A DNA stretch of 64,000 bases, from NCBI GenBank assembly GCA_903851365.1, contig CAINOB010000059.1, forward strand, positions 1 through 64,000. The letters run 5' to 3'. Of the stretch, positions 1 to 64,000 are shown piece by piece (the stretch's first letter is position 1; each line of letters begins with the position of its first letter). This stretch comes from an uncultured Bacteroidota bacterium. GTDB taxonomy: Bacteria > Bacteroidota > Bacteroidia > Bacteroidales > UBA12481. The position numbers and the translations under genes were made by a program. The notes under the pieces are model-generated. The model saw only the letters and a list, made by a program, of their open reading frames with translations. It searched no databases and had not been told where the DNA came from.

Positions 1-463
1 GAACAAGGTATTGCTCTATAGAATAATCCTTTATAACACCGATTTTCCCAATTTTCTTAGCGTCATCGAGGGTATTCAGAGAAATTTCATCCCCGGAAGC
101 AGTGTAAAACATCCAATCGAGCGATGCTATTGGTCCGGCCCATTTAAACAGATCCTTACGCGTTGAATTCAGTATTGTTGAAAAAAGGACTGCATTATTG
201 GCGCTCTGAACCAGACTGTAACCATCATTCCAGGAAAGCACGCTAACCGAATAAGGAATATTCAGCTTTGCACACACTGATTTAAGAATATCCGGAGCTA
301 AGCCGGTAAGCGTATTATTATCCAGATAATTGAGCGGTGCATAATTTTCCGTGATAAACTGAAACTTAAACCGATAGGTGTCATCGGTCTTTTTATCACA
401 TTGCGAAAAGAGTAATACCAGCGTGGTAATAACGGCGCTGATGAGGAAAAAAGGTTTTTTCAT
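1..463 (-). CDS. Periplasmic solute-binding lipoprotein (SBP_bac_3-like), C-terminus beyond window
   Basis: This reading frame is absent from the ORF track because it has no stop inside the window. It begins at the ATG at 463 (MKKPFFLISAVITTLVL) and stays open to base 1, giving about 154 residues. The N-terminus is a lipoprotein-type signal ending at a cysteine (LFSQCDKK). The mature part reads like the first lobe of a family 3 extracellular solute-binding protein (FITENYAPLNYLDN, GLAPDILKSVC, FSTILNSTRKDLFKWAGPI), the fold used for amino acid or other small polar ligands. It may serve an ABC transporter or act as a stand-alone sensor; no permease is visible. It starts 15 bp after the phosphatase gene ends on the same strand, so the two probably share a transcript. 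The family call is by motif; the ligand is unknown. Confidence 0.75.
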   Translation of the reverse strand, partial: MKKPFFLISAVITTLVLLFSQCDKKTDDTYRFKFQFITENYAPLNYLDNNTLTGLAPDILKSVCAKLNIPYSVSVLSWNDGYSLVQSANNAVLFSTILNSTRKDLFKWAGPIASLDWMFYTASGDEISLNTLDDAKKIGKIGVIKDYSIEQYLV

Positions 464-478
464 AAATAAAAGTGCGGA

Positions 479-1747
479 CTAATTATAAAGAAGTTGAGGT
501 ACCGACTTACCAAAAAGGATGGATTCGGAGTAGGGTCGGGCCAAACCAGTATTTTCATCGCGACCCTGCAAAATATATCGTGGTGCTGCCAGACCGGCTT
601 CATCCACTGCCTGTTTTGATAATTTCCCGATATCGCCACCCTTTACACGGTTCCAGATCAATGTCAGTTTCATATCAGGAAAGCTCGTCGACATTTCATA
701 ATCCCCGTCGCTGTCGCCAGCTGAAAATAAAGGATCCCAATTTTTTCCAAGACCCACTTTAATAGCCTTGTTTATCGCATCCACCTTGCCCTGCCTCTGT
801 GTTTTTACCCATCCGGTTTTATATTCAGGGAGGATCTTTCCATCGGCAGATATCTCCAGTTCCATCGCGATAACATTTTCAGGTGATACATTGTACCCAA
901 AATTTCCTATGCCTGAAAAAACCTCAACGACAGGCTTATAACTTGCAGAAACGATAAATACTCCGATTCCGTGGCTCCTAAAAGTTGAGATCAGATTTTG
1001 CATTTCCGGCAGGACACGCAACCCTGTTTTAAAAGAATAGCTAACGGCCCCGGCACTGGTTTTAAAGTCAGCAGGGGATTGCCAGGTTTGCTTCGTCAGG
1101 CTGTTGGCAAGCTCAAATGAAATAGCCTCCTTAGCCATGGCTTTAACCTCATCAATAGTGTATCCGGCAAATAAATATAGCACCCAGGGATAGCCGTAAT
1201 CGGGCCCGATGTTCGCCATCGAGCAATAACCATCATACAGGAATGGAACCTTTGCGATGAAATCCTGATATTGGGGCTTTTCCCGGATTTGATCCAATGA
1301 CAGGCTGCCATTCATTCCCGAGAAATTATCCGATAAAAAATTAAAATCATTGATCAGATCGGCATTGATATCCTTGAGAACGATGCTATGAAAATCTGAG
1401 GACAGTTGTTTTACTCCATTGATTTCATCCTTGAGTAAATCTGCGAACTGCGACTTGCTGATTTTAAACCGAAGATGGGTCAGCTGATAATGCATCAACG
1501 CCTCTTCGCAATCCAGGTGAGCACAGGTCTGATCCCAGTCGAGAACAACATAAGGAGGCTTTTCCTTATCGAAGTATTTCCCATGGGTGCCATAATTGGT
1601 TATCAGATTATTGAGGACCGATAAATTTCGATCTGACCAGTTCAGCTGATCCAAAGAATCGGGAATGACTTGCTTTTCCTTGATGCATGAAACCGGCAGC
1701 AACGCGAAAGCACAAAATATGAATATGATATAAAGTCTCGTTTTCAA
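479..1747 (-). CDS. Exported HAD-superfamily phosphatase, phosphorylcholine phosphatase-like lipoprotein
   Basis: A 422-residue protein with a lipoprotein signal (ALLPVSCIKEK). HAD motif I is VLDWDQTCAHLD near residue 70; motif II is in IGVFIVSASYKPVVEVF; motif III is AGDSDGDYEM near residue 345. The expanded cap between motifs I and II and the D-x-D-x-T variant DWDQT resemble secreted phosphorylcholine phosphatases of the PchP type, so a phosphomonoesterase acting outside the cytoplasmic membrane is likely. The exact substrate is inferred, not shown. It lies 10 bp downstream of the MORN lipoprotein and just upstream of the solute-binding protein on the same strand. A phosphatase that releases an alcohol or amine next to a binding protein would make sense as a scavenging unit, but that link is inference. 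Confidence 0.8.
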   Translation of the reverse strand: MKTRLYIIFIFCAFALLPVSCIKEKQVIPDSLDQLNWSDRNLSVLNNLITNYGTHGKYFDKEKPPYVVLDWDQTCAHLDCEEALMHYQLTHLRFKISKSQFADLLKDEINGVKQLSSDFHSIVLKDINADLINDFNFLSDNFSGMNGSLSLDQIREKPQYQDFIAKVPFLYDGYCSMANIGPDYGYPWVLYLFAGYTIDEVKAMAKEAISFELANSLTKQTWQSPADFKTSAGAVSYSFKTGLRVLPEMQNLISTFRSHGIGVFIVSASYKPVVEVFSGIGNFGYNVSPENVIAMELEISADGKILPEYKTGWVKTQRQGKVDAINKAIKVGLGKNWDPLFSAGDSDGDYEMSTSFPDMKLTLIWNRVKGGDIGKLSKQAVDEAGLAAPRYILQGRDENTGLARPYSESILFGKSVPQLLYN

Positions 1748-1757
1748 TATTCCGATC

Positions 1758-2222
1758 CTATTTTTGCTTATAGTCTATCTCTTTTACCTTATGGTCGTAC
1801 TCGTAAAGGGTTTCCTTGAGCCGGCTACCATCCGTATCATACGTGATCCAGGTTCCGTGCAGTTTTCCGAGGGAATAGGTCCCTTCATAAAATTTGAAGC
1901 CGTTTTCGCGCCACACAATGGCTTTGCCATTTCTCAGATCGTTTTTAAAAAACCCTTCGCTCTGCTTCTTGCCATTTTCGAACCAGCTCGTCCATGCTCC
2001 GTCCTTTTTGCCGCCGGCAAATTCACCCTCCATAAGTAATTTCCCATTCTGGTAATAGTTGATCTCCTTTACTTTTTCCTTTTTGTCCCCGGTTACCCGG
2101 TAGTACGAAACTTTATTCGGGCTCCCGTCGGGCCATTTTGTGGTGACTTCCTTAAGCAATTTCTCTTTGCATCCTGTAAGCAAAAAAGCAGCAGCAAGAA
2201 TAATAGTTAAAGCCTGTTTCAT
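1758..2222 (-). CDS. MORN-repeat (YwqK-type) lipoprotein
   Basis: A 154-residue lipoprotein (AAAFLLTGCKEK). The mature part is built of MORN-2 type repeats: YYQNGKLLMEGEFAGGKKDG, SWFENGKKQSEGFFKNDLRNG, VWRENGFKFYEGTYSLGKLHG and a fourth partial unit with YDTDGSRLKET. Databases often label this family 'toxin-antitoxin system YwqK family antitoxin', but nothing here supports a toxin-antitoxin role. In Bacteroidota these are common small cell-envelope lipoproteins of unknown function. It is the first gene of an apparent three-gene minus-strand cluster with the HAD phosphatase (10-bp gap) and the solute-binding protein. Confidence 0.85.
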   Translation of the reverse strand: MKQALTIILAAAFLLTGCKEKLLKEVTTKWPDGSPNKVSYYRVTGDKKEKVKEINYYQNGKLLMEGEFAGGKKDGAWTSWFENGKKQSEGFFKNDLRNGKAIVWRENGFKFYEGTYSLGKLHGTWITYDTDGSRLKETLYEYDHKVKEIDYKQK

Positions 2223-2366
2223 TCGTTTTCGCGTTTAAGAGCGTAAAAATAGGAAAATAAGCAGGTGTCCGTCTGAGAAAGCTAATCTTAAAAAAAGTTA
2301 AAGGAAGAACCATGCGATCTCTCTTTTCATAACTTGACACGTTTTTTGACCTAAACTGACTAAATA

Positions 2367-4475
2367 ATGAAAAACTTCCGCAAATTCTGGTTTCTGACTG
2401 GTATGCTGACAGCATTGGCTGTTGGCGCCATGGCTCAGTCTGTTCCTCATTACCAATGGACCTTGCTTGATAAAAAGCTTATGGACCAGGTTATTGGAGA
2501 AGCATCAGGTGAAACTGCCCTTGCCCACGATATTGAGATGGGTGGATATACCCGGAACAGGTTATCCAAAGAGTATCAAACTGTTCTTTGGGAATCGCAA
2601 TATGTGATGGATAAATTAAAAGAATTTGGCATTGCAAATGCGCAGCTAGAGCGTTTCGGGGATATGGCTGCCACCTGGGATGGTATCAGTGGAGAATTAT
2701 GGGAAGTATCGCCGGGGACCAAAAAACTGGCCGATTATAAAGATCAGCCAGCCATGTTGGTGGCCGGCAGTCAGAATGCCGATGTTGAAGCGGAGCTGAT
2801 CTGGATCGGTGAAGGCCGAAAAGGAGATTTTGATACCACGGCGGTGACCGGAAAAATCGTTGTCACTTATGCATCACCAGGACAGGTTTCATCGTTGATT
2901 ACAAAAAACGGTGCGATCGGGATTTTATCTTTCAACTCCCCCCGCCCACTGTCGGATCCAATTCAGATGCCCTATTCCAGCCTAGGCGGACGTGGTGGCG
3001 AAGCAAAAGGATTTGCTTTCCAGATGCCTCCAAGAGAAGGTTATTTGATTCGCGACAGGTTAACCCGCGGTGAGAAAATCCGTGTTCATGCCATGGTTAA
3101 GTCGGCGATGGAAAAAGTTGATCTACAGGTTCCGACCTGCGTTTTGCCAGGCACGGACCCGAATGCAGGCGAAGTGATATTCTCGGCCCACCTTTTTGAG
3201 GGTGTTATCAAGCAGGGTGCCAATGATGATATTTCAGGCTGTGCCAGCTTACTCGAAATGGCACGCATGCTGAATACGATGTACAATGACGGACGCTTAC
3301 CGCGCCCGGCCCGCAGTATTCGTTTTATTTTCGTTCCCGAGTTTTCAGGTACCGGTCCCTGGGTAAATGCCCATAAGGATATCATGGCAAAGACGCTTTG
3401 CAACATCAACCTTGATATGGTAGGTATTCTGCTGAGCAAGAGTCAGTCGTTCTTCAATCTCGAGCGCACAACTTTTGGTAATCCTCATTATATCAATGAT
3501 GTAATGGAGAATTATTTCCGATATGTAGGCGAAACAAACCGCACCAGTCTGGTATTATCAGGACGCGAAGGTTATTTAAACCGGATTGTTGCCCCATCAG
3601 GATCGGATGAACCATTTTATTATTCCATTGAAGGGCATTATGGTGCCTCGGATCACGAAGTTTTCAATGATTGGGGAGTGGGAGTACCTGGAATCATGAT
3701 GATTACCTGGCCGGATCTTTATTATCACACATCACAGGATCTATCCGACAAGCTTGATCCAACTCAGTTAAAACGCTGCTGTGTTATCGGTGCTGCAGCT
3801 GCCTACACAATCGCTTCCGCCGATGCAAACATGGCGTCTAAAATAGCAGGAGAAGTTTATTCCAATGCCATACGGCGGATGGGAATCCAGCAGGGGAGAT
3901 CGATCGATGAACTATCGAAGCTCAAAGCAGATAATCTGGAGTCGGGTTATAAAAGGATCAGGGGCTATATCGAGGGCGCACTTATGAATGAAGTGGAAAC
4001 CATTGAAACCACGCTTCAGCTTGCCTCAAAAGATGCCAACCTTATTGCTACGGTTGCACTGCAGACTGCTCAGCTGAAAAAAATGGCTGAAGGCCAGTTA
4101 TTGATTCTTGATCAGGAGATGAAACAATTGGCGGCCAGGCTGGGTACACCAGCGGTTGTATTTAAGGTGGATGATCTCGAAAAAAAGGCAATGACAATCA
4201 TTCCGGCAGCTACACCAAAAGTTAAAGAATCGGGATATAATGGCTACGGGAAATTTATGCCTACCATGACACGTGAGCAGAGAACTGCTGCCTTTCGCGA
4301 CATAGCAAACACCAGTGAATTGGAGCGCCTCTGCAATGGCAAGCATAATGCTATACAGATCAAACAGATGCTCGACACGGAATTCCCGAAGGAGTCTTCA
4401 CTCAAGGCAATCATTGACTATATCGATCTATTAAAGACTGCGGGGCTTGTAACCCTCGCGAACGCTCGGAAATAG
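2367..4475 (+). CDS. Exported M28-like zinc aminopeptidase with PA insert (DUF4910-type active site)
   Basis: A 702-residue protein with a Sec signal peptide (ALAVGAMAQS). A PA-like domain occupies roughly residues 125-230. The peptidase core carries an M28-type metal site, but with the motifs of the DUF4910/M28-related branch: SAHLFEG at about 272-278 in place of the usual AHYD, then GANDDISG with the bridging Asp at about 287, then VPEFSGT with the putative catalytic Glu at about 325, and a late His in YGASDHEVFNDWG. An exported aminopeptidase is the likely role. The C-terminal 200 residues are helical and carry no motif I recognise. It is monocistronic. Its last codons and stop (TAG) are already part of a tandem repeat that continues downstream. 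Confidence 0.8.
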   Translation: MKNFRKFWFLTGMLTALAVGAMAQSVPHYQWTLLDKKLMDQVIGEASGETALAHDIEMGGYTRNRLSKEYQTVLWESQYVMDKLKEFGIANAQLERFGDMAATWDGISGELWEVSPGTKKLADYKDQPAMLVAGSQNADVEAELIWIGEGRKGDFDTTAVTGKIVVTYASPGQVSSLITKNGAIGILSFNSPRPLSDPIQMPYSSLGGRGGEAKGFAFQMPPREGYLIRDRLTRGEKIRVHAMVKSAMEKVDLQVPTCVLPGTDPNAGEVIFSAHLFEGVIKQGANDDISGCASLLEMARMLNTMYNDGRLPRPARSIRFIFVPEFSGTGPWVNAHKDIMAKTLCNINLDMVGILLSKSQSFFNLERTTFGNPHYINDVMENYFRYVGETNRTSLVLSGREGYLNRIVAPSGSDEPFYYSIEGHYGASDHEVFNDWGVGVPGIMMITWPDLYYHTSQDLSDKLDPTQLKRCCVIGAAAAYTIASADANMASKIAGEVYSNAIRRMGIQQGRSIDELSKLKADNLESGYKRIRGYIEGALMNEVETIETTLQLASKDANLIATVALQTAQLKKMAEGQLLILDQEMKQLAARLGTPAVVFKVDDLEKKAMTIIPAATPKVKESGYNGYGKFMPTMTREQRTAAFRDIANTSELERLCNGKHNAIQIKQMLDTEFPKESSLKAIIDYIDLLKTAGLVTLANARK

Positions 4476-4580
4476 GCTCGCTTACGCTCGCTAATAGGCT
4501 CCCTTCGGTCGCTAATTATTAATTAGTGAGCGCAGCGAACCAATTAGGAGCGCAGCGACCTCTTAACGGAGCGAAGCGGA
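4455..4580. repeat. Tandem GCTCGCT-type repeat array shared by two convergent gene ends
   Basis: The stretch between the convergent genes is made of degenerate units of about 20 nt, such as GCTCGCTTACGCTCGCTAAT and GCTCCCTTCGGTCGCTAATT on the plus strand, with inverted counterparts (AGTGAGCGCAGCGAACCAAT, AGGAGCGCAGCGACC) on the right side. Each unit contains TAG or TAA. The stop of the M28-like gene (4473-4475) and that of the DUF5698 gene (4544-4546) both fall inside units, and the last residues of the DUF5698 protein (LRSVKRSLRS) are encoded by repeat units. The two halves can pair as a large hairpin, which could act as a bidirectional terminator. Confidence 0.75.
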
Positions 4581-5107
4581 GTGTAAAATCGGTGTATTCC
4601 CTCGTTTACCGCTTTTACTTCCTCAACGGTATAGAAGGCTTTGGGATTGAATTCATTGAGGATGGAGGCTATTTTCGGAATTTCCGGTCGCTTGATGATC
4701 GTAAAAACAACATCAACGGTTCCGGTGCTTCCCTGAGCGGTATGATAGGTAACCCCATATCCGGCATCCTTAAGTTGGATGATAAGTGGCTCGGCCGGTA
4801 CACGGCTGATAACACGTATTGCTACATAACCTATGGCGATCCTTTCTTCCAGAATGATCCCGATAAAATTTCCGGTAGCAAAGCCGGAGCAGTAGGCCAG
4901 ATAGTAATACCAACGATCAAGGTTCTGGAGGATTTTGGTCATAGCCATCAGCCAGATAAAAACCTCAAAGAAACCCAGTAAAGGCGCCAGATAACGATAA
5001 CCTTTGGATACGAAAATAATACGGACTGTTCCGATGGAGACATCGCAGATCCGCGCACAAAAGATCAGCAGCGGTACAATGATTATTCCCCAATAGTCGA
5101 ACGCCAT
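4544..5107 (-). CDS. DUF5698/DUF2179 membrane protein (UPF0316, YebE-like)
   Basis: A 187-residue protein with three hydrophobic N-terminal helices (IIIVPLLIFCARICDV; YLAPLLGFFEVFIWLMAM; YYYLAYCSGFATGNFIGI) and a cytoplasmic C-terminal domain (VAIRVISRVPAEPLIIQL; VDVVFTIIKRPEIPKIASIL). This is the layout of UPF0316 proteins: a DUF5698 membrane part followed by a DUF2179-like ligand-binding domain. The function is unknown. Its ATG lies 1 bp after the stop of the YCF48-like gene, so they form an operon. The plus-strand ORF 4526-4981 over the same bases is a shadow. The last dozen residues (TPLRSVKRSLRS) come from the intergenic repeat, so the natural C-terminus may have been replaced when the repeat arrived. 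Confidence 0.85.
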   Translation of the reverse strand: MAFDYWGIIIVPLLIFCARICDVSIGTVRIIFVSKGYRYLAPLLGFFEVFIWLMAMTKILQNLDRWYYYLAYCSGFATGNFIGIILEERIAIGYVAIRVISRVPAEPLIIQLKDAGYGVTYHTAQGSTGTVDVVFTIIKRPEIPKIASILNEFNPKAFYTVEEVKAVNEGIHRFYTPLRSVKRSLRS

Positions 5108-5108
5108 A

Positions 5109-6125
5109 TTACCTCCATTTAATTACTTTTCCTTTATTTCCTGCCATCCAAACGGCCCCCCTGTTGGGTACAACCTCCAGAGTATGAAAACCATCCTTGC
5201 TGATTTCGGTCCAGCTTTTACCCGAATCCTGCGACATCCAAACTCCGGGAGGGCCGCAAGCCACGATTGTTTCCGCATTTATCCAGCAAATACATTCCAT
5301 AAACGGCACTTGCGATGCACCCTCCGGAACAGTAAAGGTAAGACCATTATCAAGCGACAGTGCAATATTGGTTCCGGTAATAGTCATTTTTTGATAATTG
5401 CCACCTGCGGCAGCCAGATGTTCAGCAGCACCTTTAGCGATGGAGAAAGCTCCGGCAGCAGGATCGCCCTGCAAGAAAGGAAGGGCCGATACCTCCCACG
5501 TTTTACCGAAATCTGAGGACCGGAATATGCGGGCAACCGAACCTCCGGTAGCCAGATAACAGGAACCATCAGGATTGACATCCAGACTGGTGCCACTTGC
5601 TGCAAAGGCATATTCACCTTTAATCAGATCAGGTATCCTGTCAGGTTTCAGCCGCGACCAGGTAAATCCCCCATCTTTTGTTTCCAGGAGGTATGGCTTT
5701 TCGTCAACCGGATCACCGATGAGGAGTCCATGCTTTTTATCGAAAAAATCCAATCCATCGAAGAAAGCTTTAGGATCAGTGTTCTGATAAGTGAGGACCC
5801 ATGATTTCCCTGCATTTTCGGTCCTGTAAATGGCAGAGCCTTTACCGGGGCCGGCGCTCATCAGCAAAGCCACGCGGGCAGAAAAGCCTTGAACATCACG
5901 AAAATCAAGTTTTCCAGCACCCGGTATCGTATCATGGTACCAGGTATATCCTCCATTATGAGTTACTGAAAACTCTCCTTTTGTACCCGAAACCCAGATC
6001 ACTTTTTTAGAGACTACGTTGAGCCCCCGGATGGTCCCGGTCATGCCCGACTGCTGGCTGGTGAAGCCGGATTGGGCATTGAGGGATGGGAAGGTAAGGA
6101 GGAGAAGGAGGATTGGTAGCTTCAT
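5109..6125 (-). CDS. Secreted YCF48/BNR-type beta-propeller protein
   Basis: The start is set at the ATG at 6125 (MKLPILLLLLTFPSLNAQSG), a clean Sec signal. The longer track ORF to 6203 reads through an intergenic repeat. The mature protein of about 320 residues consists of WD/BNR-like blades with the S-x-D/N-x-G-x-x-W/F pattern: VTHNGGYTWYHD, YRTENAGKSWVLT, LETKDGGFTWSRL, FRSSDFGKTWEVS, LSLDNGLTFTVP, WMSQDSGKSWTEIS. This is the photosystem II assembly factor YCF48/HCF136-like fold common in secreted Bacteroidota proteins annotated as 'oxidoreductase' or 'sialidase-like'. No catalytic set is evident. It is upstream of, and 1 bp from, the DUF5698 membrane protein gene. Confidence 0.8.
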   Translation of the reverse strand: MKLPILLLLLTFPSLNAQSGFTSQQSGMTGTIRGLNVVSKKVIWVSGTKGEFSVTHNGGYTWYHDTIPGAGKLDFRDVQGFSARVALLMSAGPGKGSAIYRTENAGKSWVLTYQNTDPKAFFDGLDFFDKKHGLLIGDPVDEKPYLLETKDGGFTWSRLKPDRIPDLIKGEYAFAASGTSLDVNPDGSCYLATGGSVARIFRSSDFGKTWEVSALPFLQGDPAAGAFSIAKGAAEHLAAAGGNYQKMTITGTNIALSLDNGLTFTVPEGASQVPFMECICWINAETIVACGPPGVWMSQDSGKSWTEISKDGFHTLEVVPNRGAVWMAGNKGKVIKWR

Positions 6126-6149
6126 AATCACAGAGTCTTTATGGGGGTG

Positions 6150-6310
6150 AGGCAAATTAGGGCAAGAGGGCAGCAAGGCAAGACGGCAGGAAGGAAAGCC
6201 CAAAAATAAAAAATTATAAGGCCCACTTAATCAGATTATTACTTACTTATTTAATACTTTACTTTTTGCCTTTCTGCCCTCTTGCCCTCTTGCCCTATTT
6301 TGCCTCACCC
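6150..6310. repeat. Long inverted repeat of GGCAAGAGGGCA-type units
   Basis: The left arm, around 6150-6190 (GAGGCAAATTAGGGCAAGAG), and the right arm, around 6265-6310 (GCCCTCTTGCCCTATTTTGC), are near reverse complements separated by about 75-100 bp of A/T-rich DNA. The arms are themselves degenerate tandem repeats of GGCAAGA/GGGCA. In minus orientation the right arm directly follows the mutB stop. The same unit occurs at 11975-12155 and 30740-30832. Confidence 0.75.
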
Positions 6311-6327
6311 CCGTTCGGTAATAAAGG

Positions 6328-8409
6328 TTATGCCCGGCTTTGAATCAGTACTTCAAGAATCTGGATGGCAGCTTTCGGAATGCTGGTGCCAGGTCCGAAT
6401 ATACCAACGACACCCAGATCATAAAGGTATTGATAATCCTGTGGTGGTATAACTCCTCCGACTATGACCATAATATCATCGCGGCCCAGTTTTTTCAATT
6501 CTTCGATCACTTGGGGTACGAGGGTTTTATGTCCGGCGGCAAGGCTTGAAATACCCAGAACATGCACATCATTGTCAACAGCATCTTTTGCTGCTTCGGC
6601 AGGAGTCTGAAACAGCGGTCCCATGTCCACATCGAATCCGATATCGGCATAACCGGTAGAAACAACTTTTGCTCCGCGGTCGTGACCATCCTGGCCCATT
6701 TTGGCTACCATGATTCTCGGACGGCGACCTTCGAGGGCGGCAAACTGATCGGCCAGATCACGAGCTTTCTGGAAATCTTCGTTTCCAGAATACTCAGATG
6801 CATAAACTCCTGATATAGAACGTATCACAGCATTGTATCTCCCAACAATTTTCTCACAAGCATACGAAATTTCACCCAAAGATGCACGTTTTTTTGCGGC
6901 ATCCACCGCGAGTTCGAGCAGATTACCTTCGCCGGTTTCCACACAGCGCGTAATAGCCTCAAGTGAAGCCTGACATTCAGCTTCGTTTCTTTCGGCACGC
7001 AGTTTATTCAGCCGTTCAATTTGTGAAAGTCTGACCTTGGTATTATCCACATCGAGGGTTTCGATAGGATCCTGCTTATCGAGTTTATACTTATTTACTC
7101 CAAGAATGGTATCCTGACCGCTGTCGATTCGAGCCTGTTTACGGGCAGCAGCTTCCTCGATACGCATTTTTGGCACCCCGGTTTCCACGGCCTTCGACAT
7201 ACCACCTAATTCCTCCACCTCTTCAATTAGCTTCCAAGCTCTTTGGGCCAGTTCATGAGTCAGCGACTCAACATAATAGGAACCTGCCCAGGGATCAACC
7301 GAACGGCAGATTCCGGTTTCATCCTGAATATATATTTGAGTATTACGGGCAATACGTGCCGAAAAATCGGTTGGCAGAGCAATTGCCTCATCGAGGGCAT
7401 TGGTATGCAGGCTCTGGGTATGTCCGAGGGCAGCCGCCATTGCCTCAACGGCAGTACGGGTAACATTATTGTACGGATCCTGCTCCGTGAGGCTCCAGCC
7501 TGAGGTCTGTGAGTGAGTGCGGAGTGCAAGGGATTTCGGATTTTTCGGGTTAAACTGCTTAACGAGTTTGGCCCAAAGCATCCGAGCGGCCCTCATCTTG
7601 GCAATCTCCATAAAATGATTCATGCCGATACCCCAGAAAAAGGAGAGCCTGGGGGCAAAAGCATCAATATCCAGACCAGACTGCACGCCGGTTCTGAGAT
7701 ATTCCAGACCGTCGGCCAGTGTATATGCCAACTCGATATCAGCAGTACCGCCAGCTTCCTGAATATGGTAGCCTGATATGCTTATTGAGTTGAATTTCGG
7801 CATGTTTTTCGAGGTATATCCGAATATATCCGCAATAATCTTCATGCTGAAAGCAGGCGGATAGATATAAGTATTCCGCACCATAAATTCCTTCAGGATA
7901 TCATTCTGAATGGTGCCCGAGAGCTCCTCGAGTTTAGCTCCCTGCTCGAGTGCTGCCACGATATAAAATGCCATGATCGGCAAAACGGCACCGTTCATGG
8001 TCATGGAAACTGACATTTTGTTCAGCGGGATTGAATCGAAGAGCACTTTCATGTCCAGAATAGAATCGATGGCCACACCGGCTTTTCCGACATCGCCCTC
8101 CACCCTTGGATGATCGGAATCGTATCCGCGGTGAGTAGCGAGATCGAAGGCCACCGAAAGGCCCATCTGCCCGGCAGCCAGGTTGCGGCGATAGAAGGCA
8201 TTTGATTCCTCAGCCGTTGAAAATCCGGCATACTGGCGGATAGTCCAGGGCTGCATGACATACATGGTTGAGTAAGGTCCGCGCAGATAGGGAGGCAAGC
8301 CGGCCGCAAAATTAAGATGCTCCATATTAGCCAGGTCATCAGCGCTATATATTGGTTTTACCGGAATCTGTTCCGGGGTCATCCATGGTTTCGAAAAATC
8401 AGGTCTCAT
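6328..8409 (-). CDS. mutB: Methylmalonyl-CoA mutase, large (catalytic, B12-binding) subunit
   Basis: A 693-residue protein. The N-terminal TIM barrel carries the family blocks [32 protein letters not shown] and [19 protein letters not shown]. The C-terminal cobalamin-binding domain starts near residue 560 and has the base-off/His-on motif [11 protein letters not shown] with the cobalt-ligating His near 573. It interconverts succinyl-CoA and (R)-methylmalonyl-CoA, used for propionate formation or propionate uptake. It is slightly shorter than the usual 710-730 residues, mainly at the N-terminus, with all core blocks present. It lies 5 bp after mutA. No epimerase or MeaB chaperone gene is adjacent. 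The symbol follows Bacteroides and Propionibacterium usage (large subunit = mutB); scpA is the E. coli name. Confidence 0.97.
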
Positions 8410-8414
8410 AACTT

Positions 8415-10283
8415 CTATTTCTTTAAGATGAGAGAGTTGAACGTTGATAAAGTCTGGAGGACATTACTCCTGACATGGATAAAATGCTGAATTCCGGCAG
8501 ATTTCAACTGATCCATAATTTCCTTCGGATATCCCGCAATCACCGGGATGGCTTTGGTGCCAAGGGCAGCGGCAAAAGCGGCGCCTAAGGTGGCATATTC
8601 ATCATCGGAAGAGCAGAGCACAACGATATCGGCTTTCGCTTTAACCGCGGCATCAATCCCCTCTTCCAGGGTAGAAAATCCGGGATTGTCAATGACTTTA
8701 TAACCTGCACAGCCAAAGAAATTGCAGGCAAAAGTTGCACGCGCTTTCCGCATGGCCAGGTGGCCGATTGTCAGCATGAAAGCAACTGGTTTCACTCCCG
8801 ATCTTTCGGTTGCGAAACGAATGGCTTCAAATCCTTCGGCGGCACGGTATAAATTCAGGGGCTGAGCCTCAGCCATATCTGTATCCATGATTTTTGCACG
8901 GACACGGTCGCTATCGGCTTTTTGAAGCATTTCATCTTCCGGATTCGGATATTGGTTGGTTCCGAGCAGAGTCTCTCTCCGGTGAGCAATATTCTGATCG
9001 CGTTCCATCGCGGCGGACACTATCGCATCCTGAATCCTGCCTTCGTAGAATTCATTGGTATAACCTCCAGCCTCCTCAATTTCCTGGAGCAGTTTCCACG
9101 CCACTTCAGCGATGGAAGATGTGAGGGTTTCAATATAATAGGAACCTGCAGCCGGATCGAAAACCTTATCGAAATAAGCCTCTTCCTTAAGCACTACCTG
9201 TTGGTTACGGGCAATCCGCTCAGCAAATTCGGTAGGTACTTCAAACGGAAAATCAAAAGGAAGAACGGTCATGGAATCAACACCAGCCAAAGCGGCTGAC
9301 ATTGCTTCCGTGGTATTTCTCAGTAAGTTGACATAAGGATCGTAAACAGTTTGATTCCAGCGCGATGTTTCTGCGTGGATCTGCATCGGGGGAATTTCGC
9401 TTTTATCCAGCTCATAAGCCTCCAGAAGCCTGCTCCAAAGCATTCTTGCAGCCCGGAACTTCGCTATCTCCATGAAATAGTTCGACCCGATCGCAAAATG
9501 GAACGATATTTTTGAAGCAATCAGTTCAGTCGGTACCGAAAAGTCGCTTAATAAATCGATGTATTGACTCGCCTGCGCAAAAGAGTATGCTAATTCCTGG
9601 GCGATAGTTGCCCCTGCCTGATGGAAATTCCGGCCATGAATACCGATGATTTTTAAGTCGGGAAACCGTTCCGATTTTTCGAGCCAATCGGCTATTTCGC
9701 CAAGCTCGTCGTCTGTTTCAAACTCAAATGAGCCATAAAGGCTGAAACCTCCGAGCATGTCCCATTCGCAGGAGCCATGAACTTTTTCGGGGTTAAGGTT
9801 GCCATTGTCGGCCATTTCATGGAGGACTTCCAAAACTATCGAGGGCATGAATCCTTCGAAATTGAACTCAGCCTTATCAAACGGCAGATCTTTAAAAAAC
9901 TCCCTGACTTCATCTGCGGTATGTGGTTCTTCCAGATTGAAGCCGATAGATTGGGCTCCGCGCTCAATGAACCAGAGGGCTTTTTCCTTTGCCTGATCAA
10001 AATCTGTTATTTCGATATCCTGCCGTATCAACCAGGAATTTGACCGGCCATCATCGGCCTTTAAAAATCCAAACTCCAAAGGATTGAAATCGCTGCTTTT
10101 GAGCTTTTCAAGATCTTCGGCACGATAATAAGGCTTTACCTGAATACCTTCGGGACTGGTCCAAATCAATTTTTTTGCGTAATCGGCTCCCTTGAGGTCT
10201 TTCAGGATCGCCTGTTCCCACTCTGGTGTTGAGATGGGAGGAAACTCGTTGAAAAGCTTCCGGGTTTCATCATCCTTCATCAT
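8415..10283 (-). CDS. mutA: Methylmalonyl-CoA mutase, small subunit
   Basis: A 622-residue paralogue of the large subunit. It shares the barrel signatures ([35 protein letters not shown]). In the degenerate B12-like domain the D-x-H-x-x-G cobalamin motif is missing, with [13 protein letters not shown] in its place. That is normal for the small subunit, which is structural in the heterodimer. It is first in the operon with mutB. A Bacteroidota-type promoter (TAACTTTG with an upstream TTTG) sits about 30 bp before the ATG. The track start at 10283 is kept; a second in-frame ATG one codon later is equally possible. Confidence 0.95.
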
Positions 10284-10309
10284 AATTAATCTTCTTTAGG
10301 ATTCGGGCG

Positions 10310-10338
10310 CAAAGTTACGGGTTTAAAGCGAACGCAAA
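10310..10338 (-). promoter_or_regulatory. Bacteroidota-type promoter for mutA-mutB
   Basis: On the minus strand a -33-like TTTG (10338-10335) is followed after 17 nt by TAACTTTG (10317-10310), an exact match to the -7 consensus TANNTTTG. It predicts a 5' leader of about 20 nt, too short for a cobalamin riboswitch. The spacing is slightly under the optimum of 19. Confidence 0.55.
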
Positions 10339-10420
10339 ACGCCGTCAAAACTGACTTTTGTCACTTGGTGCTTATAGAGGTTTTCCTTTCCTTTACTATA
10401 AATTACTAAAACTCAACACC

Positions 10421-11974
10421 GTGAAAACCCGGTTCATCTCTGCAGCAGCAATTATCTTTCTGATCGTTGCACAATTTTCATGTATCCAGGTCCCGACCGA
10501 TCTTACACGGGAGAGCATCATCCCGCGCCCGGTTTTGGTTCAGCCTACTGCGCTGTCATTTAAGCTGACCGATAAAACCGACATTTATGTATCAGGACAG
10601 TCGGATGAAATAAAATCTATCGGCAATTATCTGGCTGACAAGCTAAATCCTTCAACTGGCTTAAGATTTGAAGTTAAAACTACATCGAAAGCTCCACATA
10701 ATGGGAATATCTACCTAATACTAGATCCTGATATTCCGGGCATTGGGGAAGAAGGGTATGAAATCAGCATCACTAAAAAGATGGTACAGATTTCTGCCGT
10801 CAAACCGGCCGGATTGTTTTACGGGGTCCAGACGCTTCTGCAGATCCTGCCTGCAAAGGTTGAATCGCCGACTATTCAGGAGGGTCCATGGAGTCTGGCT
10901 ACCGGTACCATCAAGGATTATCCGGATTATGGCTATCGTGGTGCCATGCTTGATGTTGCGAGGCACTTTTTTAAGGCAGAGGATGTTAAAAGACTGATCG
11001 ATCAGATGGCCCGGTATAAGATGAACCGGCTGCATCTTCACCTTGCGGATGATCAGGGATGGCGCATCGAGATAAAATCATGGCCCAATCTGACCACTAC
11101 TGGTGGCAGCACCCAGGTTGGAGGGGCAGCAGGCGGGTTTTATACCCAGGCAGAGTATACGGATATCGTAAAGTACGCACAGGCACGCTATATCACTATC
11201 ATTCCGGAGATCGATATGCCCGGCCACACCAATGCCGCACTGGCCTCCTATGCCGAGCTGAACTGCAATGGCAAAGCCACGAAACTTTATACTGGGACCG
11301 ATGTGGGTTTCAGCACGCTTTGCACTTCCAAGGAGATCACTTATCAGTTTATTTCAGATGTTTTCCGTGAGATAGCCGTCATAACGCCCGGACCTTATAT
11401 TCATATTGGAGGCGACGAATCGCACGTGACCAAAAAAGAAGATTATATTCCGTTTATCAGCAGGGTGCAGGAAATTGTTACATCGGTTGGCAAAATCCCA
11501 ATGGGATGGGACGACATAGCGCTCTCGACATTAAAACCAGGCACCGTTTGTCAGCACTGGGCAACGGTTGAAAATGCCGTTAAGGCTACCGGTCAGGGTG
11601 CCAAGCTTGTTCTTTCCCCGGCCAGCAAGGCTTATCTGGATATGAAATATGACTCGGCAACCACCCTGGGACTCCATTGGGCCGGGTATGTTGAAGTGGA
11701 CAAGGGATATTCGTGGGATCCCGCGAGCTATGTTCATGGTGTTACCAAAGCCGGTATTCTGGGTATTGAGGCTGCCTTGTGGACCGAAACCATCACCAAT
11801 AAAGAGGAGATTGATTATATGGTTTTCCCGCGTTTGCCGGGATATGCCGAGATTGGCTGGACCCTGTCATCGATGCGGTCATGGGACGAATATAAAGTAA
11901 GATTAGGCAAGCAGGGCGAAAGGTTTAAGGCGATGGGGATCAACTTTTACAGGTCGCCGAAGGTCGCGTGGTAG
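10421..11974 (+). CDS. Beta-N-acetylhexosaminidase, GH20, lipoprotein
   Basis: The track ORF opens at a TTG at 10358, but the GTG at 10421 gives a clean lipoprotein signal (VKTRFISAAAIIFLIVAQFSC) and is preferred, leaving 517 residues. An N-terminal GH20b domain (about residues 30-165) is followed by the GH20 barrel starting at YRGAMLDVARHFF. Substrate and catalytic motifs: HLHLADDQGWRIEI; the catalytic Asp-Glu pair in HIGGDESH (about D332/E333 by the new start); and LWTETI. It would release terminal GlcNAc or GalNAc from glycans or chitooligosaccharides at the cell surface or in the periplasm. It is monocistronic, divergent from mutA, and followed at its stop by a tandem repeat. Confidence 0.93.
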   Translation: MKTRFISAAAIIFLIVAQFSCIQVPTDLTRESIIPRPVLVQPTALSFKLTDKTDIYVSGQSDEIKSIGNYLADKLNPSTGLRFEVKTTSKAPHNGNIYLILDPDIPGIGEEGYEISITKKMVQISAVKPAGLFYGVQTLLQILPAKVESPTIQEGPWSLATGTIKDYPDYGYRGAMLDVARHFFKAEDVKRLIDQMARYKMNRLHLHLADDQGWRIEIKSWPNLTTTGGSTQVGGAAGGFYTQAEYTDIVKYAQARYITIIPEIDMPGHTNAALASYAELNCNGKATKLYTGTDVGFSTLCTSKEITYQFISDVFREIAVITPGPYIHIGGDESHVTKKEDYIPFISRVQEIVTSVGKIPMGWDDIALSTLKPGTVCQHWATVENAVKATGQGAKLVLSPASKAYLDMKYDSATTLGLHWAGYVEVDKGYSWDPASYVHGVTKAGILGIEAALWTETITNKEEIDYMVFPRLPGYAEIGWTLSSMRSWDEYKVRLGKQGERFKAMGINFYRSPKVAW

Positions 11975-12155
11975 TAGTAAAGGCAAAAAGGCAGGAGGGC
12001 AAAAAGGCAAGAAGTAAAGTTATAAGTCAAAATTGAAAAGACTTAAGGGTGCATTCTGGAGCAACGCTATTAAAGACGGACACTTAAAACTTTTTTCTCA
12101 AAACTTACTTCTTGCCTTTTTGCCCTCCTGCTCTTTTGCCCTTTTGCCCTTGCAG
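11972..12155. repeat. GGCAAAAAGGCAGGAGGGC tandem repeats forming a long inverted repeat
   Basis: Right after the GH20 stop (TAG, then TAGTAAAGGC) comes a block of GGCAAAAAGGCAGGAGGGCA units. About 90 bp later, before the hicB end, there is a nearly exact inverted copy (TTGCCTTTTTGCCCTCCTGC). Each arm is oriented as a 3' extension of the gene it follows, and together they can form a stem of about 30 bp. It is plausible as a bidirectional terminator. Confidence 0.75.
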
Positions 12156-12176
12156 GGGCGGAATTGAGGTGGATCG

Positions 12177-12563
12177 CTACTTGGAGGCAACGATATTGAT
12201 TTCAGCCAGTTCGCGGCCTACCTGTCTGATGCCGTTCATGATTCGTTCCAGTTGAGCTGGAGAAGGTTTCTTTTGTCCGCTGATATATTGAGCCAAAAGA
12301 CTTTGGTTCATTTTGATGCGCTTACATAAGGCAGATGCGTTGATCACACTATAAAACTCAAAAAACTGAGGGAGATCCAGGGAAATACGGATATCTTCCA
12401 GGGTAACAACCTTACCATCATCTTCGAAATGCAAATTTATAGCCTCCAATATATTGGACCGTAATTCTTCCATATCAGATCCAACCGTATATACCATATA
12501 ATCTGTGGCATATGCGGAATACCCAGTATTGGTCACCTCGACGATAAATTCAATTTTCTTCAT
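12177..12563 (-). CDS. hicB: HicB-family antitoxin with C-terminal helix-turn-helix
   Basis: A 128-residue protein. Residues 1-65 form the HicB partial RNase-H-like fold (KKIEFIVEVTNTGYSAYATD; SDMEELRSNILEAINLHF). Residues 75-125 form an XRE-like helix-turn-helix (FEFYSVINASALCKRIKMN, QYISGQKKPSPAQLERI). The antitoxin would bind HicA and repress its own promoter through the HTH. It overlaps hicA by 14 nt, downstream of it, which is the usual hicA-hicB order. A 16-bp perfect palindrome in the promoter is the likely operator. Confidence 0.9.
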   Translation of the reverse strand: MKKIEFIVEVTNTGYSAYATDYMVYTVGSDMEELRSNILEAINLHFEDDGKVVTLEDIRISLDLPQFFEFYSVINASALCKRIKMNQSLLAQYISGQKKPSPAQLERIMNGIRQVGRELAEINIVASK

Positions 12564-12759
12564 TTTGATTCTTCTTAGCTTTATTTACCTGCTTGAGTAT
12601 CTTGCTTTGCAACCCCTTACCCACTTCTTTGGCACCATGCATAGGCACTGTTACCTGAATATCATTTTCTTTGTGCCTCAGAATAAGGTGACTTCCGTTC
12701 TGTCGGACGATGTACCATCCGTTAGACAATAAATACCGAATAAACTGTTTATTTTTCAT
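12550..12759 (-). CDS. hicA: HicA-family mRNA interferase toxin
   Basis: A 69-residue protein with the double-stranded-RNA-binding-like HicA fold: RYLLSNGWYIVRQNGSHLIL, with the catalytic His in GSH near residue 24, then IQVTVPMHGAKEVGKG and the terminal helix LQSKILKQ. It cleaves mRNA in a ribosome-independent way in characterised members; HicB neutralises it. The ATG overlaps the promoter end: the -7 element stops only 2 nt before the start codon, so the transcript would have little or no leader. Confidence 0.92.
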   Translation of the reverse strand: MKNKQFIRYLLSNGWYIVRQNGSHLILRHKENDIQVTVPMHGAKEVGKGLQSKILKQVNKAKKNQNEEN

Positions 12760-12761
12760 TA

Positions 12762-12792
12762 CAAAAGTAATAAATTTATTACCTGCGACAAA
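12762..12792 (-). promoter_or_regulatory. hicAB promoter with embedded 16-bp palindromic operator
   Basis: On the minus strand TTTG (12792-12789), 19 nt, TACTTTTG (12769-12762) is an exact match to the Bacteroidota promoter. The spacer contains GTAATAAATTTATTAC (12767-12782), a perfect 16-bp palindrome overlapping the first bases of the -7 element. This is the expected position for an operator bound by the HicB helix-turn-helix. The predicted start point falls at or inside the hicA start codon. Confidence 0.7.
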
Positions 12793-12826
12793 TTCTCAAA
12801 TAGTGCTGCCTGCTAAATGTCATGGT

Positions 12827-12863
12827 CAGGGACGGGGTCCCGTTTTTCAACGGGATGACAAAG
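12827..12863 (-). repeat. GTCATCCC hairpin repeat, copy 1
   Basis: Read on the minus strand: GTCATCCCGTTGAAAAACGG, then GACCCCGTCCCTG. The stem CCCGTT/AACGGG with a GAAA loop differs from other copies but keeps pairing. It lies between hicA and slyD. Confidence 0.75.
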
Positions 12864-12957
12864 AAGGGTTTGGTACAGAGGACACTTCTGAACGATGCTT
12901 TTTGGTACTTCGGGGGGTTTTACTTTTCTTTGCGCCTAAATTTCAAAAACTTATCAC

Positions 12958-13440
12958 GTGAAAATCGAAAACAATCTTGTCGTCCAGATACATTACACCT
13001 TGAAAGATGATCAGGGTGAGATCCTTGACAGTTCAGCCGAACATGGTCCATTGCCTTATATACATGGTGTCGGGGCATTGATTCCGGGACTGGAAAAAGA
13101 GTTGACCGGCAAAAAAGCTGGCGATAAATTCACAGCGGTGATTGCTCCGGCTGACGGCTATGGCGATTACGATAAGGAACAGGTATTTCAGGTTCCGGCC
13201 GATGGTTTCGATGGTGACGACGAACTGGAATTAGGCATGCAGGTTCAGCTCGATTCGGAGAATGGACCGATGACAGCAACGATAACCGCTATCGATGGTG
13301 AAGAGGTAACCCTCGACCTGAATCATCCTCTCGCAGGTGTCAGCCTACATTTCGATGTTGAAGTGGTTGAAGTTCGCGAAGCCACCAAGCAGGAGCTCGA
13401 ACACGGGCACGTGCATACGCCGGGGCATCATCACCATTAG
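12958..13440 (+). CDS. slyD: SlyD-type FKBP peptidyl-prolyl cis-trans isomerase
   Basis: A 160-residue cytoplasmic protein starting at a GTG. The FKBP half-domains (VVQIHYTLKDDQGEILDSS; PYIHGVGALIPGLEKELTGK) flank an insert-in-flap domain (residues about 68-125, PADGYGDYDKEQVFQVP). The C-terminus is short and His-rich (HGHVHTPGHHHH), as in metal-binding SlyD. The likely role is peptidyl-prolyl isomerase, chaperone and possibly nickel handling. It is monocistronic, with repeats on both sides. The His tail is the natural end, not a cloning tag, because it is followed directly by the TAG and a genomic repeat. Confidence 0.93.
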   Translation: MKIENNLVVQIHYTLKDDQGEILDSSAEHGPLPYIHGVGALIPGLEKELTGKKAGDKFTAVIAPADGYGDYDKEQVFQVPADGFDGDDELELGMQVQLDSENGPMTATITAIDGEEVTLDLNHPLAGVSLHFDVEVVEVREATKQELEHGHVHTPGHHHH

Positions 13441-13520
13441 GATCGAAGAAGAAGATCGGTGGACGAAAGAAAGATCGGCAGAGTTGTCATCCCCGCGAAG
13501 GCGGGGACCCCGTCCCTAAC
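13441..13520 (+). repeat. GAAGAAGAAGATCGG array plus GTCATCCC hairpin, copy 2
   Basis: Immediately after the slyD stop: GATCGAAGAAGAAGATCGG, then TGGACGAAAGAAAGATCGG, followed at 13486 by the hairpin repeat GTCATCCCCGCGAAGGCGGG and ACCCCGTCCCTAAC. The stem is CCCCGC/GCGGGG. The two repeat families sit back to back. Confidence 0.8.
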
Positions 13521-13538
13521 AGCGACATTATCTTGAGG

Positions 13539-14924
13539 TTAAACCATCTTCTTCGGATCGACCCAGAGGGTGAATTCGGCGTCGGTGACATAGCCAAGTT
13601 TCATGGCAGCCTGCCGGAGGGATAATCCTTCCTTGTGTGCCTTTTTCGCAATCTCGGCTGATTTTTCGTATCCGATATGCGTATTCAGCGCAGTCACCAG
13701 CATAAGTGAATTTTCCACATGCCGTTCAATAACCGGGTAGTTCGGTTCAATCCCGATTGCGCAGTTATTGTTGAACGATACGCAGGCATCGCCGAGTAAC
13801 CGTGCCGAGGTGAGGAAGTTGGCTATAATAACGGGCTTGAAAACGTTCAGCTCAAAATGGCCGAGCATTCCACCGATACCTATTGCAACATCATTCCCCA
13901 TAATCTGGGCACAAACCATCGTCATTGCTTCGATCTGAGTCGGATTAACCTTGCCAGGCATTATGGATGAGCCCGGTTCGTTTTCCGGAATGGAGATCTC
14001 ACCGATACCGCTTCTGGGGCCTGATGAAAGGACGCGAATATCGTTAGCTATTTTCATGAAGCTGACGGCAAGCATTTTCAGGGCACCATGTGATTCCACG
14101 ATGGCATCATGGGCAGCCAGTGATTCAAATTTATTTTCGGCTGAAACAAACGGATAGCCGGTGAGTTGTGCAATTTTTGCGGCCACGAGTTCGGCATAAC
14201 CTTTCGGGGCATTGATGCCGGTACCCACTGCGGTGCCTCCCAAAGCCAGTTCGCTCAGGTGGGCCAGTGAATTCCGCAAAGCTTTCAGACCATGGTCGAG
14301 CTGCGACACATATCCGGAGAATTCCTGCCCGAGAGTCAGTGGTGTGGCGTCCATAAAATGGGTACGGCCGATCTTGACAATCTCCATAAAGGCTTTTGAT
14401 TTGGCTGCCAAAGTATTGCGCAGCAGCTCAATGCCCGGGATTGTCGTTTCGATCAGGATTTTATAAGCGGCGATATGCATGGCGGTCGGGAAAGTATCGT
14501 TCGATGACTGCGATTTGTTCACATCATCATTCGGGTGAACCAGACGGGTACCTTCGCCCAGTTTATTACCCAACAGTACGTGGGTGCGGTTGGAGATCAC
14601 CTCGTTGAGGTTCATATTCGACTGGGTGCCGGAGCCTGTCTGCCAGATCACCAATGGGAATTCTCCATTGTGCTTGCCAGCCAGTATCTCGTCGCATACC
14701 TCGCCAATTAGTTTAGCCTTTTGTTCTGTCAATACACCCAGGTCCTGATTTGTAAGAGCGGCAGCCTTTTTCAGGTAAGCAAATGCCATGATAATTTCGT
14801 GCGGCATGGAACCGGGCTCACCGATTTTGAAGTTGTTGATGGAGCGCTGAGTCTGAGCTCCCCAGTACTTATTGGCCGGTACTTCAACCGGGCCCATCGT
14901 ATCCTTTTCAATTCTGTATTCCAT
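13539..14924 (-). CDS. fumC: Fumarate hydratase class II
   Basis: A 461-residue protein, normal length for FumC. Family signatures: [33 protein letters not shown], the catalytic loop [19 protein letters not shown], and the C-terminal [16 protein letters not shown]. It is the iron-independent reversible hydration of fumarate to malate in the cytoplasm. It is functionally linked to the mutAB operon through the reductive succinate/propionate branch, though not co-transcribed. A GGTAATTTGGTAATTTGG tandem repeat occupies the upstream region, so its promoter must lie within or beyond it. Confidence 0.97.
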
Positions 14925-14931
14925 ATCTTAA

Positions 14932-14986
14932 TTTGAAAATTTGAAAATTCGACAATTTGGTAATTTGGTAATTTGGTAATTCGGAG
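14932..14986 (+). repeat. AATTTGGT tandem repeat (about 8-nt period)
   Basis: TTAATTTGAAAATTTGAAAA, then CGACAATTTGGTAATTTGGT with further units. It is a degenerate 8-9-nt tandem. The same family follows the prfB stop at 19845-19890 (ATTTGATA units). It sits between the divergent fumC and FISUMP genes, so unlike most arrays here it is not at a 3' end. Confidence 0.75.
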
Positions 14987-15109
14987 AAACTGCGTTAAAT
15001 TTAATGATTAAATCACAATTCACTATATTTACAATTAAGCCTTTGGCAACCTGTAATGTTTTTCTTCGGATGCCAAAATTGTCCTTCTGTCCCCCGGAAC
15101 TTTTATGTA

Positions 15110-16078
15110 ATGAGCATGCAATTTGATCATGGATATTACAACAAGCTGAGCATCGGGTGGATATTCCTTCTGATCATTATCTCGTCCTGTGAAAAGACCA
15201 ATCAGCCACCAGAAGCAAAATTTAAAGTATCGGCTTATCTGGCTGATACCCTTGCTGTCCTTGAGTTTGATGCAACCGCGGTATCGGATCCGGAGGACCA
15301 GCAGCTCGCTCTGTTTGTGCAATGGGATTTTCAGGGCGATGGCAAATGGGATACCGATTATTCCAATCAGAAATTAACCGCATTCCGCTATGATAAAAAA
15401 GGTCTGTTCCACCCAATTCTGCAAGTTAAAGATCAGGATGGCGCGACCGATACCACCTCGATGGAAGTCCTGATTACCGACATCATGAAAGTATCGCAAT
15501 TGGTGGATGCCAGAGATGGAAGATCCTATAAAATAACTTTGATTGAGGATGTTTGGTGGATGTCGGAAAACCTCGATTACGGCTCATGGATAAAGGCACC
15601 GCAGGGGCAGGAAAATAATCGTATCGTGGAGAAATATTATTACGATAACGATTCAACACAATCCATTTACAAAGGCGGTTTATATACCTGGAAAGAAGTC
15701 TCCGGATGGTCAAAGACAAATCTTCCTCAGGGGATCTGTCCGGAGGGATGGCAGCTGCCGGATGGAGTCGCCCTGGCAAAGCTTATTAAAAAAGGTTCTC
15801 TCATTTCGCCTCAAAGGAGGCTGTATGGTCCAGGAGGATTTTGGAATCTTGATTTACCTGATCACGGAGGGAGCTACAGTTGGTATGTGAATTATGAGTT
15901 TTCGATGGGCGAAAGCCACTGGTGGACCGGCGAATGTTATGGTGACTATTCCAGAAATACGCCATGGGTTATTTGGTACCGTGACTATATGAATTTAGTC
16001 TATTCAAATTTTGATGGCGAGGCTACTAACTATTATATGGCAGCATTACCTGTGAGATGCATAAAAAAGGTGCAATAA
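15110..16078 (+). CDS. PKD-like / FISUMP-domain lipoprotein
   Basis: The start is set at the ATG at 15110 (MSMQFDHGYYNKLSIGW), which gives a lipoprotein signal ending IISSCEK; the track start at 15056 would bury it. A PKD-like beta domain (about residues 30-125: FDATAVSDPEDQQLALFVQW, FHPILQVKDQDGATD) is followed by a Fibrobacter succinogenes major paralogous domain (FISUMP, TIGR02145-like): LVDARDGRSYKITLIEDVWWMSENLDYG, ICPEGWQLPDG, ending AALPVRCIKKVQ. These are surface lipoproteins of unknown function in Bacteroidota. The last 22 nt overlap the start of the DUF4249 gene, so translation is probably coupled. Confidence 0.8.
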   Translation: MSMQFDHGYYNKLSIGWIFLLIIISSCEKTNQPPEAKFKVSAYLADTLAVLEFDATAVSDPEDQQLALFVQWDFQGDGKWDTDYSNQKLTAFRYDKKGLFHPILQVKDQDGATDTTSMEVLITDIMKVSQLVDARDGRSYKITLIEDVWWMSENLDYGSWIKAPQGQENNRIVEKYYYDNDSTQSIYKGGLYTWKEVSGWSKTNLPQGICPEGWQLPDGVALAKLIKKGSLISPQRRLYGPGGFWNLDLPDHGGSYSWYVNYEFSMGESHWWTGECYGDYSRNTPWVIWYRDYMNLVYSNFDGEATNYYMAALPVRCIKKVQ

Positions 16079-17136
16079 AATCAGGGCTTATAGCCTTACT
16101 GGGTCTGGTCATGCTAACGAATTGCGAGACCGATTTCAACCCGGGTATGCCTGCTAAGGATATCCCAGTTATTTATGGACTAATCGATTATGATGATCAG
16201 GAATACCAGGTATCTGTTACCAAGACCTTTCTCCCGGATGGTCCGGGAACTGCCGGTATCGGAACTGATACTGATCTCTACTATGATTCACTGATAGTCA
16301 GCCTTGAATTGCGCATTGATCCGGAAGGTAAAATTTATAGTATAGGATATGGCTGGGAGCAATGGTTAACCGATTATCAACATTACGGAGAGCTGATTAT
16401 CCGGAAGGAAATGCAACCTAAAATGATATTGGATACGGTTAATGGCAAATACAGAAAGGTATACACACTGCCTGCCAGTGAATTTGTCAAGTATGGGACG
16501 TACGGTGTAGGTGGTCTCAATCCCCTGTTTATCAGGCTGGTTGTACAGCAGCCGGGAAGCGGTATTTATGCAGTGGCATCTACACGAATCTGTCCAAGGC
16601 CCTTTTTAATGAGTCTGGGCAAAGCAGCCGCGATGAGTCTGTATAATGATCTGGTGGAATGGTCGTGGGATTCACATGGGTATTATCAGGAGCCCAAGAT
16701 TACGGTTCATTACCAGGAACTACAAAGCGGGATATGGTCGGAAAAACAGCTGACCTGGAATTTCAGCCCGTTTGAGCCAAAGGAATTTATTGGCGATACC
16801 GGATCAAAATTCACCTATTATTCTGGTTTACCATTTACTGAAAGTATCCTGATGCATATCGGAGGCAGGATCAAAGAGAGTCCCGATGTTGAAGCGCGAA
16901 AGCTCATCAGTTATGACCTGGTAGTTTTTAATGCCGATCCGATTTTCGGTCAATATCTGGAATCCGATAAAATTGTATCCGACCAGATTGGCAGGCCCAT
17001 TTCAAACGTTGTCAATGGACTGGGAATCTTTGCATCGACCAGTAAAACAGGTCAATATGGATGGACCTTGGATAACAACAGCATGGATTCGCTGGTCAAG
17101 GGGCGATACACGAAACATTTGAAATTTGTGAAATAG
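16057..17136 (+). CDS. DUF4249 lipoprotein
   Basis: A 359-residue protein with a lipoprotein signal (LLGLVMLTNCETDFNP) and the DUF4249 pattern: an early YGLIDYDDQEYQVSVTKTF block, a middle beta-rich region, and a C-terminal NVVNGLGIFAST plus DSLVKGRYTKHLKF. DUF4249 proteins usually lie beside a TonB-dependent receptor; none is in this window, and the partner here is the overlapping FISUMP lipoprotein. The role is unknown, probably a cell-surface complex. A short relic of a second DUF4249 C-terminus lies 240 bp downstream. Confidence 0.85.
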   Translation: MHKKGAIKSGLIALLGLVMLTNCETDFNPGMPAKDIPVIYGLIDYDDQEYQVSVTKTFLPDGPGTAGIGTDTDLYYDSLIVSLELRIDPEGKIYSIGYGWEQWLTDYQHYGELIIRKEMQPKMILDTVNGKYRKVYTLPASEFVKYGTYGVGGLNPLFIRLVVQQPGSGIYAVASTRICPRPFLMSLGKAAAMSLYNDLVEWSWDSHGYYQEPKITVHYQELQSGIWSEKQLTWNFSPFEPKEFIGDTGSKFTYYSGLPFTESILMHIGGRIKESPDVEARKLISYDLVVFNADPIFGQYLESDKIVSDQIGRPISNVVNGLGIFASTSKTGQYGWTLDNNSMDSLVKGRYTKHLKFVK

Positions 17137-17374
17137 ACTCCTGGATGTTCAATAAACAGACTGAATCCTTATGCGAAGCTTTAGACATATTGGATATCTC
17201 TTTGGATCTGATTTCTAAAAATGGGCTTGATATATTTTAACCTGCAAATATCAACCGGTTTGTCGAATTGCAATTGGATTTCACTTTTTAATTCCATTTC
17301 TAATTCAAAGATAAGTGTTTCCACCAATTACTAAAAGAATTGATTGTCTACCAGTGTATACCAACTGTTAACAG

Positions 17375-17431
17375 ATGGATTCATTAATACGCGGTCGTTT
17401 TACACGAAATCTGAAATTTAAAGACTGGTAG
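17375..17431 (+). pseudogene. Relic of a second DUF4249 gene (C-terminal fragment)
   Basis: Frame +3 of this stretch reads MDSLIRGRFTRNLKFKDW and a stop. It closely parallels the C-terminus of the intact upstream gene, MDSLVKGRYTKHLKFVK. Upstream the frame is broken by a TAA two codons before the M, and I cannot follow the family further. The rest of the 17137-17374 gap shows no gene. The likely origin is a tandem duplicate that has decayed. Its end overlaps the 3' end of the AAA/DUF4143 gene by 14 nt. Confidence 0.5.
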
Positions 17432-18740
17432 AGAAATCACCTGCTGTTTTTAATCCATAGGCAAAGTAAAGCGGTACAAATTCGAGTTTCTGTTCGGGTA
17501 GCGTTTCAAAATTTGCACCTGAAAGGACGAATCCTTTGGGACAATCGGGATAAGATTTTAGAAATAAATGCAAGCTCCTCAGTTTACCCGATGGTCCACT
17601 TTTCACTTCAACCGGATAGATTTTGCCATTTTTATCCATCAGGTAATCAACTTCAGCCAGACTGCTTTTCGCCTGGCGCGACCAGTAATACAGGTCCTGT
17701 CCGGCAGATAAAAATTCCTGCCCTACAAATTGTTCTGCCAAGGCACCCCGGTACAATGCCAATAGATCATCGGAAAGCATATCAATATCCGAAGAAAGAT
17801 TGCTCAGCGATCTCATTAATCCGATATCAGTCAACAGCGTTTTAAATACTTTCTCCGAAGCTGTTGACGCAAATGGCAACCCGGATCCTGATGCTGCTGA
17901 TATTTTATAAAATACCCATGCGGAACATAATAGATCATACGCTTTAGTGATGGTTGGATTGGTGAAGCCCTCGGCCAGATGCGCATATTTAGTTTGCTGG
18001 CCAACCTTTGTCGCCACCGATGAAAGAACGCTCATGAGGCACCGTTTGTCGGAGTATGGTGCATATTTCGAAAAGTCCTGTCGGAAAGCATGAACCAGAT
18101 CATTTTGAACTTCAAAAACTGCCGTCATACTTCCGGTGCCAGCATAAGTATTCACACACTCAGGCATACCTCCGATAAATAAGTATTTCCGCAGCTCGTC
18201 CATTAAACGGTCATGAACCGCTTCAGACTGCGGTTTTGGACTGGTCAAAATGATATCAGCAAGCATGGGTTGATTTGTCGCCCATAAAAACTCTCCAAAA
18301 TTCATCGGGTACATGTGAATCATCTGGACTCGTCCAACAGGAAAGCTGATATCCTGCAGGGCAAACTCCAGGAGCGATCCTGCAGCAATTACGTGCAAAT
18401 CCGGCAATTGCTCATAAAAGTATCTTAATGCCATGATGGCTTTGGGACATTCCTGAATTTCATCAATAAAGAGCAGGTCTTTTCCGGGAGTTATCCGGGT
18501 ATTCAAAAGGATCTCCAATTCTTCGATGATTCTTCTGGCATCGAGATTGGGTTCGAAAACCCTATGCCAGTCAGGGTGCTTTTCGAGATCTACTACAAGA
18601 ACCTGACCTGGGAAAAAGGTTTTTCCAAAATCGACAATCGACCATGATTTGCCCACCTGCCTTGTTCCCCGTACAATCAGGGGCTTCTTGGTTTCTTGAT
18701 TTTTCCAAGCCAGAAGCTGATCGGTGATTAGTCTTTTCAT
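17418..18740 (-). CDS. AAA+ ATPase with DUF4143 domain
   Basis: A 440-residue protein. Walker A is VRGTRQVGKSWS near residue 25; Walker B is DLLFIDEIQECP near residue 94; sensor region HVIAAGSLLEFAL; then MYPMNFGEFLWA. The C-terminal half is DUF4143, a nuclease-like fold (EVDYLMDKNGKIYPVEVKSG resembles the E-V-K end of a PD-(D/E)XK core). These proteins are widespread, often in many copies, and of unknown function. It stands alone on the minus strand with a recognisable promoter upstream. Confidence 0.9.
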   Translation of the reverse strand: MKRLITDQLLAWKNQETKKPLIVRGTRQVGKSWSIVDFGKTFFPGQVLVVDLEKHPDWHRVFEPNLDARRIIEELEILLNTRITPGKDLLFIDEIQECPKAIMALRYFYEQLPDLHVIAAGSLLEFALQDISFPVGRVQMIHMYPMNFGEFLWATNQPMLADIILTSPKPQSEAVHDRLMDELRKYLFIGGMPECVNTYAGTGSMTAVFEVQNDLVHAFRQDFSKYAPYSDKRCLMSVLSSVATKVGQQTKYAHLAEGFTNPTITKAYDLLCSAWVFYKISAASGSGLPFASTASEKVFKTLLTDIGLMRSLSNLSSDIDMLSDDLLALYRGALAEQFVGQEFLSAGQDLYYWSRQAKSSLAEVDYLMDKNGKIYPVEVKSGPSGKLRSLHLFLKSYPDCPKGFVLSGANFETLPEQKLEFVPLYFAYGLKTAGDFSTSL

Positions 18741-18763
18741 AGTTTACCTTTAAAAATACAAGG

Positions 18764-18795
18764 CAAATATAATACTCTTCCTTTAATTTTACAAA
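18764..18795 (-). promoter_or_regulatory. Bacteroidota-type promoter for the AAA/DUF4143 gene
   Basis: Minus strand: TTTG (18795-18792), 20 nt, TATATTTG (18771-18764), matching TANNTTTG. The ATG lies 23 bp further on. The upstream TTTG is itself part of a second possible -7 (TACCTTTG). Confidence 0.5.
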
Positions 18796-18807
18796 GGTAA
18801 TTCAGTT

Positions 18808-19827
18808 TTAGTCTTTGAACTTCCTGGCCAGTTCATTGATTTCTGCATCGGTGAGGTCTCCGCCGATCACAATTTTATATTTGAAAATGATATGCTCTCC
18901 GGGATTGATGGTGAGCTTCACGGTTGTTGCATTCTTGTCGAAGTTGCGGCCACCCAGGTTATTGGTGGCAAACAGGCCGTAGCCGCGCGCATGCGACCAG
19001 GCTGGGTAATTGGGATTTTTGGGATGATCGAAAACCACGATCGTGATCACCTCTCCCTTGTCTGTAGCCCGCAAAGCCACCCAGGGACTCCGGGTCGACC
19101 AGACCGCACCGCCTTTATCGCCCTTTGCATTCCGGTAAACACCGTTGACTCCATCGTTGTTCAGCACCGGCACAACCGTTTCTTTCCCACTGGCATCCAA
19201 AAACTTTTCGGCCTGGGTTGCTGGCTCCTCAAAAGCACGGTCGACCCTCAGACCGAGCAGCCCCTCCTTGTTTTCATTGAAAGTAACTTGTTGAACCGCG
19301 GTCAGGTCCGAGGTGCGTTCGATGGTCCGCTGGTCACCGGTACCGGAAAAAACGAAGGTGGTCACTTCGTTCAGCAGCACCTTTCCATTGATATCCACCC
19401 AGTCGGAACTCGCAACCAGCTCACCTTTCCGGGGATTCTCCGATACCACTTTCCGGAATTTTATAGATCCGTATTTCGGTTTCTCAGAGGCTGCGATGGC
19501 AAATGAATTGTTCCAGAAATCAAGCCCGTTCACATTGCCGAAATTCAGCCAGAGTCCTACCTGATGAGGATGGTCGGTCCGCTCAAAGGGCCTTGGATCC
19601 AGTGGGTACCCACGGGTGATAAATTTCCCTGAAGCGCTCATGATCGGGTACAGCGTCTGCTTCTCCATGTTATCCGGATAAATAAATGCCGTGAAGAGCT
19701 TTCCGCCGATCAGGACCTCGATTTTCTTTTCCTGATCCAGGTTCTTAAACGTAACTCTCTGCTGCTTTTCGCCAAACGTTAACAACGACAGCATAAAACT
19801 GAATATCAGTAGTTTCATATTATTCAA
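18808..19827 (-). CDS. PmoA-like protein (DUF6807), secreted
   Basis: A 339-residue protein with a Sec signal (MKLLIFSFMLSLLTFG). The family pattern covers most of the length: LYPIMSASGKFITRGYPLD, the HPHQVGLWLNFGNVNGLDFW block, DLTAVQQVTFNENKEGLLGL and the late ARGYGLFATNNLGGRNFDKN. It is annotated in databases as the 'PmoA family', but it is not methane monooxygenase; in Bacteroidota these accompany carbohydrate-degradation genes and the function is unknown. A second divergent member lies at 39745-40656. It is downstream of prfB on the same strand, separated by a tandem repeat. Confidence 0.8.
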   Translation of the reverse strand: MNNMKLLIFSFMLSLLTFGEKQQRVTFKNLDQEKKIEVLIGGKLFTAFIYPDNMEKQTLYPIMSASGKFITRGYPLDPRPFERTDHPHQVGLWLNFGNVNGLDFWNNSFAIAASEKPKYGSIKFRKVVSENPRKGELVASSDWVDINGKVLLNEVTTFVFSGTGDQRTIERTSDLTAVQQVTFNENKEGLLGLRVDRAFEEPATQAEKFLDASGKETVVPVLNNDGVNGVYRNAKGDKGGAVWSTRSPWVALRATDKGEVITIVVFDHPKNPNYPAWSHARGYGLFATNNLGGRNFDKNATTVKLTINPGEHIIFKYKIVIGGDLTDAEINELARKFKD

Positions 19828-19841
19828 AAATTACACCAACC

Positions 19842-19888
19842 TCATTATCAAATTATCAAATTGTCAAATTATCAAATTAGCACATTGG
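19842..19888 (-). repeat. ATTTGATA tandem repeat after prfB
   Basis: In minus orientation, beginning a few bases after the prfB TAG: GTGCTAATTTGATAATTTGA, then CAATTTGATAATTTGATAATG. The period is 8 nt and each unit carries TGA and/or TAA; because 8 is not a multiple of 3, stops occur in all frames. Confidence 0.8.
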
Positions 19889-20981
19889 CTAAAGTACCTT
19901 CCCAAACTCCATCAGAAAGGCCTTGATAAAGCCGTTGAGCTCGCCGTCGAGCACTGCCTGCGGATTGCTGGTTTCGAAGCCGGTGCGAAGGTCTTTCACC
20001 ATTTTATAGGGATGCAACACATAAGAGCGGATTTGCGAGCCCCACTCGATTTTCTTTTTGGTGGCCTCCACTTTCTGACGTTCCTCCATGCGCTTTCTAA
20101 GTTCGATCGCAAACAATTCTGACCGTAATAACCGGATGGCGTTTTCCTTATTCTGCAGCTGACTGCGTGATTCACTGTTTTCAATGATGATGCCGGATGG
20201 TCCGTGCTTCAGTCGCACTGCGGTTTCCACCTTGTTTACGTTCTGACCGCCTGCCCCACCTGAGCGATAAGTATCCCAGGTAATATCAGACGGATTAATA
20301 TCGATTTCGATGGTATCATCCACGGCCGGGGAAACAAAAACAGATGCAAAAGTCGTATGGCGCTTATTGTTGGAATCGAACGGTGATAAGCGAACCAGCC
20401 GATGAACACCGTTTTCTGCTTTCAGATATCCGTAGGCATATTCCCCGATAAATTCCAGGGTGACTGATTTTACACCGGCCTCATCGCCAGCCTGAAAATC
20501 GATCTCTTTCACTTTATATCCATTGATTTCGCCCCAGCGGATGTACATTCTCATGAGCATACCGCACCAGTCGAGGCTTTCCGTGCCACCAGCTCCCGAA
20601 TTGATTTTCATGATGGCTCCGAGAATATCCTCCTCTTTCCGAAGCATATTCCGCGTTTCCAGCTCCTCAATGAGGGCAAGTGTATCAGAATATTGCTTGT
20701 CGACATCTTCCTCCGAGGCTTCGCCCTCCTTATAGAAGTCGAATAGTATCTGGAGATCACCGGCAGCTGACATCACCTGATCATACGCCTTGACCCAGCT
20801 GTTGAGCACCCGGATCTGCTTCATATGTTTTTCTGCCTCTTTGGGATTATCCCAGAAACCCGCGGATTGGGTTTTCTCTTCCTCTTCCTTTAGCTGAATC
20901 TTCTTGTTATCGACGTCAAAGGAACCTCCTGAGCGCTTCGCCGCGCTCAACCATCTCTTTCACCTGATCGAGGGTTATCAT
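19889..20981 (-). CDS. prfB: Peptide chain release factor 2, with programmed +1 frameshift
   Basis: The track shows only the downstream frame (19889-20950). The true gene starts at the ATG at 20981 ([21 protein letters not shown]), meets an in-frame TGA at 20918-20916, and continues in the +1 frame as [15 protein letters not shown]. The assembled product is about 363 residues, normal for RF2. Motifs: [17 protein letters not shown], with the SPF stop-codon recognition tripeptide of RF2, and [14 protein letters not shown] with the GGQ hydrolysis motif. It terminates at UGA and UAA. The frameshift is autoregulatory: low RF2 lets ribosomes slip at the UGA and make more RF2. Confidence 0.96.
20915..20930 (-). 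promoter_or_regulatory. RF2 programmed frameshift site
   Basis: Minus strand AGGAGGTTCCTTTGAC. A Shine-Dalgarno-like AGGAGG stands 3 nt before CTT TGA C. In E. coli the equivalent is AGGGGGTATCTTTGAC. Slippage of the Leu-tRNA from CTT to TTT by one base puts GAC in the A site. Confidence 0.93.
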
Positions 20982-20998
20982 ATTGGTTTAATTTGCGG

Positions 20999-21006
20999 CA
21001 AATTTA
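20999..21006 (-). promoter_or_regulatory. Possible prfB -7 element
   Basis: TAAATTTG on the minus strand, 17 nt before the prfB ATG, matches TANNTTTG. No clear TTTG lies 19 nt upstream, so this is tentative. Confidence 0.35.
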
Positions 21007-21027
21007 CGATATTTACGGAAAGATGAT

Positions 21028-22152
21028 GTGATGATCCAAACCGGTCTCGATAACCTTCTGCTCTCCCCCGAAGTTCAATCCTTGGTTAAAGGTAAGATTG
21101 CCTATCTCGGCCATGCAGCCTCCGTTTCATGGAGGATGGAAAATGGACTGGATGAGGTGGTCGGACTGTATGGCAGTCGTGTGATCAAGGCTTTCGGACC
21201 GCAGCACGGATTCGGATCCGTGGTGCAGGACAACATGATCGAAACCTCACACATGCTGCATCCCGCTTGGAAAATTCCAGTTTATAGCCTGTATGGCGAA
21301 ACACGAAAGCCAACGGATGAAATGCTGGAAGGTATCGATACTCTGATCATCGATCTGCAGGATGTGGGTACGCGCGTGTACACTTATATATGGACTCTTT
21401 ACCTCACGATGGAGGCTTGTCTGGGCAAAGATATCCGGATCCTGGTTCTGGACCGACCCAACCCGATCGGTGGAATAGTTACCGAAGGAAATCTACCTGA
21501 TCCGGATTGGTATTCCTTTGTCTGCCTGGCACCAATTCCGATGCGTCATGGAAAAACAATCGGTGAAATGGCGGTATGGTTTAAGGAATTGAACCATTGG
21601 GACATTGATCTGCAGGTTGTTTCCATGACTGGTTGGGAGCGGACCATGCTCTGGAAAGATACCGGTCGATTGTGGGTGAACCCCTCACCCAACCTGCCGA
21701 CTGCCGAAGGGTGCCTCGTGTATCCGGGTATGGTTATGTTAGAGGGAACGGTACTTTCTGAGGGACGCGGAACAACCAGAAGTCTGGAACAGTTTGGTCA
21801 TCCGGCTATTAATCCTTACGCCATCCGCGTTGAACTCTTAAAATATCTAAAGGATAATAACTTGGAGGGCATGGTATTACGACCGGTCTATTTCCAGCCA
21901 ACTTTTCACAAATTTGCCGGGGAGGTTTGCGGCGGTTATCAGATCCATGTTATCGATCCTGATAAATTTCAACCCTGGAAAACCATGCTGTACGTACTGA
22001 AATTTCTTTATCAAAATACCAAAATCCGGCCATTCTGGAGTGATAAACCCTATGAATATCAGTTTGATGGGTTCGCGTTTGACTGGATTAACGGCTCTTC
22101 CAGAGAACGAAGGTGGATTGAAGGAAGTGAAAAGTTAAAGATTCCAATTTAG
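21028..22152 (+). CDS. namZ: NamZ-like exo-beta-N-acetylmuramidase (DUF1343, GH171)
   Basis: A 374-residue protein covering the full DUF1343/NamZ family: KIAYLGHAASVS, FGPQHGFGSVVQDNMI, VYSLYGETRKPTDEML, DLQDVGTRVYTYIWTL, RPNPIGG, PMRHGKTIGEMA and PNLPTAEGCLVYPGMVMLEGT. Characterised members remove terminal MurNAc from peptidoglycan fragments. No signal peptide is visible at this start, nor at the adjacent second Met. The start lies 46 bp from the divergent prfB start, leaving no room for a leader, so the enzyme may act in the cytoplasm on imported muropeptides. The stop TAG is embedded in a short degenerate repeat (AATTCCGAGTTCCGAAATT). Confidence 0.88.
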   Translation: MMIQTGLDNLLLSPEVQSLVKGKIAYLGHAASVSWRMENGLDEVVGLYGSRVIKAFGPQHGFGSVVQDNMIETSHMLHPAWKIPVYSLYGETRKPTDEMLEGIDTLIIDLQDVGTRVYTYIWTLYLTMEACLGKDIRILVLDRPNPIGGIVTEGNLPDPDWYSFVCLAPIPMRHGKTIGEMAVWFKELNHWDIDLQVVSMTGWERTMLWKDTGRLWVNPSPNLPTAEGCLVYPGMVMLEGTVLSEGRGTTRSLEQFGHPAINPYAIRVELLKYLKDNNLEGMVLRPVYFQPTFHKFAGEVCGGYQIHVIDPDKFQPWKTMLYVLKFLYQNTKIRPFWSDKPYEYQFDGFAFDWINGSSRERRWIEGSEKLKIPI

Positions 22153-22209
22153 AATTCCGAGTTCCGAAATTACAGATTCAAGTATTTGTGAAGTATAAAG
22201 AAATTACCA

Positions 22210-23091
22210 ATGAAAAAGATATTGTCCCTATTAGTTGTCTGCGTTGCAATGCTGTCGTGCACGGAGCAAGTTACAAAACCCGATTTTACGTTTGCGTTTT
22301 TGACCGACATTCACATTACGCCGGACAAGAGCGCGCCGATTGGATTTCAGCAGGCCATTGACCATGTGAACAGTTCGAAAGTCGATTTTGTGATTACGGG
22401 CGGCGACCAGGTCATGGATGCCCTCAATAAATCGCGCGCCGGGGCCGATTCGCTGTATCAGCTGTACAGCAGCCTGATGAAGGGTTTTAAGATGCCGGTT
22501 CACAATACCGTTGGCAATCATGAGCTTTTTGCATTTTACAATAAATCCATCGACACCCTGGATCCGGACTATGGCGAGGGGATGTTTCGACGCTACTTTG
22601 GTAATCCATGGCAATCATTTGATTACAGAGGATGGCATTTCATTCTGCTTAAATCGATTGAGCAAACGCCTGACCGTCATTACGAAGGCAAGATCAATCC
22701 GGTGCAAATGGAATGGCTGAGGCAGGATCTGGCAAAAGTGGATGATAAAACGCCTATCGTGGTATCAGTTCATATACCACTTATCACCGCATACAACCAA
22801 TGGCAGGAGGGCGGTCAGCAGGTTAATGGTGCCGGCTCAGTGATCACGAACGGCAAAGCAGTGATGGACCTGCTTCGGAAGAAAAACCTGAAGCTGGTAC
22901 TGCAGGGACATCAGCATTATTATGAAGATCTGTTTATGGATGGAGTTCATTTCATTACCGGCGGGGCTGTTTCTGCCGGATGGTGGGGCGGCGCAATCGG
23001 CAAAATGGAAGAAGGATATATGCTGATCAAGGTCACTGGCGATAAGATGGAGACGGAGTATGTTGATTATGGTTGGAATGCGAGGAAGTGA
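22210..23091 (+). CDS. Calcineurin-like metallophosphoesterase lipoprotein
   Basis: A 293-residue lipoprotein (VCVAMLSCTEQ) with the full metallophosphoesterase motif set: TDIHITP, GGDQVMD, GNHE, VSVHIPL and GHQHYYED. It is exported and likely hydrolyses phosphomonoesters or diesters, substrate unknown. It lies 57 bp after namZ on the same strand. The stop TGA (23089-23091) is the first TGA of a GTGACGG tandem array. Confidence 0.88.
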   Translation: MKKILSLLVVCVAMLSCTEQVTKPDFTFAFLTDIHITPDKSAPIGFQQAIDHVNSSKVDFVITGGDQVMDALNKSRAGADSLYQLYSSLMKGFKMPVHNTVGNHELFAFYNKSIDTLDPDYGEGMFRRYFGNPWQSFDYRGWHFILLKSIEQTPDRHYEGKINPVQMEWLRQDLAKVDDKTPIVVSVHIPLITAYNQWQEGGQQVNGAGSVITNGKAVMDLLRKKNLKLVLQGHQHYYEDLFMDGVHFITGGAVSAGWWGGAIGKMEEGYMLIKVTGDKMETEYVDYGWNARK

Positions 23092-23200
23092 CGGGTGACG
23101 GGTGACTGGTGACCGAAGAATCGTGACTCGTGACGCGGGACGCGTGACACGGAGGACGAAGAAGAAGATCGATAGACGCAGGAAAGACCGAAAGACGAGA
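23088..23200 (+). repeat. GTGACGG array plus GAAGAAGAAGATCG block
   Basis: It begins at the stop codon of the phosphoesterase: GTGACGGGTGACGGGTGAC, then TGGTGACC, then GAAGAATCGTGACTCGTGAC, then GGACGAAGAAGAAGATCGAT and AGACGCAGGAAAGACCG. The TGACGGG unit has a 7-nt period, so three units put TGA in all three frames. The order (GTGAC array, then the GAAGAAGA block) recurs at 25540, and on the minus strand at 34012, 35783 and 39762. Confidence 0.85.
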
Positions 23201-23264
23201 TTCGATGGCCAATGTTGAATTTTGAAAATACAGAATGAAGTTTACCGAATCTGATCGAAGAAGT

Positions 23265-23300
23265 GTCATCCCGGCGAAGGCCGGGACCCCGTCCCTAACC
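23265..23300 (+). repeat. GTCATCCC hairpin repeat, copy 3
   Basis: GTCATCCCGGCGAAGGCCGG, then GACCCCGTCCCTAACC. The stem is CCCGGC/GCCGGG with a GAAG loop. Next to it stands a short CTGAAAC tandem (CTGAAACCCTGAAACTCTGA) that leads into the ATG of the following gene. Confidence 0.8.
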
Positions 23301-23340
23301 ACGAAATCAAGCAGAATCTGAAACCCTGAAACTCTGAAAC

Positions 23341-25557
23341 ATGAAACACTTAATCTCATTAACCTTCCTGGTCATCCTGCTTACTGCCTGCCAGCCAGGC
23401 GATCAGCAGACAAACATTTTCCGGATACCCGGAATGTCAGTCAATGTTAGCGGTTCGGGTGAGATTTCCCGGATTGAGTTTACCGGAAAAAATCAGGCCC
23501 GTGAGGTCCGGGCCCTAAGCAGTCTGGCCGATTGCAAGCCCGAAGGAAAGATCAGGGTAATACGCAAGGTTACGCAGATCAGCTTTAAACAAAAATGGGT
23601 GTCACTCTCAACAGGAAATTCCTGCACACTTACCAACCGGTTCAGTCCGGGAAAAGGCAGTGTAAAATGGGAAATCGAGATTACCGGCATTAAAGGTACC
23701 TGGTCAACACCCATTGAGACGAGGTTGATATATCCCGATTCTGCGAAAGCTAAAATTTGGACCGCCTGGGGAGATCCGCGATTAGGTACCATACGTAAAC
23801 AATCCGCTGAGCAGATAGCATCGCTGGGTATTTTACCTTCGGATATTACAGGCAACTGGAGCGACCCGCTGGTACCGATCCCATTTGTCAATGATACTCT
23901 CTGGTACGGCGCTCCGCCATATAGTTATAATAATCCTCGATTAGGTTTCTGCCCCTTTCAGGGCAACCTTTTCGGCATTCCAATGGTATCGGTACTGGAA
24001 GAAGGATCGGGTTTCGGCATGAGCGTGATCTTATCGCCCGAGGATACCCTCCTCGATCTGAATTTGCGCACCAGTACTTCAGGGGAATTGGTTTTCTCAA
24101 GGGAATATAACAGGATATCAGCAGGCAAAACCATTCATTTTTCGATGGATATTGTCGCCCACGAAGCCAGCTGGCGAGGCGGATTGCGCTGGATGACAGA
24201 AAATTATCCCGGATATTTCAACCCGAATATTGAACTCGCAGATCAGATTGCTGGAACCGGGGCCTATTCATCGCTCGAAACGGCGTTTGATCTGAATAAG
24301 ATGAAAAAGATGGCGTTCGGAGTCAACTGGAAGGCCAGCTTCGATTTTCCATACATGGGAATGTTTATTCCTCCTGTTTTAACTGATACAACCCGCTGGC
24401 CGAGATTTGGCGGCGGCATCACATCTATCAGGGATATGCAAGTATATGCTGCAAAAATGAAAAGCCAGGGATTTCATGTGCTGAGCTATTTTAACGTAAC
24501 CGAATTCGGGGCCGGAATCACGGACCCTGCTCCACCCGCTAAAATAGTGGCAGCGCAGGATCTCTGGCGAAATGCCGACAATTTTTTATACGGGAAACTG
24601 GCCGATGCGATCCTTCACGTGCCAGTGGCAGTATCAAAAGAAAAACTCGCATTCTATCCAAAGTCCAGGCCAAACGGGCCCTATTTCACCTGGGGCAACG
24701 GGATCATCATGGATCCGGGCGAGCCGGTTTATCAGGAATATTTAATGGACCAGGCCAGAAAACATATCGAGAAAATCCCTGATGCAGAGGGAATCTGCAT
24801 CGACAGGATGGATTGGCTCAGGATGTATAACGAGCAGCGCGATGACCAGGTGAGTTGGTTCGGCAATAAGCCTACCCGGTCGCTCCTGATCTCCTGGCAC
24901 AGTCTGCTTAACCAGCTCGGGCCGCTGATGCACAAGGCCGGAAAAGCAATCTTTATCAACAATCATGATAAGCGCATTGATCTTCTCAAACAGACCGACG
25001 GATTTTTTGATGAATTCACTTATGGCGGATCACCATTGAACCTGACGGCGCTTATGGGGGTTCGGAGGCCGGTGCTGGGCTGGACGAGTGAGGAAAAAAA
25101 TCTGAGGCCCGATCCCGATGCATTCTTCCAGCGATATCTTTACTTGGGAGTCTATCCGATGGCCCCGTTCCCCGGCAATGATCATTCCTTGCTGCCAAGT
25201 GAATGGGTGGACAAGCAGTATCTCGATTATGGCCCGATGCTGCAGACCCTGAAGGGTAAAAAGTGGGTTCTGGAACCGGATTGCATCTTGGCGGAAGGCA
25301 AATCGGCCAAAGTAAATTTATTTAAAACTCACGACGGTTGGGTGATTCCGGTTGTTTTTGGACCCAAAGAAGGATCTGTTAACCTGATTATCAAGAAGGT
25401 GGTTGGAATGAATGGAACGCTCCGGGCGGAGGTCCTTTACCCGGGAACCGATAAGCCGACGGAGATCGCGATTAACCAGGCGGCTGATGTGATCAGGCTT
25501 GCCGTACCTTTACACAGAGGATGTGCGATAGTGAGGCTTGTGACAGGTGACAGGTGA
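23341..25557 (+). CDS. Lipoprotein of unknown function, probable TIM-barrel glycoside hydrolase
   Basis: A 738-residue lipoprotein (VILLTACQPGD). I cannot assign it to a named family. Residues about 30-290 look like an all-beta domain. Residues about 300-640 have alternating helix/strand character with catalytic-looking Asp-rich strand ends: AEGICIDRMDWLRMYNEQ, KAIFINNHDKRIDLL and DGFFDEFTYGGSP. The end is again beta-rich (WVIPVVFGPKEGSVNLI). A beta-sandwich, TIM-barrel and beta-sandwich order is typical of retaining glycosidases of the GH-D/GH31 kind. It stands just upstream of a GH92 gene. The stop (RLVTGDR then TGA) is encoded by a GTGACAGG tandem repeat. Confidence 0.55.
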   Translation: MKHLISLTFLVILLTACQPGDQQTNIFRIPGMSVNVSGSGEISRIEFTGKNQAREVRALSSLADCKPEGKIRVIRKVTQISFKQKWVSLSTGNSCTLTNRFSPGKGSVKWEIEITGIKGTWSTPIETRLIYPDSAKAKIWTAWGDPRLGTIRKQSAEQIASLGILPSDITGNWSDPLVPIPFVNDTLWYGAPPYSYNNPRLGFCPFQGNLFGIPMVSVLEEGSGFGMSVILSPEDTLLDLNLRTSTSGELVFSREYNRISAGKTIHFSMDIVAHEASWRGGLRWMTENYPGYFNPNIELADQIAGTGAYSSLETAFDLNKMKKMAFGVNWKASFDFPYMGMFIPPVLTDTTRWPRFGGGITSIRDMQVYAAKMKSQGFHVLSYFNVTEFGAGITDPAPPAKIVAAQDLWRNADNFLYGKLADAILHVPVAVSKEKLAFYPKSRPNGPYFTWGNGIIMDPGEPVYQEYLMDQARKHIEKIPDAEGICIDRMDWLRMYNEQRDDQVSWFGNKPTRSLLISWHSLLNQLGPLMHKAGKAIFINNHDKRIDLLKQTDGFFDEFTYGGSPLNLTALMGVRRPVLGWTSEEKNLRPDPDAFFQRYLYLGVYPMAPFPGNDHSLLPSEWVDKQYLDYGPMLQTLKGKKWVLEPDCILAEGKSAKVNLFKTHDGWVIPVVFGPKEGSVNLIIKKVVGMNGTLRAEVLYPGTDKPTEIAINQAADVIRLAVPLHRGCAIVRLVTGDR

Positions 25558-25620
25558 CGGGTGACCGAAGAAGAAGACCGGTAGACGGAAGACGATAGAC
25601 GAAAGACAGTAGGCAGAAGA
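25540..25620 (+). repeat. GTGACAGG array plus GAAGAAGAAGACCGG block
   Basis: GTGACAGGTGACAGGTGACG, GGTGACCGAAGAAGAAGACC, GGTAGACGGAAGACGATAGA. The first two units encode the last residues (VTGDR) and stop of the preceding gene. The rest of the gap to 25726 (about 105 bp) shows only A/T-rich DNA with a near-promoter TTTTTACTTTG. Confidence 0.85.
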
Positions 25621-25725
25621 AAATAGTTGATAAGAAATAGCCAGGTTATTCGTTAGTAAGGGAAAGAAATTTTTACTTTGTATCACCAACCGGATTCATA
25701 TTTAGGCTAATATTTTAAGGCATAG

Positions 25726-28700
25726 ATGATAAGAAGAATCATTCTATATTTTGTAGTTGCCGTACTGTTTATATCCTGTAAAAATCATAGTAGCAATGAC
25801 TTAGCTGCTCTGGTTGATCCGTTTATAGGGACAGATGCTACTGGAAACACTTTTCCCGGAGCTTCCATGCCATTTGGTATGGTGCAATTGAGTCCGGATA
25901 CCTATAACAACGGGTGTTGCAGCGGATACCATTACAAGGATTCTGCGATCGTTGGTTTTTCACACACACATTTAAGCGGTACCGGGGTAGCTGATTTCGG
26001 GGACATTCTGGTGATGCCTGCTGTCGGTGAGCGCCGTCCAGCGTCAAAGTACAAGCATTCCAGCGAAGATGCATCACCTGGGTATTACAGCGTTTATCTG
26101 GAAGATTACAAGATTAAGGCCGAACTGACAGCTTCAAAACGAGCCGGGTTGCATCGATATACTTTCCCCAAATCCGATAAGAGCAGTATCCTCTTCGATC
26201 TGGAACATGGAATCATGAGTGGGGATAAACCACTGGATGATTGCTATATCCGTATAGTAAGCCCTAATGAAATTGAGGGTCTACGGCATTCCCAGGGCTG
26301 GGCCTCCGATCAGTATGTATACTTTGTGGCACGCTTCTCGGAATCCTTTACTAATCCCACGCTGATTCTCAACGGAACGACTGATGCTGACAGTAAGGAA
26401 ATCAAAGGAAAATCAGTAAAAGCGATACTCAATTATAAAACCAAGCAAGGCAAGCAGATATTAGTCAAAGTGGCCTTATCGGCAGTGAGTGCGGAAGGTG
26501 CACGACATAACCTCGACAGCGAAATCTCCGGATGGGATTTTGAAAAGATTGTAAACAGGGCCGAAAATGCCTGGAACGCTGAATTAGGGAAGATAAAAGT
26601 TACCGGGGGAAGCGGAGATCAGCAAAAAATATTCTACACCGCACTTTATCATTCCCTGCTGACACCGAATCTTTATTCGGATGCAGACGGGCAATACCGT
26701 GGAATGGACCACCTGGTTTATAATGGCGAAGGTCACGACTATTATACCGTGTTTTCTCTTTGGGATACTTATCGCGCTGTACATCCGCTGTTTAATCTGA
26801 TTGAGCGCGATCGGAACCAGGACTTCATCAAAACAATGATCAAGCAGTATGAGCAGACCGGTTTGCTGCCTGTTTGGGAACTGGCGGGGTGCGAAAATAA
26901 CTGTATGATCGGTTACCATGCGGTGCCTGTAATTGCAGACGCAATATTGAAAGGGTATAAGGATTTCGATGTCGATAAGGCTTATGAGGCTATGCTGGCC
27001 AGTGGATCGCAGAGTACCGAGGGGATTGATGCCTACCGAAAGTTCCAGTTTCTGCCGAAGGAATTATCCACCAATTCAGTATCCAAGGCTCTCGAATATT
27101 CCTACGATGACTGGTGCATCGCCCAGGTGGCCAAAACATTGGGAAAAACAGACGATTACAAGGAATACATCAGGAGGTCGCAGTATTCGCTGAACCAATT
27201 TGATGCTTCCTCCGGGTTGATGAGACCACGTTATTCTGATGGCCGCTGGCTCACCCCATTTGATCCTTTTAAAGTTTCGATGCTCGATCAGGGTGATTAC
27301 ACCGAGGCAAATGCCTGGCAGTATAGTTTTTATGTTCCCCAAAACATCCCTGAACTCATCAGGCTTTCAGGCGGCGACAAACCCTTTATTCAGAAGCTCG
27401 ATACTTTTTTCACCGTAAAATCGAAAAATAAAATTAGTGTCTCCGATTTCGAAGGGATTTTCGGACAGTATGCTCACGGCAACGAACCAAGTCATCATAT
27501 GCCCTACCTGTACAATTATGCGGGTGCTGCCTGGAAAACACAGGAGGTGGTAAGAAAGGCAATGAATGAGTTCTATAAAGCCACTCCGGATGGGCTTTGC
27601 GGCAATGATGACTGCGGACAGTTATCGGCATGGTATGTTTTCAGCGCCCTTGGATTTTACCCGGTGTGTCCGGGACAGGACCAATATGTGATCGGCAGTC
27701 CGATTTTCGACAAAGCCGAAATCACCTTGTCTAACGGCAAAAAATTCACGATCAAAGCACAAAGCGTCAGTAACCGGAATCAATATATCCAGTCAGCATC
27801 GCTTAACGGTAAGGAATATCCGAAATCATACTTAACCTTCACGGATATCGCCAAAGGCGGTGAAATAGCATTGAAAATGGGATCGGACCCGGAAAAGAGC
27901 TGGGGCCTGACTACCTCGAACCGGCCATCGGCACTCCCGATTGAACCTGAAAATTTGCTCAAACCACTGGGAACCGAAAAACTATTTATGCCTTCGATCA
28001 ATGCTGGCGGCACGATGTTCCGGGGGCAGACAAACGTTGAGCTTGCATGTATATCACAAGGGGCTGAAATTCATTATACGACAAACGGAACCGAACCACG
28101 GATAACCTCAGAACTCTATTCGAAACCATTTACGATTTACCGAACCTCGCGTATCCGGGCAAAAGCCTATAAAGCAGGAATTAACGAAAGCGAAACGGCA
28201 GCCGCCGACTTTTATAAAAGCTCGATCGACCCGCAATCACCGCGGCTTAAGGTTACTTATATGGCACCCCCGTTTGAGCGGGATTACCTTGGTAGGAAGA
28301 CTGATGGCAGCTATTCTCCGAACTTTAAGGCCGGTGGAATGATGGCCCTGGTCGACGGCAAAACAGGAAGTGCCGATTATACCGATGGCAAGTGGCAGGG
28401 GTTTGAAGGCAAAGACATGGAAGTGGTGATCGATTTAGGTCGCGAAGTACCGGTTTGGCGTATCACAGCAAGTTTTCTGCAAAGCCTTTCCGTCTGGATT
28501 TTTCACCCTGTAGAAATCAGCTTTTATATCTCCACCGACGGCGAAGATTATAAAATGATGAGCGTAACTGATAATTATCCTGACCGTGCAACGATCAATG
28601 ACGGGGTAAAATTCTTTGAGGTACTGATTTTTGGAGCGCCGGCAAGGTACATCAAGGTGAATGCAAAAAATATCGGACTCTGCCCTCCCTGGCATCAGGG

Positions 28701-28749
28701 TTCAGGAGGCGCGGCGTGGCTCTTCTGCGACGAAGTTATAGTGGAATAG
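25726..28749 (+). CDS. GH92 alpha-mannosidase with CHB_HEX_C and discoidin-like C-terminal domains
   Basis: A 1007-residue lipoprotein-like exported protein (VVAVLFISCKNH). The GH92 N-terminal sandwich starts LAALVDPFIGTDATGN. The (alpha/alpha)6 domain has SLWDTYRAVHPLFNLI, TGLLPVWELAGCENNCMIGY, GNEPSHHMPYLYNYAG and NDDCGQLSAWYVFSALGFYPV. These are Ca-dependent exo-mannosidases acting on N-glycans or mannans. After residue about 735 come a chitobiase/hexosaminidase C-terminal-like domain (ISQGAEIHYTTNGTEPRI) and an F5/8-type C-like domain (VVIDLGREVPVWRITASFL). The two appended domains make it longer than the usual 750-residue enzyme and probably bind glycan. Confidence 0.95.
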   Translation: MIRRIILYFVVAVLFISCKNHSSNDLAALVDPFIGTDATGNTFPGASMPFGMVQLSPDTYNNGCCSGYHYKDSAIVGFSHTHLSGTGVADFGDILVMPAVGERRPASKYKHSSEDASPGYYSVYLEDYKIKAELTASKRAGLHRYTFPKSDKSSILFDLEHGIMSGDKPLDDCYIRIVSPNEIEGLRHSQGWASDQYVYFVARFSESFTNPTLILNGTTDADSKEIKGKSVKAILNYKTKQGKQILVKVALSAVSAEGARHNLDSEISGWDFEKIVNRAENAWNAELGKIKVTGGSGDQQKIFYTALYHSLLTPNLYSDADGQYRGMDHLVYNGEGHDYYTVFSLWDTYRAVHPLFNLIERDRNQDFIKTMIKQYEQTGLLPVWELAGCENNCMIGYHAVPVIADAILKGYKDFDVDKAYEAMLASGSQSTEGIDAYRKFQFLPKELSTNSVSKALEYSYDDWCIAQVAKTLGKTDDYKEYIRRSQYSLNQFDASSGLMRPRYSDGRWLTPFDPFKVSMLDQGDYTEANAWQYSFYVPQNIPELIRLSGGDKPFIQKLDTFFTVKSKNKISVSDFEGIFGQYAHGNEPSHHMPYLYNYAGAAWKTQEVVRKAMNEFYKATPDGLCGNDDCGQLSAWYVFSALGFYPVCPGQDQYVIGSPIFDKAEITLSNGKKFTIKAQSVSNRNQYIQSASLNGKEYPKSYLTFTDIAKGGEIALKMGSDPEKSWGLTTSNRPSALPIEPENLLKPLGTEKLFMPSINAGGTMFRGQTNVELACISQGAEIHYTTNGTEPRITSELYSKPFTIYRTSRIRAKAYKAGINESETAAADFYKSSIDPQSPRLKVTYMAPPFERDYLGRKTDGSYSPNFKAGGMMALVDGKTGSADYTDGKWQGFEGKDMEVVIDLGREVPVWRITASFLQSLSVWIFHPVEISFYISTDGEDYKMMSVTDNYPDRATINDGVKFFEVLIFGAPARYIKVNAKNIGLCPPWHQGSGGAAWLFCDEVIVE

Positions 28750-28769
28750 TTGGGTTTTAGGTTTTAAAC

Positions 28770-28898
28770 CACAGAGTCACCGAGATTCACAGAGCTCCGT
28801 CTACTGCAGACTGAGTACTGCCAACTCTTCCGGTCTTCTTCTTCGTCCACCGATCTTTCTTTCGTCTATCGGTCTTCTGTCTTCCGTCTCCTGTTTAT
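28770..28898 (-). repeat. Mixed repeat block between convergent genes
   Basis: On the minus strand, right after the stop at 28895: CAGGAGACGGAAGACAGAAG, then ACCGATAGACGAAAGAAAGA, then TCGGTGGACGAAGAAGAAGA, then a GCAGTACTCAGTCTGCAGTA segment. It is the GAAGAAGA family without the GTGACGG part. The GH92 side has ACCACAGAGTCACCGAGATT. Confidence 0.75.
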
Positions 28899-30673
28899 CC
28901 TAATTCAGCTTCCTTCTTATCCAGCTCTTTTAGGATTTCGTCGACTTTACCCTGCAGCTGTGTGAGCTTACCTGAGAATAATTCCTTGTAATATTGTATG
29001 CCTTCGCGTATTCCCTGCTGAAATGATTCGAGCGTTTTCTTCTCTTTCGGGTTAGCCGGATTTAAGCGTGGAGTCAGACGGTTTTTCAGGTAATCAACAT
29101 ATATGCTCAGCTCCTTAACAAACATGTGGGGCCTGTCGGTTCGCTCAATAACATTGTTTTTACCATAGATATGCCCTACCATTTCCGGCAGGCTTACTTC
29201 CTTCGTAAAATAGACCAGGTTTGGTCCGGGGCATACCGAAACACCTGCTCCTTCTGCTCTGTGATTCAAATCATTAGCCAATAATGAAGAGGTACCCAGA
29301 CCGACGCAGATACAGGATTTCTCTACGATTGCATCATACTTTGCCTTATATTCCGACTCGCTCAGACCCAAATGATCCAGCTGATCGATCTTCAACTGCT
29401 GATACTCACGTGATGCCGTGCAAATGGCTTTATCGGTAAATTCGGTATCAAGACTGGCATATTGTTTAGGACAAGGACTTCCCGGAGCGCCTTTGACGAT
29501 TCTGGCCTCTTTTTCCACGTCTTTCGAATTGCCGCGGAGTGAATAGAATGGCACTCCCAACGGTGAAATTCCACTCAGGTAAACATCTTCCTCTGTGGAT
29601 TCTATTAATTGCTGACGCGTTTCATGATCCATGGTTACTGCTTCAGGTACCAGCAAGAAAGGTGACCCCCAGCCCACTGAGTCCAGACCATAATAATCCA
29701 TCAAAAATTCCTGTTCATCGGCAGTACCCACGCCTCCCTGGGCAGTAATGCGCATTTCAGGGATTTCGGCTGGCACTGGCCGGTTTCGTAAAACAAGGGC
29801 CTGCGACCAGATTTCGTAAACTTCTCGTGTAAGTTCCTCCCTCGAATTTTTAAAGGCTTCAAGAATCGGTCCGAGCAGGGCACCATCAGTGGCAAAAGCA
29901 TGTCCACCGCAATTTAATCCGGATTCAACGCGATATTCTGATACCCAGATCCCCTTCTTTGCCAGGTATTTTCCCTGGATAATGGCTGACCGGTAATCGC
30001 TAACTTTCAGTACAATTTTCTTTTTCAGGTAACCAGTCTGATCCGGATAGAAATCATCGAAATTCTCCATGTAAGCATACAATCTCGGATTCATCCCCGC
30101 CGACAGAACGATGGATGATTCAAGATTACTCTCGGCAAATCCGCGGAGGGCGGCATGTGCATCATTAAATTCAGCTGGCAGGGTTTCGCCCTGCAGGTAA
30201 TTTTCCTTATCGAGCTTGGTCATGATATTCACATCGATGGAACCCGGGCGAAGACGATTATGTGCCCACTTCCTGATTTCCTGGATGCTGGCTTTGGCGG
30301 CAATGAGTTCATTAAATTCCGTCTTGAGAGTAGAAAAATCGGGAAGCATTTCGATATAACGGTCAAACTCATCCTTCTTTTCAATAGCTGCCTGCCTGAT
30401 CTCTTCGAATTTCTCTTTTACCATGGTATCAACCAGGTTAAGATATGAAGTTATCCGCTTGGCCCTAAAGTCTTTAATCTTTCTGGATATAGGTTGAAAA
30501 GGAATATTCAATTTGTGGCTGTAGAATTCTCTCATCTTCTCCATCAGTATATCATCAACCAATGAAATAACTGAAGAAATACCATAAGGAGCCACCCTCA
30601 CAGCGGTATCTATGGAGTATCCAATGCCCATCACAGGGATATGAAATGTATGAGGATTACCTAAGTGGTTCAT
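28895..30673 (-). CDS. Divergent nitronate monooxygenase-like (NPD/FabK-type) TIM-barrel protein
   Basis: About 592 residues from the ATG at 30673; the track start at 30682 is a TTG. No family name came to mind directly, but its blocks line up in order with the canonical NPD protein at 32177-33259: IPVMGIGYSIDTAVRVAPYG with PPIIQGGMGVRVSGSRLASA; IDVNIMTKL with IGVNVMVVL; LNCGGHAFATDG with MAGGHLGFSYDE; RITAQGGVGTADE with PVIAAGGIWDGND; DSVGWGSPFLL with SGVQMATRFVC. So an FMN-dependent TIM barrel is inferred. A helical insert of about 80-90 residues follows strand 1, and a 250-residue C-terminal part carries conserved-looking Cys (SPCPKQ, AICTAS, KSCICVG). It is divergent from pfk. Confidence 0.6.
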   Translation of the reverse strand: MNHLGNPHTFHIPVMGIGYSIDTAVRVAPYGISSVISLVDDILMEKMREFYSHKLNIPFQPISRKIKDFRAKRITSYLNLVDTMVKEKFEEIRQAAIEKKDEFDRYIEMLPDFSTLKTEFNELIAAKASIQEIRKWAHNRLRPGSIDVNIMTKLDKENYLQGETLPAEFNDAHAALRGFAESNLESSIVLSAGMNPRLYAYMENFDDFYPDQTGYLKKKIVLKVSDYRSAIIQGKYLAKKGIWVSEYRVESGLNCGGHAFATDGALLGPILEAFKNSREELTREVYEIWSQALVLRNRPVPAEIPEMRITAQGGVGTADEQEFLMDYYGLDSVGWGSPFLLVPEAVTMDHETRQQLIESTEEDVYLSGISPLGVPFYSLRGNSKDVEKEARIVKGAPGSPCPKQYASLDTEFTDKAICTASREYQQLKIDQLDHLGLSESEYKAKYDAIVEKSCICVGLGTSSLLANDLNHRAEGAGVSVCPGPNLVYFTKEVSLPEMVGHIYGKNNVIERTDRPHMFVKELSIYVDYLKNRLTPRLNPANPKEKKTLESFQQGIREGIQYYKELFSGKLTQLQGKVDEILKELDKKEAELG

Positions 30674-30739
30674 TTTGTGCAACTTTTAAAATAATGTGTA
30701 AATGTACGGCGATTTTAACTGTGATAGTCATCACAGCTG

Positions 30740-30832
30740 AAATAAGGCAAAGGGCAGGAAGGCAGGAAGGCAAATGGAAAGCTTCAAGGCAGAAGGCAGA
30801 AGGCAAAAGGGAAGGAAGAAGGAATAAGGAAG
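30740..30832 (+). repeat. GGCAGGAAGGC tandem repeat upstream of pfk
   Basis: AAGGCAAAGGGCAGGAAGGC, AGGAAGGCAAATGG, then GGCAGAAGGCAGAAGGCAAA. It is the same family as at 6150 and 11975, here in a divergent promoter region. The track ORF for pfk reads through it, which is why that N-terminus is rejected. Confidence 0.75.
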
Positions 30833-30837
30833 AAGTG

Positions 30838-30845
30838 TATCTTTG
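30838..30845 (+). promoter_or_regulatory. pfk -7 promoter element
   Basis: TATCTTTG, an exact TANNTTTG, 28 bp upstream of the ATG at 30874. No good TTTG is visible 19 nt upstream. It supports the 30874 start. Confidence 0.4.
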
Positions 30846-30873
30846 GGGAAGGATTAACGTATCAGGAAATTTT

Positions 30874-32193
30874 ATGAAAGCAGCAGACTTTGAAATCAAA
30901 GAGCTCGGGCGGGCAAACAGCCGGTCGCCGCTGAATGATGAAGGCCGATGTAAGCCACTTTTCGGTTTTGTTACCGACCATGACAGGATTCTTTACGAAA
31001 CATCGCTGCTGAAGTTTGAGAAATTCCGTGAAAGCGGTCAGATCCCAATTTCATTTGAAAAGGCTGGTCCCAGGGAATTCGTTTACTTTCAACCTTCGAA
31101 AACAAAGATCGGAATTGTTACCTGTGGCGGACTTTGTCCCGGACTGAACAATGTGATCCGCAGTATCGTGATGGCTGCGCATTATCGTTATGGAGTGAAA
31201 AACATCATTGGTTTTCAATATGGTTATGAGGGCCTTAATCCTGATCTTGATCATGCGGTTATCGACCTGACTCCTGAAGTGGTTAGTCAGATTCATCATA
31301 TCGGAGGATCCATTCTGGGTTCATCCAGGGGGAATCAGGACGTTTCGAGAATGGTGGACACGCTGGAAATGATGAACATCAATATTCTTTTTACCATTGG
31401 TGGTGATGGCACACTGAGGGGTGCGCATGCCATCCATGAAGAGATCACACGCAGGGGATTGAAAATCGCTGTTGCGGGAATCCCTAAAACTATTGACAAC
31501 GACATTAACCTGATTGATAAATCTTTCGGTTTTGAAACGGCTTTTACCATTGCCAATGAGGTTATCCGGAATGCACATAATGAAGCCTCGGGAGCCTATA
31601 ATGGCATTGCATTAGTAAAATTGATGGGAAGGAATTCGGGATTTATCGCTGCACATGCGGCCTTATCCATTCAGGAAGTAAATTTCGTTCTGGTTCCGGA
31701 AATGTCATTTTCGCTGGATGGCCCCGACGGATTCATTGAGGTTCTTCGTAAGCGGCTGGCAACGAGGCATCATGCATTGGTTGTGGTTGCAGAAGGTGCC
31801 GGTCAGGATTTCTTCAAAGGTGAAGCGATGGAAAAAGATCCATCGGGGAATATCAAGTTAAAAGATATCGGACTATATCTGAAGGACAAGATTTCCGAAA
31901 AATTCAAAGCAGACAAATTTCCATTTGCGCTTCGTTATATCGATCCCAGCTATATTATCCGAAGTGCGCCTGCCAACGCCAATGACAGCAAGTTCTGCAG
32001 CCTGCTGGCACAAAATGCAGTACACGCTGTGATGGCCGGTAAAACTGATTTCGTTGCCGGTCACTGGAACAACGAGTTCACCCTATTGCCGATTCCTGTC
32101 GCCGTGGCCAAGCAGAAAAAAATCGATATCAACGGCGAGCTGTGGTGGAATGTGCTTGAAGCAACGGGTCAGCCAGCTATGAAGGAATGCTGA
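30874..32193 (+). CDS. pfk: 6-phosphofructokinase (group II/III type, GGDGT)
   Basis: The start is the ATG at 30874 (MKAADFEIKELGRAN). The track start at 30646 runs through a repeat. The product is 439 residues, longer than E. coli PfkA, in the range of plant, trypanosome and PPi-type enzymes. Motifs: IVTCGGLCPGLNNVIRS, GGSILGSSRG, FTIGGDGTLRG (176-180) and GIPKTIDNDI (203-211). The PKTIDND motif is shared with PPi enzymes, but Gly rather than Asp in GGDG(T) argues for ATP as phosphoryl donor, as in trypanosomal PFK. It commits fructose-6-phosphate to glycolysis. The 3' end overlaps the convergent NPD gene by 17 nt. Confidence 0.92.
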   Translation: MKAADFEIKELGRANSRSPLNDEGRCKPLFGFVTDHDRILYETSLLKFEKFRESGQIPISFEKAGPREFVYFQPSKTKIGIVTCGGLCPGLNNVIRSIVMAAHYRYGVKNIIGFQYGYEGLNPDLDHAVIDLTPEVVSQIHHIGGSILGSSRGNQDVSRMVDTLEMMNINILFTIGGDGTLRGAHAIHEEITRRGLKIAVAGIPKTIDNDINLIDKSFGFETAFTIANEVIRNAHNEASGAYNGIALVKLMGRNSGFIAAHAALSIQEVNFVLVPEMSFSLDGPDGFIEVLRKRLATRHHALVVVAEGAGQDFFKGEAMEKDPSGNIKLKDIGLYLKDKISEKFKADKFPFALRYIDPSYIIRSAPANANDSKFCSLLAQNAVHAVMAGKTDFVAGHWNNEFTLLPIPVAVAKQKKIDINGELWWNVLEATGQPAMKEC

Positions 32194-33259
32194 TCGCTTC
32201 TTCCAATTCTTTCGTTAGCTGATCAACCAGTTCCTTTACCGAAACTATTTCGGTACATCGCCATGCGTTTTCACCTGCAAAGACAAATGCCTCGAGCAGT
32301 TGACCTTTTGATGCATCGGCCAGTACTTTGGCAATACAATACGGGGCAACGCGGGGATTGCATGATCGCAGGCAATGATGCGGGCATTTGAAAGGAATAG
32401 TTTCGCCATTCATTGCCCTTACAGTGAATTCATTCCGGATAACACGTCCAGGTAAACCAACCGGACTTTTTATTATGGCGATATCATCTTTTGTCGCAGT
32501 CAGGTATGCCTTTTTAAAATCATCATGAACATCACATTCATCGGTACACACAAACCGGGTAGCCATCTGGACGCCTGATGCACCCAGCTTTAAGAACCTG
32601 GCAATGTCATTTCCATCCCAGATTCCGCCGGCAGCAATTACAGGAATAGTTTCTTCGACCCCCTGAATATATTCAACCAGTTCGGACACCAATTCTTCCA
32701 GTGTTCGTGCCGTGTGGTTATTGATTTCGTCATAAGAAAAACCAAGATGTCCGCCAGCCATCGGCCCTTCCAGAACAACAGCATCAGGAACCCGGTTATA
32801 GTTCTGTTTCCATTTCTTGTAGATGATATTAAAGGCCCTGGCTGAAGAAACAATTGGAATTAATTTTATATCGGACCCGGCAGTAAGCTTTGGCAAATCC
32901 ATGGGAAGCCCCGATCCGCAAATGATCATATCGACCTTTTCCTCAACACAAACTTTTACCAATTCCTCGTAGTTCGATAGCACCACCATCACGTTGACAC
33001 CGATGATGCCATTGGAAAGGGACTTGGCTTTTCTGATCTCAGACCGTAATGCAATATTGTTCAACTCAACAAATTCCGATTTCGCTGCGTCCTCGTAAAG
33101 TCCGAGTCCTACACTCGCAATAATCCCGGCACATCCTTCATTTGCAACAGCTGAAGCCAGTCTTGATCCTGAAACCCTGACGCCCATTCCGCCCTGAATT
33201 ATGGGTGGATAGATATCGAGATTACCGATTTTTAAGGAAGGTATATTTGAGGTTGTCAT
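32177..33259 (-). CDS. Nitronate monooxygenase / 2-nitropropane dioxygenase family flavoprotein
   Basis: 360 residues from the ATG at 33259; the track start at 33286 is a TTG. Blocks of the FMN-dependent NPD family: PPIIQGGMGVRVSG, IIGVNVMVVLSNYEELV, MAGGHLGFSYDE, IPVIAAGGIWDGNDIARFL and GASGVQMATRFVCTDEC. The C-terminus has a Cys/His-rich stretch (KCPHHCLRSCNPRVAPYCIA) typical of the anaerobe-type subgroup and possibly metal-binding. It may be a nitronate-detoxifying enzyme or a FabK-like enoyl-ACP reductase; the absence of fatty acid genes nearby favours the former. It is convergent with pfk (17-nt overlap). Confidence 0.88.
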   Translation of the reverse strand: MTTSNIPSLKIGNLDIYPPIIQGGMGVRVSGSRLASAVANEGCAGIIASVGLGLYEDAAKSEFVELNNIALRSEIRKAKSLSNGIIGVNVMVVLSNYEELVKVCVEEKVDMIICGSGLPMDLPKLTAGSDIKLIPIVSSARAFNIIYKKWKQNYNRVPDAVVLEGPMAGGHLGFSYDEINNHTARTLEELVSELVEYIQGVEETIPVIAAGGIWDGNDIARFLKLGASGVQMATRFVCTDECDVHDDFKKAYLTATKDDIAIIKSPVGLPGRVIRNEFTVRAMNGETIPFKCPHHCLRSCNPRVAPYCIAKVLADASKGQLLEAFVFAGENAWRCTEIVSVKELVDQLTKELEEAISIPS

Positions 33260-33331
33260 GTTTTCAATTTTAACTATAACCGCCAAATTAAGCGATTTGT
33301 TTTTACATTTATCACAAATAAAGATTTAGAC

Positions 33332-33859
33332 ATGGCAGAAATATTGGGTATTGGTTCAAGAATAAAACACCCTCAAATGGGTAAAGGAGTGATTGTTCAG
33401 GTGCGGTCGGACGCCTATGAAATCGGATTTATCGAGTATGGCGTAAAGCTGATTAAGCGGGATTATGAGGGTTTGGAAGTGCTTGAAGCGGTAGAAACAC
33501 CCGAGGATCTCACCTCTTTTGAAGATATGGAAAAAAGCCTGATCAGGGTACTCACCCGTTTCAGCGATATCCAGCAAACGGTTCAGATCGGCCAAAAATG
33601 GACCGGTGGAAAGATGGTTTTATATCCGGGTGATAAATCTTTAAAAGAGAAAGAAATTCCGATCGAGACATTTTTCCATAAAATAGTAATGATCCGCGAT
33701 CGCGTCAGGGTGATGGAACAGCGCATCAATGCCAGCAATCTGACCGATGAGGAAAAGGTTGACCTCGAGCAATATATCACCAGGATTTACGGCAGTCTTA
33801 CGACCTTCAATGTTTTATTCAAGAACAAGGAAGACCAGTTTACCGGGGCTTCTTCATAG
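33332..33859 (+). CDS. Conserved hypothetical protein with N-terminal SH3-like (UvrD-tail-like) motif
   Basis: A 175-residue soluble protein. The start GIGSRIKHPQMGKGVIVQV resembles the small SH3/tudor-like barrel at the C-terminus of UvrD/PcrA helicases and CarD-type proteins (V-x-H-x-x-F/M-G-x-G). The rest is mainly helical (TSFEDMEKSLIRVLTRFSDI; KIVMIRDRVRVMEQRINA; EEKVDLEQYITRIYGSL). I do not recognise a named family. A role in contacting RNA polymerase or nucleic acid is only suggested by the SH3-like start. It is divergent from the NPD gene and monocistronic. Confidence 0.7.
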   Translation: MAEILGIGSRIKHPQMGKGVIVQVRSDAYEIGFIEYGVKLIKRDYEGLEVLEAVETPEDLTSFEDMEKSLIRVLTRFSDIQQTVQIGQKWTGGKMVLYPGDKSLKEKEIPIETFFHKIVMIRDRVRVMEQRINASNLTDEEKVDLEQYITRIYGSLTTFNVLFKNKEDQFTGASS

Positions 33860-33870
33860 TTTCGCGGTTT

Positions 33871-33904
33871 GGGACGGGGTTCCCGCCTCCGCGGGAATGA
33901 CAAC
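33871..33904 (-). repeat. GTCATTCCC hairpin repeat, copy 4
   Basis: Minus strand GTCATTCCCGCGGAGGCGGG, then AACCCCGTCCC. The stem is TTCCCGC/GCGGGAA with a GGAG-type loop. Compared with copy 2 both sides of the stem have changed (C-G to T-A), which preserves pairing. Confidence 0.8.
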
Positions 33905-33920
33905 TCGCTGAGGGTAATTC

Positions 33921-34012
33921 CTCCGTGTCACGCGTTTCGCGTTTCGGGTCACATCTTCCGATCTTCTTCTTCGTCCCCCGATCTTCTTTGTCGGTCACCC
34001 TGTCACCTGCTT
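33921..34012 (-). repeat. GTGACAGGG array plus GAAGAAGA block after the GH172 gene
   Basis: Minus strand from the end of the GH172 gene: CAGGTGACAGGGTGACCGAC, AAAGAAGATCGGGGGACGAA, GAAGAAGATCGGAAGATGTG, then ACCCGAAACGCGAAACGCGT. The stop TGA of the gene (33997-33995) belongs to the array. Confidence 0.85.
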
Positions 34013-35611
34013 GGCCGAATTAGTTCCGAGGGAAGGCCGTTTTTTGTACCAGCGCTGCATCAGCCTGAAGGAATCGAAACCCAAAGCGTTACCTTCGGAA
34101 TTCGGTGATTTACCGACCGATTCAAACCGGATAGTATGCTTGCCGGTTTTTAGGGTCGCACTACCGAGGTAGTAATCATAAACGTTCAACTTCTCTGAAT
34201 AAAAATTCAATATTCTTGGTTCCACTTTCGGATCCTTGAAATCAAAGTCGATAGTCATTGGCACTCTGGCAATTATGTTCCCATCAATTAACAGCTTGTA
34301 TTTACCATAATTACATTCATGGCTCATTTTCAATAGCAACCCCTGATACTCCTCCTTATTTATCATAAAATCGGCTTCCATCCAGGCTTCATTGGTTGAT
34401 GGTGTAAATAGAATCTGGTGATTGCCGGTCCAGTCAAAACCCTCCTCCAATTTCACGGTTCCTGGGGAGTGCCTAATCGAACCAAACATATCCTTTGCTT
34501 CGATAACAGTTTCAAGGTTAGGAAGCATTCGCTCATCATGGGTTGGCACCATAGCAAACCGTTTAGGCTGCCCCAGCTGATACCAGAAAGCTACGGTAGC
34601 AATATCATCCTCCCGCTCAACATGTCCATCCACTTTTCCAGTTGCCGATTCGTCGGCAGAGATCCATCCGGTATGTTCAATTTCCATGCGGAAGGATTTT
34701 GTAAACCTCAATGGATCCTGTACGTGCCAGCGATAAAGGGTATATTTTGCCCCGAGGTCTTCTTCCCCTTTGCTCATGTAGGAACAACCGGAATAAAGAT
34801 TGAGATTTTCAGTAAATCCCCACGCGCTGAGGAAATAATCCTCGGTACCGGTACCCCATGTTGAAGGATCTTTCTCGCCATCGACATAGTATTTGATATC
34901 CCCTTCACCAAACCAATAGGGGCTGCGCGAGCGGACCGACATCACCGTGCCGACATAATGGCCCTTGCCGCTGATTTCGGCAATAAGATAATCGTGACCC
35001 AACTGTTCCGGAAATTCCTGCCGGTACTGAGCGCAAAAGTATGCTGTGTTTTTTGGAAGATTTTTATACTCTGTATAGTCAAACTGATAATAAAAACTGC
35101 GTGCCGCAATTTTACCATCATTCGTTACCGTTATTTTTGCCGCCTTGTAAAAAGGCATCTGCCAATAGCAGTTGTACCCATCGCCCCCTTCTACCAATAC
35201 CTGAGCCGACCTGACCTCTTGCCGTAGTCCGAATCCCGAAGCAAAAAAATCACCAATCGGGGCCTCCACAGCTGGCTGGGAATCATTATCCCAATACATC
35301 CGGATTATAAGATCAGCCGGTGTCGCCGAGCCTCCTTTCTCGAGCCAGTTTGGTTTGGCATCATTAAATGTCAGCCAGATATGGTTAATGATTCCAGCAC
35401 CTTTAGCATCAAATATCACCGCAGTTTCACCTGGTTTGATATACTGAATGCGATCAGCATTGCTGCCTCCCGGAGCATGCGAACTTATTGCTCTCGACCT
35501 GCCATCCCGTATCTTTGCCAACCCCAAATCCGGGGCGGTAGAAGGATTACTGCAGGAAAACAGAAGTGTCGCCAAAGACATACCAAACAGCGCAGAACGG
35601 AGGTTTTTCAT
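33995..35611 (-). CDS. GH172-type (DUF2961) glycoside hydrolase, lipoprotein
   Basis: A 538-residue lipoprotein (ATLLFSCSNP). The DUF2961 pattern runs through the protein: AISSHAPGGSNADRIQYIKPGETAVI, HIWLTFND, RMYWDNDSQPAVEAPIGDFFASGFG, NCYWQMPF, SRSPYWFGEGDIKYYVDGE and GTGTEDYFLSAWGF. Members are now GH172; a characterised one acts on difructose dianhydride and others on arabinofuranosides. The C-terminal 130 residues form a beta domain (GLLLKMSHECNYGKYKLLIDG; TLKTGKHTIRFESVG). An exported glycosidase is likely and the precise sugar is unknown. The last residues (KQVTG) and stop derive from the tandem repeat. Confidence 0.88.
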   Translation of the reverse strand: MKNLRSALFGMSLATLLFSCSNPSTAPDLGLAKIRDGRSRAISSHAPGGSNADRIQYIKPGETAVIFDAKGAGIINHIWLTFNDAKPNWLEKGGSATPADLIIRMYWDNDSQPAVEAPIGDFFASGFGLRQEVRSAQVLVEGGDGYNCYWQMPFYKAAKITVTNDGKIAARSFYYQFDYTEYKNLPKNTAYFCAQYRQEFPEQLGHDYLIAEISGKGHYVGTVMSVRSRSPYWFGEGDIKYYVDGEKDPSTWGTGTEDYFLSAWGFTENLNLYSGCSYMSKGEEDLGAKYTLYRWHVQDPLRFTKSFRMEIEHTGWISADESATGKVDGHVEREDDIATVAFWYQLGQPKRFAMVPTHDERMLPNLETVIEAKDMFGSIRHSPGTVKLEEGFDWTGNHQILFTPSTNEAWMEADFMINKEEYQGLLLKMSHECNYGKYKLLIDGNIIARVPMTIDFDFKDPKVEPRILNFYSEKLNVYDYYLGSATLKTGKHTIRFESVGKSPNSEGNALGFDSFRLMQRWYKKRPSLGTNSAKQVTG

Positions 35612-35656
35612 AGTTAGGTTATTAGGGTAAAAAGTTCCAGCTTAGATTCGTGGCTT

Positions 35657-35690
35657 GCGACGGGGTCCCGGCTTTCGCCGGGATGACAAT
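35657..35690 (-). repeat. GTCATCCC hairpin repeat, copy 5
   Basis: Minus strand GTCATCCCGGCGAAAGCCGG, then GACCCCGTCGC. The stem is CCCGGC/GCCGGG with a GAAA loop. It sits in the gap between the GH172 gene and the pepX end, beside the GTGACGG array. Confidence 0.8.
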
Positions 35691-35705
35691 GCTCCGAGGG
35701 CCATT

Positions 35706-35783
35706 TCTGCCGACTGCCGACTGCCTACTGCAGACTCTACCGGTCTTCTTTTTCGGTCACCCGTCACTTATCACCCGTCACTG
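35706..35783 (-). repeat. GTGACGG array, GAAGACCGG block and GGCAGTCGGCAG block after pepX
   Basis: Minus strand from the pepX stop: AGTGACGGGTGATAAGTGAC, GGGTGACCGAAAAAGAAGAC, CGGTAGAGTCTGCAGTAGGC, AGTCGGCAGTCGGCAG. Three families are joined in one array. The pepX stop TGA (35780-35778) is the first TGA. Confidence 0.85.
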
Positions 35784-37616
35784 TTTAACTGCTTTTGCAT
35801 ATGCATCCGGGCCCCCGATAATCGGCATGACCAGCGAGGTTGCATCCGCATCGACAGTCAGCTCAGTGCCTGGCTCGGGCCAGAGCGTAAAGTCACGGTC
35901 ACTGGAGAAAATCATTAATCCGATCTGTTTCCCGGCCGGGATAATCTGGTCGTCGGGCTCGAGATTAAAGGTCATCTCATAGAACTTTCCGGGTACCAGC
36001 GGTTCACTCTCTCTCAAAGATTTATAATTCTGAGGATCGGCCCATCCCCTGGTGATCAGGTTATCAGTGATTTTGGCATTTCTGGCACCATTCCAAGGCA
36101 ATTCCACCAGATACACCGAAAGGTTGGCTGCTGGTTTGCTACATGCTAACCTGATGGTAATTGACGAGGTTCCGGAGAGGTGAACGTCTTCCTTAAGAAC
36201 TGGTGAAAGGTATATCAGGCGATGATTGGTCCATTCGGCCTGAGCCAGTGCCGTGCCGTTAAAGGAAACGTTATCCACGAATTTCTCTTTCCCCTGATTT
36301 GGCAATTGCACTGTGGTAAGCTCACCTGCTTTAGGAGATCCTGGTTTCAGGTAAAATTTTACCGGTCGGGCTTCAGGATTTGGAAAATCAGCATAGGGAG
36401 TAGGCTTGCTGTTATCGTCGTTTTCACGAACGATATAAGCTTTAGGTCCTTCGAGACAATCATTTGCCACTCCAAAAAGGAAATGCGCAAACCACTTATT
36501 CATCATCTCTGCCGGCGGTTCCCCACCATGGCCGCCCTGGGTATAATAGATTTTTGTTGGTAAGCCTTTGGCTTTTACCGCCTCATATATCCTTAGACTA
36601 TGTTCCGGTACCACATTCCAGTCATTGAATCCGTGGGCCATCAGCATAGCACACTTCATAGGACCCAGGTCGTTTATATAATCACGTCCGGCCCAGAAAT
36701 CGTTATAATCCCCTTTAACGCGGTCCTGACCTTTTGCCATTTCACCATTTTTTACAACAGAATCGCAATAGGCACAATGCTCGGGGTTGCTGTGTATAAA
36801 ATCATATAATACATCGATATCTTCACCCAGATATCCACTTGGAGACCGGACCAGTCCGTTGGTACGATAATAATGATAATAGGAAGTATTCGGTGCAATA
36901 GGAATGATCACTTCAAGACCTGCAACACCAGTGGTAGCTGCAGCCAGTGGAAGTGTGCCATCATAGGAAGTACCTGTCATTCCCACCTTGCCAGTAGTCC
37001 AGTAAGCAAATACCTGCTCATTTCCATCAGGGGTAGTATAACCCTTGGCGCGACCGTTCAGCCAGTCGATGACAGCTTTCGGAGCCAGTGATTCGTTATC
37101 ACCTCCAACAGTCGGACAACCCTGGGAGAGACCTGTTCCCGGAGATTCGGAGTGAACAACGATATATCCCTGTGGAACCCAACGGCCAACCTGTGCCTTT
37201 GAGATTACAGGACGTTGTATCCGCGGAACGATCGGAGGAAACTTCTTGCGCGGCACGGGTACAGAATTCAGTTCCTGGCGCGGATTCCAGAAATACTGCA
37301 AGTCACTGGTCCCGGTACCTGAAAAGTATGGGCTGGATTCATAAATCACTGGAAGCTTCAGCTTTTCCGTTTCCGTCTGCTTTGGCCGGGTAACATCAAC
37401 GTGGACCCGATCGAGTTTACCGTCACCATCCGTATCAAAGCTTGTTTCAACCCACAGGTCCTGAATGATCCAATCGGCAGGAATATTAAATTCCGGAACT
37501 ACCTGGGTCATTCCATCGGCAAATACCGGCCCGGCTTTCTTTTGTGCCCTCGCCTCCTGAATTCCCAGGAAACTGACTGTCGCGGCGATCGCCATCAAGC
37601 AGAATACTTTCTTCAT
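35778..37616 (-). CDS. pepX: Xaa-Pro dipeptidyl-peptidase (S15), exported
   Basis: A 612-residue protein with a Sec signal (ATVSFLGIQEARAQKK). The S15 alpha/beta-hydrolase domain has KLPVIYESSPYFSG, VVHSESPGTGLSQG, the nucleophile elbow VGMTGTSYDGTLPLA, and the His region YYTQGGHGGEPPAEM. The C-terminal jelly-roll domain is SGTSSITIRLACSKPAANL to IGLMIFSSDRDFTLWPEPGTEL. It would remove Xaa-Pro dipeptides from peptide N-termini in the periplasm. Lactococcal PepX has an extra N-terminal helical domain that is missing here. It is monocistronic. Confidence 0.9.
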   Translation of the reverse strand: MKKVFCLMAIAATVSFLGIQEARAQKKAGPVFADGMTQVVPEFNIPADWIIQDLWVETSFDTDGDGKLDRVHVDVTRPKQTETEKLKLPVIYESSPYFSGTGTSDLQYFWNPRQELNSVPVPRKKFPPIVPRIQRPVISKAQVGRWVPQGYIVVHSESPGTGLSQGCPTVGGDNESLAPKAVIDWLNGRAKGYTTPDGNEQVFAYWTTGKVGMTGTSYDGTLPLAAATTGVAGLEVIIPIAPNTSYYHYYRTNGLVRSPSGYLGEDIDVLYDFIHSNPEHCAYCDSVVKNGEMAKGQDRVKGDYNDFWAGRDYINDLGPMKCAMLMAHGFNDWNVVPEHSLRIYEAVKAKGLPTKIYYTQGGHGGEPPAEMMNKWFAHFLFGVANDCLEGPKAYIVRENDDNSKPTPYADFPNPEARPVKFYLKPGSPKAGELTTVQLPNQGKEKFVDNVSFNGTALAQAEWTNHRLIYLSPVLKEDVHLSGTSSITIRLACSKPAANLSVYLVELPWNGARNAKITDNLITRGWADPQNYKSLRESEPLVPGKFYEMTFNLEPDDQIIPAGKQIGLMIFSSDRDFTLWPEPGTELTVDADATSLVMPIIGGPDAYAKAVKQ

Positions 37617-37709
37617 AGTTTGATATTTAAGATTATCTAAAGATCAGTAATATTTCAATTCAGTGAATAGGTAAGGGTCCCATTCCCGAGTTCGCGAGAG
37701 CAGGTTTTT

Positions 37710-39656
37710 TCATCGGGATAACAAAGCAAAATCGATCATAGCTTCAAGGTTGATAGCACTCTCCCAGGGACGGTACCTAGTACCATTCGGCTGGCCATTG
37801 AGATAGTATTCTGACCATGCTCCATTCTGATCGGCCATGGAAAGTGTTTTATTATATTGGGCCAATGATTCTGGCAGATGCAGCCTGGTCAAAGCTGTCA
37901 ATAAAAAGCCATAATCATACCCAACCGTTCGGTTTTCCTCCTTTTGATGTGCAATTTCCACGACAGCCGGTTTTAACACATCATAAGGCATTAAGCTGAA
38001 ATTCATATAAAATGGTTCCAAAGCCACCGACAGAAGATTATAAGTTCTCGCAACAACCCGAGGCAATGGGCTCGTAGTGATGCAGTTTGCACAAACATAA
38101 CGGTCGTTTTCATTGCGTTCGGTCCAGACAATTCCGCCATACTTTTTCATGAGGCAGTCGGGACCGGCAGCTTCGCATACGCCATGCCTGTATCTTGGTA
38201 ATTCGGCCACTTTTGCTCGTTCGGGATTGTTGGTCATCAAAGATCCATTGTGCCAGAAGTTTTTTTTAAAGTTCGATTTTACGCGCTCGACCAATGCCCT
38301 GTTTTTTGAAATTTCCTGGGCTGGCCTGAGCTTCTGTCCGGCCACCCAATCCAGATATTTTTGCCCGCTTTCGATAAAGAGCATGGTGGCTTCGGCTGAG
38401 CCGTCATTGAGCGCTGATCGAGGCACCATTCCACCGGCAACATAAGTTTCATCACCATTGAAAGGCAGCATATCGTTGACCAGGTGTTTTCTCTGACTAT
38501 TAAAAGCCCATTCGAGCATCGGATTAATTTTTGCCAAAAAGGCATTATCCCTGGTGGCATTTAACAAATCGAAAGCCTGAAGGATAAGGTAGCCGGTAAT
38601 CTCCACCTCATCATTTTCGTGTATGTGAAAAATCCCCTCTACCCCGATCGCCTGTGCATTATGAATATATCCGTACTTTTTCCAGATTTCCCAATAGAAA
38701 TTCAGTATCGACCTTGCTTCATTATACAAACCCAGAGCCAGCAGACCTCTGGATACTCCATATTGATCGCGGACATAACCCAATGGATACGGATAACCCG
38801 CAAGTACGGCACCTTGAATGCTCTGTTGGGTTTTCAGGAGAACAGCAACATCATCTATCGTTTGCAATAACTTTGTTCGTGAAGGTGCTGAAGAGGGGAG
38901 CAAAGTGTTAAAATCTTTCCTCTCCTGTGTGAATTTTTGCCAAAAAGCAGTTGTCCTGGTCAAAATCTTCTCCGGAGTTGATCCCAATATCTGCTTCGTA
39001 TTGTTCATTACGTCGGGATATTCAGGCCCACCGATCAAACAGATCGTGCTCTCACCCCGATCGCAGGTTATTTCGATAATCCCAGAATCAGGAATCCTTG
39101 AGATTTTCGCTTTTCCTGTCACAATAAGTTCGCTGTAAAAAATCCTGGGATAAACATAAGTCTGATAAATCGTCGACCCTGATGGCAAACTAAACAGGAT
39201 CCCGCTTGCTGCCCTGCCAGATTTCAATTGGTTGGAATTGTCGGTTACCTGAAGGTTTTTAGCCAATTTTAACCGAAACACTATCTGGCTCTGTGCATTC
39301 ACTTTCCGCAAAAAACAAGGGGTTTCAGCATCAACGAAATCAATCAGGCTGGCTATTTCTGAAGTACCGGCAAAAAAATTATGGGTCCATATAGCAGTTC
39401 CGGTCTGCCGCACAGACTGCGACTCAGCACTGGCTCCTTTTACCCATTCCGCGGTCAGAAATGAAGGTGAAGAATAGGGCCCTGTGTAGGCTGCGATAAT
39501 ATCCGGACCTTTTTCATAGATGCACATTTTACCGTTTCCGAGGGACTGCACCGCGCCAGGATCTTTGGAAACAGGTTGGGAAAAAGAAGGGAATGAAGAG
39601 ATTAAAAGGAGGAAAAATAAAAGCAGCTTTGCCCGGTTGACACTGCTTTCGATCAT
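37710..39656 (-). CDS. Exported (alpha/alpha)6-barrel glycoside hydrolase (glucoamylase/amylo-1,6-glucosidase-like)
   Basis: The start is the ATG at 39656 (MIESSVNRAKLLLFFLLLIS), giving a Sec signal. The track start at 39734 is a GTG inside a repeat. A beta-sandwich N-terminal domain of about 240 residues is followed by a helical barrel with GYPYPLGYVRDQYGVSRGLLALG, GYIHNAQAIGVEGIFHIHENDEVEITGYLI, LPFNGDETYVAGGM and NDGSAEATMLFIESGQKYLDW. The layout and the acid-rich barrel loops fit GH15/GH63/GH37-type inverting enzymes; I cannot name the family with certainty. It lies downstream of the PmoA-like gene on the same strand. Confidence 0.65.
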   Translation of the reverse strand: MIESSVNRAKLLLFFLLLISSFPSFSQPVSKDPGAVQSLGNGKMCIYEKGPDIIAAYTGPYSSPSFLTAEWVKGASAESQSVRQTGTAIWTHNFFAGTSEIASLIDFVDAETPCFLRKVNAQSQIVFRLKLAKNLQVTDNSNQLKSGRAASGILFSLPSGSTIYQTYVYPRIFYSELIVTGKAKISRIPDSGIIEITCDRGESTICLIGGPEYPDVMNNTKQILGSTPEKILTRTTAFWQKFTQERKDFNTLLPSSAPSRTKLLQTIDDVAVLLKTQQSIQGAVLAGYPYPLGYVRDQYGVSRGLLALGLYNEARSILNFYWEIWKKYGYIHNAQAIGVEGIFHIHENDEVEITGYLILQAFDLLNATRDNAFLAKINPMLEWAFNSQRKHLVNDMLPFNGDETYVAGGMVPRSALNDGSAEATMLFIESGQKYLDWVAGQKLRPAQEISKNRALVERVKSNFKKNFWHNGSLMTNNPERAKVAELPRYRHGVCEAAGPDCLMKKYGGIVWTERNENDRYVCANCITTSPLPRVVARTYNLLSVALEPFYMNFSLMPYDVLKPAVVEIAHQKEENRTVGYDYGFLLTALTRLHLPESLAQYNKTLSMADQNGAWSEYYLNGQPNGTRYRPWESAINLEAMIDFALLSR

Positions 39657-39660
39657 TCTT

Positions 39661-39762
39661 CCGTGTTTCGCGTTTCGTGTCACGTCTTCCGATATTCTTC
39701 TTCGTCTATCGATCTTTCTTTCGTCACCCGTCACTTGTCACCCGTCACTTGTCACCCGTCAC
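39661..39762 (-). repeat. GTGACGGGTGACAA array plus GAAAGAAAGATCG block
   Basis: Minus strand: GTGACGGGTGACAAGTGACG, GGTGACAAGTGACGGGTGAC, GAAAGAAAGATCGATAGACG, AAGAAGAATATCGGAAGACG, then TGACACGAAACGCGAAACAC. The first 18 nt encode the C-terminus (VTGDK, stop) of the PmoA-like protein. The array ends 5 bp before the ATG of the next gene. Confidence 0.87.
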
Positions 39763-40656
39763 ATATTTCTGAAACTCCTCGGCAATTTTGGCGGTCTTAG
39801 TGTCGCCGCTATGAACCAGAACACGATACTTCATATGGAGCGCATCACCCTTTTTAAAGGTTGTTCCCGCGGTTTCATCGGCTGGCCAATACATGGGTGT
39901 CGGTGAAAAAAATCCATAATCGCGTGTAAACCAAGGTGACGGATACCATGGATTGGATGGATGCTGGAGAATTGCCATGCCTTCGGTTTTTCCGTTGCGA
40001 GTTCCATAGCAGTCCATCCAAGGTGATTTTTTCCCAAAGGTGCCATTATCCCCTGTCTCGCCACTGTTTCCTTCGGCATTCACAGCCGTACCACCATTCA
40101 CCACCGAAAGATCTGGCGCCATGCGGCCGCTGAAGAAAGAGTGGTTGGTCTTCTCGATTTTTACGTCCATGAGAATATCCAGGCGAATATCAAAATCGAT
40201 TTGATAGAGATCCTTGTAAGGAGCTGTGATCGTGATCAAACGAACATCACGGATAGGAGATTCAGCCCCGGGCCGGCTCCAGATACATTCGTTGGCAATC
40301 ACCACTGAGTCTTTGCCTGACTTCAGGATTTCAGCCCTGAGGGTGCGTATCCTGCCCCTGTCGATCCCTTCCTGCCAATAATTGCCGCCATTTACCCTGT
40401 CGCAGCCAAAAAATAGAGAACTATGGTGTGGATAGAGGCTGTTCCTCATCGAGGTAACACTAAAACCGGATGGTCCGTTTACCGGGAAGAAAAACGGATA
40501 CTTTTCGTCTTCCGAAAAGATGTATTGGGTAAAGAGGTTGTCCTTGATTGATACATCGATACGATTACCAACCTTTACTGCAGTTACCTGTGAATGAGAG
40601 GCAAAGCTGGTCAAAAGCAACATGCCTGAAAGGCAGGCAAGTGAACAAAGTTTCAT
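39745..40656 (-). CDS. PmoA-like protein (DUF6807), secreted, second copy
   Basis: A 303-residue protein with a Sec signal (MLLLTSFASHSQVT). Family blocks: YPFFFPVNGPSGFSVTSMRN, the HHSSLFFGCDRVNGGNYW His-rich block, NHSFFSGRMAPDLSVVNGGTA, SPWMDCYGTRNGKTEGMAI and WFTRDYGFFSPTPMYWP. It is only distantly similar to the other copy at 18808. Here it heads a minus-strand pair with an (alpha/alpha)6 glycosidase, consistent with a sugar-related role, which remains unproven. The last residues and stop are supplied by the GTGACGG tandem repeat. Confidence 0.8.
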   Translation of the reverse strand: MKLCSLACLSGMLLLTSFASHSQVTAVKVGNRIDVSIKDNLFTQYIFSEDEKYPFFFPVNGPSGFSVTSMRNSLYPHHSSLFFGCDRVNGGNYWQEGIDRGRIRTLRAEILKSGKDSVVIANECIWSRPGAESPIRDVRLITITAPYKDLYQIDFDIRLDILMDVKIEKTNHSFFSGRMAPDLSVVNGGTAVNAEGNSGETGDNGTFGKKSPWMDCYGTRNGKTEGMAILQHPSNPWYPSPWFTRDYGFFSPTPMYWPADETAGTTFKKGDALHMKYRVLVHSGDTKTAKIAEEFQKYVTGDK

Positions 40657-40705
40657 TTTGTGCGTTTTAATTAATTGCCGACGTCAAATTAGCAATAAAA
40701 AAGTA

Positions 40706-41461
40706 ATGGAAGTGCACAAACACCCCCGTCATGTTACCCATCCAAAAAAATGGGCAGAATACTTTCTGGAATTTTTCATGATATTTTTTGCCGTTTTTAT
40801 GGGTTTTCTTGCGGAAAATATCAGGGAACATGTTGAGGAGCGAAAAAAGGGAGCGGAATATCTGAATGCCTATCTGCATGATCTGCTTCAGAATCAAATT
40901 ACGTATAAGAAATATGACAGTTTATTTACCGCTTTGCTGCCCGTTTATGACACCATCACTGAAATTTATCACGAGGGTAAGGAGAACTCAGAAATTAAAA
41001 ATCTGGCTGCATTACTGATAAAAGGAAAGAGGACCATTTCTGTTCCGCTGAGCACCACCAATTATTTCCAGCTCGTAAATTCAGGGAGCATGCGACTTAT
41101 TGAGAATGAATCTATTACGTTGGCCATGGGTAAGTATATTGATGAGATAACTGCCTTCAGGGACTATGATTTACAGATAAAAAACATGCGCAGCAATTTA
41201 TACCCTGAAGTACTGAAAATTGAGGACTTGCATGATTTTTACACGTCCGACAGCGTTGGAAACATCAGCAAGGACCATATACCACAGATGGACCGGTTTC
41301 CATTACTGAGTGCTGAACAGCGACGAACCCTGGTTAATTACTACAGGCTTTATATTGCCCAGACTAAGAATGAGCTGAGCGGACTAAAAAACCTGGCAAA
41401 ATCTAACGATGAGCTGATAGCGATGATTAATTCTTCTTCACAGGTATCAGGAAAACATTAA
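40706..41461 (+). CDS. Single-pass membrane protein of unknown function (DUF6090-like)
   Basis: The start is the ATG at 40706 (MEVHKHPRHVTHPKKW), giving 251 residues. One N-terminal transmembrane helix (YFLEFFMIFFAVFMGFLAENI) is followed by an ERKKGAEYL coiled-coil-like segment and a helical extracytoplasmic domain. The HxxPKKWxxYxxEFxxIFxAVxxGFxAEN pattern recurs in Bacteroidota proteins annotated DUF6090; I recognise the N-terminal pattern only. Function unknown. The 3' end overlaps the convergent GH51 gene by 35 nt. Confidence 0.75.
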   Translation: MEVHKHPRHVTHPKKWAEYFLEFFMIFFAVFMGFLAENIREHVEERKKGAEYLNAYLHDLLQNQITYKKYDSLFTALLPVYDTITEIYHEGKENSEIKNLAALLIKGKRTISVPLSTTNYFQLVNSGSMRLIENESITLAMGKYIDEITAFRDYDLQIKNMRSNLYPEVLKIEDLHDFYTSDSVGNISKDHIPQMDRFPLLSAEQRRTLVNYYRLYIAQTKNELSGLKNLAKSNDELIAMINSSSQVSGKH

Positions 41462-44036
41462 CCGAATGGCCTGGCACCGAAACTGAAAAATTGGCAGCGC
41501 AGTTTTTAATTTCACTTTCTACTGGCAGGATTCTTTTGGGCTCGGTCAGGTTATTCTCATCGGTCACATTATCAGAGCGGATAATTATCTGGCGACCATT
41601 TGATTCAACCGATTCAGCACCATTAATTGCGATATCTGTTCTTATGGGTTCGGAATTATAATTCACAACTTTCAACACAACCATCTTCTTTCCCCTGTCG
41701 TAACCGGCAATCGAAAAAACTGACTGCATCGGTACCAGGGTGGCTGTAGAAAGCAATTGCCCATTGAGGTACATATCGGCACGATTATGTCCGATAACTA
41801 TTTTTAAATCGTACCAGCGATTATTTTCGATCCCTCCACGAGTGCTCTTGACCGATTTATAGGCATAGCCCTCGGGTGCTCCCCAGGCCTGCATTTCGGA
41901 AAAGGAATTTCCTGCGGCACCGTAGTTGGCAAAGAAAAACCGATCGTTATTTTCAACATTCAGATATACAAGAAATCCTTCTGATCCTCCCGTGCGGCGT
42001 GCCTTTACCCGGATTTCACCAGTCGTAATTTTTACCGATTTCAAAAACATGCGCGCAGCCGCAACTTCCGGATCTGTTTGCTTAAGTACCCCACCCTCAA
42101 ACTTCCAGTTACCTTCCACCGGTTTTTCCCATTGACCGGTATGCTGAAAATTATCCCTGAAAATAAGCTTTCCATTTTCATCCAGAACTTCCAGATTTTT
42201 GAATTCGGTTTGGGTATTCCAGGACCCCAGGCCGATTCTGCCACCGAGCAAAGGGCTGACAGTATCCGGTTTTGGCATAACATCCAGAGTCGACGCCAGG
42301 TTTACCGAAGGGCGGGTTTCATTGAAAACTTTCTGGACATAATAGGATGCTCTGGCATAACTCCCGGAAGCATTATACTCAATGAGATTGACATCCCAGC
42401 TCCGGTCGTTGACATTACAGAAAAGTGGTGCGTAGCTGGCCATTTTCACGAGATCTCCGTTCTTTTCCATCATCATCAGAAACGTGGCATCGCCCATATC
42501 ACAATACCAATCACCTTTGCCTCGCTGCGACGCATATTCCCCAACATAAACATCCCAAGGGGTACGCTTGTACTTATCGAAATAATCGAAATGTGTTCTT
42601 ATCCAGTTCCCATCCCGGTAGGCATGTTCATCTATCCTGTCGATATTTGCCTCACCAGCCTTAGCAATAGCTGGTCGGTTGATACCGCTCCAATACATAC
42701 TCATCAGAACGATCATATCCGGGTATTTTGCCTTGATGGCGGTTCTGAATTTGGTATAATAATCGCCATAAATGGCAGCATAATGCTCATTGCCGACCTC
42801 AACATACTTCAGTGGGAACGTATCCGGATGTCCCATTTTTGTTCGCTGCGCGCCCCATTTCGAGGTCACCGGTCCAATAGCATACTCAATGGCATCGAGC
42901 GTTTGTTGAATGAGGGTATCGAGGTTATTCACCGGCCAGTTATTCTCCGGATGAACAGTCATGCCGGCAAATGCGACATACATTGCTTTTGCCCCGATTT
43001 GCTCGCAAAATTGCAGAAATTCATGGTATCCAAATCCATCGGTTGACCGGTACTTCCAGTATCCCCACATACCGGGACGCTGTTCAGGTGGTACCACCAT
43101 TTTTCGCCAGTCGGGAGCAGATTCCCAAGAAAGGCCTTCCACATAACATCCGCCGGGATAGCGTATAAAATCTGGTTTCAGGTCGGCAAGGTAAGTAGCC
43201 AGATCGGGCCGCAAACCGTTGGGTGTATTTCGGAAAGTGGGCGGGAAAAGGGATACCCAATCGATCTGGAAAGTACCGGCTCCCTGAAAATTCAACACCA
43301 GGTGTGCTTCCTTATCACTTCCGGCAGCAAGGAGTTTCGTAGCCAATTTTTGCCATGATCTTGATTTTTTGATCGGTTCGAAAGTAAATCCGGCCAACCT
43401 GGTCCCATCTTTAGATTCCAGCGAAACTGTTATTGTTCCTTTGAAGGCAAACGGTCGCAGATAAAATGTAAAGTCGTAAGAATTGTCCTTAACGATATTC
43501 ATACCCCAATAACCACTGTTGATCAATGAAGTACTCGCGGTGCCCTTTACAGCAGAAGTCATGCTGATTTCCAACGACCTTTCAGAGGCTTGATTCATGG
43601 GGTTTGCGGAGGTCAGTTTCATAGCACCGGCGGTTCCTTCAGCATTATTCAGGCTCCATCCCACCAGCTCACGAGCAGGATCCCAGGCACAGTTTCCGTT
43701 CCAGGGCCACGGCATTGGCCAACTCTTTTCAGGTACTCCAGCGGGCAGCGATTTCAGTTCCATACGAAGGTTTCCATCATCCCCCTTGACCAGCTTCATT
43801 CCCGGAGGGACCATCCCCTCTTCAAAGCTCCGGTTCTGGACCAGTTCTGCATAAATTCCTCCATCAAAAGCATGGCTGATCTCCTCCATAAAAATTCCTG
43901 ACAGGCCCTTCTGAACCGGTGCCTTTTCCTCTTTCAGGTCAACGCGGATAGTAGCATGGAAATCCTTTGCAGGAGTTTGGGCGCACAAAGGAAAACCAAT
44001 CAAACTGAAGATTATCAGGAAGTTATATTTCATCAT
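41427..44036 (-). CDS. Alpha-L-arabinofuranosidase, GH51, with CBM-like N-terminal and LamG-like inserted domain
   Basis: The ATG at 44036 overlaps the stop of the upstream methyltransferase as TAATG. A Sec signal follows (FLIIFSLIGFPLCAQ). Blocks: GLSGIFMEEISHAFDGGIYAELVQNRSF, a CBM4-like sandwich (about residues 125-265), FIRYPGGCYVEG, the acid/base Glu in VEVGNEHYA (about 417), and the probable nucleophile in VYVGEYAS. After the barrel, about residues 635-790 form a concanavalin-like domain (IRVKARRTGGSEGFLVYLN; WYDLKIVIGHNRADMYLNGQ) inserted before the end of the C-terminal beta domain. It releases terminal arabinofuranose. At about 869 residues it is well above the 500-600 of bare GH51. 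Confidence 0.92.
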   Translation of the reverse strand: MMKYNFLIIFSLIGFPLCAQTPAKDFHATIRVDLKEEKAPVQKGLSGIFMEEISHAFDGGIYAELVQNRSFEEGMVPPGMKLVKGDDGNLRMELKSLPAGVPEKSWPMPWPWNGNCAWDPARELVGWSLNNAEGTAGAMKLTSANPMNQASERSLEISMTSAVKGTASTSLINSGYWGMNIVKDNSYDFTFYLRPFAFKGTITVSLESKDGTRLAGFTFEPIKKSRSWQKLATKLLAAGSDKEAHLVLNFQGAGTFQIDWVSLFPPTFRNTPNGLRPDLATYLADLKPDFIRYPGGCYVEGLSWESAPDWRKMVVPPEQRPGMWGYWKYRSTDGFGYHEFLQFCEQIGAKAMYVAFAGMTVHPENNWPVNNLDTLIQQTLDAIEYAIGPVTSKWGAQRTKMGHPDTFPLKYVEVGNEHYAAIYGDYYTKFRTAIKAKYPDMIVLMSMYWSGINRPAIAKAGEANIDRIDEHAYRDGNWIRTHFDYFDKYKRTPWDVYVGEYASQRGKGDWYCDMGDATFLMMMEKNGDLVKMASYAPLFCNVNDRSWDVNLIEYNASGSYARASYYVQKVFNETRPSVNLASTLDVMPKPDTVSPLLGGRIGLGSWNTQTEFKNLEVLDENGKLIFRDNFQHTGQWEKPVEGNWKFEGGVLKQTDPEVAAARMFLKSVKITTGEIRVKARRTGGSEGFLVYLNVENNDRFFFANYGAAGNSFSEMQAWGAPEGYAYKSVKSTRGGIENNRWYDLKIVIGHNRADMYLNGQLLSTATLVPMQSVFSIAGYDRGKKMVVLKVVNYNSEPIRTDIAINGAESVESNGRQIIIRSDNVTDENNLTEPKRILPVESEIKNCAANFSVSVPGHSVNVFLIPVKKN

Positions 44037-44767
44037 TATTGTTTTTTTGCTTTTATTATGCATGGCTGTGATTGCGAATTTAAAGGATCCTTATTAAAGC
44101 TGCCATATTGTTCTATTTCACAAAAACCTGAATCTGCAACAATCTTAAGCAGGTGAGCCGGTCGAATCGCCAGCAGAGGTACATTATTTTCTATCACCTG
44201 CCCCGTATTCCTGATGGTCAATTTAGTTTGGAACTGAATGTGATTCGGGTTTTGCGGATAATGATATTTTCGCTCAAAACGGCATACTCCATTCTCGATA
44301 GAAGGCAAACCATCAAGTTTCTGATCCAGTATTCGATCATAATTAATTATTTGAATCAATATTATTCCATTTGGTTTGAGAACCCGGAAGGATTGCTGCA
44401 AAAACTCTGCAACTTCTTCTTCAACAGATAAATGTGGAAGTGTATTCCCAAAACATATAAGCCGGTCGACTGATTCCGGAGCAAGTTCTTTATCCAAGTC
44501 CAGCATTCCCGCCTTTAAAAACCAGGTACCAACAGGTTTAGAAGTCGCTTTCTGACGGGCAGATTCGAGCATATCTTCATCCGGGTCCATGCCAGCGGTA
44601 GAGCGGAATATTTCGGCAAGGGCCACAATGAGGCTACCGGTACCACAGCCAACATCCACTATCGAGAGTGCTGGATCAGCTCCGTAGGAAAGCACGAAAT
44701 CAAGCTGTGCCGGAATGAACGGGAAGATTAGATCGTACCAGGGGCGAATGGAGGGGTAGAAGGGCAT
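44036..44767 (-). CDS. Class I SAM-dependent methyltransferase
   Basis: A 243-residue cytoplasmic protein. Motif I is IVDVGCGTGSLIVALAE near residues 36-52, followed by AGMDPDEDMLESARQKA. The post-II region is DRLICFGNTLPHL, then SFRVLKPNGIILIQI. The substrate is unknown (UbiE/Tam-like fold). It overlaps the downstream GH51 start by one base (TAATG), so the two are probably translationally coupled, an unusual pairing of a cytoplasmic methyltransferase with an exported glycosidase. The start codon abuts a GGGTTTCGGGTATC tandem repeat. Confidence 0.88.
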   Translation of the reverse strand: MPFYPSIRPWYDLIFPFIPAQLDFVLSYGADPALSIVDVGCGTGSLIVALAEIFRSTAGMDPDEDMLESARQKATSKPVGTWFLKAGMLDLDKELAPESVDRLICFGNTLPHLSVEEEVAEFLQQSFRVLKPNGIILIQIINYDRILDQKLDGLPSIENGVCRFERKYHYPQNPNHIQFQTKLTIRNTGQVIENNVPLLAIRPAHLLKIVADSGFCEIEQYGSFNKDPLNSQSQPCIIKAKKQ

Positions 44768-44825
44768 TGGGTTTCGGGTATCGGGTTTCGGGTATCAGGT
44801 TTTGATGAAGAAGATCGGGGGACGA
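44768..44825 (+). repeat. GGGTTTCGGGTATC tandem repeat with GAAGAAGATCGG remnant
   Basis: Directly upstream of the methyltransferase start: GGGTTTCGGGTATCGGGTTT, CGGGTATCAGGTTTTGATGA, AGAAGATCGGGGGACGAACG. It is a 7-nt-period family not seen elsewhere in the window. The rest of the gap to 44974 shows only repeated AACCCCGG pieces. Confidence 0.7.
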
Positions 44826-44973
44826 ACGCAAAATCGCCCTTACAATTTTAAGGAAATATCCGGGTTCAGCCAAGGATAGATTTCAACAAACCCCGGTTAA
44901 AGCTGACAATAGGGGATTCCATCTAAACCCCGGTATTCATAGGTCAAGGGCCATTCTTCAGAAGGAATAATGG

Positions 44974-45429
44974 CTAGTTGAGATCTTTCATTACCCGGAG
45001 TGCGAGATCTACTTCGAAGCCCCGGCTCTGGGCAAATTTCAGGAGTTTCTGCTTTTTGTTGTGCGGATTGGATTCACCTTTCAGCTCCCTTGATTTTTTT
45101 TGGAGCAGTTCTTTAAGAGTTTCTGCATAGAGCTCCTCATCAATATCGGCCAGGACCTGATCGATAACCGAATGCCGAACCTTTTCCATGGAGAGCATAT
45201 AACGGATTTTGATGCGACCCCAATGATTCAGGCGAACTTTGTCCTTGACATAAGCATTTGCAAACCTTAAATCATCGATAAATTTCTCCTTAATAAGATG
45301 TTCAATTACGGTTTCGATATCCTCCGCTGAGGTATCCCAGTATTTAAGTTTCCCCCTGATATTAGCTTCACTGTATTCTGTTCTGGAGCACAGTTCCATA
45401 GCTCTGCTTAGTGCCTGTATTTTATCCAT
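44974..45429 (-). CDS. recX: Regulatory protein RecX
   Basis: A 151-residue protein built of three-helix RecX repeats: ALSRAMELCSRTEYSEANIRGKL, DIETVIEHLIKEKFIDDLRFANAYVKDKVRLNHWG and IKIRYMLSMEKVRHSVIDQVL. It inhibits RecA filament extension in characterised systems. recA is not nearby. It overlaps prmC by 8 nt and follows it, so the two are co-transcribed. Confidence 0.93.
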   Translation of the reverse strand: MDKIQALSRAMELCSRTEYSEANIRGKLKYWDTSAEDIETVIEHLIKEKFIDDLRFANAYVKDKVRLNHWGRIKIRYMLSMEKVRHSVIDQVLADIDEELYAETLKELLQKKSRELKGESNPHNKKQKLLKFAQSRGFEVDLALRVMKDLN

Positions 45430-46327
45430 GATATGCTCGAATCATACGGTCCTTGCCGTGAATATCTTTATGAAGTTCAACTTTGGAAAACCATTTGCGG
45501 AATATTTCTGCAGTCTCCTCACCTAAACGATCGTGAATCTCAACATATACCTGCCCGCCGGGATTAAGGTTTGATGCCGCAAATTCCGCTATAGCCTTAT
45601 AAAATAACAATGGGTTTGCGTCAGGAACAAACAGTGCCATTTCAGGCTCATACCTGATGACATGCAGATCCATCGACGTCATTTCGGATAAAGGCACATA
45701 GGGAGGGTTTGAGACGATGATATCAAAAGGTTTCGTGGTAAGGGACGGGGTCCCCGCCTCCGCGGGGATGACAAGGCTATCGAGGGTAAGGATGTTAAAG
45801 TAAGCTATTGATAGTTCGACCTTATTTATTCCGGCATTTTCTTTTGTGAGTTGGAGTACTGCCTCCGAAATATCTGAGGCAACCACTTCGGCATCCGGCA
45901 GGTGCTTTGCCAGGGCAATTGCAATTGCCCCGCTCCCGCATCCAATATCTAATATTCGCAACCTTTTCCCAACTGGCTCAACTTCACTTGTCATCCCGGC
46001 GAAAGTCGTAAGTATCCACTCAACGAGCTCTTCGGTTTCCCCTCTCGGAATCAGCACTCCTGATTTAACATTAATTTTTAGCCCATAAAATTCAGTCTCA
46101 CCAAGGATATACTGGATTGGCTCATGCATTTTCAACCGAACAATTATGTCTGAAAGATGACTTTCCTGATCTGGAGGAAGTTGATTCGCCTGATTCAGCC
46201 TAATCTGCACCCAGCTAAGCCCTGTTAGGGACTCCAGCACCAGCCGTCCAATCGAATCGATTTCGCGGACCGGATACAGACCGTTCAAAGCTTCAGCCAG
46301 GATTCTTTGGATATCCGAATATCTCAT
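45422..46327 (-). CDS. prmC: Release factor glutamine N5-methyltransferase, with two repeat-derived insertions
   Basis: A 301-residue protein. It has the N-terminal helical domain, YILGETEFYGLKINVKSGVLIPRGETEELVEW, SAM motif I (ILDIGCGSGAIAIALAK) and the Gln-binding NPPY in IIVSNPPYVPL (207-210). It methylates the Gln of the GGQ loop of RF1/RF2. It is about 20 residues longer than usual. Two loops are encoded by the genomic GTCATCCC hairpin repeat: TTFAGMTSE (107-115), just before motif I, and SLVIPAEAGTPSL (184-196), just before NPPY. Both preserve the frame and lie outside the catalytic motifs, so the enzyme probably still works. Confidence 0.93.
   Translation of the reverse strand: MRYSDIQRILAEALNGLYPVREIDSIGRLVLESLTGLSWVQIRLNQANQLPPDQESHLSDIIVRLKMHEPIQYILGETEFYGLKINVKSGVLIPRGETEELVEWILTTFAGMTSEVEPVGKRLRILDIGCGSGAIAIALAKHLPDAEVVASDISEAVLQLTKENAGINKVELSIAYFNILTLDSLVIPAEAGTPSLTTKPFDIIVSNPPYVPLSEMTSMDLHVIRYEPEMALFVPDANPLLFYKAIAEFAASNLNPGGQVYVEIHDRLGEETAEIFRKWFSKVELHKDIHGKDRMIRAYHG
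45741..45776 (-). repeat. GTCATCCC hairpin repeat, copy 6, inside prmC
   Basis: Minus strand GTCATCCCCGCGGAGGCGGG, then GACCCCGTCCCTTACC. The stem is CCCCGC/GCGGGG with a GGAG loop, nearly identical to copy 2. It is read in frame as LVIPAEAGTPSLT within PrmC. Confidence 0.88.
45990..46010 (+). repeat. Half copy of the GTCATCCC repeat inside prmC
   Basis: Plus strand GTCATCCCGGCGAAAGTC, the left half of the hairpin with the right stem lost. It is inverted relative to copy 6 and read on the minus strand as TTFAGMTS. Confidence 0.7.
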
Positions 46328-46336
46328 CGCTTGATT

Positions 46337-46358
46337 CCCCCGGATTGAAATCCGGGGC
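46337..46358. repeat. REP-like hairpin CCCCGGATT-GA-AATCCGGGG
   Basis: A perfect 9-bp stem with a GA loop, followed by CTATTAATA. It stands between prmC (start) and the peptidase end. A second hairpin with the same frame but a different stem is at 57388. It may also act as a terminator or processing site for the peptidase transcript. Confidence 0.75.
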
Positions 46359-46376
46359 TATTAATAAGCTCTATCA

Positions 46377-48482
46377 TTAGTTCAGAAATCCGCGATTACG
46401 CATCAAAGGTGTGATATCAGGTTTTCTGCCACGGAATTTTACGAACATATCAAGCGGATCAGAAGTGCCATTTTTTTCAAGCACATTTTTCCTGAATGAA
46501 TCAGCAGTTGCTTTGTCGAAAATTCCTTTTTCCTTGAAAGCCTCAAAAGCATCGTTATCCAAAACAGCCGACCATTCGTAGCTGTAATATCCAGCATCAT
46601 ATCCTCCGGTAATATGGGTAAAATACCAGCTGTGATATCGAGGTTCGATCTCTGGTATCAACCCGATTTTGCTAAAGAGATTCTTCTCAAAACTGGCTAC
46701 ATCAACCGGTACCGTATCCTTTTGCATATGATAAGCCATATCAAGATAACAGGCCGAAAGAAACTCTACAGAAGTGAATCCCTGATTAAATTTACCTGCC
46801 TTTTCCATTTTTTCGATCAGCTTATCAGGGATCGGTTCACCGGTCTGATAATGCAGGGCATAGGATTTCATCACTGCGGGTTCGATTGCCCAATGTTCCA
46901 TAATCTGGCTTGGTAATTCCACGAAATCACGGGCCCGGTATGACGACTGCATGGTTTTCTTGGAGAACAGGTTATCCAGCGCATGACCGAATTCGTGAAA
47001 CAAGGTGCGCGCTTCGTCGATGCTCAGCAACGCGGGTATGTCGCCGTTGGGCAGGGTGAAATTGCATACCATGGTAACAACCGGTTTTATTTCTACCCCG
47101 TTTTGCACTGCATGACTGCGATAGCTCCCACACCAGGCTCCCTGGCGCTTACTGGCCCGGGGATGAAAATCCTGGTAGAGCACACCCAGAGATGTGCCAT
47201 CGACATCCTTAACTTCAAAAGCCATAGCATCCGGGTGTGGCTTTGGAATATCCTTGATCTCATGGAAAGTAATGCCATAAAGTTTGTTCGCCACATCAAA
47301 AGCCCCCTTCTGAACGTTGGCCAATTTAAAGTACGGACGGAGTTCATTCTCATCCAGGTTAAATTTCTCTTTTCTCAATTTCTCAGTATACATCCACCAA
47401 TCACTGCTTTCGATATTAAATTTTCCTCCTTCACGCTTAACCATTTGTTGAATCTGATCCCGATCATTAATCGCCGCTTTAAGGGCAGGAGCCCAAACTT
47501 TATCAAGCAAATCCATAACGGCGCTTGCATTCTTCATCATCCGGGATTCCATCACCATATCAGCATGAGTTTGAAATCCAAGCAATTGAGCTTTCTTGGC
47601 CCTGGCACTCATCATCTTAGCCAGAATTACCTTATTGTCCTTATCGTTACCGTGATTACCCCGCATGAGCCAGCCGTCATATAATTTATTCTTGAGGTCG
47701 CGGTTTACCGAATATTGCAGAAAGGGTATCCAGCTGGGCTTTTGAGCAGTAAATACCCATTTCCCATCCAGACCGCCAGCTTTGGCAGTTTGGGCGGCAG
47801 CATCGATCGATGACTGGGGCAACCCTTTCAGGTCTGCGGGATTATCCACCACCATTTTAAAGGAATTGGTTTCGGCCAGAACGTTCTGTCCGAATTTCAC
47901 AGCTAACAAGGAAAGCTCCTGATTGAGCCCTTTTAGGATTTCCTTTTTTTCGAGTGTCAGATTGGCACCATTTCTGACAAATTCCTTGTATTCATTTTCC
48001 AGGATATAACTCTCTTCTTCCGTGAGTTTCAGTTTATCACGATTATCATATACCGCTTTGATGCGCTCAAATAATTTTGGATTCAGATTGATCTCATCGC
48101 TGTGGGCGGCAAGTTTCGGCGATATCTCAAGTTGGATTTTCTGGAGCTCATCATTTGTATTTGCTGCACTCAGACCCCCGAAAACAGAGCTCACTTTTGT
48201 CAGCAGTTCGCCACTTTGATCAAGTGCCCGGATAGTATTTTCGAAGGTCGGCTTTTTAGAATTATTGACGATAGCTTCTACCTCTTTCTTCTGTTCCAGC
48301 ATTCCCTGCTCAAAAGCCGGCACATAATGAGCATTGGTTATTTTATCGAAAGGAGGAACCTCAAAAGGGGTGTTATACTTGCTGAAAAAGGGATTACCCG
48401 GATCCAGCACCGTTTTAGTTTCGGTTTTACATGAAGTCAGACTTATTGCTGCCATGCAAATCAGTATTAAATAATTTTTCAT
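46377..48482 (-). CDS. dcp: M3 family peptidyl-dipeptidase (Dcp-like), lipoprotein
   Basis: A 701-residue lipoprotein (AISLTSCKTE). The thermolysin-like zinc motif is FHEFGHALDNLF, with the downstream Glu ligand region FVELPSQIMEHWAIEP. Other M3A blocks: PGSRASKRQGAW-type PRASKRQGAWCGSYR, and the C-terminal GGYDAGYYSYEWSAVLDNDAFEAF. It cleaves C-terminal dipeptides from oligopeptides; the lipid anchor places it outside the inner membrane. It follows after a REP-like hairpin separating it from prmC, and is divergent from ribD. Confidence 0.94.
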   Translation of the reverse strand: MKNYLILICMAAISLTSCKTETKTVLDPGNPFFSKYNTPFEVPPFDKITNAHYVPAFEQGMLEQKKEVEAIVNNSKKPTFENTIRALDQSGELLTKVSSVFGGLSAANTNDELQKIQLEISPKLAAHSDEINLNPKLFERIKAVYDNRDKLKLTEEESYILENEYKEFVRNGANLTLEKKEILKGLNQELSLLAVKFGQNVLAETNSFKMVVDNPADLKGLPQSSIDAAAQTAKAGGLDGKWVFTAQKPSWIPFLQYSVNRDLKNKLYDGWLMRGNHGNDKDNKVILAKMMSARAKKAQLLGFQTHADMVMESRMMKNASAVMDLLDKVWAPALKAAINDRDQIQQMVKREGGKFNIESSDWWMYTEKLRKEKFNLDENELRPYFKLANVQKGAFDVANKLYGITFHEIKDIPKPHPDAMAFEVKDVDGTSLGVLYQDFHPRASKRQGAWCGSYRSHAVQNGVEIKPVVTMVCNFTLPNGDIPALLSIDEARTLFHEFGHALDNLFSKKTMQSSYRARDFVELPSQIMEHWAIEPAVMKSYALHYQTGEPIPDKLIEKMEKAGKFNQGFTSVEFLSACYLDMAYHMQKDTVPVDVASFEKNLFSKIGLIPEIEPRYHSWYFTHITGGYDAGYYSYEWSAVLDNDAFEAFKEKGIFDKATADSFRKNVLEKNGTSDPLDMFVKFRGRKPDITPLMRNRGFLN

Positions 48483-48531
48483 GATGTTGTTTGGTTTTAA
48501 TCATTGACAGACTTTAAAAATAGCGAATTAT

Positions 48532-48539
48532 TATCTTTG
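48532..48539 (+). promoter_or_regulatory. ribD -7 promoter element
   Basis: TATCTTTG (TANNTTTG) only 5 nt before the ribD ATG. If used, the transcript is leaderless or nearly so. No TTTG at the ideal distance. Confidence 0.4.
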
Positions 48540-48544
48540 GGGCT

Positions 48545-49576
48545 ATGACCCTGACACACGAAGATTATATGCAGAGGTGCCTCGACCTGGCCCTGAACGG
48601 TTTAGGTTCGACGGCCCCGAATCCGATGGTCGGATCGGTGATGGTGAATAACGAACGTATCCTTGGGGAAGGATATCATACCGGATTCGGCAAACCCCAT
48701 GCTGAAGTAGAAGCGATTGCCCAGGTAAAAAACCCTGCGTTGTTGACTGAATCAACGTTATATGTAAATCTCGAACCTTGCAATCATCAGGGGAAAACTG
48801 GTCCGTGCACAGATCTTATTCTTGAAAAAGGGATCAGGAAAGTAGTTATCGGCCAGTGCGATACAAACCCGGTGGCAGGTGGAGGAGTGGAAAGATTGCG
48901 TAATCATGGCGTTGAAGTGATCACTGGTATTTTGGAAAATGAATGCCGGTTTCTCAATCGCCGTTTCAATACATTTCATGAACATCAACGACCTTACGTG
49001 ATCCTTAAATGGGCGCAGACGACCGATGGTTATGTTGATTCAGACCGGGCTGGGATCCAGGGTTCGGGTCCTGCATGGATTACCGACGAAACCTGTCGCC
49101 GCCTGGTTCACAAATGGAGATCCGAAGAGCAGGGTATCCTCGCAGGTTCGCAAACTATCCTGCTCGATAATCCGCAGCTGAATGTGAGGTCATGGTCAGG
49201 CCGCGATCCCGTGCGCATTACCATTGACAGGACAGGAAAAATACTTGCTGGAACATTACCGACGATAGTTTATACTTTTATCGATCAGCAAAATAAACCG
49301 AACCTCAATTTTGTCAGGATATCACCTGTTTCACCAGTTTGGCCCCAGGTTTTTTCAGATTTATATCACCGCAATATCCAATCGGTATTGATCGAAGGTG
49401 GCCCCACTCTGCTGAACACCCTGATAAAAGAAGATTACTGGGATGAGGCCCGCGTTTTCATTGGTCCAGGATGGTTCGGAAACGGTGTAAAAGCCCCGGA
49501 GTTTGCATTCACCCCATCAGAGGAAGAGAAAATTGGTAACTCAAGGCTCCTTATTTTTAAAAGGAATGGAGCTTAG
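48545..49576 (+). CDS. ribD: Bifunctional riboflavin biosynthesis protein (deaminase/reductase)
   Basis: A 343-residue protein. The N-terminal deaminase has TAPNPMVGSVMV, the zinc motif PHAEVEAI (about residues 49-56) and PCNHQGKTGPCTDLI. The C-terminal reductase starts at RPYVILKWAQTTDGYV, with SEEQGILAGSQTILLDNPQLNVR and VLIEGGPTLLNTLI. It converts the first pyrimidine intermediate of riboflavin synthesis in two steps. No other rib gene is adjacent. The stop TAG is the first of two TTAGCACAT repeats. Confidence 0.95.
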   Translation: MTLTHEDYMQRCLDLALNGLGSTAPNPMVGSVMVNNERILGEGYHTGFGKPHAEVEAIAQVKNPALLTESTLYVNLEPCNHQGKTGPCTDLILEKGIRKVVIGQCDTNPVAGGGVERLRNHGVEVITGILENECRFLNRRFNTFHEHQRPYVILKWAQTTDGYVDSDRAGIQGSGPAWITDETCRRLVHKWRSEEQGILAGSQTILLDNPQLNVRSWSGRDPVRITIDRTGKILAGTLPTIVYTFIDQQNKPNLNFVRISPVSPVWPQVFSDLYHRNIQSVLIEGGPTLLNTLIKEDYWDEARVFIGPGWFGNGVKAPEFAFTPSEEEKIGNSRLLIFKRNGA

Positions 49577-49662
49577 CACATATTCACATTAGCACATCAT
49601 TCGTCTGCTCTTTAGCATTCCATCGGATTTGACGATTTCGTACCTTTAGTAAAAATTAGCCT

Positions 49663-49809
49663 ATGAAAACTTCTGCCCCACTTAACCTTAAAGTATTCAG
49701 GTCGATAGGTCTATTATTCATTTTCCCGGCAGAATATCTGTCTAAAGGTACCCGTAATATTCCCGAGGCTGAATGGAAGGCCTTTTTAGAAAAAGTGGAG
49801 CCGATTTAA
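49663..49809 (+). CDS. Small ORF, 48 residues, unknown
   Basis: ATG at 49663 to TAA at 49809: MKTSAPLNLKVFRSIGLLFI at the start, then KGTRNIPEAEWKAFLEKVEPI at the end. It is too short for the ORF track. It has a plausible -7-like TACCTTTA 22 bp upstream, and it lies 25 bp before the M28 gene. I do not recognise it. It could be a genuine small protein, a leader of the M28 operon, or a remnant. Confidence 0.35.
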   Translation: MKTSAPLNLKVFRSIGLLFIFPAEYLSKGTRNIPEAEWKAFLEKVEPI

Positions 49810-49834
49810 TTAGAAATTTAATAACCAGCAGATT

Positions 49835-51496
49835 ATGAAAACAAAGAGAATTGCTGGCTTGATCCTGCTGTTCTCATGCAGCATGATAGCTTTTAGCCAG
49901 AATAAAGGAGTTAAAACCATTACCGAAGGAGAGCTTCGTTATCACCTGGGCTTTCTGGCCTCGCCGGAGTTTCGGGGCAGAATGAACCCTTCAGCCGAAC
50001 TCGATATTGCCACGGTCTATCTCGGTAACTGGGCTAAGAATTCCGGACTAACACCCCTCTTTCCGGATGGATCTTACTATCAGCCCATACCCACGAAAGT
50101 TTCCTGTGTTTCAGAACCCAATACCCGCCTCCGTATCATTAATAGTAAAGGTGAGCAGGTATATTATTACAGGAAATCTTTTGGTGGTAATTTTTCTGTT
50201 TCCGGCAGTTACAGTGGAGAAGCCGTTTTCATCGGACTGGGAATAACCAATACTGAAAAAGGTTGGGACGACCTGAAGGACATCGATTTATCGAACAAGA
50301 TGGTTATCCTGTTGGATGAGCCCATGCCTGGCCAAAAAACAGAGCTCGGATCCACCTATGCTTACCGGTTAAGCTCACGGATCAGCCTTATCCGGGAAAA
50401 AGGGGCAGCCGGCGTTCTTGCAGTGATACCCCCAGAGCTTGAATCAAAACACAGTCATGGTGTTAATATTTTTGACAGGATACCCAGCGGCCGGATGACG
50501 GATTATTTCGATACCCAGCGCAGGGGTACGCCTCCGGCGACTGCCACCCAGAATCAGCCGCAGCAACCTGTCCGCAGGCCTTCGCTCCCGTTCGGACAAG
50601 CCGCAGTGAGCCATGATCTCGCTGCAGCTATCCTGGGAATTTCCGTTGAAGAGGTTGGCAAAATGTTTCAGACTATCAGGCAGGGGATTGAAGTACCCGG
50701 TAAAATAGTGACTGGTACAACAATCCAGTTGAATGTTGAAATCGAAAACCAGGACCGGACTTCACGAAATGTTATTGGTATGATTCCCGGTTCCGACCCA
50801 AAACTTAAGGATGAATATATTGTGGTCTGTGCGCATCACGATCATCTGGGAATAAGCGATGGGCAAGTCATTGCGGGTGCCGATGATAATGGTACCGGAA
50901 CCGTGGCACTTCTTGAAATTGCCCAGGCCCTTATGACTGAGAGGCCAAAACGATCTGTAATTATTGCCTGGTTTACCGGTGAAGAAGAGGGCATGAACGG
51001 ATCGCACTTTTTCGTGAATAATTGCCCGGTTCCCATCGAAAAAATCAGCGCCTGCCTCAACCTCGACATGTTGGGCCGGAACAATACCGACAGCCTGTAC
51101 CTGGTGGGATCTAACCTGTTGAGCTCCGAACTCGATGCTTCCATCCACAAGGTTAATACGCAATCAGGAATCAATTTCGGATTCAATTACCTGTATTCCA
51201 ACCTCACACATCCTCAGCGGGTTTATTTCCGAAGCGATCATTATCCATTCATCCGCTTTGGCATCCCCTCTGTCTGGATCTTTTGCGGATTTACTCCGGA
51301 TTACCACACGCCCCGGGATATTCTGGAATTCATTAATTATCCCAAATTTCTGAAAGTCACTAAACTCACTTATCTCACGGCTTATGAGATTGGGAACAAA
51401 CCTGAATTATTAAAACTGGATGTTAACCCGGAGGTCAAGTCGCGCGGCAAGCATAATATGCAGACAAGGAGCCTTTTTGAGAATGTTAAGCAATAG
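49835..51496 (+). CDS. Exported M28 zinc peptidase
   Basis: A 553-residue protein with a Sec signal (FSCSMIAFSQNKG). Canonical M28 site: CAHHDHLGISDGQVIAGADDNGTGT (His and bridging Asp), WFTGEEEGMNGSHFF (catalytic Glu and ligand Glu), NLDMLGRN and the final His in YFRSDHYPFI. A PA-type insert lies around residues 125-250, including a low-complexity PPATATQNQPQQPVRRP linker. It is an aminopeptidase-type enzyme acting in the periplasm. The stop TAG is the start of a TAGGCAGTCGGCAG repeat. It is first of three degradative genes on this strand. Confidence 0.93.
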   Translation: MKTKRIAGLILLFSCSMIAFSQNKGVKTITEGELRYHLGFLASPEFRGRMNPSAELDIATVYLGNWAKNSGLTPLFPDGSYYQPIPTKVSCVSEPNTRLRIINSKGEQVYYYRKSFGGNFSVSGSYSGEAVFIGLGITNTEKGWDDLKDIDLSNKMVILLDEPMPGQKTELGSTYAYRLSSRISLIREKGAAGVLAVIPPELESKHSHGVNIFDRIPSGRMTDYFDTQRRGTPPATATQNQPQQPVRRPSLPFGQAAVSHDLAAAILGISVEEVGKMFQTIRQGIEVPGKIVTGTTIQLNVEIENQDRTSRNVIGMIPGSDPKLKDEYIVVCAHHDHLGISDGQVIAGADDNGTGTVALLEIAQALMTERPKRSVIIAWFTGEEEGMNGSHFFVNNCPVPIEKISACLNLDMLGRNNTDSLYLVGSNLLSSELDASIHKVNTQSGINFGFNYLYSNLTHPQRVYFRSDHYPFIRFGIPSVWIFCGFTPDYHTPRDILEFINYPKFLKVTKLTYLTAYEIGNKPELLKLDVNPEVKSRGKHNMQTRSLFENVKQ

Positions 51497-51525
51497 GCAG
51501 TCGGCAGTTGGCGGTAGGCAGTGGT
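51494..51525 (+). repeat. TAGGCAGTCGGCAGT tandem repeat at the M28 stop
   Basis: TAGGCAGTCGGCAGTTGGCG, then GTAGGCAGTGG. The first TAG is the stop codon of the preceding gene. The same family occurs at 35706 (in the pepX array) and as TTGGCAATCAGCAGTCGGCA at 59639. Confidence 0.8.
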
Positions 51526-51570
51526 TTATGTGAATATTATAGATAAACTTACAAGGAAATCGAATAAATC

Positions 51571-52353
51571 ATGATAGTCGGATACATTCAAAACTCACCC
51601 GTTTTTGGTGATAAAACCCACAATTTTTCACAGATCAGTGATCTGGCAAAGGGCATGAAAGCCGATTTGCTGGTTCTGCCCGAACTGTTTGCCACCGGAT
51701 ATACCTTTACCTCAAAAGAGGAAGCATTTAGTATGGCTGAGGACGCCTCCGGATTAACCTGCGGGTTTCTGAGTGGGCTATCGATCGATACCGGTGCCGT
51801 TATTGTTGCCGGCTTTATTGAACAGGAAAAGGAAAAGATTTACAATGCAGCTATCATGATTTATGGCGATAAGGTCATCGGCACCTACCGGAAAATCCAT
51901 CTTTTTAATAAGGAAAAACTGTGGTTCTCGCCTGGAAACAAGCCGTTTGAAGTACATCAGGTGAATGATATGAAGATTGGAATGATGATCTGTTTCGATT
52001 GGTTTTTTCCGGAAGCCGCCCGCACGCTGGTTCTGAAAGGTGCCCAATTGATTGCTCATCCATCAAACCTCGTAATGCCCTGGTGCCAAACAGCCATGGT
52101 TACCAGATGCCTGGAAAACAGAGTATTCGCAGTAACGGCTAACCGTATTGGACGTGAAGTGCGTGGTGATGATCATTTTAATTTTACTGGCGGCAGTCAG
52201 GTTACCGGTTTCGACGGCACCATTTTATCAGCTGCACCAACAGATAAAACTTGTGTAAAAACGGTGGATATCGATATCCATAATGCAGATAACAAATTAA
52301 TTAACCCCTTTAATGATTTGATTGGGGATCGAAGAAAAGATTATTATTTATAG
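51571..52353 (+). CDS. Nitrilase-superfamily carbon-nitrogen hydrolase
   Basis: A 260-residue cytoplasmic protein with the Glu-Lys-Cys triad: LLVLPELFATGYTF (Glu near 43), YRKIHLFNKE (Lys near 109) and MMICFDWFFPEAAR (Cys near 143), plus the second conserved Glu. Length and spacing fit the amidase branch (omega-amidase, beta-ureidopropionase, formamidase-like); the substrate is not predictable. It lies between two peptidase genes, 12 bp before the S9 gene, which suggests use of amides from amino acid or peptide breakdown. Confidence 0.92.
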   Translation: MIVGYIQNSPVFGDKTHNFSQISDLAKGMKADLLVLPELFATGYTFTSKEEAFSMAEDASGLTCGFLSGLSIDTGAVIVAGFIEQEKEKIYNAAIMIYGDKVIGTYRKIHLFNKEKLWFSPGNKPFEVHQVNDMKIGMMICFDWFFPEAARTLVLKGAQLIAHPSNLVMPWCQTAMVTRCLENRVFAVTANRIGREVRGDDHFNFTGGSQVTGFDGTILSAAPTDKTCVKTVDIDIHNADNKLINPFNDLIGDRRKDYYL

Positions 52354-52365
52354 CAATTACCATAC

Positions 52366-54615
52366 ATGAAAACTTCCAAACTTTTATTCGCTGCATGCCT
52401 TACCATCCTGTCGGTTACAGGATTACGGGCACAGGGAACGGCGGCTGATTACGACAAAGCCAAAAATTTCGGAAAACTGGTAGCCGACAAAACGCTTCAT
52501 GCCAGTGTCAGACCAGAGTGGATCGGAAAATCCAATACCTTCTGGTATTCTACCGTCACCGAAAAAGGAACCGAATATTACCTTGTCGATGCGGCAAAAG
52601 CTAAAAAGGCACCTGCTTTTGATGCGAATAAGCTGGCCGCTCAGCTATCAACATTAAGCGGAAAGCCAGCCAAACCTTTTGAACTGGCATTCCGGAATAC
52701 AAAATTCAGCGATGACCTGAAAACCTTGACCTTCAATTCAGATGGTTTTGAATGGACCTGGGATCTGAAGAAAAACCAGCTGGCAAAAGGTAAGGCGGTC
52801 TCCATGGAACGTGGTGGCCCGCGCCAGGCACGAAACTGGAGCGAAAGCGCTGATCAGCTTGATAATAAACCAGTCGTTTCGCCCGACAGCTTATGGGATG
52901 CCTTCGTCAGGGATTTTAATATCTGGATAAAGCCTCATAAAGGTGGCAGCCCAGTTCAATACAGCAGAGATGGAGTACCGGGATTTTATTATTCCTCTTA
53001 CAAGATTTACTGGTCCCCGGATTCCAAAAAATTAGTCACCATAAAATTCCGGCCCGCATGGAAAAGGATGATACATTATGTTGAGTCATCACCACTGGAT
53101 CAGGTACAACCGAAATATTCCGAAGTGGAATATGCAAAGCCAGGCGATGAAGTACCTTATCAGTTGCCGGTACTATTCTTGCGCGAGGAGAAAAAGCAAT
53201 TCGTAACTAAAGATGATTTGTTCTCACAGCAATATGATATCGACAGGTTTGAATGGAGAAAGGATAATAAAGCCCTGACATTTGAATATAATCAGCGCGG
53301 ACACCAGGTTTACCGGGTCCTTGAAATCGATGGCGCAACTGGAATTGTGAAAACACTTATCGAGGAAACCAGTCCTACATTCATCAATTACAGCGGCTAC
53401 AGATATCGTTTTGATACCGGCGATGGATCCCAGATTATCTGGGCCTCTGAGCGTGACGGCTGGAACCATCTTTATCTTTTTAATGGAAAATCCGGTCAGT
53501 TGATCAATCAGATAACAAAAGGTGAATGGATGGTCAGAAGAGTCATATCTGTTAACGAAGAAAAAAAGCAAATCACTTTTGAAGCGAGCGGCAAAGAAGC
53601 AGGTCAGGATCCCTATTTCATTCATGTATACAGGGTCAATTTCGATGGCACCGGCCTCAAGCGCCTCACTGAAGGTGACGGCAATCACACCGTCATATTC
53701 TCAGCAGACGAGTCGGTACTCATTGATACCTGGTCACGGGTGGATCAACCAGCCATCACCGTTCTGAGAAAAGCAAGCGATGGATCGGTCATCCTGGATA
53801 TTGAAAAGGCCGACATCACCAAACTTCTGGCTACCGGATGGAAACCTCCGATTGTATTTACTGCCAAGGCCCGGGATGGTAAAACGGATATCTGGGGAGT
53901 AATCATTCGACCGGTAAATTTCGATCCGAATAAAAAGTACCCGGTGATTGAAAACATCTATGCCGGTCCGCAGGGATCCTTTGTTCCAAAAACTTTTTCC
54001 ACTCAAAACGGCATGCAATCCTACGCTGAACTGGGCTTTGTCGTTGTTCAGATCGACGGCATGGGTACAGCTAACCGCTCGAAAGCCTTCCATGATGTAT
54101 GCTGGAGAAATCTTGGAGATGCCGGTTTCCCCGACAGGATTCTCTGGATGCAGGCAGCTGCAAAACAGTATCCGTATATGGATATCACACGTGTGGGGAT
54201 TTACGGCACATCTGCTGGTGGTCAGAACTCCACCGGGGCCGTTCTTTTCCACCCGGAATTCTATAAGGTAGCGGTGTCATCGTGCGGGTGCCAGGATAAC
54301 AGGATGGACAAGATGTGGTGGAACGAGCAGTGGATGGGTTACCCTATTGGCGACTGGTACGAAGCCAGCTCCAACGTGGTGAATGCTTCGAAACTGAAAG
54401 GCAAATTGCTCCTGATTGTTGGGGAAATGGACCATAATGTTGATCCTTCATCAACCATGCAGGTTGTTAATGCACTGATAAAAGCCAACAAGGATTTCGA
54501 TTTGCTGGTAGTTCCAGGAATGGATCACTCGGCTGGCGGAACATATGGCGACCATAAAAGGATGGACTTTTTTGTCAGGCATTTACTCGGAGTAAATCCG
54601 CCTGCCTGGGAATAA
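52366..54615 (+). CDS. S9 family peptidase (dipeptidyl-peptidase IV-like), exported
   Basis: A 749-residue protein with a Sec signal (TILSVTGLRAQGT). The N-terminal DPP IV-type beta-propeller (about residues 60-480) includes KIYWSPDSKKLVTIKFR and WASERDGWNHLYLF. The C-terminal alpha/beta hydrolase has the nucleophile elbow GIYGTSAGGQNS, the Asp in GEMDHNVDPSST and the His in GMDHSAGG. In classical DPP IV the elbow is GWSYGG; here GTSAGG is a branch variant. It probably releases dipeptides in the periplasm. It ends 9 bp from the convergent oxidoreductase gene, with no visible terminator. Confidence 0.92.
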   Translation: MKTSKLLFAACLTILSVTGLRAQGTAADYDKAKNFGKLVADKTLHASVRPEWIGKSNTFWYSTVTEKGTEYYLVDAAKAKKAPAFDANKLAAQLSTLSGKPAKPFELAFRNTKFSDDLKTLTFNSDGFEWTWDLKKNQLAKGKAVSMERGGPRQARNWSESADQLDNKPVVSPDSLWDAFVRDFNIWIKPHKGGSPVQYSRDGVPGFYYSSYKIYWSPDSKKLVTIKFRPAWKRMIHYVESSPLDQVQPKYSEVEYAKPGDEVPYQLPVLFLREEKKQFVTKDDLFSQQYDIDRFEWRKDNKALTFEYNQRGHQVYRVLEIDGATGIVKTLIEETSPTFINYSGYRYRFDTGDGSQIIWASERDGWNHLYLFNGKSGQLINQITKGEWMVRRVISVNEEKKQITFEASGKEAGQDPYFIHVYRVNFDGTGLKRLTEGDGNHTVIFSADESVLIDTWSRVDQPAITVLRKASDGSVILDIEKADITKLLATGWKPPIVFTAKARDGKTDIWGVIIRPVNFDPNKKYPVIENIYAGPQGSFVPKTFSTQNGMQSYAELGFVVVQIDGMGTANRSKAFHDVCWRNLGDAGFPDRILWMQAAAKQYPYMDITRVGIYGTSAGGQNSTGAVLFHPEFYKVAVSSCGCQDNRMDKMWWNEQWMGYPIGDWYEASSNVVNASKLKGKLLLIVGEMDHNVDPSSTMQVVNALIKANKDFDLLVVPGMDHSAGGTYGDHKRMDFFVRHLLGVNPPAWE

Positions 54616-54624
54616 AATCGACTT

Positions 54625-56007
54625 TTACCGGCCCTGGCTGATCTCCCTGGCTTTTGTTGTGAGCCAGTATTTTGCCAGCATATTCGGGACTTCCCATGGA
54701 GGAAGGCTGCCTTCTGTAAGGTACCTTAGGTAATTCTGTGTCACCTGGGCAAAATGTGCTTCATGTCCGGGCCGCATGGAATCAGGTATAATTATCTGGT
54801 ACCCGTTTTCTACCGTCTCCACTGATATTCCCGGATATTTCGACGAGAGTGTTTCAATGGCACTGCTTAATCCGTCGAGGTATACCTGATCGGCATTTTC
54901 TGGAAAAATATAAAGTTCCGGCTTGAACTTCTGCTCCGGTCCCTGTCGGATTTCCAGTCTGGCCAGGGTGCCCTTCATGACCGAATAGTGGGTGTCGCCC
55001 CCACCTTCGGGTGGTTTATAATTCCAGGTTACGGATACCCTTACGTTGATGCCTTTAAGCCGGTAATTAATTTCACCGTTCGAAAAGATCTGCAAAACAG
55101 AATCAGAATTCACATAAGGAATGAGGTACTCGGGGTAGGAGGTCAGGCCAGTGACCTCCATGAACTGATCGCGCCGGATATCGGTTTTCCAATGACGGGC
55201 CGAAGAGATCTGTATATCTTTATGATAATCAATTATTTGATCTGGAAAACAAGCCCATTGGACCAGGTCGATAAGATGCGTTGTGACATCGGTAATTCCC
55301 TCACCTTCCTGCTCGGTATCGAAAAACCAGGGAGGTCTGATCAGCCTGGCACCCGAAACAAATTTGAAAAAATGGTGCACACTTTCGCTGGAGACCCCGG
55401 GATTTTTCGATGACCCTGCCAGCTGATTTCCGTACACTTCGGGAATCATCGACAATTCCTTTTGCAGAAGTGAGGTGATCTCAAACCTCTCGGTCATGAT
55501 GTCATACAGAAGCACTCCCTTTTTTCGAGCTATCGCAAAAGCTTTTTCCAGTTGATTAAAATTTGCCGAATTAATTGCCATCGGCTTATCAGAAAACACG
55601 TTTATGCCGTTTTGCACAGCCTTAAGGATATAATCGGTCTTTTTACGGTTATTCCCTGCCAGGATAAGGACATTACCGGGCTTTTCTTTAATCATGCGCT
55701 CAAAGAAATCAGGTCCGCGAAATTCCTTGATTTCCCAAAGCGCAGGGCTTTCGGTCCTGGTCCGGTATCCTTGCAACCGGGTACTGAAATCCACCAGTTC
55801 AGGGCCATCGGGCGCATAAACAAATACTTTGGGGCTGACATCCTGATAGATCGATTTCAGGACAAGTGCCGCATGAAAATGACCCGGGTCGGCCACCATG
55901 AAAGTCACGCGCGAATCTTTGACAGGTGCACTGCAGGAAGAAATAAGGAGTAAAGCCGTCAGTATAAAAAAGCTGACAGGTCTATTTCTATAAGTAATCC
56001 GTCCCAT
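54625..56007 (-). CDS. Gfo/Idh/MocA-family oxidoreductase, lipoprotein
   Basis: The start is set at the ATG at 56007 (MGRITYRNRPVSFFILTALL), giving a lipoprotein signal (LLLISSCSAPV); the track start at 56070 would bury it. The Rossmann part starts RVTFMVADPGHFHAALVLKS, with NVLILAGNNRKKTDYILKAV and NVFSDKPMAIN (the EKP-like motif reads DKP). The C-terminal alpha/beta domain includes EGEGITDVTTHLIDLVQW. The nucleotide-binding glycine motif is unusual (VADPGHFHA). It overlaps the upstream Gfo/Idh gene by 20 nt, so translation is coupled. The activity is unknown. Confidence 0.85.
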   Translation of the reverse strand: MGRITYRNRPVSFFILTALLLISSCSAPVKDSRVTFMVADPGHFHAALVLKSIYQDVSPKVFVYAPDGPELVDFSTRLQGYRTRTESPALWEIKEFRGPDFFERMIKEKPGNVLILAGNNRKKTDYILKAVQNGINVFSDKPMAINSANFNQLEKAFAIARKKGVLLYDIMTERFEITSLLQKELSMIPEVYGNQLAGSSKNPGVSSESVHHFFKFVSGARLIRPPWFFDTEQEGEGITDVTTHLIDLVQWACFPDQIIDYHKDIQISSARHWKTDIRRDQFMEVTGLTSYPEYLIPYVNSDSVLQIFSNGEINYRLKGINVRVSVTWNYKPPEGGGDTHYSVMKGTLARLEIRQGPEQKFKPELYIFPENADQVYLDGLSSAIETLSSKYPGISVETVENGYQIIIPDSMRPGHEAHFAQVTQNYLRYLTEGSLPPWEVPNMLAKYWLTTKAREISQGR

Positions 56008-57370
56008 AGGGTTTGCGCTGCGGCCTTGACAACATTTTGTTAGCTTCATCGCTATTGGTAAAGTGCTCATGTACAGGATCCCACTTCAATTTTTTTGGCA
56101 CTTTCATGGCAATATGGCTGAGCAGGCAGGCAGAGCATGAACGATGTGCCACTTCCACCGGGGCGATTCCCTGAGTGTTTGATTTTATGCTATCAAGCCA
56201 GTTTCCGTAATGGTTGTCACTCTTAACCAGATGAATCTCATCGGGTCCGATCACGCTGGTAATTATTTTAGGATCGCTGGCGTCCAGCGATTTTCGGTTT
56301 GCATCAAAAGTTACCGGATCGCTTTTGGTGGCCTGATAATTTCCGCGGGTCACAAAAATCCATCCCTCAGATCCCTCGAACTTGACACCATTCGGGCGAT
56401 CGCCGCTCACGAACATATTAACTCCATTGGCATAGGTTGCTTTCACTTCGAAATTTCCGTGCACGTTCCAAAGACCTGATTTCGGAAATTCAGCCTTGGC
56501 TTCAATTTCCACCGGTCCGGAATATTCCATTCCCATGCCCCAATGTGCAATATCCAAATGATGGGCACCCCAACCGGTAATCATGCCCGCACCGAATTGC
56601 TCGCAGCGGAGCCAGCCCGGGCGTGAATAATCAGCCTGAGGATGCACTCTTTTCTCTGTATAATAAACCATAGGTGTTGAACCCAGCCACATCTCATAAT
56701 TCAGGTTTTTCGGCACCGGCATTTCTACTTCTACCTCACCCGAAGGATCGCCCGGCAGTCCGATTTGTATGGTATGAAGCTTGCCAATACGGCCATTCCT
56801 TACCAATTCACAGGCATACCTGAACTGTTCCGATGACCTTTGCTGACTTCCGATTTGAAAAATCACACCACTCCTGTGCACCATATCGCTGAGTTTGCGG
56901 CCTTCGGCAATCGTCAGGGAGGTTGGTTTTTGTAAGTAGATATGCTTGCCGGCAAGTGCAGCCTCAATGGCCGGTTGCGAATGCCAGTGGTCAGGCGTGC
57001 TGATCACCACTGCATCGATAGCCGGATTCATCAGCATTTCGCGATAATCACCATAGAGTTTAATATCAACCTCTTTCCGGCCGTACTTTTTCTGATAGAA
57101 ATCCTCGATGAATGGCTTGGTTTCATTGAGCCTTTTTGAATCGAGGTCGCAGGCGGCAATGTACCGGGCCTGATCAAAAGGCATTACACCCACCATATCT
57201 GCCTCGTGACCGATACGTCCGCATCCGATTTGCCCTATCTGAATACGATTGCTTGGGGCACTTTTACCAAAAACGGAGGAGGGCACGATGCTTGGAATAA
57301 CAATGGTTCCGGCAGCTGCCAGGGAACTGATCCGAAGAAAATCGCGGCGGTTGAGATTAGATCGCTTCAT
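55988..57370 (-). CDS. Gfo/Idh/MocA-family oxidoreductase with TAT signal
   Basis: A 460-residue protein with a twin-arginine signal (SNLNRRDFLRISSLAAAG), so it is exported folded, with its cofactor. Rossmann glycine motif IGQIGCGRIGHEADMVG; cofactor/sugar motif GKHIYLQKPTSLTI (EKP-like QKP); catalytic-domain motif GWGAHHLDIAHWGMG. The C-terminal part (VEVAHRSCSACLLSHIAMK) is typical of the exported group in Bacteroidota and Planctomycetes. It may be a tightly bound NAD(H)-dependent sugar-modifying enzyme; GH109-like N-acetylgalactosaminidase activity is possible but not shown. It is first of a coupled pair with the lipoprotein homologue. Confidence 0.9.
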   Translation of the reverse strand: MKRSNLNRRDFLRISSLAAAGTIVIPSIVPSSVFGKSAPSNRIQIGQIGCGRIGHEADMVGVMPFDQARYIAACDLDSKRLNETKPFIEDFYQKKYGRKEVDIKLYGDYREMLMNPAIDAVVISTPDHWHSQPAIEAALAGKHIYLQKPTSLTIAEGRKLSDMVHRSGVIFQIGSQQRSSEQFRYACELVRNGRIGKLHTIQIGLPGDPSGEVEVEMPVPKNLNYEMWLGSTPMVYYTEKRVHPQADYSRPGWLRCEQFGAGMITGWGAHHLDIAHWGMGMEYSGPVEIEAKAEFPKSGLWNVHGNFEVKATYANGVNMFVSGDRPNGVKFEGSEGWIFVTRGNYQATKSDPVTFDANRKSLDASDPKIITSVIGPDEIHLVKSDNHYGNWLDSIKSNTQGIAPVEVAHRSCSACLLSHIAMKVPKKLKWDPVHEHFTNSDEANKMLSRPQRKPYGTDYL

Positions 57371-57387
57371 ATTAGAGATGTTATGTT

Positions 57388-57407
57388 CCCCAGGCTGAAG
57401 CCTGGGG
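57388..57407. repeat. REP-like hairpin CCCCAGGCT-GA-AGCCTGGGG
   Basis: A perfect 9-bp stem with a GA loop, between the oxidoreductase start and the TPR gene end. It has the same architecture as the hairpin at 46337, with three paired positions changed in step. Confidence 0.75.
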
Positions 57408-57431
57408 TTAGTCAGCCTCTAAGATATGAAT

Positions 57432-59606
57432 TCAGCAGAGGTATCGCAACCGGTCAAGCAGAATTGGTATCTCTTCGGGATCGAGGCCTTGCTTGATCAG
57501 CTGATCGCGGTCCTGGTCGAAAATTGTCAGAAATTCATCGAAATCAATTTTCCCGGCTGCCAGTCCTTTCCGATAGCACTCGATAGCTTCATTTCTTTTC
57601 CCTTCGCACCATTCCAGATGGCCCAGACTAATCAGGTCGTGATGAGTGGGTTCTCTCTCAATCAGCTTATCGTAATATTTCCGGGCCTGATCGAACCGTC
57701 CGAGAACAAAAGAGCACCACGCTATCGGTCGCCAAACTTTATTGTTCGCCGGCAGGAGATATTCCACCTTATAATATGATTTCAGAGCACCCTCATAATC
57801 CTGCAGATCAAGCAGGCAGTGCCCAATGGAAATTTCCGTTTTTAAATCATCAGGATCCTGCAGTTCTGCTTGCCGATAATAAGGAAGTGCGAGTTCCGGC
57901 TGCTTAAGATAGCGGTAGCAAAGACCTATTTTCTTGAGATTCCATAGGTTTTCGCTGAGCAGAAGATCAGCTTTCAGATAGTAATCCAGCGCCTTTTGGT
58001 AGTTGCCGGTCTTTTGCCAGGCATATCCGAGCTTCTGCAATACCTCAGCACTCATATCGCCCGACTGCTCGAGGATGCCATAGGCCTCTGCTGCATCGCG
58101 ATAATTCTTTTTCTGCAGATAAAAGCCAGCTATGGAATAGAGAGCATCGATATCTCCCTGGAACAATTCGCGGTAAAAACTTTTCCGGTAAAAATCGAGC
58201 TTCCAACTGAATAGGTCATCAAATCCCTGCTTATCCGGATAAAAACGATAGAACCGGTACAGATCCTGAATATATTGCCTGATCACGCGCCGCGATTGCT
58301 GCAGTGGATCAAGTATCTCATCCCCGTCGAGCATCTCTTTCATCTGCTCGGCTTCAGCATGCAATCCGTCGGAAAGGAACTTCTGCATATCAGTAGGCAT
58401 CGAGCGGATCCCGAAGCAAATACTGTATTTATCTGAATTGCATAAATAAAAGCTCTTATCCACCGAATCCAGAAAACCCTTCATCCAGGCCAGATCTCCA
58501 GATTCCTGCAAAGCAAGGATTTCGGGATGATTGGGGGTAAAGGGGAAAAACCAGTTGATCAGGTGGCGAAAAAACGGAAATCCCTTGAGCATCTGGAAAG
58601 TTCCGATAAACACATCGTCGCCCTCCATCTGCATCTCCGACAGTTCCTGCATTTTATCTTTTAATCCCGGAGCATCATCAAAAATCTCCTGCCATTCTGG
58701 GTTTTCCTCATCGCTCAAGCTCTCTCCCATGAGCAGATCAAGGTCGAGCTTATTTCGAATCTGCGGTGAGAGTTTTATCATTTCAGGGAGGATCTCCTCC
58801 TGCATCCGCCGGCTGAGCTGATCGGTATTGCGGCCCCTGATCATCTGCATAATTACTTCCTGAACCAGTTTCTTGAAATTCTGATATTCATCCATTACCA
58901 GGAATCTTCCCCGGATGGCAGGATAATAAACCAGGCGGGCATCGTAGCGATAAAAGGCGAGCAGTAAGCCAATCAGGGCCCTTTGCCGGATCTCCTCTTC
59001 TGATGAATCAAAAAATTCGAACAACAGCTCAAACTTCCTCTTATCAAAATATCGTAATATACTGAAATTCAACGCAGTTACAAGCATTGCCTTTTCAGGT
59101 ACCGTTAACGTAACCGAATCCTTGACGGTCTCCACCAACTCTACCTCACGGTCGTGGAACTCGTCAGTCAGCCATATCATATGAAACAACCTCGATAAAT
59201 CCCGAAGATATTCCGGATCGGATGGCGCAATGCGGTCAGGCTCGCTGAGGAAACTCAGAATGTACGATTCCAGGCCAGGATCATCTCGAAAGATCCGTTT
59301 TCTGACATGAACATATTGAGTCGACAATTTTGTTAGTAAAAACTCAGATACCCGATCATTCAGTTCATACAGATCGGCGACAATTTTTCGGTAAACTTTC
59401 TGACGTTCAGGATCTTGAATACCCTTAACAGTATACTCTAGCATCACCTGATAGGTAGTATCGATCTGCTCCAGTCCCTCGATCCAGGCATTGACACCGG
59501 CTGTAACCAGCATTGGGCGCAGGTCGGTCATGGCCTCCTTCAACCGCTTCACTGACAAAAGGTCATGTATGCGGCGTGTACTGCTTAAAATTTCCTTTTC
59601 AGTCAT
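57432..59606 (-). CDS. Large TPR-repeat protein
   Basis: A 724-residue cytoplasmic-looking protein without a signal peptide. The first 450 residues are helical and acidic, with no motif I recognise (LYELNDRVSEFLLTKL; ALIGLLLAFYRYDARLVYYP). From about residue 495 onward come tandem TPRs: IAGFYLQKKNYRDAAEAYGILE, KLGYAWQKTGNYQKALDYYLKA, KIGLCYRYLKQPELALPYYRQA, SIGHCLLDLQDYEGALKSYYKV, AWCSFVLGRFDQARKYYDKLI and SLGHLEWCEGKRNEAIECYRKG. It is likely a scaffold for protein contacts, partner unknown. It is monocistronic. Confidence 0.85.
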   Translation of the reverse strand: MTEKEILSSTRRIHDLLSVKRLKEAMTDLRPMLVTAGVNAWIEGLEQIDTTYQVMLEYTVKGIQDPERQKVYRKIVADLYELNDRVSEFLLTKLSTQYVHVRKRIFRDDPGLESYILSFLSEPDRIAPSDPEYLRDLSRLFHMIWLTDEFHDREVELVETVKDSVTLTVPEKAMLVTALNFSILRYFDKRKFELLFEFFDSSEEEIRQRALIGLLLAFYRYDARLVYYPAIRGRFLVMDEYQNFKKLVQEVIMQMIRGRNTDQLSRRMQEEILPEMIKLSPQIRNKLDLDLLMGESLSDEENPEWQEIFDDAPGLKDKMQELSEMQMEGDDVFIGTFQMLKGFPFFRHLINWFFPFTPNHPEILALQESGDLAWMKGFLDSVDKSFYLCNSDKYSICFGIRSMPTDMQKFLSDGLHAEAEQMKEMLDGDEILDPLQQSRRVIRQYIQDLYRFYRFYPDKQGFDDLFSWKLDFYRKSFYRELFQGDIDALYSIAGFYLQKKNYRDAAEAYGILEQSGDMSAEVLQKLGYAWQKTGNYQKALDYYLKADLLLSENLWNLKKIGLCYRYLKQPELALPYYRQAELQDPDDLKTEISIGHCLLDLQDYEGALKSYYKVEYLLPANNKVWRPIAWCSFVLGRFDQARKYYDKLIEREPTHHDLISLGHLEWCEGKRNEAIECYRKGLAAGKIDFDEFLTIFDQDRDQLIKQGLDPEEIPILLDRLRYLC

Positions 59607-59662
59607 ATTACCGAATTACAGCAAAAACCGGACCGCAGCAGTTGGCAATCAGCAGTCGGCAG

Positions 59663-61630
59663 TCATCGATTAACGTACAAATACCGTATCCGGCAGGCGC
59701 GGCCAGTGCTTTTGGCGTTTTTTTCAGAGGCCATCCTGATTTGGATTTCGTGTTTGCCCACTGAAAGCGCGGTGCCTAACGTATAAAACCAAGGTAAATG
59801 CAGGCCAGCGCTCCAGACGGTAAACAGGTCCTTTTTCATCCAGGTCCCTCCATCAATGCTGTATTCAATGATACCGGCATCCGGACCGGCTGCAACTGCA
59901 ATTCCGACGGCATTTCCCGTAAAACGATATTTTAATATGCCGGAATTGCCCTCATTCACCAGCATAGGAACATCAGTATAATTATCGCGGGTTCCCTTGC
60001 CATCTTTGGGCTGCCATTTCTCATCAACCGTCCAACCTTTCGCGGCTTTAATCTGATGTATGTCGATTAAAGCACCGGTCCCGTAATTTGAATTATCAAG
60101 GGGAGCCGGCAGATAATGATCAGTCGCAATTTCACCTGCCGGGGATCCGCTCCAGGCTTTGTCGAGGAAGGCTTTCATCGACCGAAAATAAATATGCTGC
60201 CCAAAAGGCGATGGATGCAAATCTTTGAAGTCCTTCTCCCAGGTAAATTCGTCGGCATTGATGCGTTCAGTCACCTCCCTGGCCAGATTAATAGTCGGCA
60301 CCTGATAATGCATCGCAACCCGTTCATGGTTCTGAATAACCAGTGGAACCTGACCTTTCCGATACATCTCAATTTTTCCGGGATCCACAAAATGCATGAA
60401 AACAATATCTGCTTTGGGATTATTTGTCAGCGTGTGCCTGACAATTCCCTCCATAGCCCGGATCTGCTCAACGGTAGGAAATTCATTGGTGTCATCATTA
60501 ACTGCAGCCTCCTCAAAAAGCAGATCGACCGGTCCGTGCGACAATACATCCTGCTCCATACGGAAAGCGGCAGGCGTACTGCCCATCGATGGGACACCGG
60601 CATTAATAAATTCAAATTCAGTAGATGGGAATCTCTTTTTCAGATAATTGCAGATACTATCGCGCCAGCCGCCACCCCAGGTGATCGATCCGCCAAGAAA
60701 GGCGACCCTGCCCTTTCTATCCCGTTCAAACCGGATCAGACTGTTACGAAGTCCGCTCCTCAGCTCATGGAATACTGTTGGATCGAGAATTGGTTTTGGT
60801 AGTATCGTGCTGCAAATGATAAAATTAGCCGCAATTCGAGGCGTTTCAATAGGAAAATGATGTCCCATCAGGTCTTGCTTTCCAAGCGTGCATGGCACGA
60901 GCATCGCCGGACCTCCGAGCCTGGCATATCTTTCAAAAAGAATACTCGTGTTTTCATCCGGCGGAACCACTTTATCTTCCAGCCCTATCATATGGATCAG
61001 AGGCACTTTGGCGGTTGCAAGTTTATCGAGATGATCATAAGCCAGATCTGCATAAGCTTTTGCCTCCTCATCGGACTTGAAACCAAACTCCTTTTTCAGC
61101 AGGTCCCAGTCAGCCTTGCTTCCGACACCCTTGCCAAAACCTCCCGGCCAGCTCTTAAAATCGCACACCGGCGCTTCGCCATAAATGGCATTTACCCGCT
61201 CAGGGTGTTTCTTAGCCCAGGAATAAACATACAGCCCACCGCGGCTCACACCTTCGAGCGAGACTTTCTCATTCAGGTGATACTGACTGCGCAGAAAATC
61301 GTAAAAACGGTCCCAGATACCCACCGCTCTGGGACTGCCGAACATGTCGACCGCATCAACATAAGCAACATGAAAACCCTCGGATAACAGGATGCTGTCC
61401 ATTTCGTAATGCCAGTCGAAAAACATGGCCTTCCAAATCCAGGGGTTTCCGGGGAGAGGTTTAGCGGGTTTCACCAAAAATGCGATCATTCCCTCAAAAG
61501 GAAATTCCAATCTTTCATATCCCTTCCAGATGGATGTTTTTGGTTTGGGCTGGTTCTGGGCCAGTCCTTTTTCCTGATACATACCGGTGAACAGAATCAC
61601 CAGGAAGCTACAGAGAATCAATTTTCGCAT
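59663..61630 (-). CDS. Two-headed exported hydrolase: alpha/beta-hydrolase fused to SGNH esterase
   Basis: A 655-residue protein with a Sec signal (VILFTGMYQEKGLAQNQ). Domain 1 (about 35-280) is an alpha/beta hydrolase: SLEGVSRGGLYVYSW with Ser 129, then IGLEDKVVPPDEN (Asp side) and MGHHFPIE (His side). Domain 2 (about 305-495) is an SGNH hydrolase: block I VAFLGGSITWGGGW with Ser 315, block III AVNDDTNE, block V DLHPSPFGQ with Asp 470/His 472. A C-terminal beta domain (about 520-655) follows. It probably deacylates decorated glycans at two types of ester. It starts 11 bp after the GH106-like gene, in an operon with it. Confidence 0.88.
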   Translation of the reverse strand: MRKLILCSFLVILFTGMYQEKGLAQNQPKPKTSIWKGYERLEFPFEGMIAFLVKPAKPLPGNPWIWKAMFFDWHYEMDSILLSEGFHVAYVDAVDMFGSPRAVGIWDRFYDFLRSQYHLNEKVSLEGVSRGGLYVYSWAKKHPERVNAIYGEAPVCDFKSWPGGFGKGVGSKADWDLLKKEFGFKSDEEAKAYADLAYDHLDKLATAKVPLIHMIGLEDKVVPPDENTSILFERYARLGGPAMLVPCTLGKQDLMGHHFPIETPRIAANFIICSTILPKPILDPTVFHELRSGLRNSLIRFERDRKGRVAFLGGSITWGGGWRDSICNYLKKRFPSTEFEFINAGVPSMGSTPAAFRMEQDVLSHGPVDLLFEEAAVNDDTNEFPTVEQIRAMEGIVRHTLTNNPKADIVFMHFVDPGKIEMYRKGQVPLVIQNHERVAMHYQVPTINLAREVTERINADEFTWEKDFKDLHPSPFGQHIYFRSMKAFLDKAWSGSPAGEIATDHYLPAPLDNSNYGTGALIDIHQIKAAKGWTVDEKWQPKDGKGTRDNYTDVPMLVNEGNSGILKYRFTGNAVGIAVAAGPDAGIIEYSIDGGTWMKKDLFTVWSAGLHLPWFYTLGTALSVGKHEIQIRMASEKNAKSTGRACRIRYLYVNR

Positions 61631-61641
61631 GTCAATATTTA

Positions 61642-64000
61642 TTATAATCCATCAACCAGAAATACCGATTTTACAGGATCGAGCTTCAGATTTATCCGGG
61701 TAAATTTCTTACCCGACCGGGTTTCCGCGACCGCCTCACATCCCGACATCTTTCCATTATTCGGGTCCCAGATCTGTGGTTTATGATCACCCGATAAAAA
61801 AACCGGGACATCGATTTTATTATCCGATGAATTGGCAAAGAACCAGATATTCCTGCCGCTCAACACCTTGTGAATATAAGCAAGATTTCCGCCAGTGACG
61901 GCAATATCCTGATCAAACCGAACATCCCAGGTTATTCCCGTATCATCCAGAACAGTTTTCAGCACAGTCGGATTGGGAGCCGGAATAAACCAGGCCTTTC
62001 CTCCTTTGCTGTTGGTGTGCAGCGTATAGGCTTTCAAATCCTGAAGGATATTATGGTTTTGCGAGTCGAGCATCTCAATCTCGGCAATGTTCATTTTATT
62101 CACTGCGCCGCTATCCTGGCAGATCAGGATTTCCTGGTAAGGCTCGATTGGTCCTGATTCCACGATCGTTTCACTTTTCATTCCCTTAACACCGGAGATT
62201 ACAATATTTTCTCTGATAGCCTTCTCCTGCCCGAGAGCTTTTCTCCATACAACATCGCAGGTGAAGGGCTTCTCGTCGCCGTTTGTAATTTTTATCCGCA
62301 GATCTTTCCTTTCCTGGCCCAACCGGATAACGACCCAATCGCCCCTGAAATTCCCCTGCGACGGTTTCCATGAGGTTTCCGTTTTTCCATCGATGGCATA
62401 AGCGGGTATAAAACCACCCGTATTCCAGCTGCTCGATGCCGTTACCCCAATCAAACCTGGCGTATCATATGCATCAGCCCCAAACATTTCTTTTATAATA
62501 CTCTTCACCTCCTCACCCTTATCCTTCTCAGCCGCTTGATCGGGCAACATTGAGGTGGCAATAACCTTCCCTCCCTGGTCATAGAATTTCTTGATTTTCT
62601 GCAGATTGCTGAGTTGAATAGTCTTGGAGCCGGGGATCATGATTATTTTAAAATTCTCCTGATTGACCTTGTTTATCAACTGAATTTCATCCCCCTTGAT
62701 GCTGCATCTTTCGTCGAGGATCTCCGGATGGATATAGGTAAAATCCCTTCGGATGTTCAGCGAAAGCATCTCGCCGATATCCTGATAATCTGCTTCACCC
62801 GGAATAATTCCGCCCATACCGGGGTCGCCCGGACCGAAATGATAGCTGCCCTGTAGCGAGGCAATCGGATAAAGCACAGCGATATCTGCAACATGCCGTC
62901 CACCCTGCAGCATCGTTTGCAGCCGGCCGATATATTCATTGTAAGCCGGCAGCAACGGTCCGAACTTCTTGCCCGAAGGGGACAGTTCGGGCTGGATATC
63001 CACCGCATCGGTATACCACACGGCATGAGGCTCCATTAGGCTGATCCCTTTGGCAAACTGGTCCATTGCTTCCTGATAAAGGATTTTCTCCGACATCTTG
63101 CCCATCGCGCCATAACATTCAGTAGCCATTATGGGCTTATCATAATTGTATGCCGATGAGCTTATTACCTTATAAATAGCCGATGATCTCCCATAATGAA
63201 AGATCTCATCAACAGCAGGTATATCCTGATATTTAAATGCCTTCATGAGGTCGCCGCACGTAGCTACCGGGTTCACAATTTCCTCCTGATCGACGTGACC
63301 GGTGAGCCTGATTTTATGTGCCCGGCACCAGTCATTGATGGTTTTTGGAAACCCTTCGGCATACAATTCTGCCCTGAAACCAAGCAGTGCATTACGGGCG
63401 GCTTCAGTCTCAGGACCGATATCAAACCATAAGGATGGATAATACAACACCGGACTGTACCCGTATCTGGCCTTGAATTTATTATTGAATTCACCGGTCC
63501 AGGTTCGGGCGCCATCCACCCAACGCAGGCAGGGCTCATCATAAAATGCGATATCGATAGTGGTCCCGAACTGTTCGGGAAATGTTTCGTAATACTTATC
63601 GTAGGTGAGGTTAATAAATTTGCCAACAGCCTCCGGACTAAGATAGTCACAGTGCTTCCGGTCCGAGGAGCTATCTGCGACAACTGTGAAAATCATCACA
63701 TTCCATTCACCTGCGGGCAGGTTTGCGGTTAATTTTCCGTTGCCCGCAAAAGCCGAAAGGTCGATCCTTTTCTTTGATTCCTTTTCCATACCCATCGCAC
63801 CCATAAAAACTCCTGCCGGTAGAACGTGGGTAAAGGTTTTAGGGCCGGTCACATCATTGGTTTCCATATCGAGACGCTTGCTGAGTGCTTCCGGATATTT
63901 CTTCACCAGGTTACCTCCGGCACTCCCGCTGGGAAAATAAAATTCATCGTACAGGCACATTTTCATACCCAGGCTATCGGCAATCTCAATGGCCATCTTG
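61642..64000 (-). CDS. GH106-like glycoside hydrolase (alpha-L-rhamnosidase-type), N-terminus beyond window
   Basis: 784 residues are shown from the first Met; the frame is open to base 64000 (Lys codon before that Met), so the true start lies outside. Blocks: MKMCLYDEFYFPSGSAGG, IDIAFYDEPCLRW, FKARYGYSPVLYYPSLW, RLTGHVDQEEI, IMATECYGAMG and FAKGISLMEPHAVWYTDAV. This is the large exported glycosyl-hydrolase group related to GH106 rhamnosidases, with Glu in the DE strand-end motifs as acid candidates. Residues about 510-640 form a discoidin-like sandwich (WKPSQGNFRGDWVVIRLGQE). It is co-transcribed with the esterase fusion, which suggests attack on an acylated, rhamnose-rich glycan; that is inference. 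Confidence 0.78.
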   Translation of the reverse strand, partial: KMAIEIADSLGMKMCLYDEFYFPSGSAGGNLVKKYPEALSKRLDMETNDVTGPKTFTHVLPAGVFMGAMGMEKESKKRIDLSAFAGNGKLTANLPAGEWNVMIFTVVADSSSDRKHCDYLSPEAVGKFINLTYDKYYETFPEQFGTTIDIAFYDEPCLRWVDGARTWTGEFNNKFKARYGYSPVLYYPSLWFDIGPETEAARNALLGFRAELYAEGFPKTINDWCRAHKIRLTGHVDQEEIVNPVATCGDLMKAFKYQDIPAVDEIFHYGRSSAIYKVISSSAYNYDKPIMATECYGAMGKMSEKILYQEAMDQFAKGISLMEPHAVWYTDAVDIQPELSPSGKKFGPLLPAYNEYIGRLQTMLQGGRHVADIAVLYPIASLQGSYHFGPGDPGMGGIIPGEADYQDIGEMLSLNIRRDFTYIHPEILDERCSIKGDEIQLINKVNQENFKIIMIPGSKTIQLSNLQKIKKFYDQGGKVIATSMLPDQAAEKDKGEEVKSIIKEMFGADAYDTPGLIGVTASSSWNTGGFIPAYAIDGKTETSWKPSQGNFRGDWVVIRLGQERKDLRIKITNGDEKPFTCDVVWRKALGQEKAIRENIVISGVKGMKSETIVESGPIEPYQEILICQDSGAVNKMNIAEIEMLDSQNHNILQDLKAYTLHTNSKGGKAWFIPAPNPTVLKTVLDDTGITWDVRFDQDIAVTGGNLAYIHKVLSGRNIWFFANSSDNKIDVPVFLSGDHKPQIWDPNNGKMSGCEAVAETRSGKKFTRINLKLDPVKSVFLVDGL

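Follow-up and report, generated by a model that had tools for sequence, protein, structure and literature searches.

In the genome of an uncultured member of the Bacteroidota, the stop codon of a gene for an M28 family peptidase lies within a tandem array of heptamers, and short arrays of other words stand at the ends of several other genes nearby. This raises the question of how arrays that differ in their words come to share the same position relative to stop codons. The window, a stretch of 64,000 nt (G000:C59:1-64000), belongs to a genome of 5.23 Mb in 130 contigs (G000), and the nearest relatives of its ribD gene are found in Bacteroidales/Bacteroidetes MAGs at 65-69% identity. The survey covered 1.26 Mb of G000 (~24% of the genome; 911 genes, 92% coding), together with a control set of 1.16 Mb of Bacteroidota loci. 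Genes were called with a codon-pair scorer in the 1.26 Mb of G000 and in 0.4 Mb of G008, which represents another genus of the same family; in these custom calls on MAG sequences, stops are reliable and starts uncertain. Arrays were called with Tandem Repeats Finder (TRF) at a period of 7-9 nt and a score of at least 40.

Arrays at gene ends in the window and in the genome

The initial annotation had proposed that repeated words of various sequence are placed at the stops of the M28, ribD, prfB, namZ and GH20 genes (Table 1). The TAG of the M28 gene (51494-51496) does lie inside the first units of an array, whose unit over the TRF range is TAGGCAG/GCAGTNG. The prfB gene (PF03462 and PF00472; stop at 19889 on the minus strand) is followed by 4.5 copies of TTGATAAT, starting 9 nt past the stop at the TRF edge and 2 nt past it with looser scoring, and the array of the GH20 gene (PF00728) begins 4 nt past the stop. 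The inverted partner of the GH20 array adjoins the stop of a convergent gene; three in-frame stop triplets, TAG TAG TAA, occupy 11972-11980, just before the AAAGGCAA array. At the ribD gene the words overlap the stop as described, and the succession TTAGCACAT-ATTCACAT-TAGCACAT amounts to about 2-3 imperfect copies that TRF does not call; this run is credible because in a relative (L046) an unambiguous AGCACATCA array occupies this position. At the namZ gene (PF07075 and PF20732), AATTCCGAG is present at the stop (22150), but in only about two copies that are again uncalled by TRF. The array near 14932 in a divergent promoter, already named as a counterexample, is indeed away from any stop.

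Table 1. Repeat features of the window and the genes that they adjoin (positions in the window; strand as given by the analysis)
Feature	Position	Strand	Basis
Inverted-arm element AAGGGCA...TGCCCTT in tandem gap	6159..6305	.	TRF
AAAGGCAA array past GH20 stop, left arm of inverted pair	11979..12014	+	TRF
Inverted partner of GH20 array, AAGGGCAA on minus strand	12112..12151	-	TRF, inverted-arm score 66
Convergent junction with GAAGAAGAAGATCGG units and REP-like palindrome, 98 nt	13441..13538	+	
REP-like palindromic element D (GTTGTCATCCCCGCGAAGGCGGGGACCCCGTCCC)	13480..13536	+	nhmmer; 1 of 40 copies in 1.26 Mb
Divergent-promoter array TAATTTGA	14929..14981	.	TRF
Octamer array TTGATAAT/CAATTTGA after prfB stop	19844..19879	-	TRF
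AATTCCGAG two-copy run at namZ stop	22150..22172	+	member of dispersed GAATTCCGA family
GTGACGG array beginning on native TGA stop of metallophosphoesterase gene	23088..23152	+	TRF, Pfam
GTGACAG array over stop, then GACGAAA units	25540..25607	+	TRF
GTGACGG/GTGACAA array over DUF6807 gene stop	39722..39762	-	TRF, Pfam
ribD gene	48545..49576	+	Pfam PF01872, PF00383
Weak TTAGCACAT word run across ribD stop, 2-3 copies	49572..49600	+	sequence
M28 family peptidase gene	49835..51496	+	Pfam PF04389, ORF
Heptamer array over M28 stop, TAGGCAG/GGCAGTC, 4.7 copies	51490..51522	+	TRF, sequence
GGCAGTC-family array at 59663 stop	59636..59665	-	TRF

Other repeats are also present in the window. A separate family with a unit of 22 nt (CTCGCTTACGCTCGCTAATAGG type) extends over two convergent stops at 4455-4580 and occurs with inverted arms at other places in the genome. 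The stretch around the inverted-arm element (~6119-6316) gives BLAST matches of 73-85% to many contigs, with similar copies in the related genomes G001, G005 and G006. At 28760-28800, a convergent gap is partly taken up by CCACAGAGTCACCGAGATTCACAGAG, a low-complexity element that looks dispersed, and a similar element follows the ortholog of gene 51571 in another relative, G004 (L171). Heptamer arrays also occur inside called ORFs (30744-30835 in the window, C1:28558-28735 and C18:21964-22087 elsewhere in G000), some of which may be gene-call extensions.

Across the 1.26 Mb of G000, 170 arrays were detected, 109 of them intergenic and 61 in genes (1.07 and 0.05 per kb, respectively), and the period is 7 in 90 of the 170. 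Random sequence would hold about one intergenic array, and an origin by chance is rejected by second-order Markov simulations, which give 0-1 arrays per 63 kb of intergenic and 1-4 per 797 kb of coding sequence. Placement at stops is far above chance. When arrays and other shared repeats were treated as blocks, 52 of the 89 tandem gaps (12.7 expected) and 13 of the 14 convergent gaps (4.9 expected) had a block within 5 nt of a stop, whereas only 5 of the 89 tandem gaps had one within 5 nt of the start (12.7 expected). Starts are thus avoided, rather than being adjoined by arrays as commonly as stops are, and the stop placement proposed for several words in the window holds genome-wide and withstands several null models. 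In tandem gaps of the first 860 kb, the array edge has a median distance of 3.5 nt from the upstream stop and of 46 nt from the downstream start. Start avoidance alone is ruled out as the cause, since 21 of the 38 arrays at least 50 nt from a start still lie within 12 nt of a stop (5.9 expected). In divergent gaps, array blocks have no edge preference (1/10), and all repeat blocks taken together have a weak one (4-5 of 24, 1.1 expected). The density of arrays is 2.14 per kb in convergent, 1.42 in tandem and 0.45 in divergent gaps.

Array-free gaps are tiny, with medians of 17 nt (tandem) and 10 nt (convergent) when overlapping genes are included. The medians of the gap that remains after masking and of the array-free gap are 18 and 21 nt (convergent), 48 and 30 nt (tandem), and 135 and 153 nt (divergent), where the masking drew on 24% of the genome and the residual may hold unrecognised repeats. 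Because the residual gap has about the length of an ordinary gap, the arrays represent added DNA.

Arrays of other words also abut stops in the control loci of other Bacteroidota. Arrays of TTCTTAGA or TTTTAGA start on a TAG stop in L079, L088, L105 and L112 and in L117, L119 and L121 (Flavobacterium), and the Flavobacterium gene ends concerned are apparently orthologous across several species. Very long arrays follow stops in L056 and L122, with TRF scores of 147 and 229.

Words, phase and strand polarity

The placement was originally explained by polymerase slippage or template switching that copies words outward from each stop codon, and five further families were said to share the same placement. 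A local source of each word is not borne out, and the families are not independent of one another. Single mismatches join 29 of 34 heptamer units (8 after shuffling of the letters) and 12 of 32 octamer units (3 in shuffles), and the TAGGCAG- and AAGGCA-type heptamers share one such network with GTGACGG and AAGACGG. The words are common to dozens of loci and differ little from each other; GTCACNNGTCAC has 191 matches in the genome, compared with 4 for the reversed pattern. Because the words are shared genome-wide and form one network, derivation from each local stop is both unneeded and unsupported.

The phase of the stop within the array bears on the same question. The AAGGCA and AGACG words contain no stop triplet, yet they abut stops, some starting exactly there, and always with the same strand, whereas arrays of GTGAC, AATGTGC and TAGGCAG carry stops in all frames. 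Where GTGAC arrays lie over stops, the first, second and third units hold the in-frame stop in a ratio of 4:3:4, as random phase predicts. For all stop-bearing words taken together the ratio is 11:4:6, a modest excess that leaves room for some bias of the stop towards the first unit. Outward copying would account for this excess, for the precise abutment of arrays on stops, and for units that hold the stop in other Bacteroidota (TAG followed by TGACTAGTGAC in L110, TTTAG followed by ATTTTAGACTTTAG in L121). It is an unlikely source of the arrays, because the words are genome-wide and linked by single changes, stopless words abut stops as well, the GTGAC phase is random, and the polarity described below is the same at start edges, where no stop is involved. 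Such a polymerase process may be a way in which arrays lengthen.

A fixed polarity is a property of the elements. In 61 of 68 arrays with a strong skew (p=7e-12; this and several other tests share one array set), the purine-rich strand has its 5′ end towards the nearest gene, and in 85 of 103 arrays that end is the one closer to its ORF, both at stops and at starts. Within the left half of gaps the plus strand is purine-rich in 47 cases against 5, and in the right half it is pyrimidine-rich in 38 against 13, whatever the strands of the genes (Spearman -0.64, p=5e-14). In tandem gaps with the array edge between -40 and +15 of the stop, purine-rich sense strands outnumber pyrimidine-rich ones by 34:7, and in convergent gaps by 16:1; the array at 59636-59665, which reads CTGCCGA in gene direction, is pyrimidine-rich. 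At start edges in divergent gaps the purine strand is antisense in 11 of 12 cases. Orientation of the gene strand or of the replication strand was rejected as the cause, since polarity follows the geometry of the gap in all four gene arrangements. Polarity was likewise rejected as a general property of Bacteroidota, being absent from the 16 arrays of G008 and the 88 arrays of the control loci. With a canonical quadruplex motif in only 8 of the 170 arrays, quadruplexes cannot be the basis of the polarity rule in this genome.

It is conceivable that arrays grow in a manner coupled to transcription, in which ribosome-free, purine-rich RNA re-anneals past the stop to form an R-loop and purine-rich words undergo break-induced expansion. 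Both the anchoring at stops and the purine-rich sense strand found there would follow from such growth. We consider it quite improbable, because the antisense purine strand at start edges is not predicted by transcription of the gene concerned and because the control Bacteroidota show no polarity.

Polarity stands out most in gaps that also hold other repeats (45/49). Composite elements are present as well: heptamer arrays often precede, in a repeated order, a REP-like palindrome of 58 bp (GTTGTCATCCCCGCGAAGGCGGGGACCCCGTCCC), of which nhmmer finds 40 copies in the 1.26 Mb, some inside called genes. Inverted arms of one family occur within the same gap in 4.2% of pairs, compared with 0.4% of shuffled pairs, and the majority of arrays lack a partner. 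Other genomes also contain AAGGCA arms around a conserved middle. Two Y1_Tnp transposase genes of the RAYT family are present in the genome, and one RVT_1 match in the whole genome lies on C123. Several GCCGC-TA-GCGGC palindromes, which form a second REP-like family, flank the RAYT gene at C1:77100-77900 (L273). A copy of the REP-like palindrome (dRS3-like, encoding VIPAEAG) also occurs in frame at 45730-45790 on the minus strand, within a prmC/hemK-like gene (45422-46327), and this stretch has BLAST matches at very many places in same-genus genomes.

These features would suit a model in which the arrays are arms or heads of non-autonomous MITE- or REP-like elements inserted by a transposase, lone arrays being their decayed remains. 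The ordered association with the palindrome and its presence inside genes, the tenfold excess of inverted arms, the recurring AAGGCA arms, the clearer polarity in shared gaps and the transposase genes all argue for it. Element edges are not constant, however, many arrays stand alone, and the palindromes beside the C1 RAYT gene (GCCGCTATGCGGC) differ in sequence from the array-linked one. Composite elements were also rejected as the full explanation of polarity, because lone arrays that are strongly purine-skewed still show it (16/19, p=0.004); among lone arrays of any purine skew, the figure is 20/31 (p=0.15). At about 75-88% identity, the species compared lie too far apart to offer clean empty sites. 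Insertion as mobile elements is possible, and we hold it as a tentative alternative.

Turnover at orthologous junctions and the origin of the arrays

When the stops of the window were compared with same-genus genomes, the relatives compared being about 70-90% identical, both members of a pair were empty in 36 cases, one only had an array in 23, and arrays of the same or of a different family, as labelled by short word counts, faced each other in 12 and 10. Most ortholog pairs, with and without arrays, share the codon at which the gene stops; when an array is gained, the stop stays in place. Truncation of coding sequences by arrays is contradicted by these unchanged stops. At the M28 stop, GGCAGTA/GGCAGTT units begin at the same stop in G001, and G005 has no array. 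The prfB position has the same array family in G001 and G006 and none in G005. Relatives have AAATTTGC, GTGAAGAAC or AGCACATCA arrays at the ribD stop, which in G004 (L166) is followed by GAACGTGAA units and then by CACATCA units. The metallophosphoesterase gene of G001 ends at the same codon without a GTGAC array, the stop under the array at 25540-25607 has GGCAGTC in G001 and G006, and the junction at 59636-59665 has larger arrays of other content in these two genomes.

Whole junctions vary in a similar way. The convergent junction at 13441-13538 measures 98 nt in the window, 7 nt in G005, 36 nt in G006, where it holds a GTGAC array, and 207 nt in G001. At C18:41825-41868, AATGTGCT units in G000 and G001 correspond to GTCAC units in G006, and the flanking genes and the start region are conserved. 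In G006, an insert of ~110 nt, made up of GGCTCAA-type and other sequence, is flush with the stop of the M3 peptidase gene, and behind it the hairpin of the window's gap is kept. Flush placement is not universal: at the 57432 junction, an AAGGCA element of G001 is separated from the stop by some tens of nt. Because the content differs between species at orthologous stops, the arrays are recurrent insertions at the same junctions. They are dispersed, polar and stop-anchored, they consist of added DNA, and they undergo fast turnover and word replacement without a shift of the stop.

Two further readings are based on selection. If arrays inserted anywhere and the gene then ended at the first stop supplied by the array, the random GTGAC phase would be expected, as would the stop-free orientation of in-gene arrays (6 of 7 GTGAC-family arrays inside genes are antisense, in the GTCAC orientation). 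The shared position of the stop codon in array-bearing and array-free orthologs in most comparisons, and the abutment of stopless words, contradict pure coding selection at most loci and make it very improbable as the general cause; it may act at a few loci. Alternatively, the arrays could have a selected function at the 3′ end, such as three-frame backup stops, a Rho site or control of RNA stability. Rho-binding sites are C-rich with a spacing of 7-8 nt, a pattern that the C-rich antisense strand of the arrays shares, and GTGAC, AATGTGC and TAGGCAG arrays do stop all frames. The AAGGCA and AGACG arrays lack stops, the stop of an ortholog can have no array, a different one or a swapped one, and most genes have none; selection for such a function is hardly probable.

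The best explanation, to which we assign a probability of about one half, is that dispersed arrays are recurrently inserted at gene junctions just past the native stop. According to this model, the dispersed intergenic arrays would be long simple-sequence repeats with units of 7-9 nt, comprising one heptamer network together with a small number of octamer families; they would often be joined to one another or to the REP-like palindrome, and they would be gained, lost and replaced at junctions directly after the native stop or sharing a few letters with it. Gene-end junctions would receive copies of array segments that exist elsewhere in the genome, possibly by homology- or microhomology-primed template switching, and the number of units would then shift by slippage. 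Retention would occur mainly at the stop, where an insertion breaks no protein and keeps the initiation region of the next gene. Arrays probably survive mainly at stops because the genome is very compact and the stop is the one harmless spot for insertion.

Tolerance alone may not explain the anchoring, because convergent gaps, which have no promoter, are still anchored at one stop: the block abuts one stop in all nine convergent array gaps that retain a residual (9/9). Unrecognised repeats in the residual gap could produce this anchoring. A further reading, which is possible but considerably less probable than insertion with tolerance, is that a DNA process aware of translation or transcription adds purine-headed arrays at the native stop, with mirrored polarity at start edges. 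It would be independent of the word and of G-quadruplexes, would operate not only in Xanthomonas and Nostoc but also in Bacteroidota, and would take its words from existing arrays.

Comparison with known repeat systems

Heptamer arrays of bacteria have been noted since the STRR sequences, and to our knowledge no origin has been accepted for them. In some respects the arrays described here are related to the REP/BIME sequences associated with RAYT, in that a palindrome of ~58 bp is present in tens of copies beside them and RAYT genes occur in the genome; they differ in that the arrays themselves are not palindromes and the C1 RAYT gene is flanked by another palindrome. The STRR heptanucleotide repeats of heterocystous cyanobacteria, and the long simple-sequence repeats (LSSR) among which heptamers are the commonest class (Mrazek, as cited in PMC4679880), are alike in having short tandem units of 7 nt at many intergenic loci; a stop-codon test of STRR was not found in the literature searched. 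The tandem repeats of Borgs, archaeal extrachromosomal elements, are described as pervasive, rapidly evolving and independently arising (PMC9879509). The present arrays are similarly pervasive and fast-evolving, whereas they are dispersed in a bacterial genome and anchored at stops.

The TAACTGA heptamer repeats of Beggiatoaceae and some Cyanobacteria and Bacteroidetes (MacGregor, 2015; PMC4679880) likewise form dispersed arrays, with a unit that stops all frames, and 13 sets overlap the stop of the upstream gene; in some Bacteroidetes they are mixed with other heptamers. They lie mostly just before start codons, whereas starts are avoided here (5/89, 12.7 expected) and the words are different. 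The TAACTGA unit is absent among the 25 commonest consensus units of the present survey.

The closest description concerns the quadruplex-forming heptamer repeats GGGAATC and GGGGA(C/T)T of Xanthomonas and Nostoc (Rehm et al., 2015; PMC4692102). These are intergenic, rare between divergent ORFs and frequently present as inverted pairs, and they have a strong bias to stop codons, including overlap with them: they occupy the sense strand within 50 bp of stops and the antisense strand ahead of starts, and the G-rich strand has its 5′ end closer to its ORF. Higher genomic stability was reported near them. The present arrays are alike in their tandem units of ~7 nt, intergenic enrichment, strand polarity (61/68), scarcity between divergent ORFs (0.45 per kb) and stop bias, so that their placement at gene junctions looks like the one already described for Xanthomonas and Nostoc, with other words and in another phylum. 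They differ in having many words of 7-9 nt, a quadruplex motif in only 8/170 arrays, a host among the Bacteroidota, arrays joined to a palindrome, replacement of words at orthologous stops and fast turnover between species. The rule of stop and strand had been described for G-quadruplex heptamers and was discussed with reference to quadruplexes. Its occurrence in an unrelated phylum with mostly non-quadruplex words, together with replacement of words at a fixed stop, argues that the rule belongs to the acquisition or tolerance of arrays at gene ends rather than to quadruplexes.
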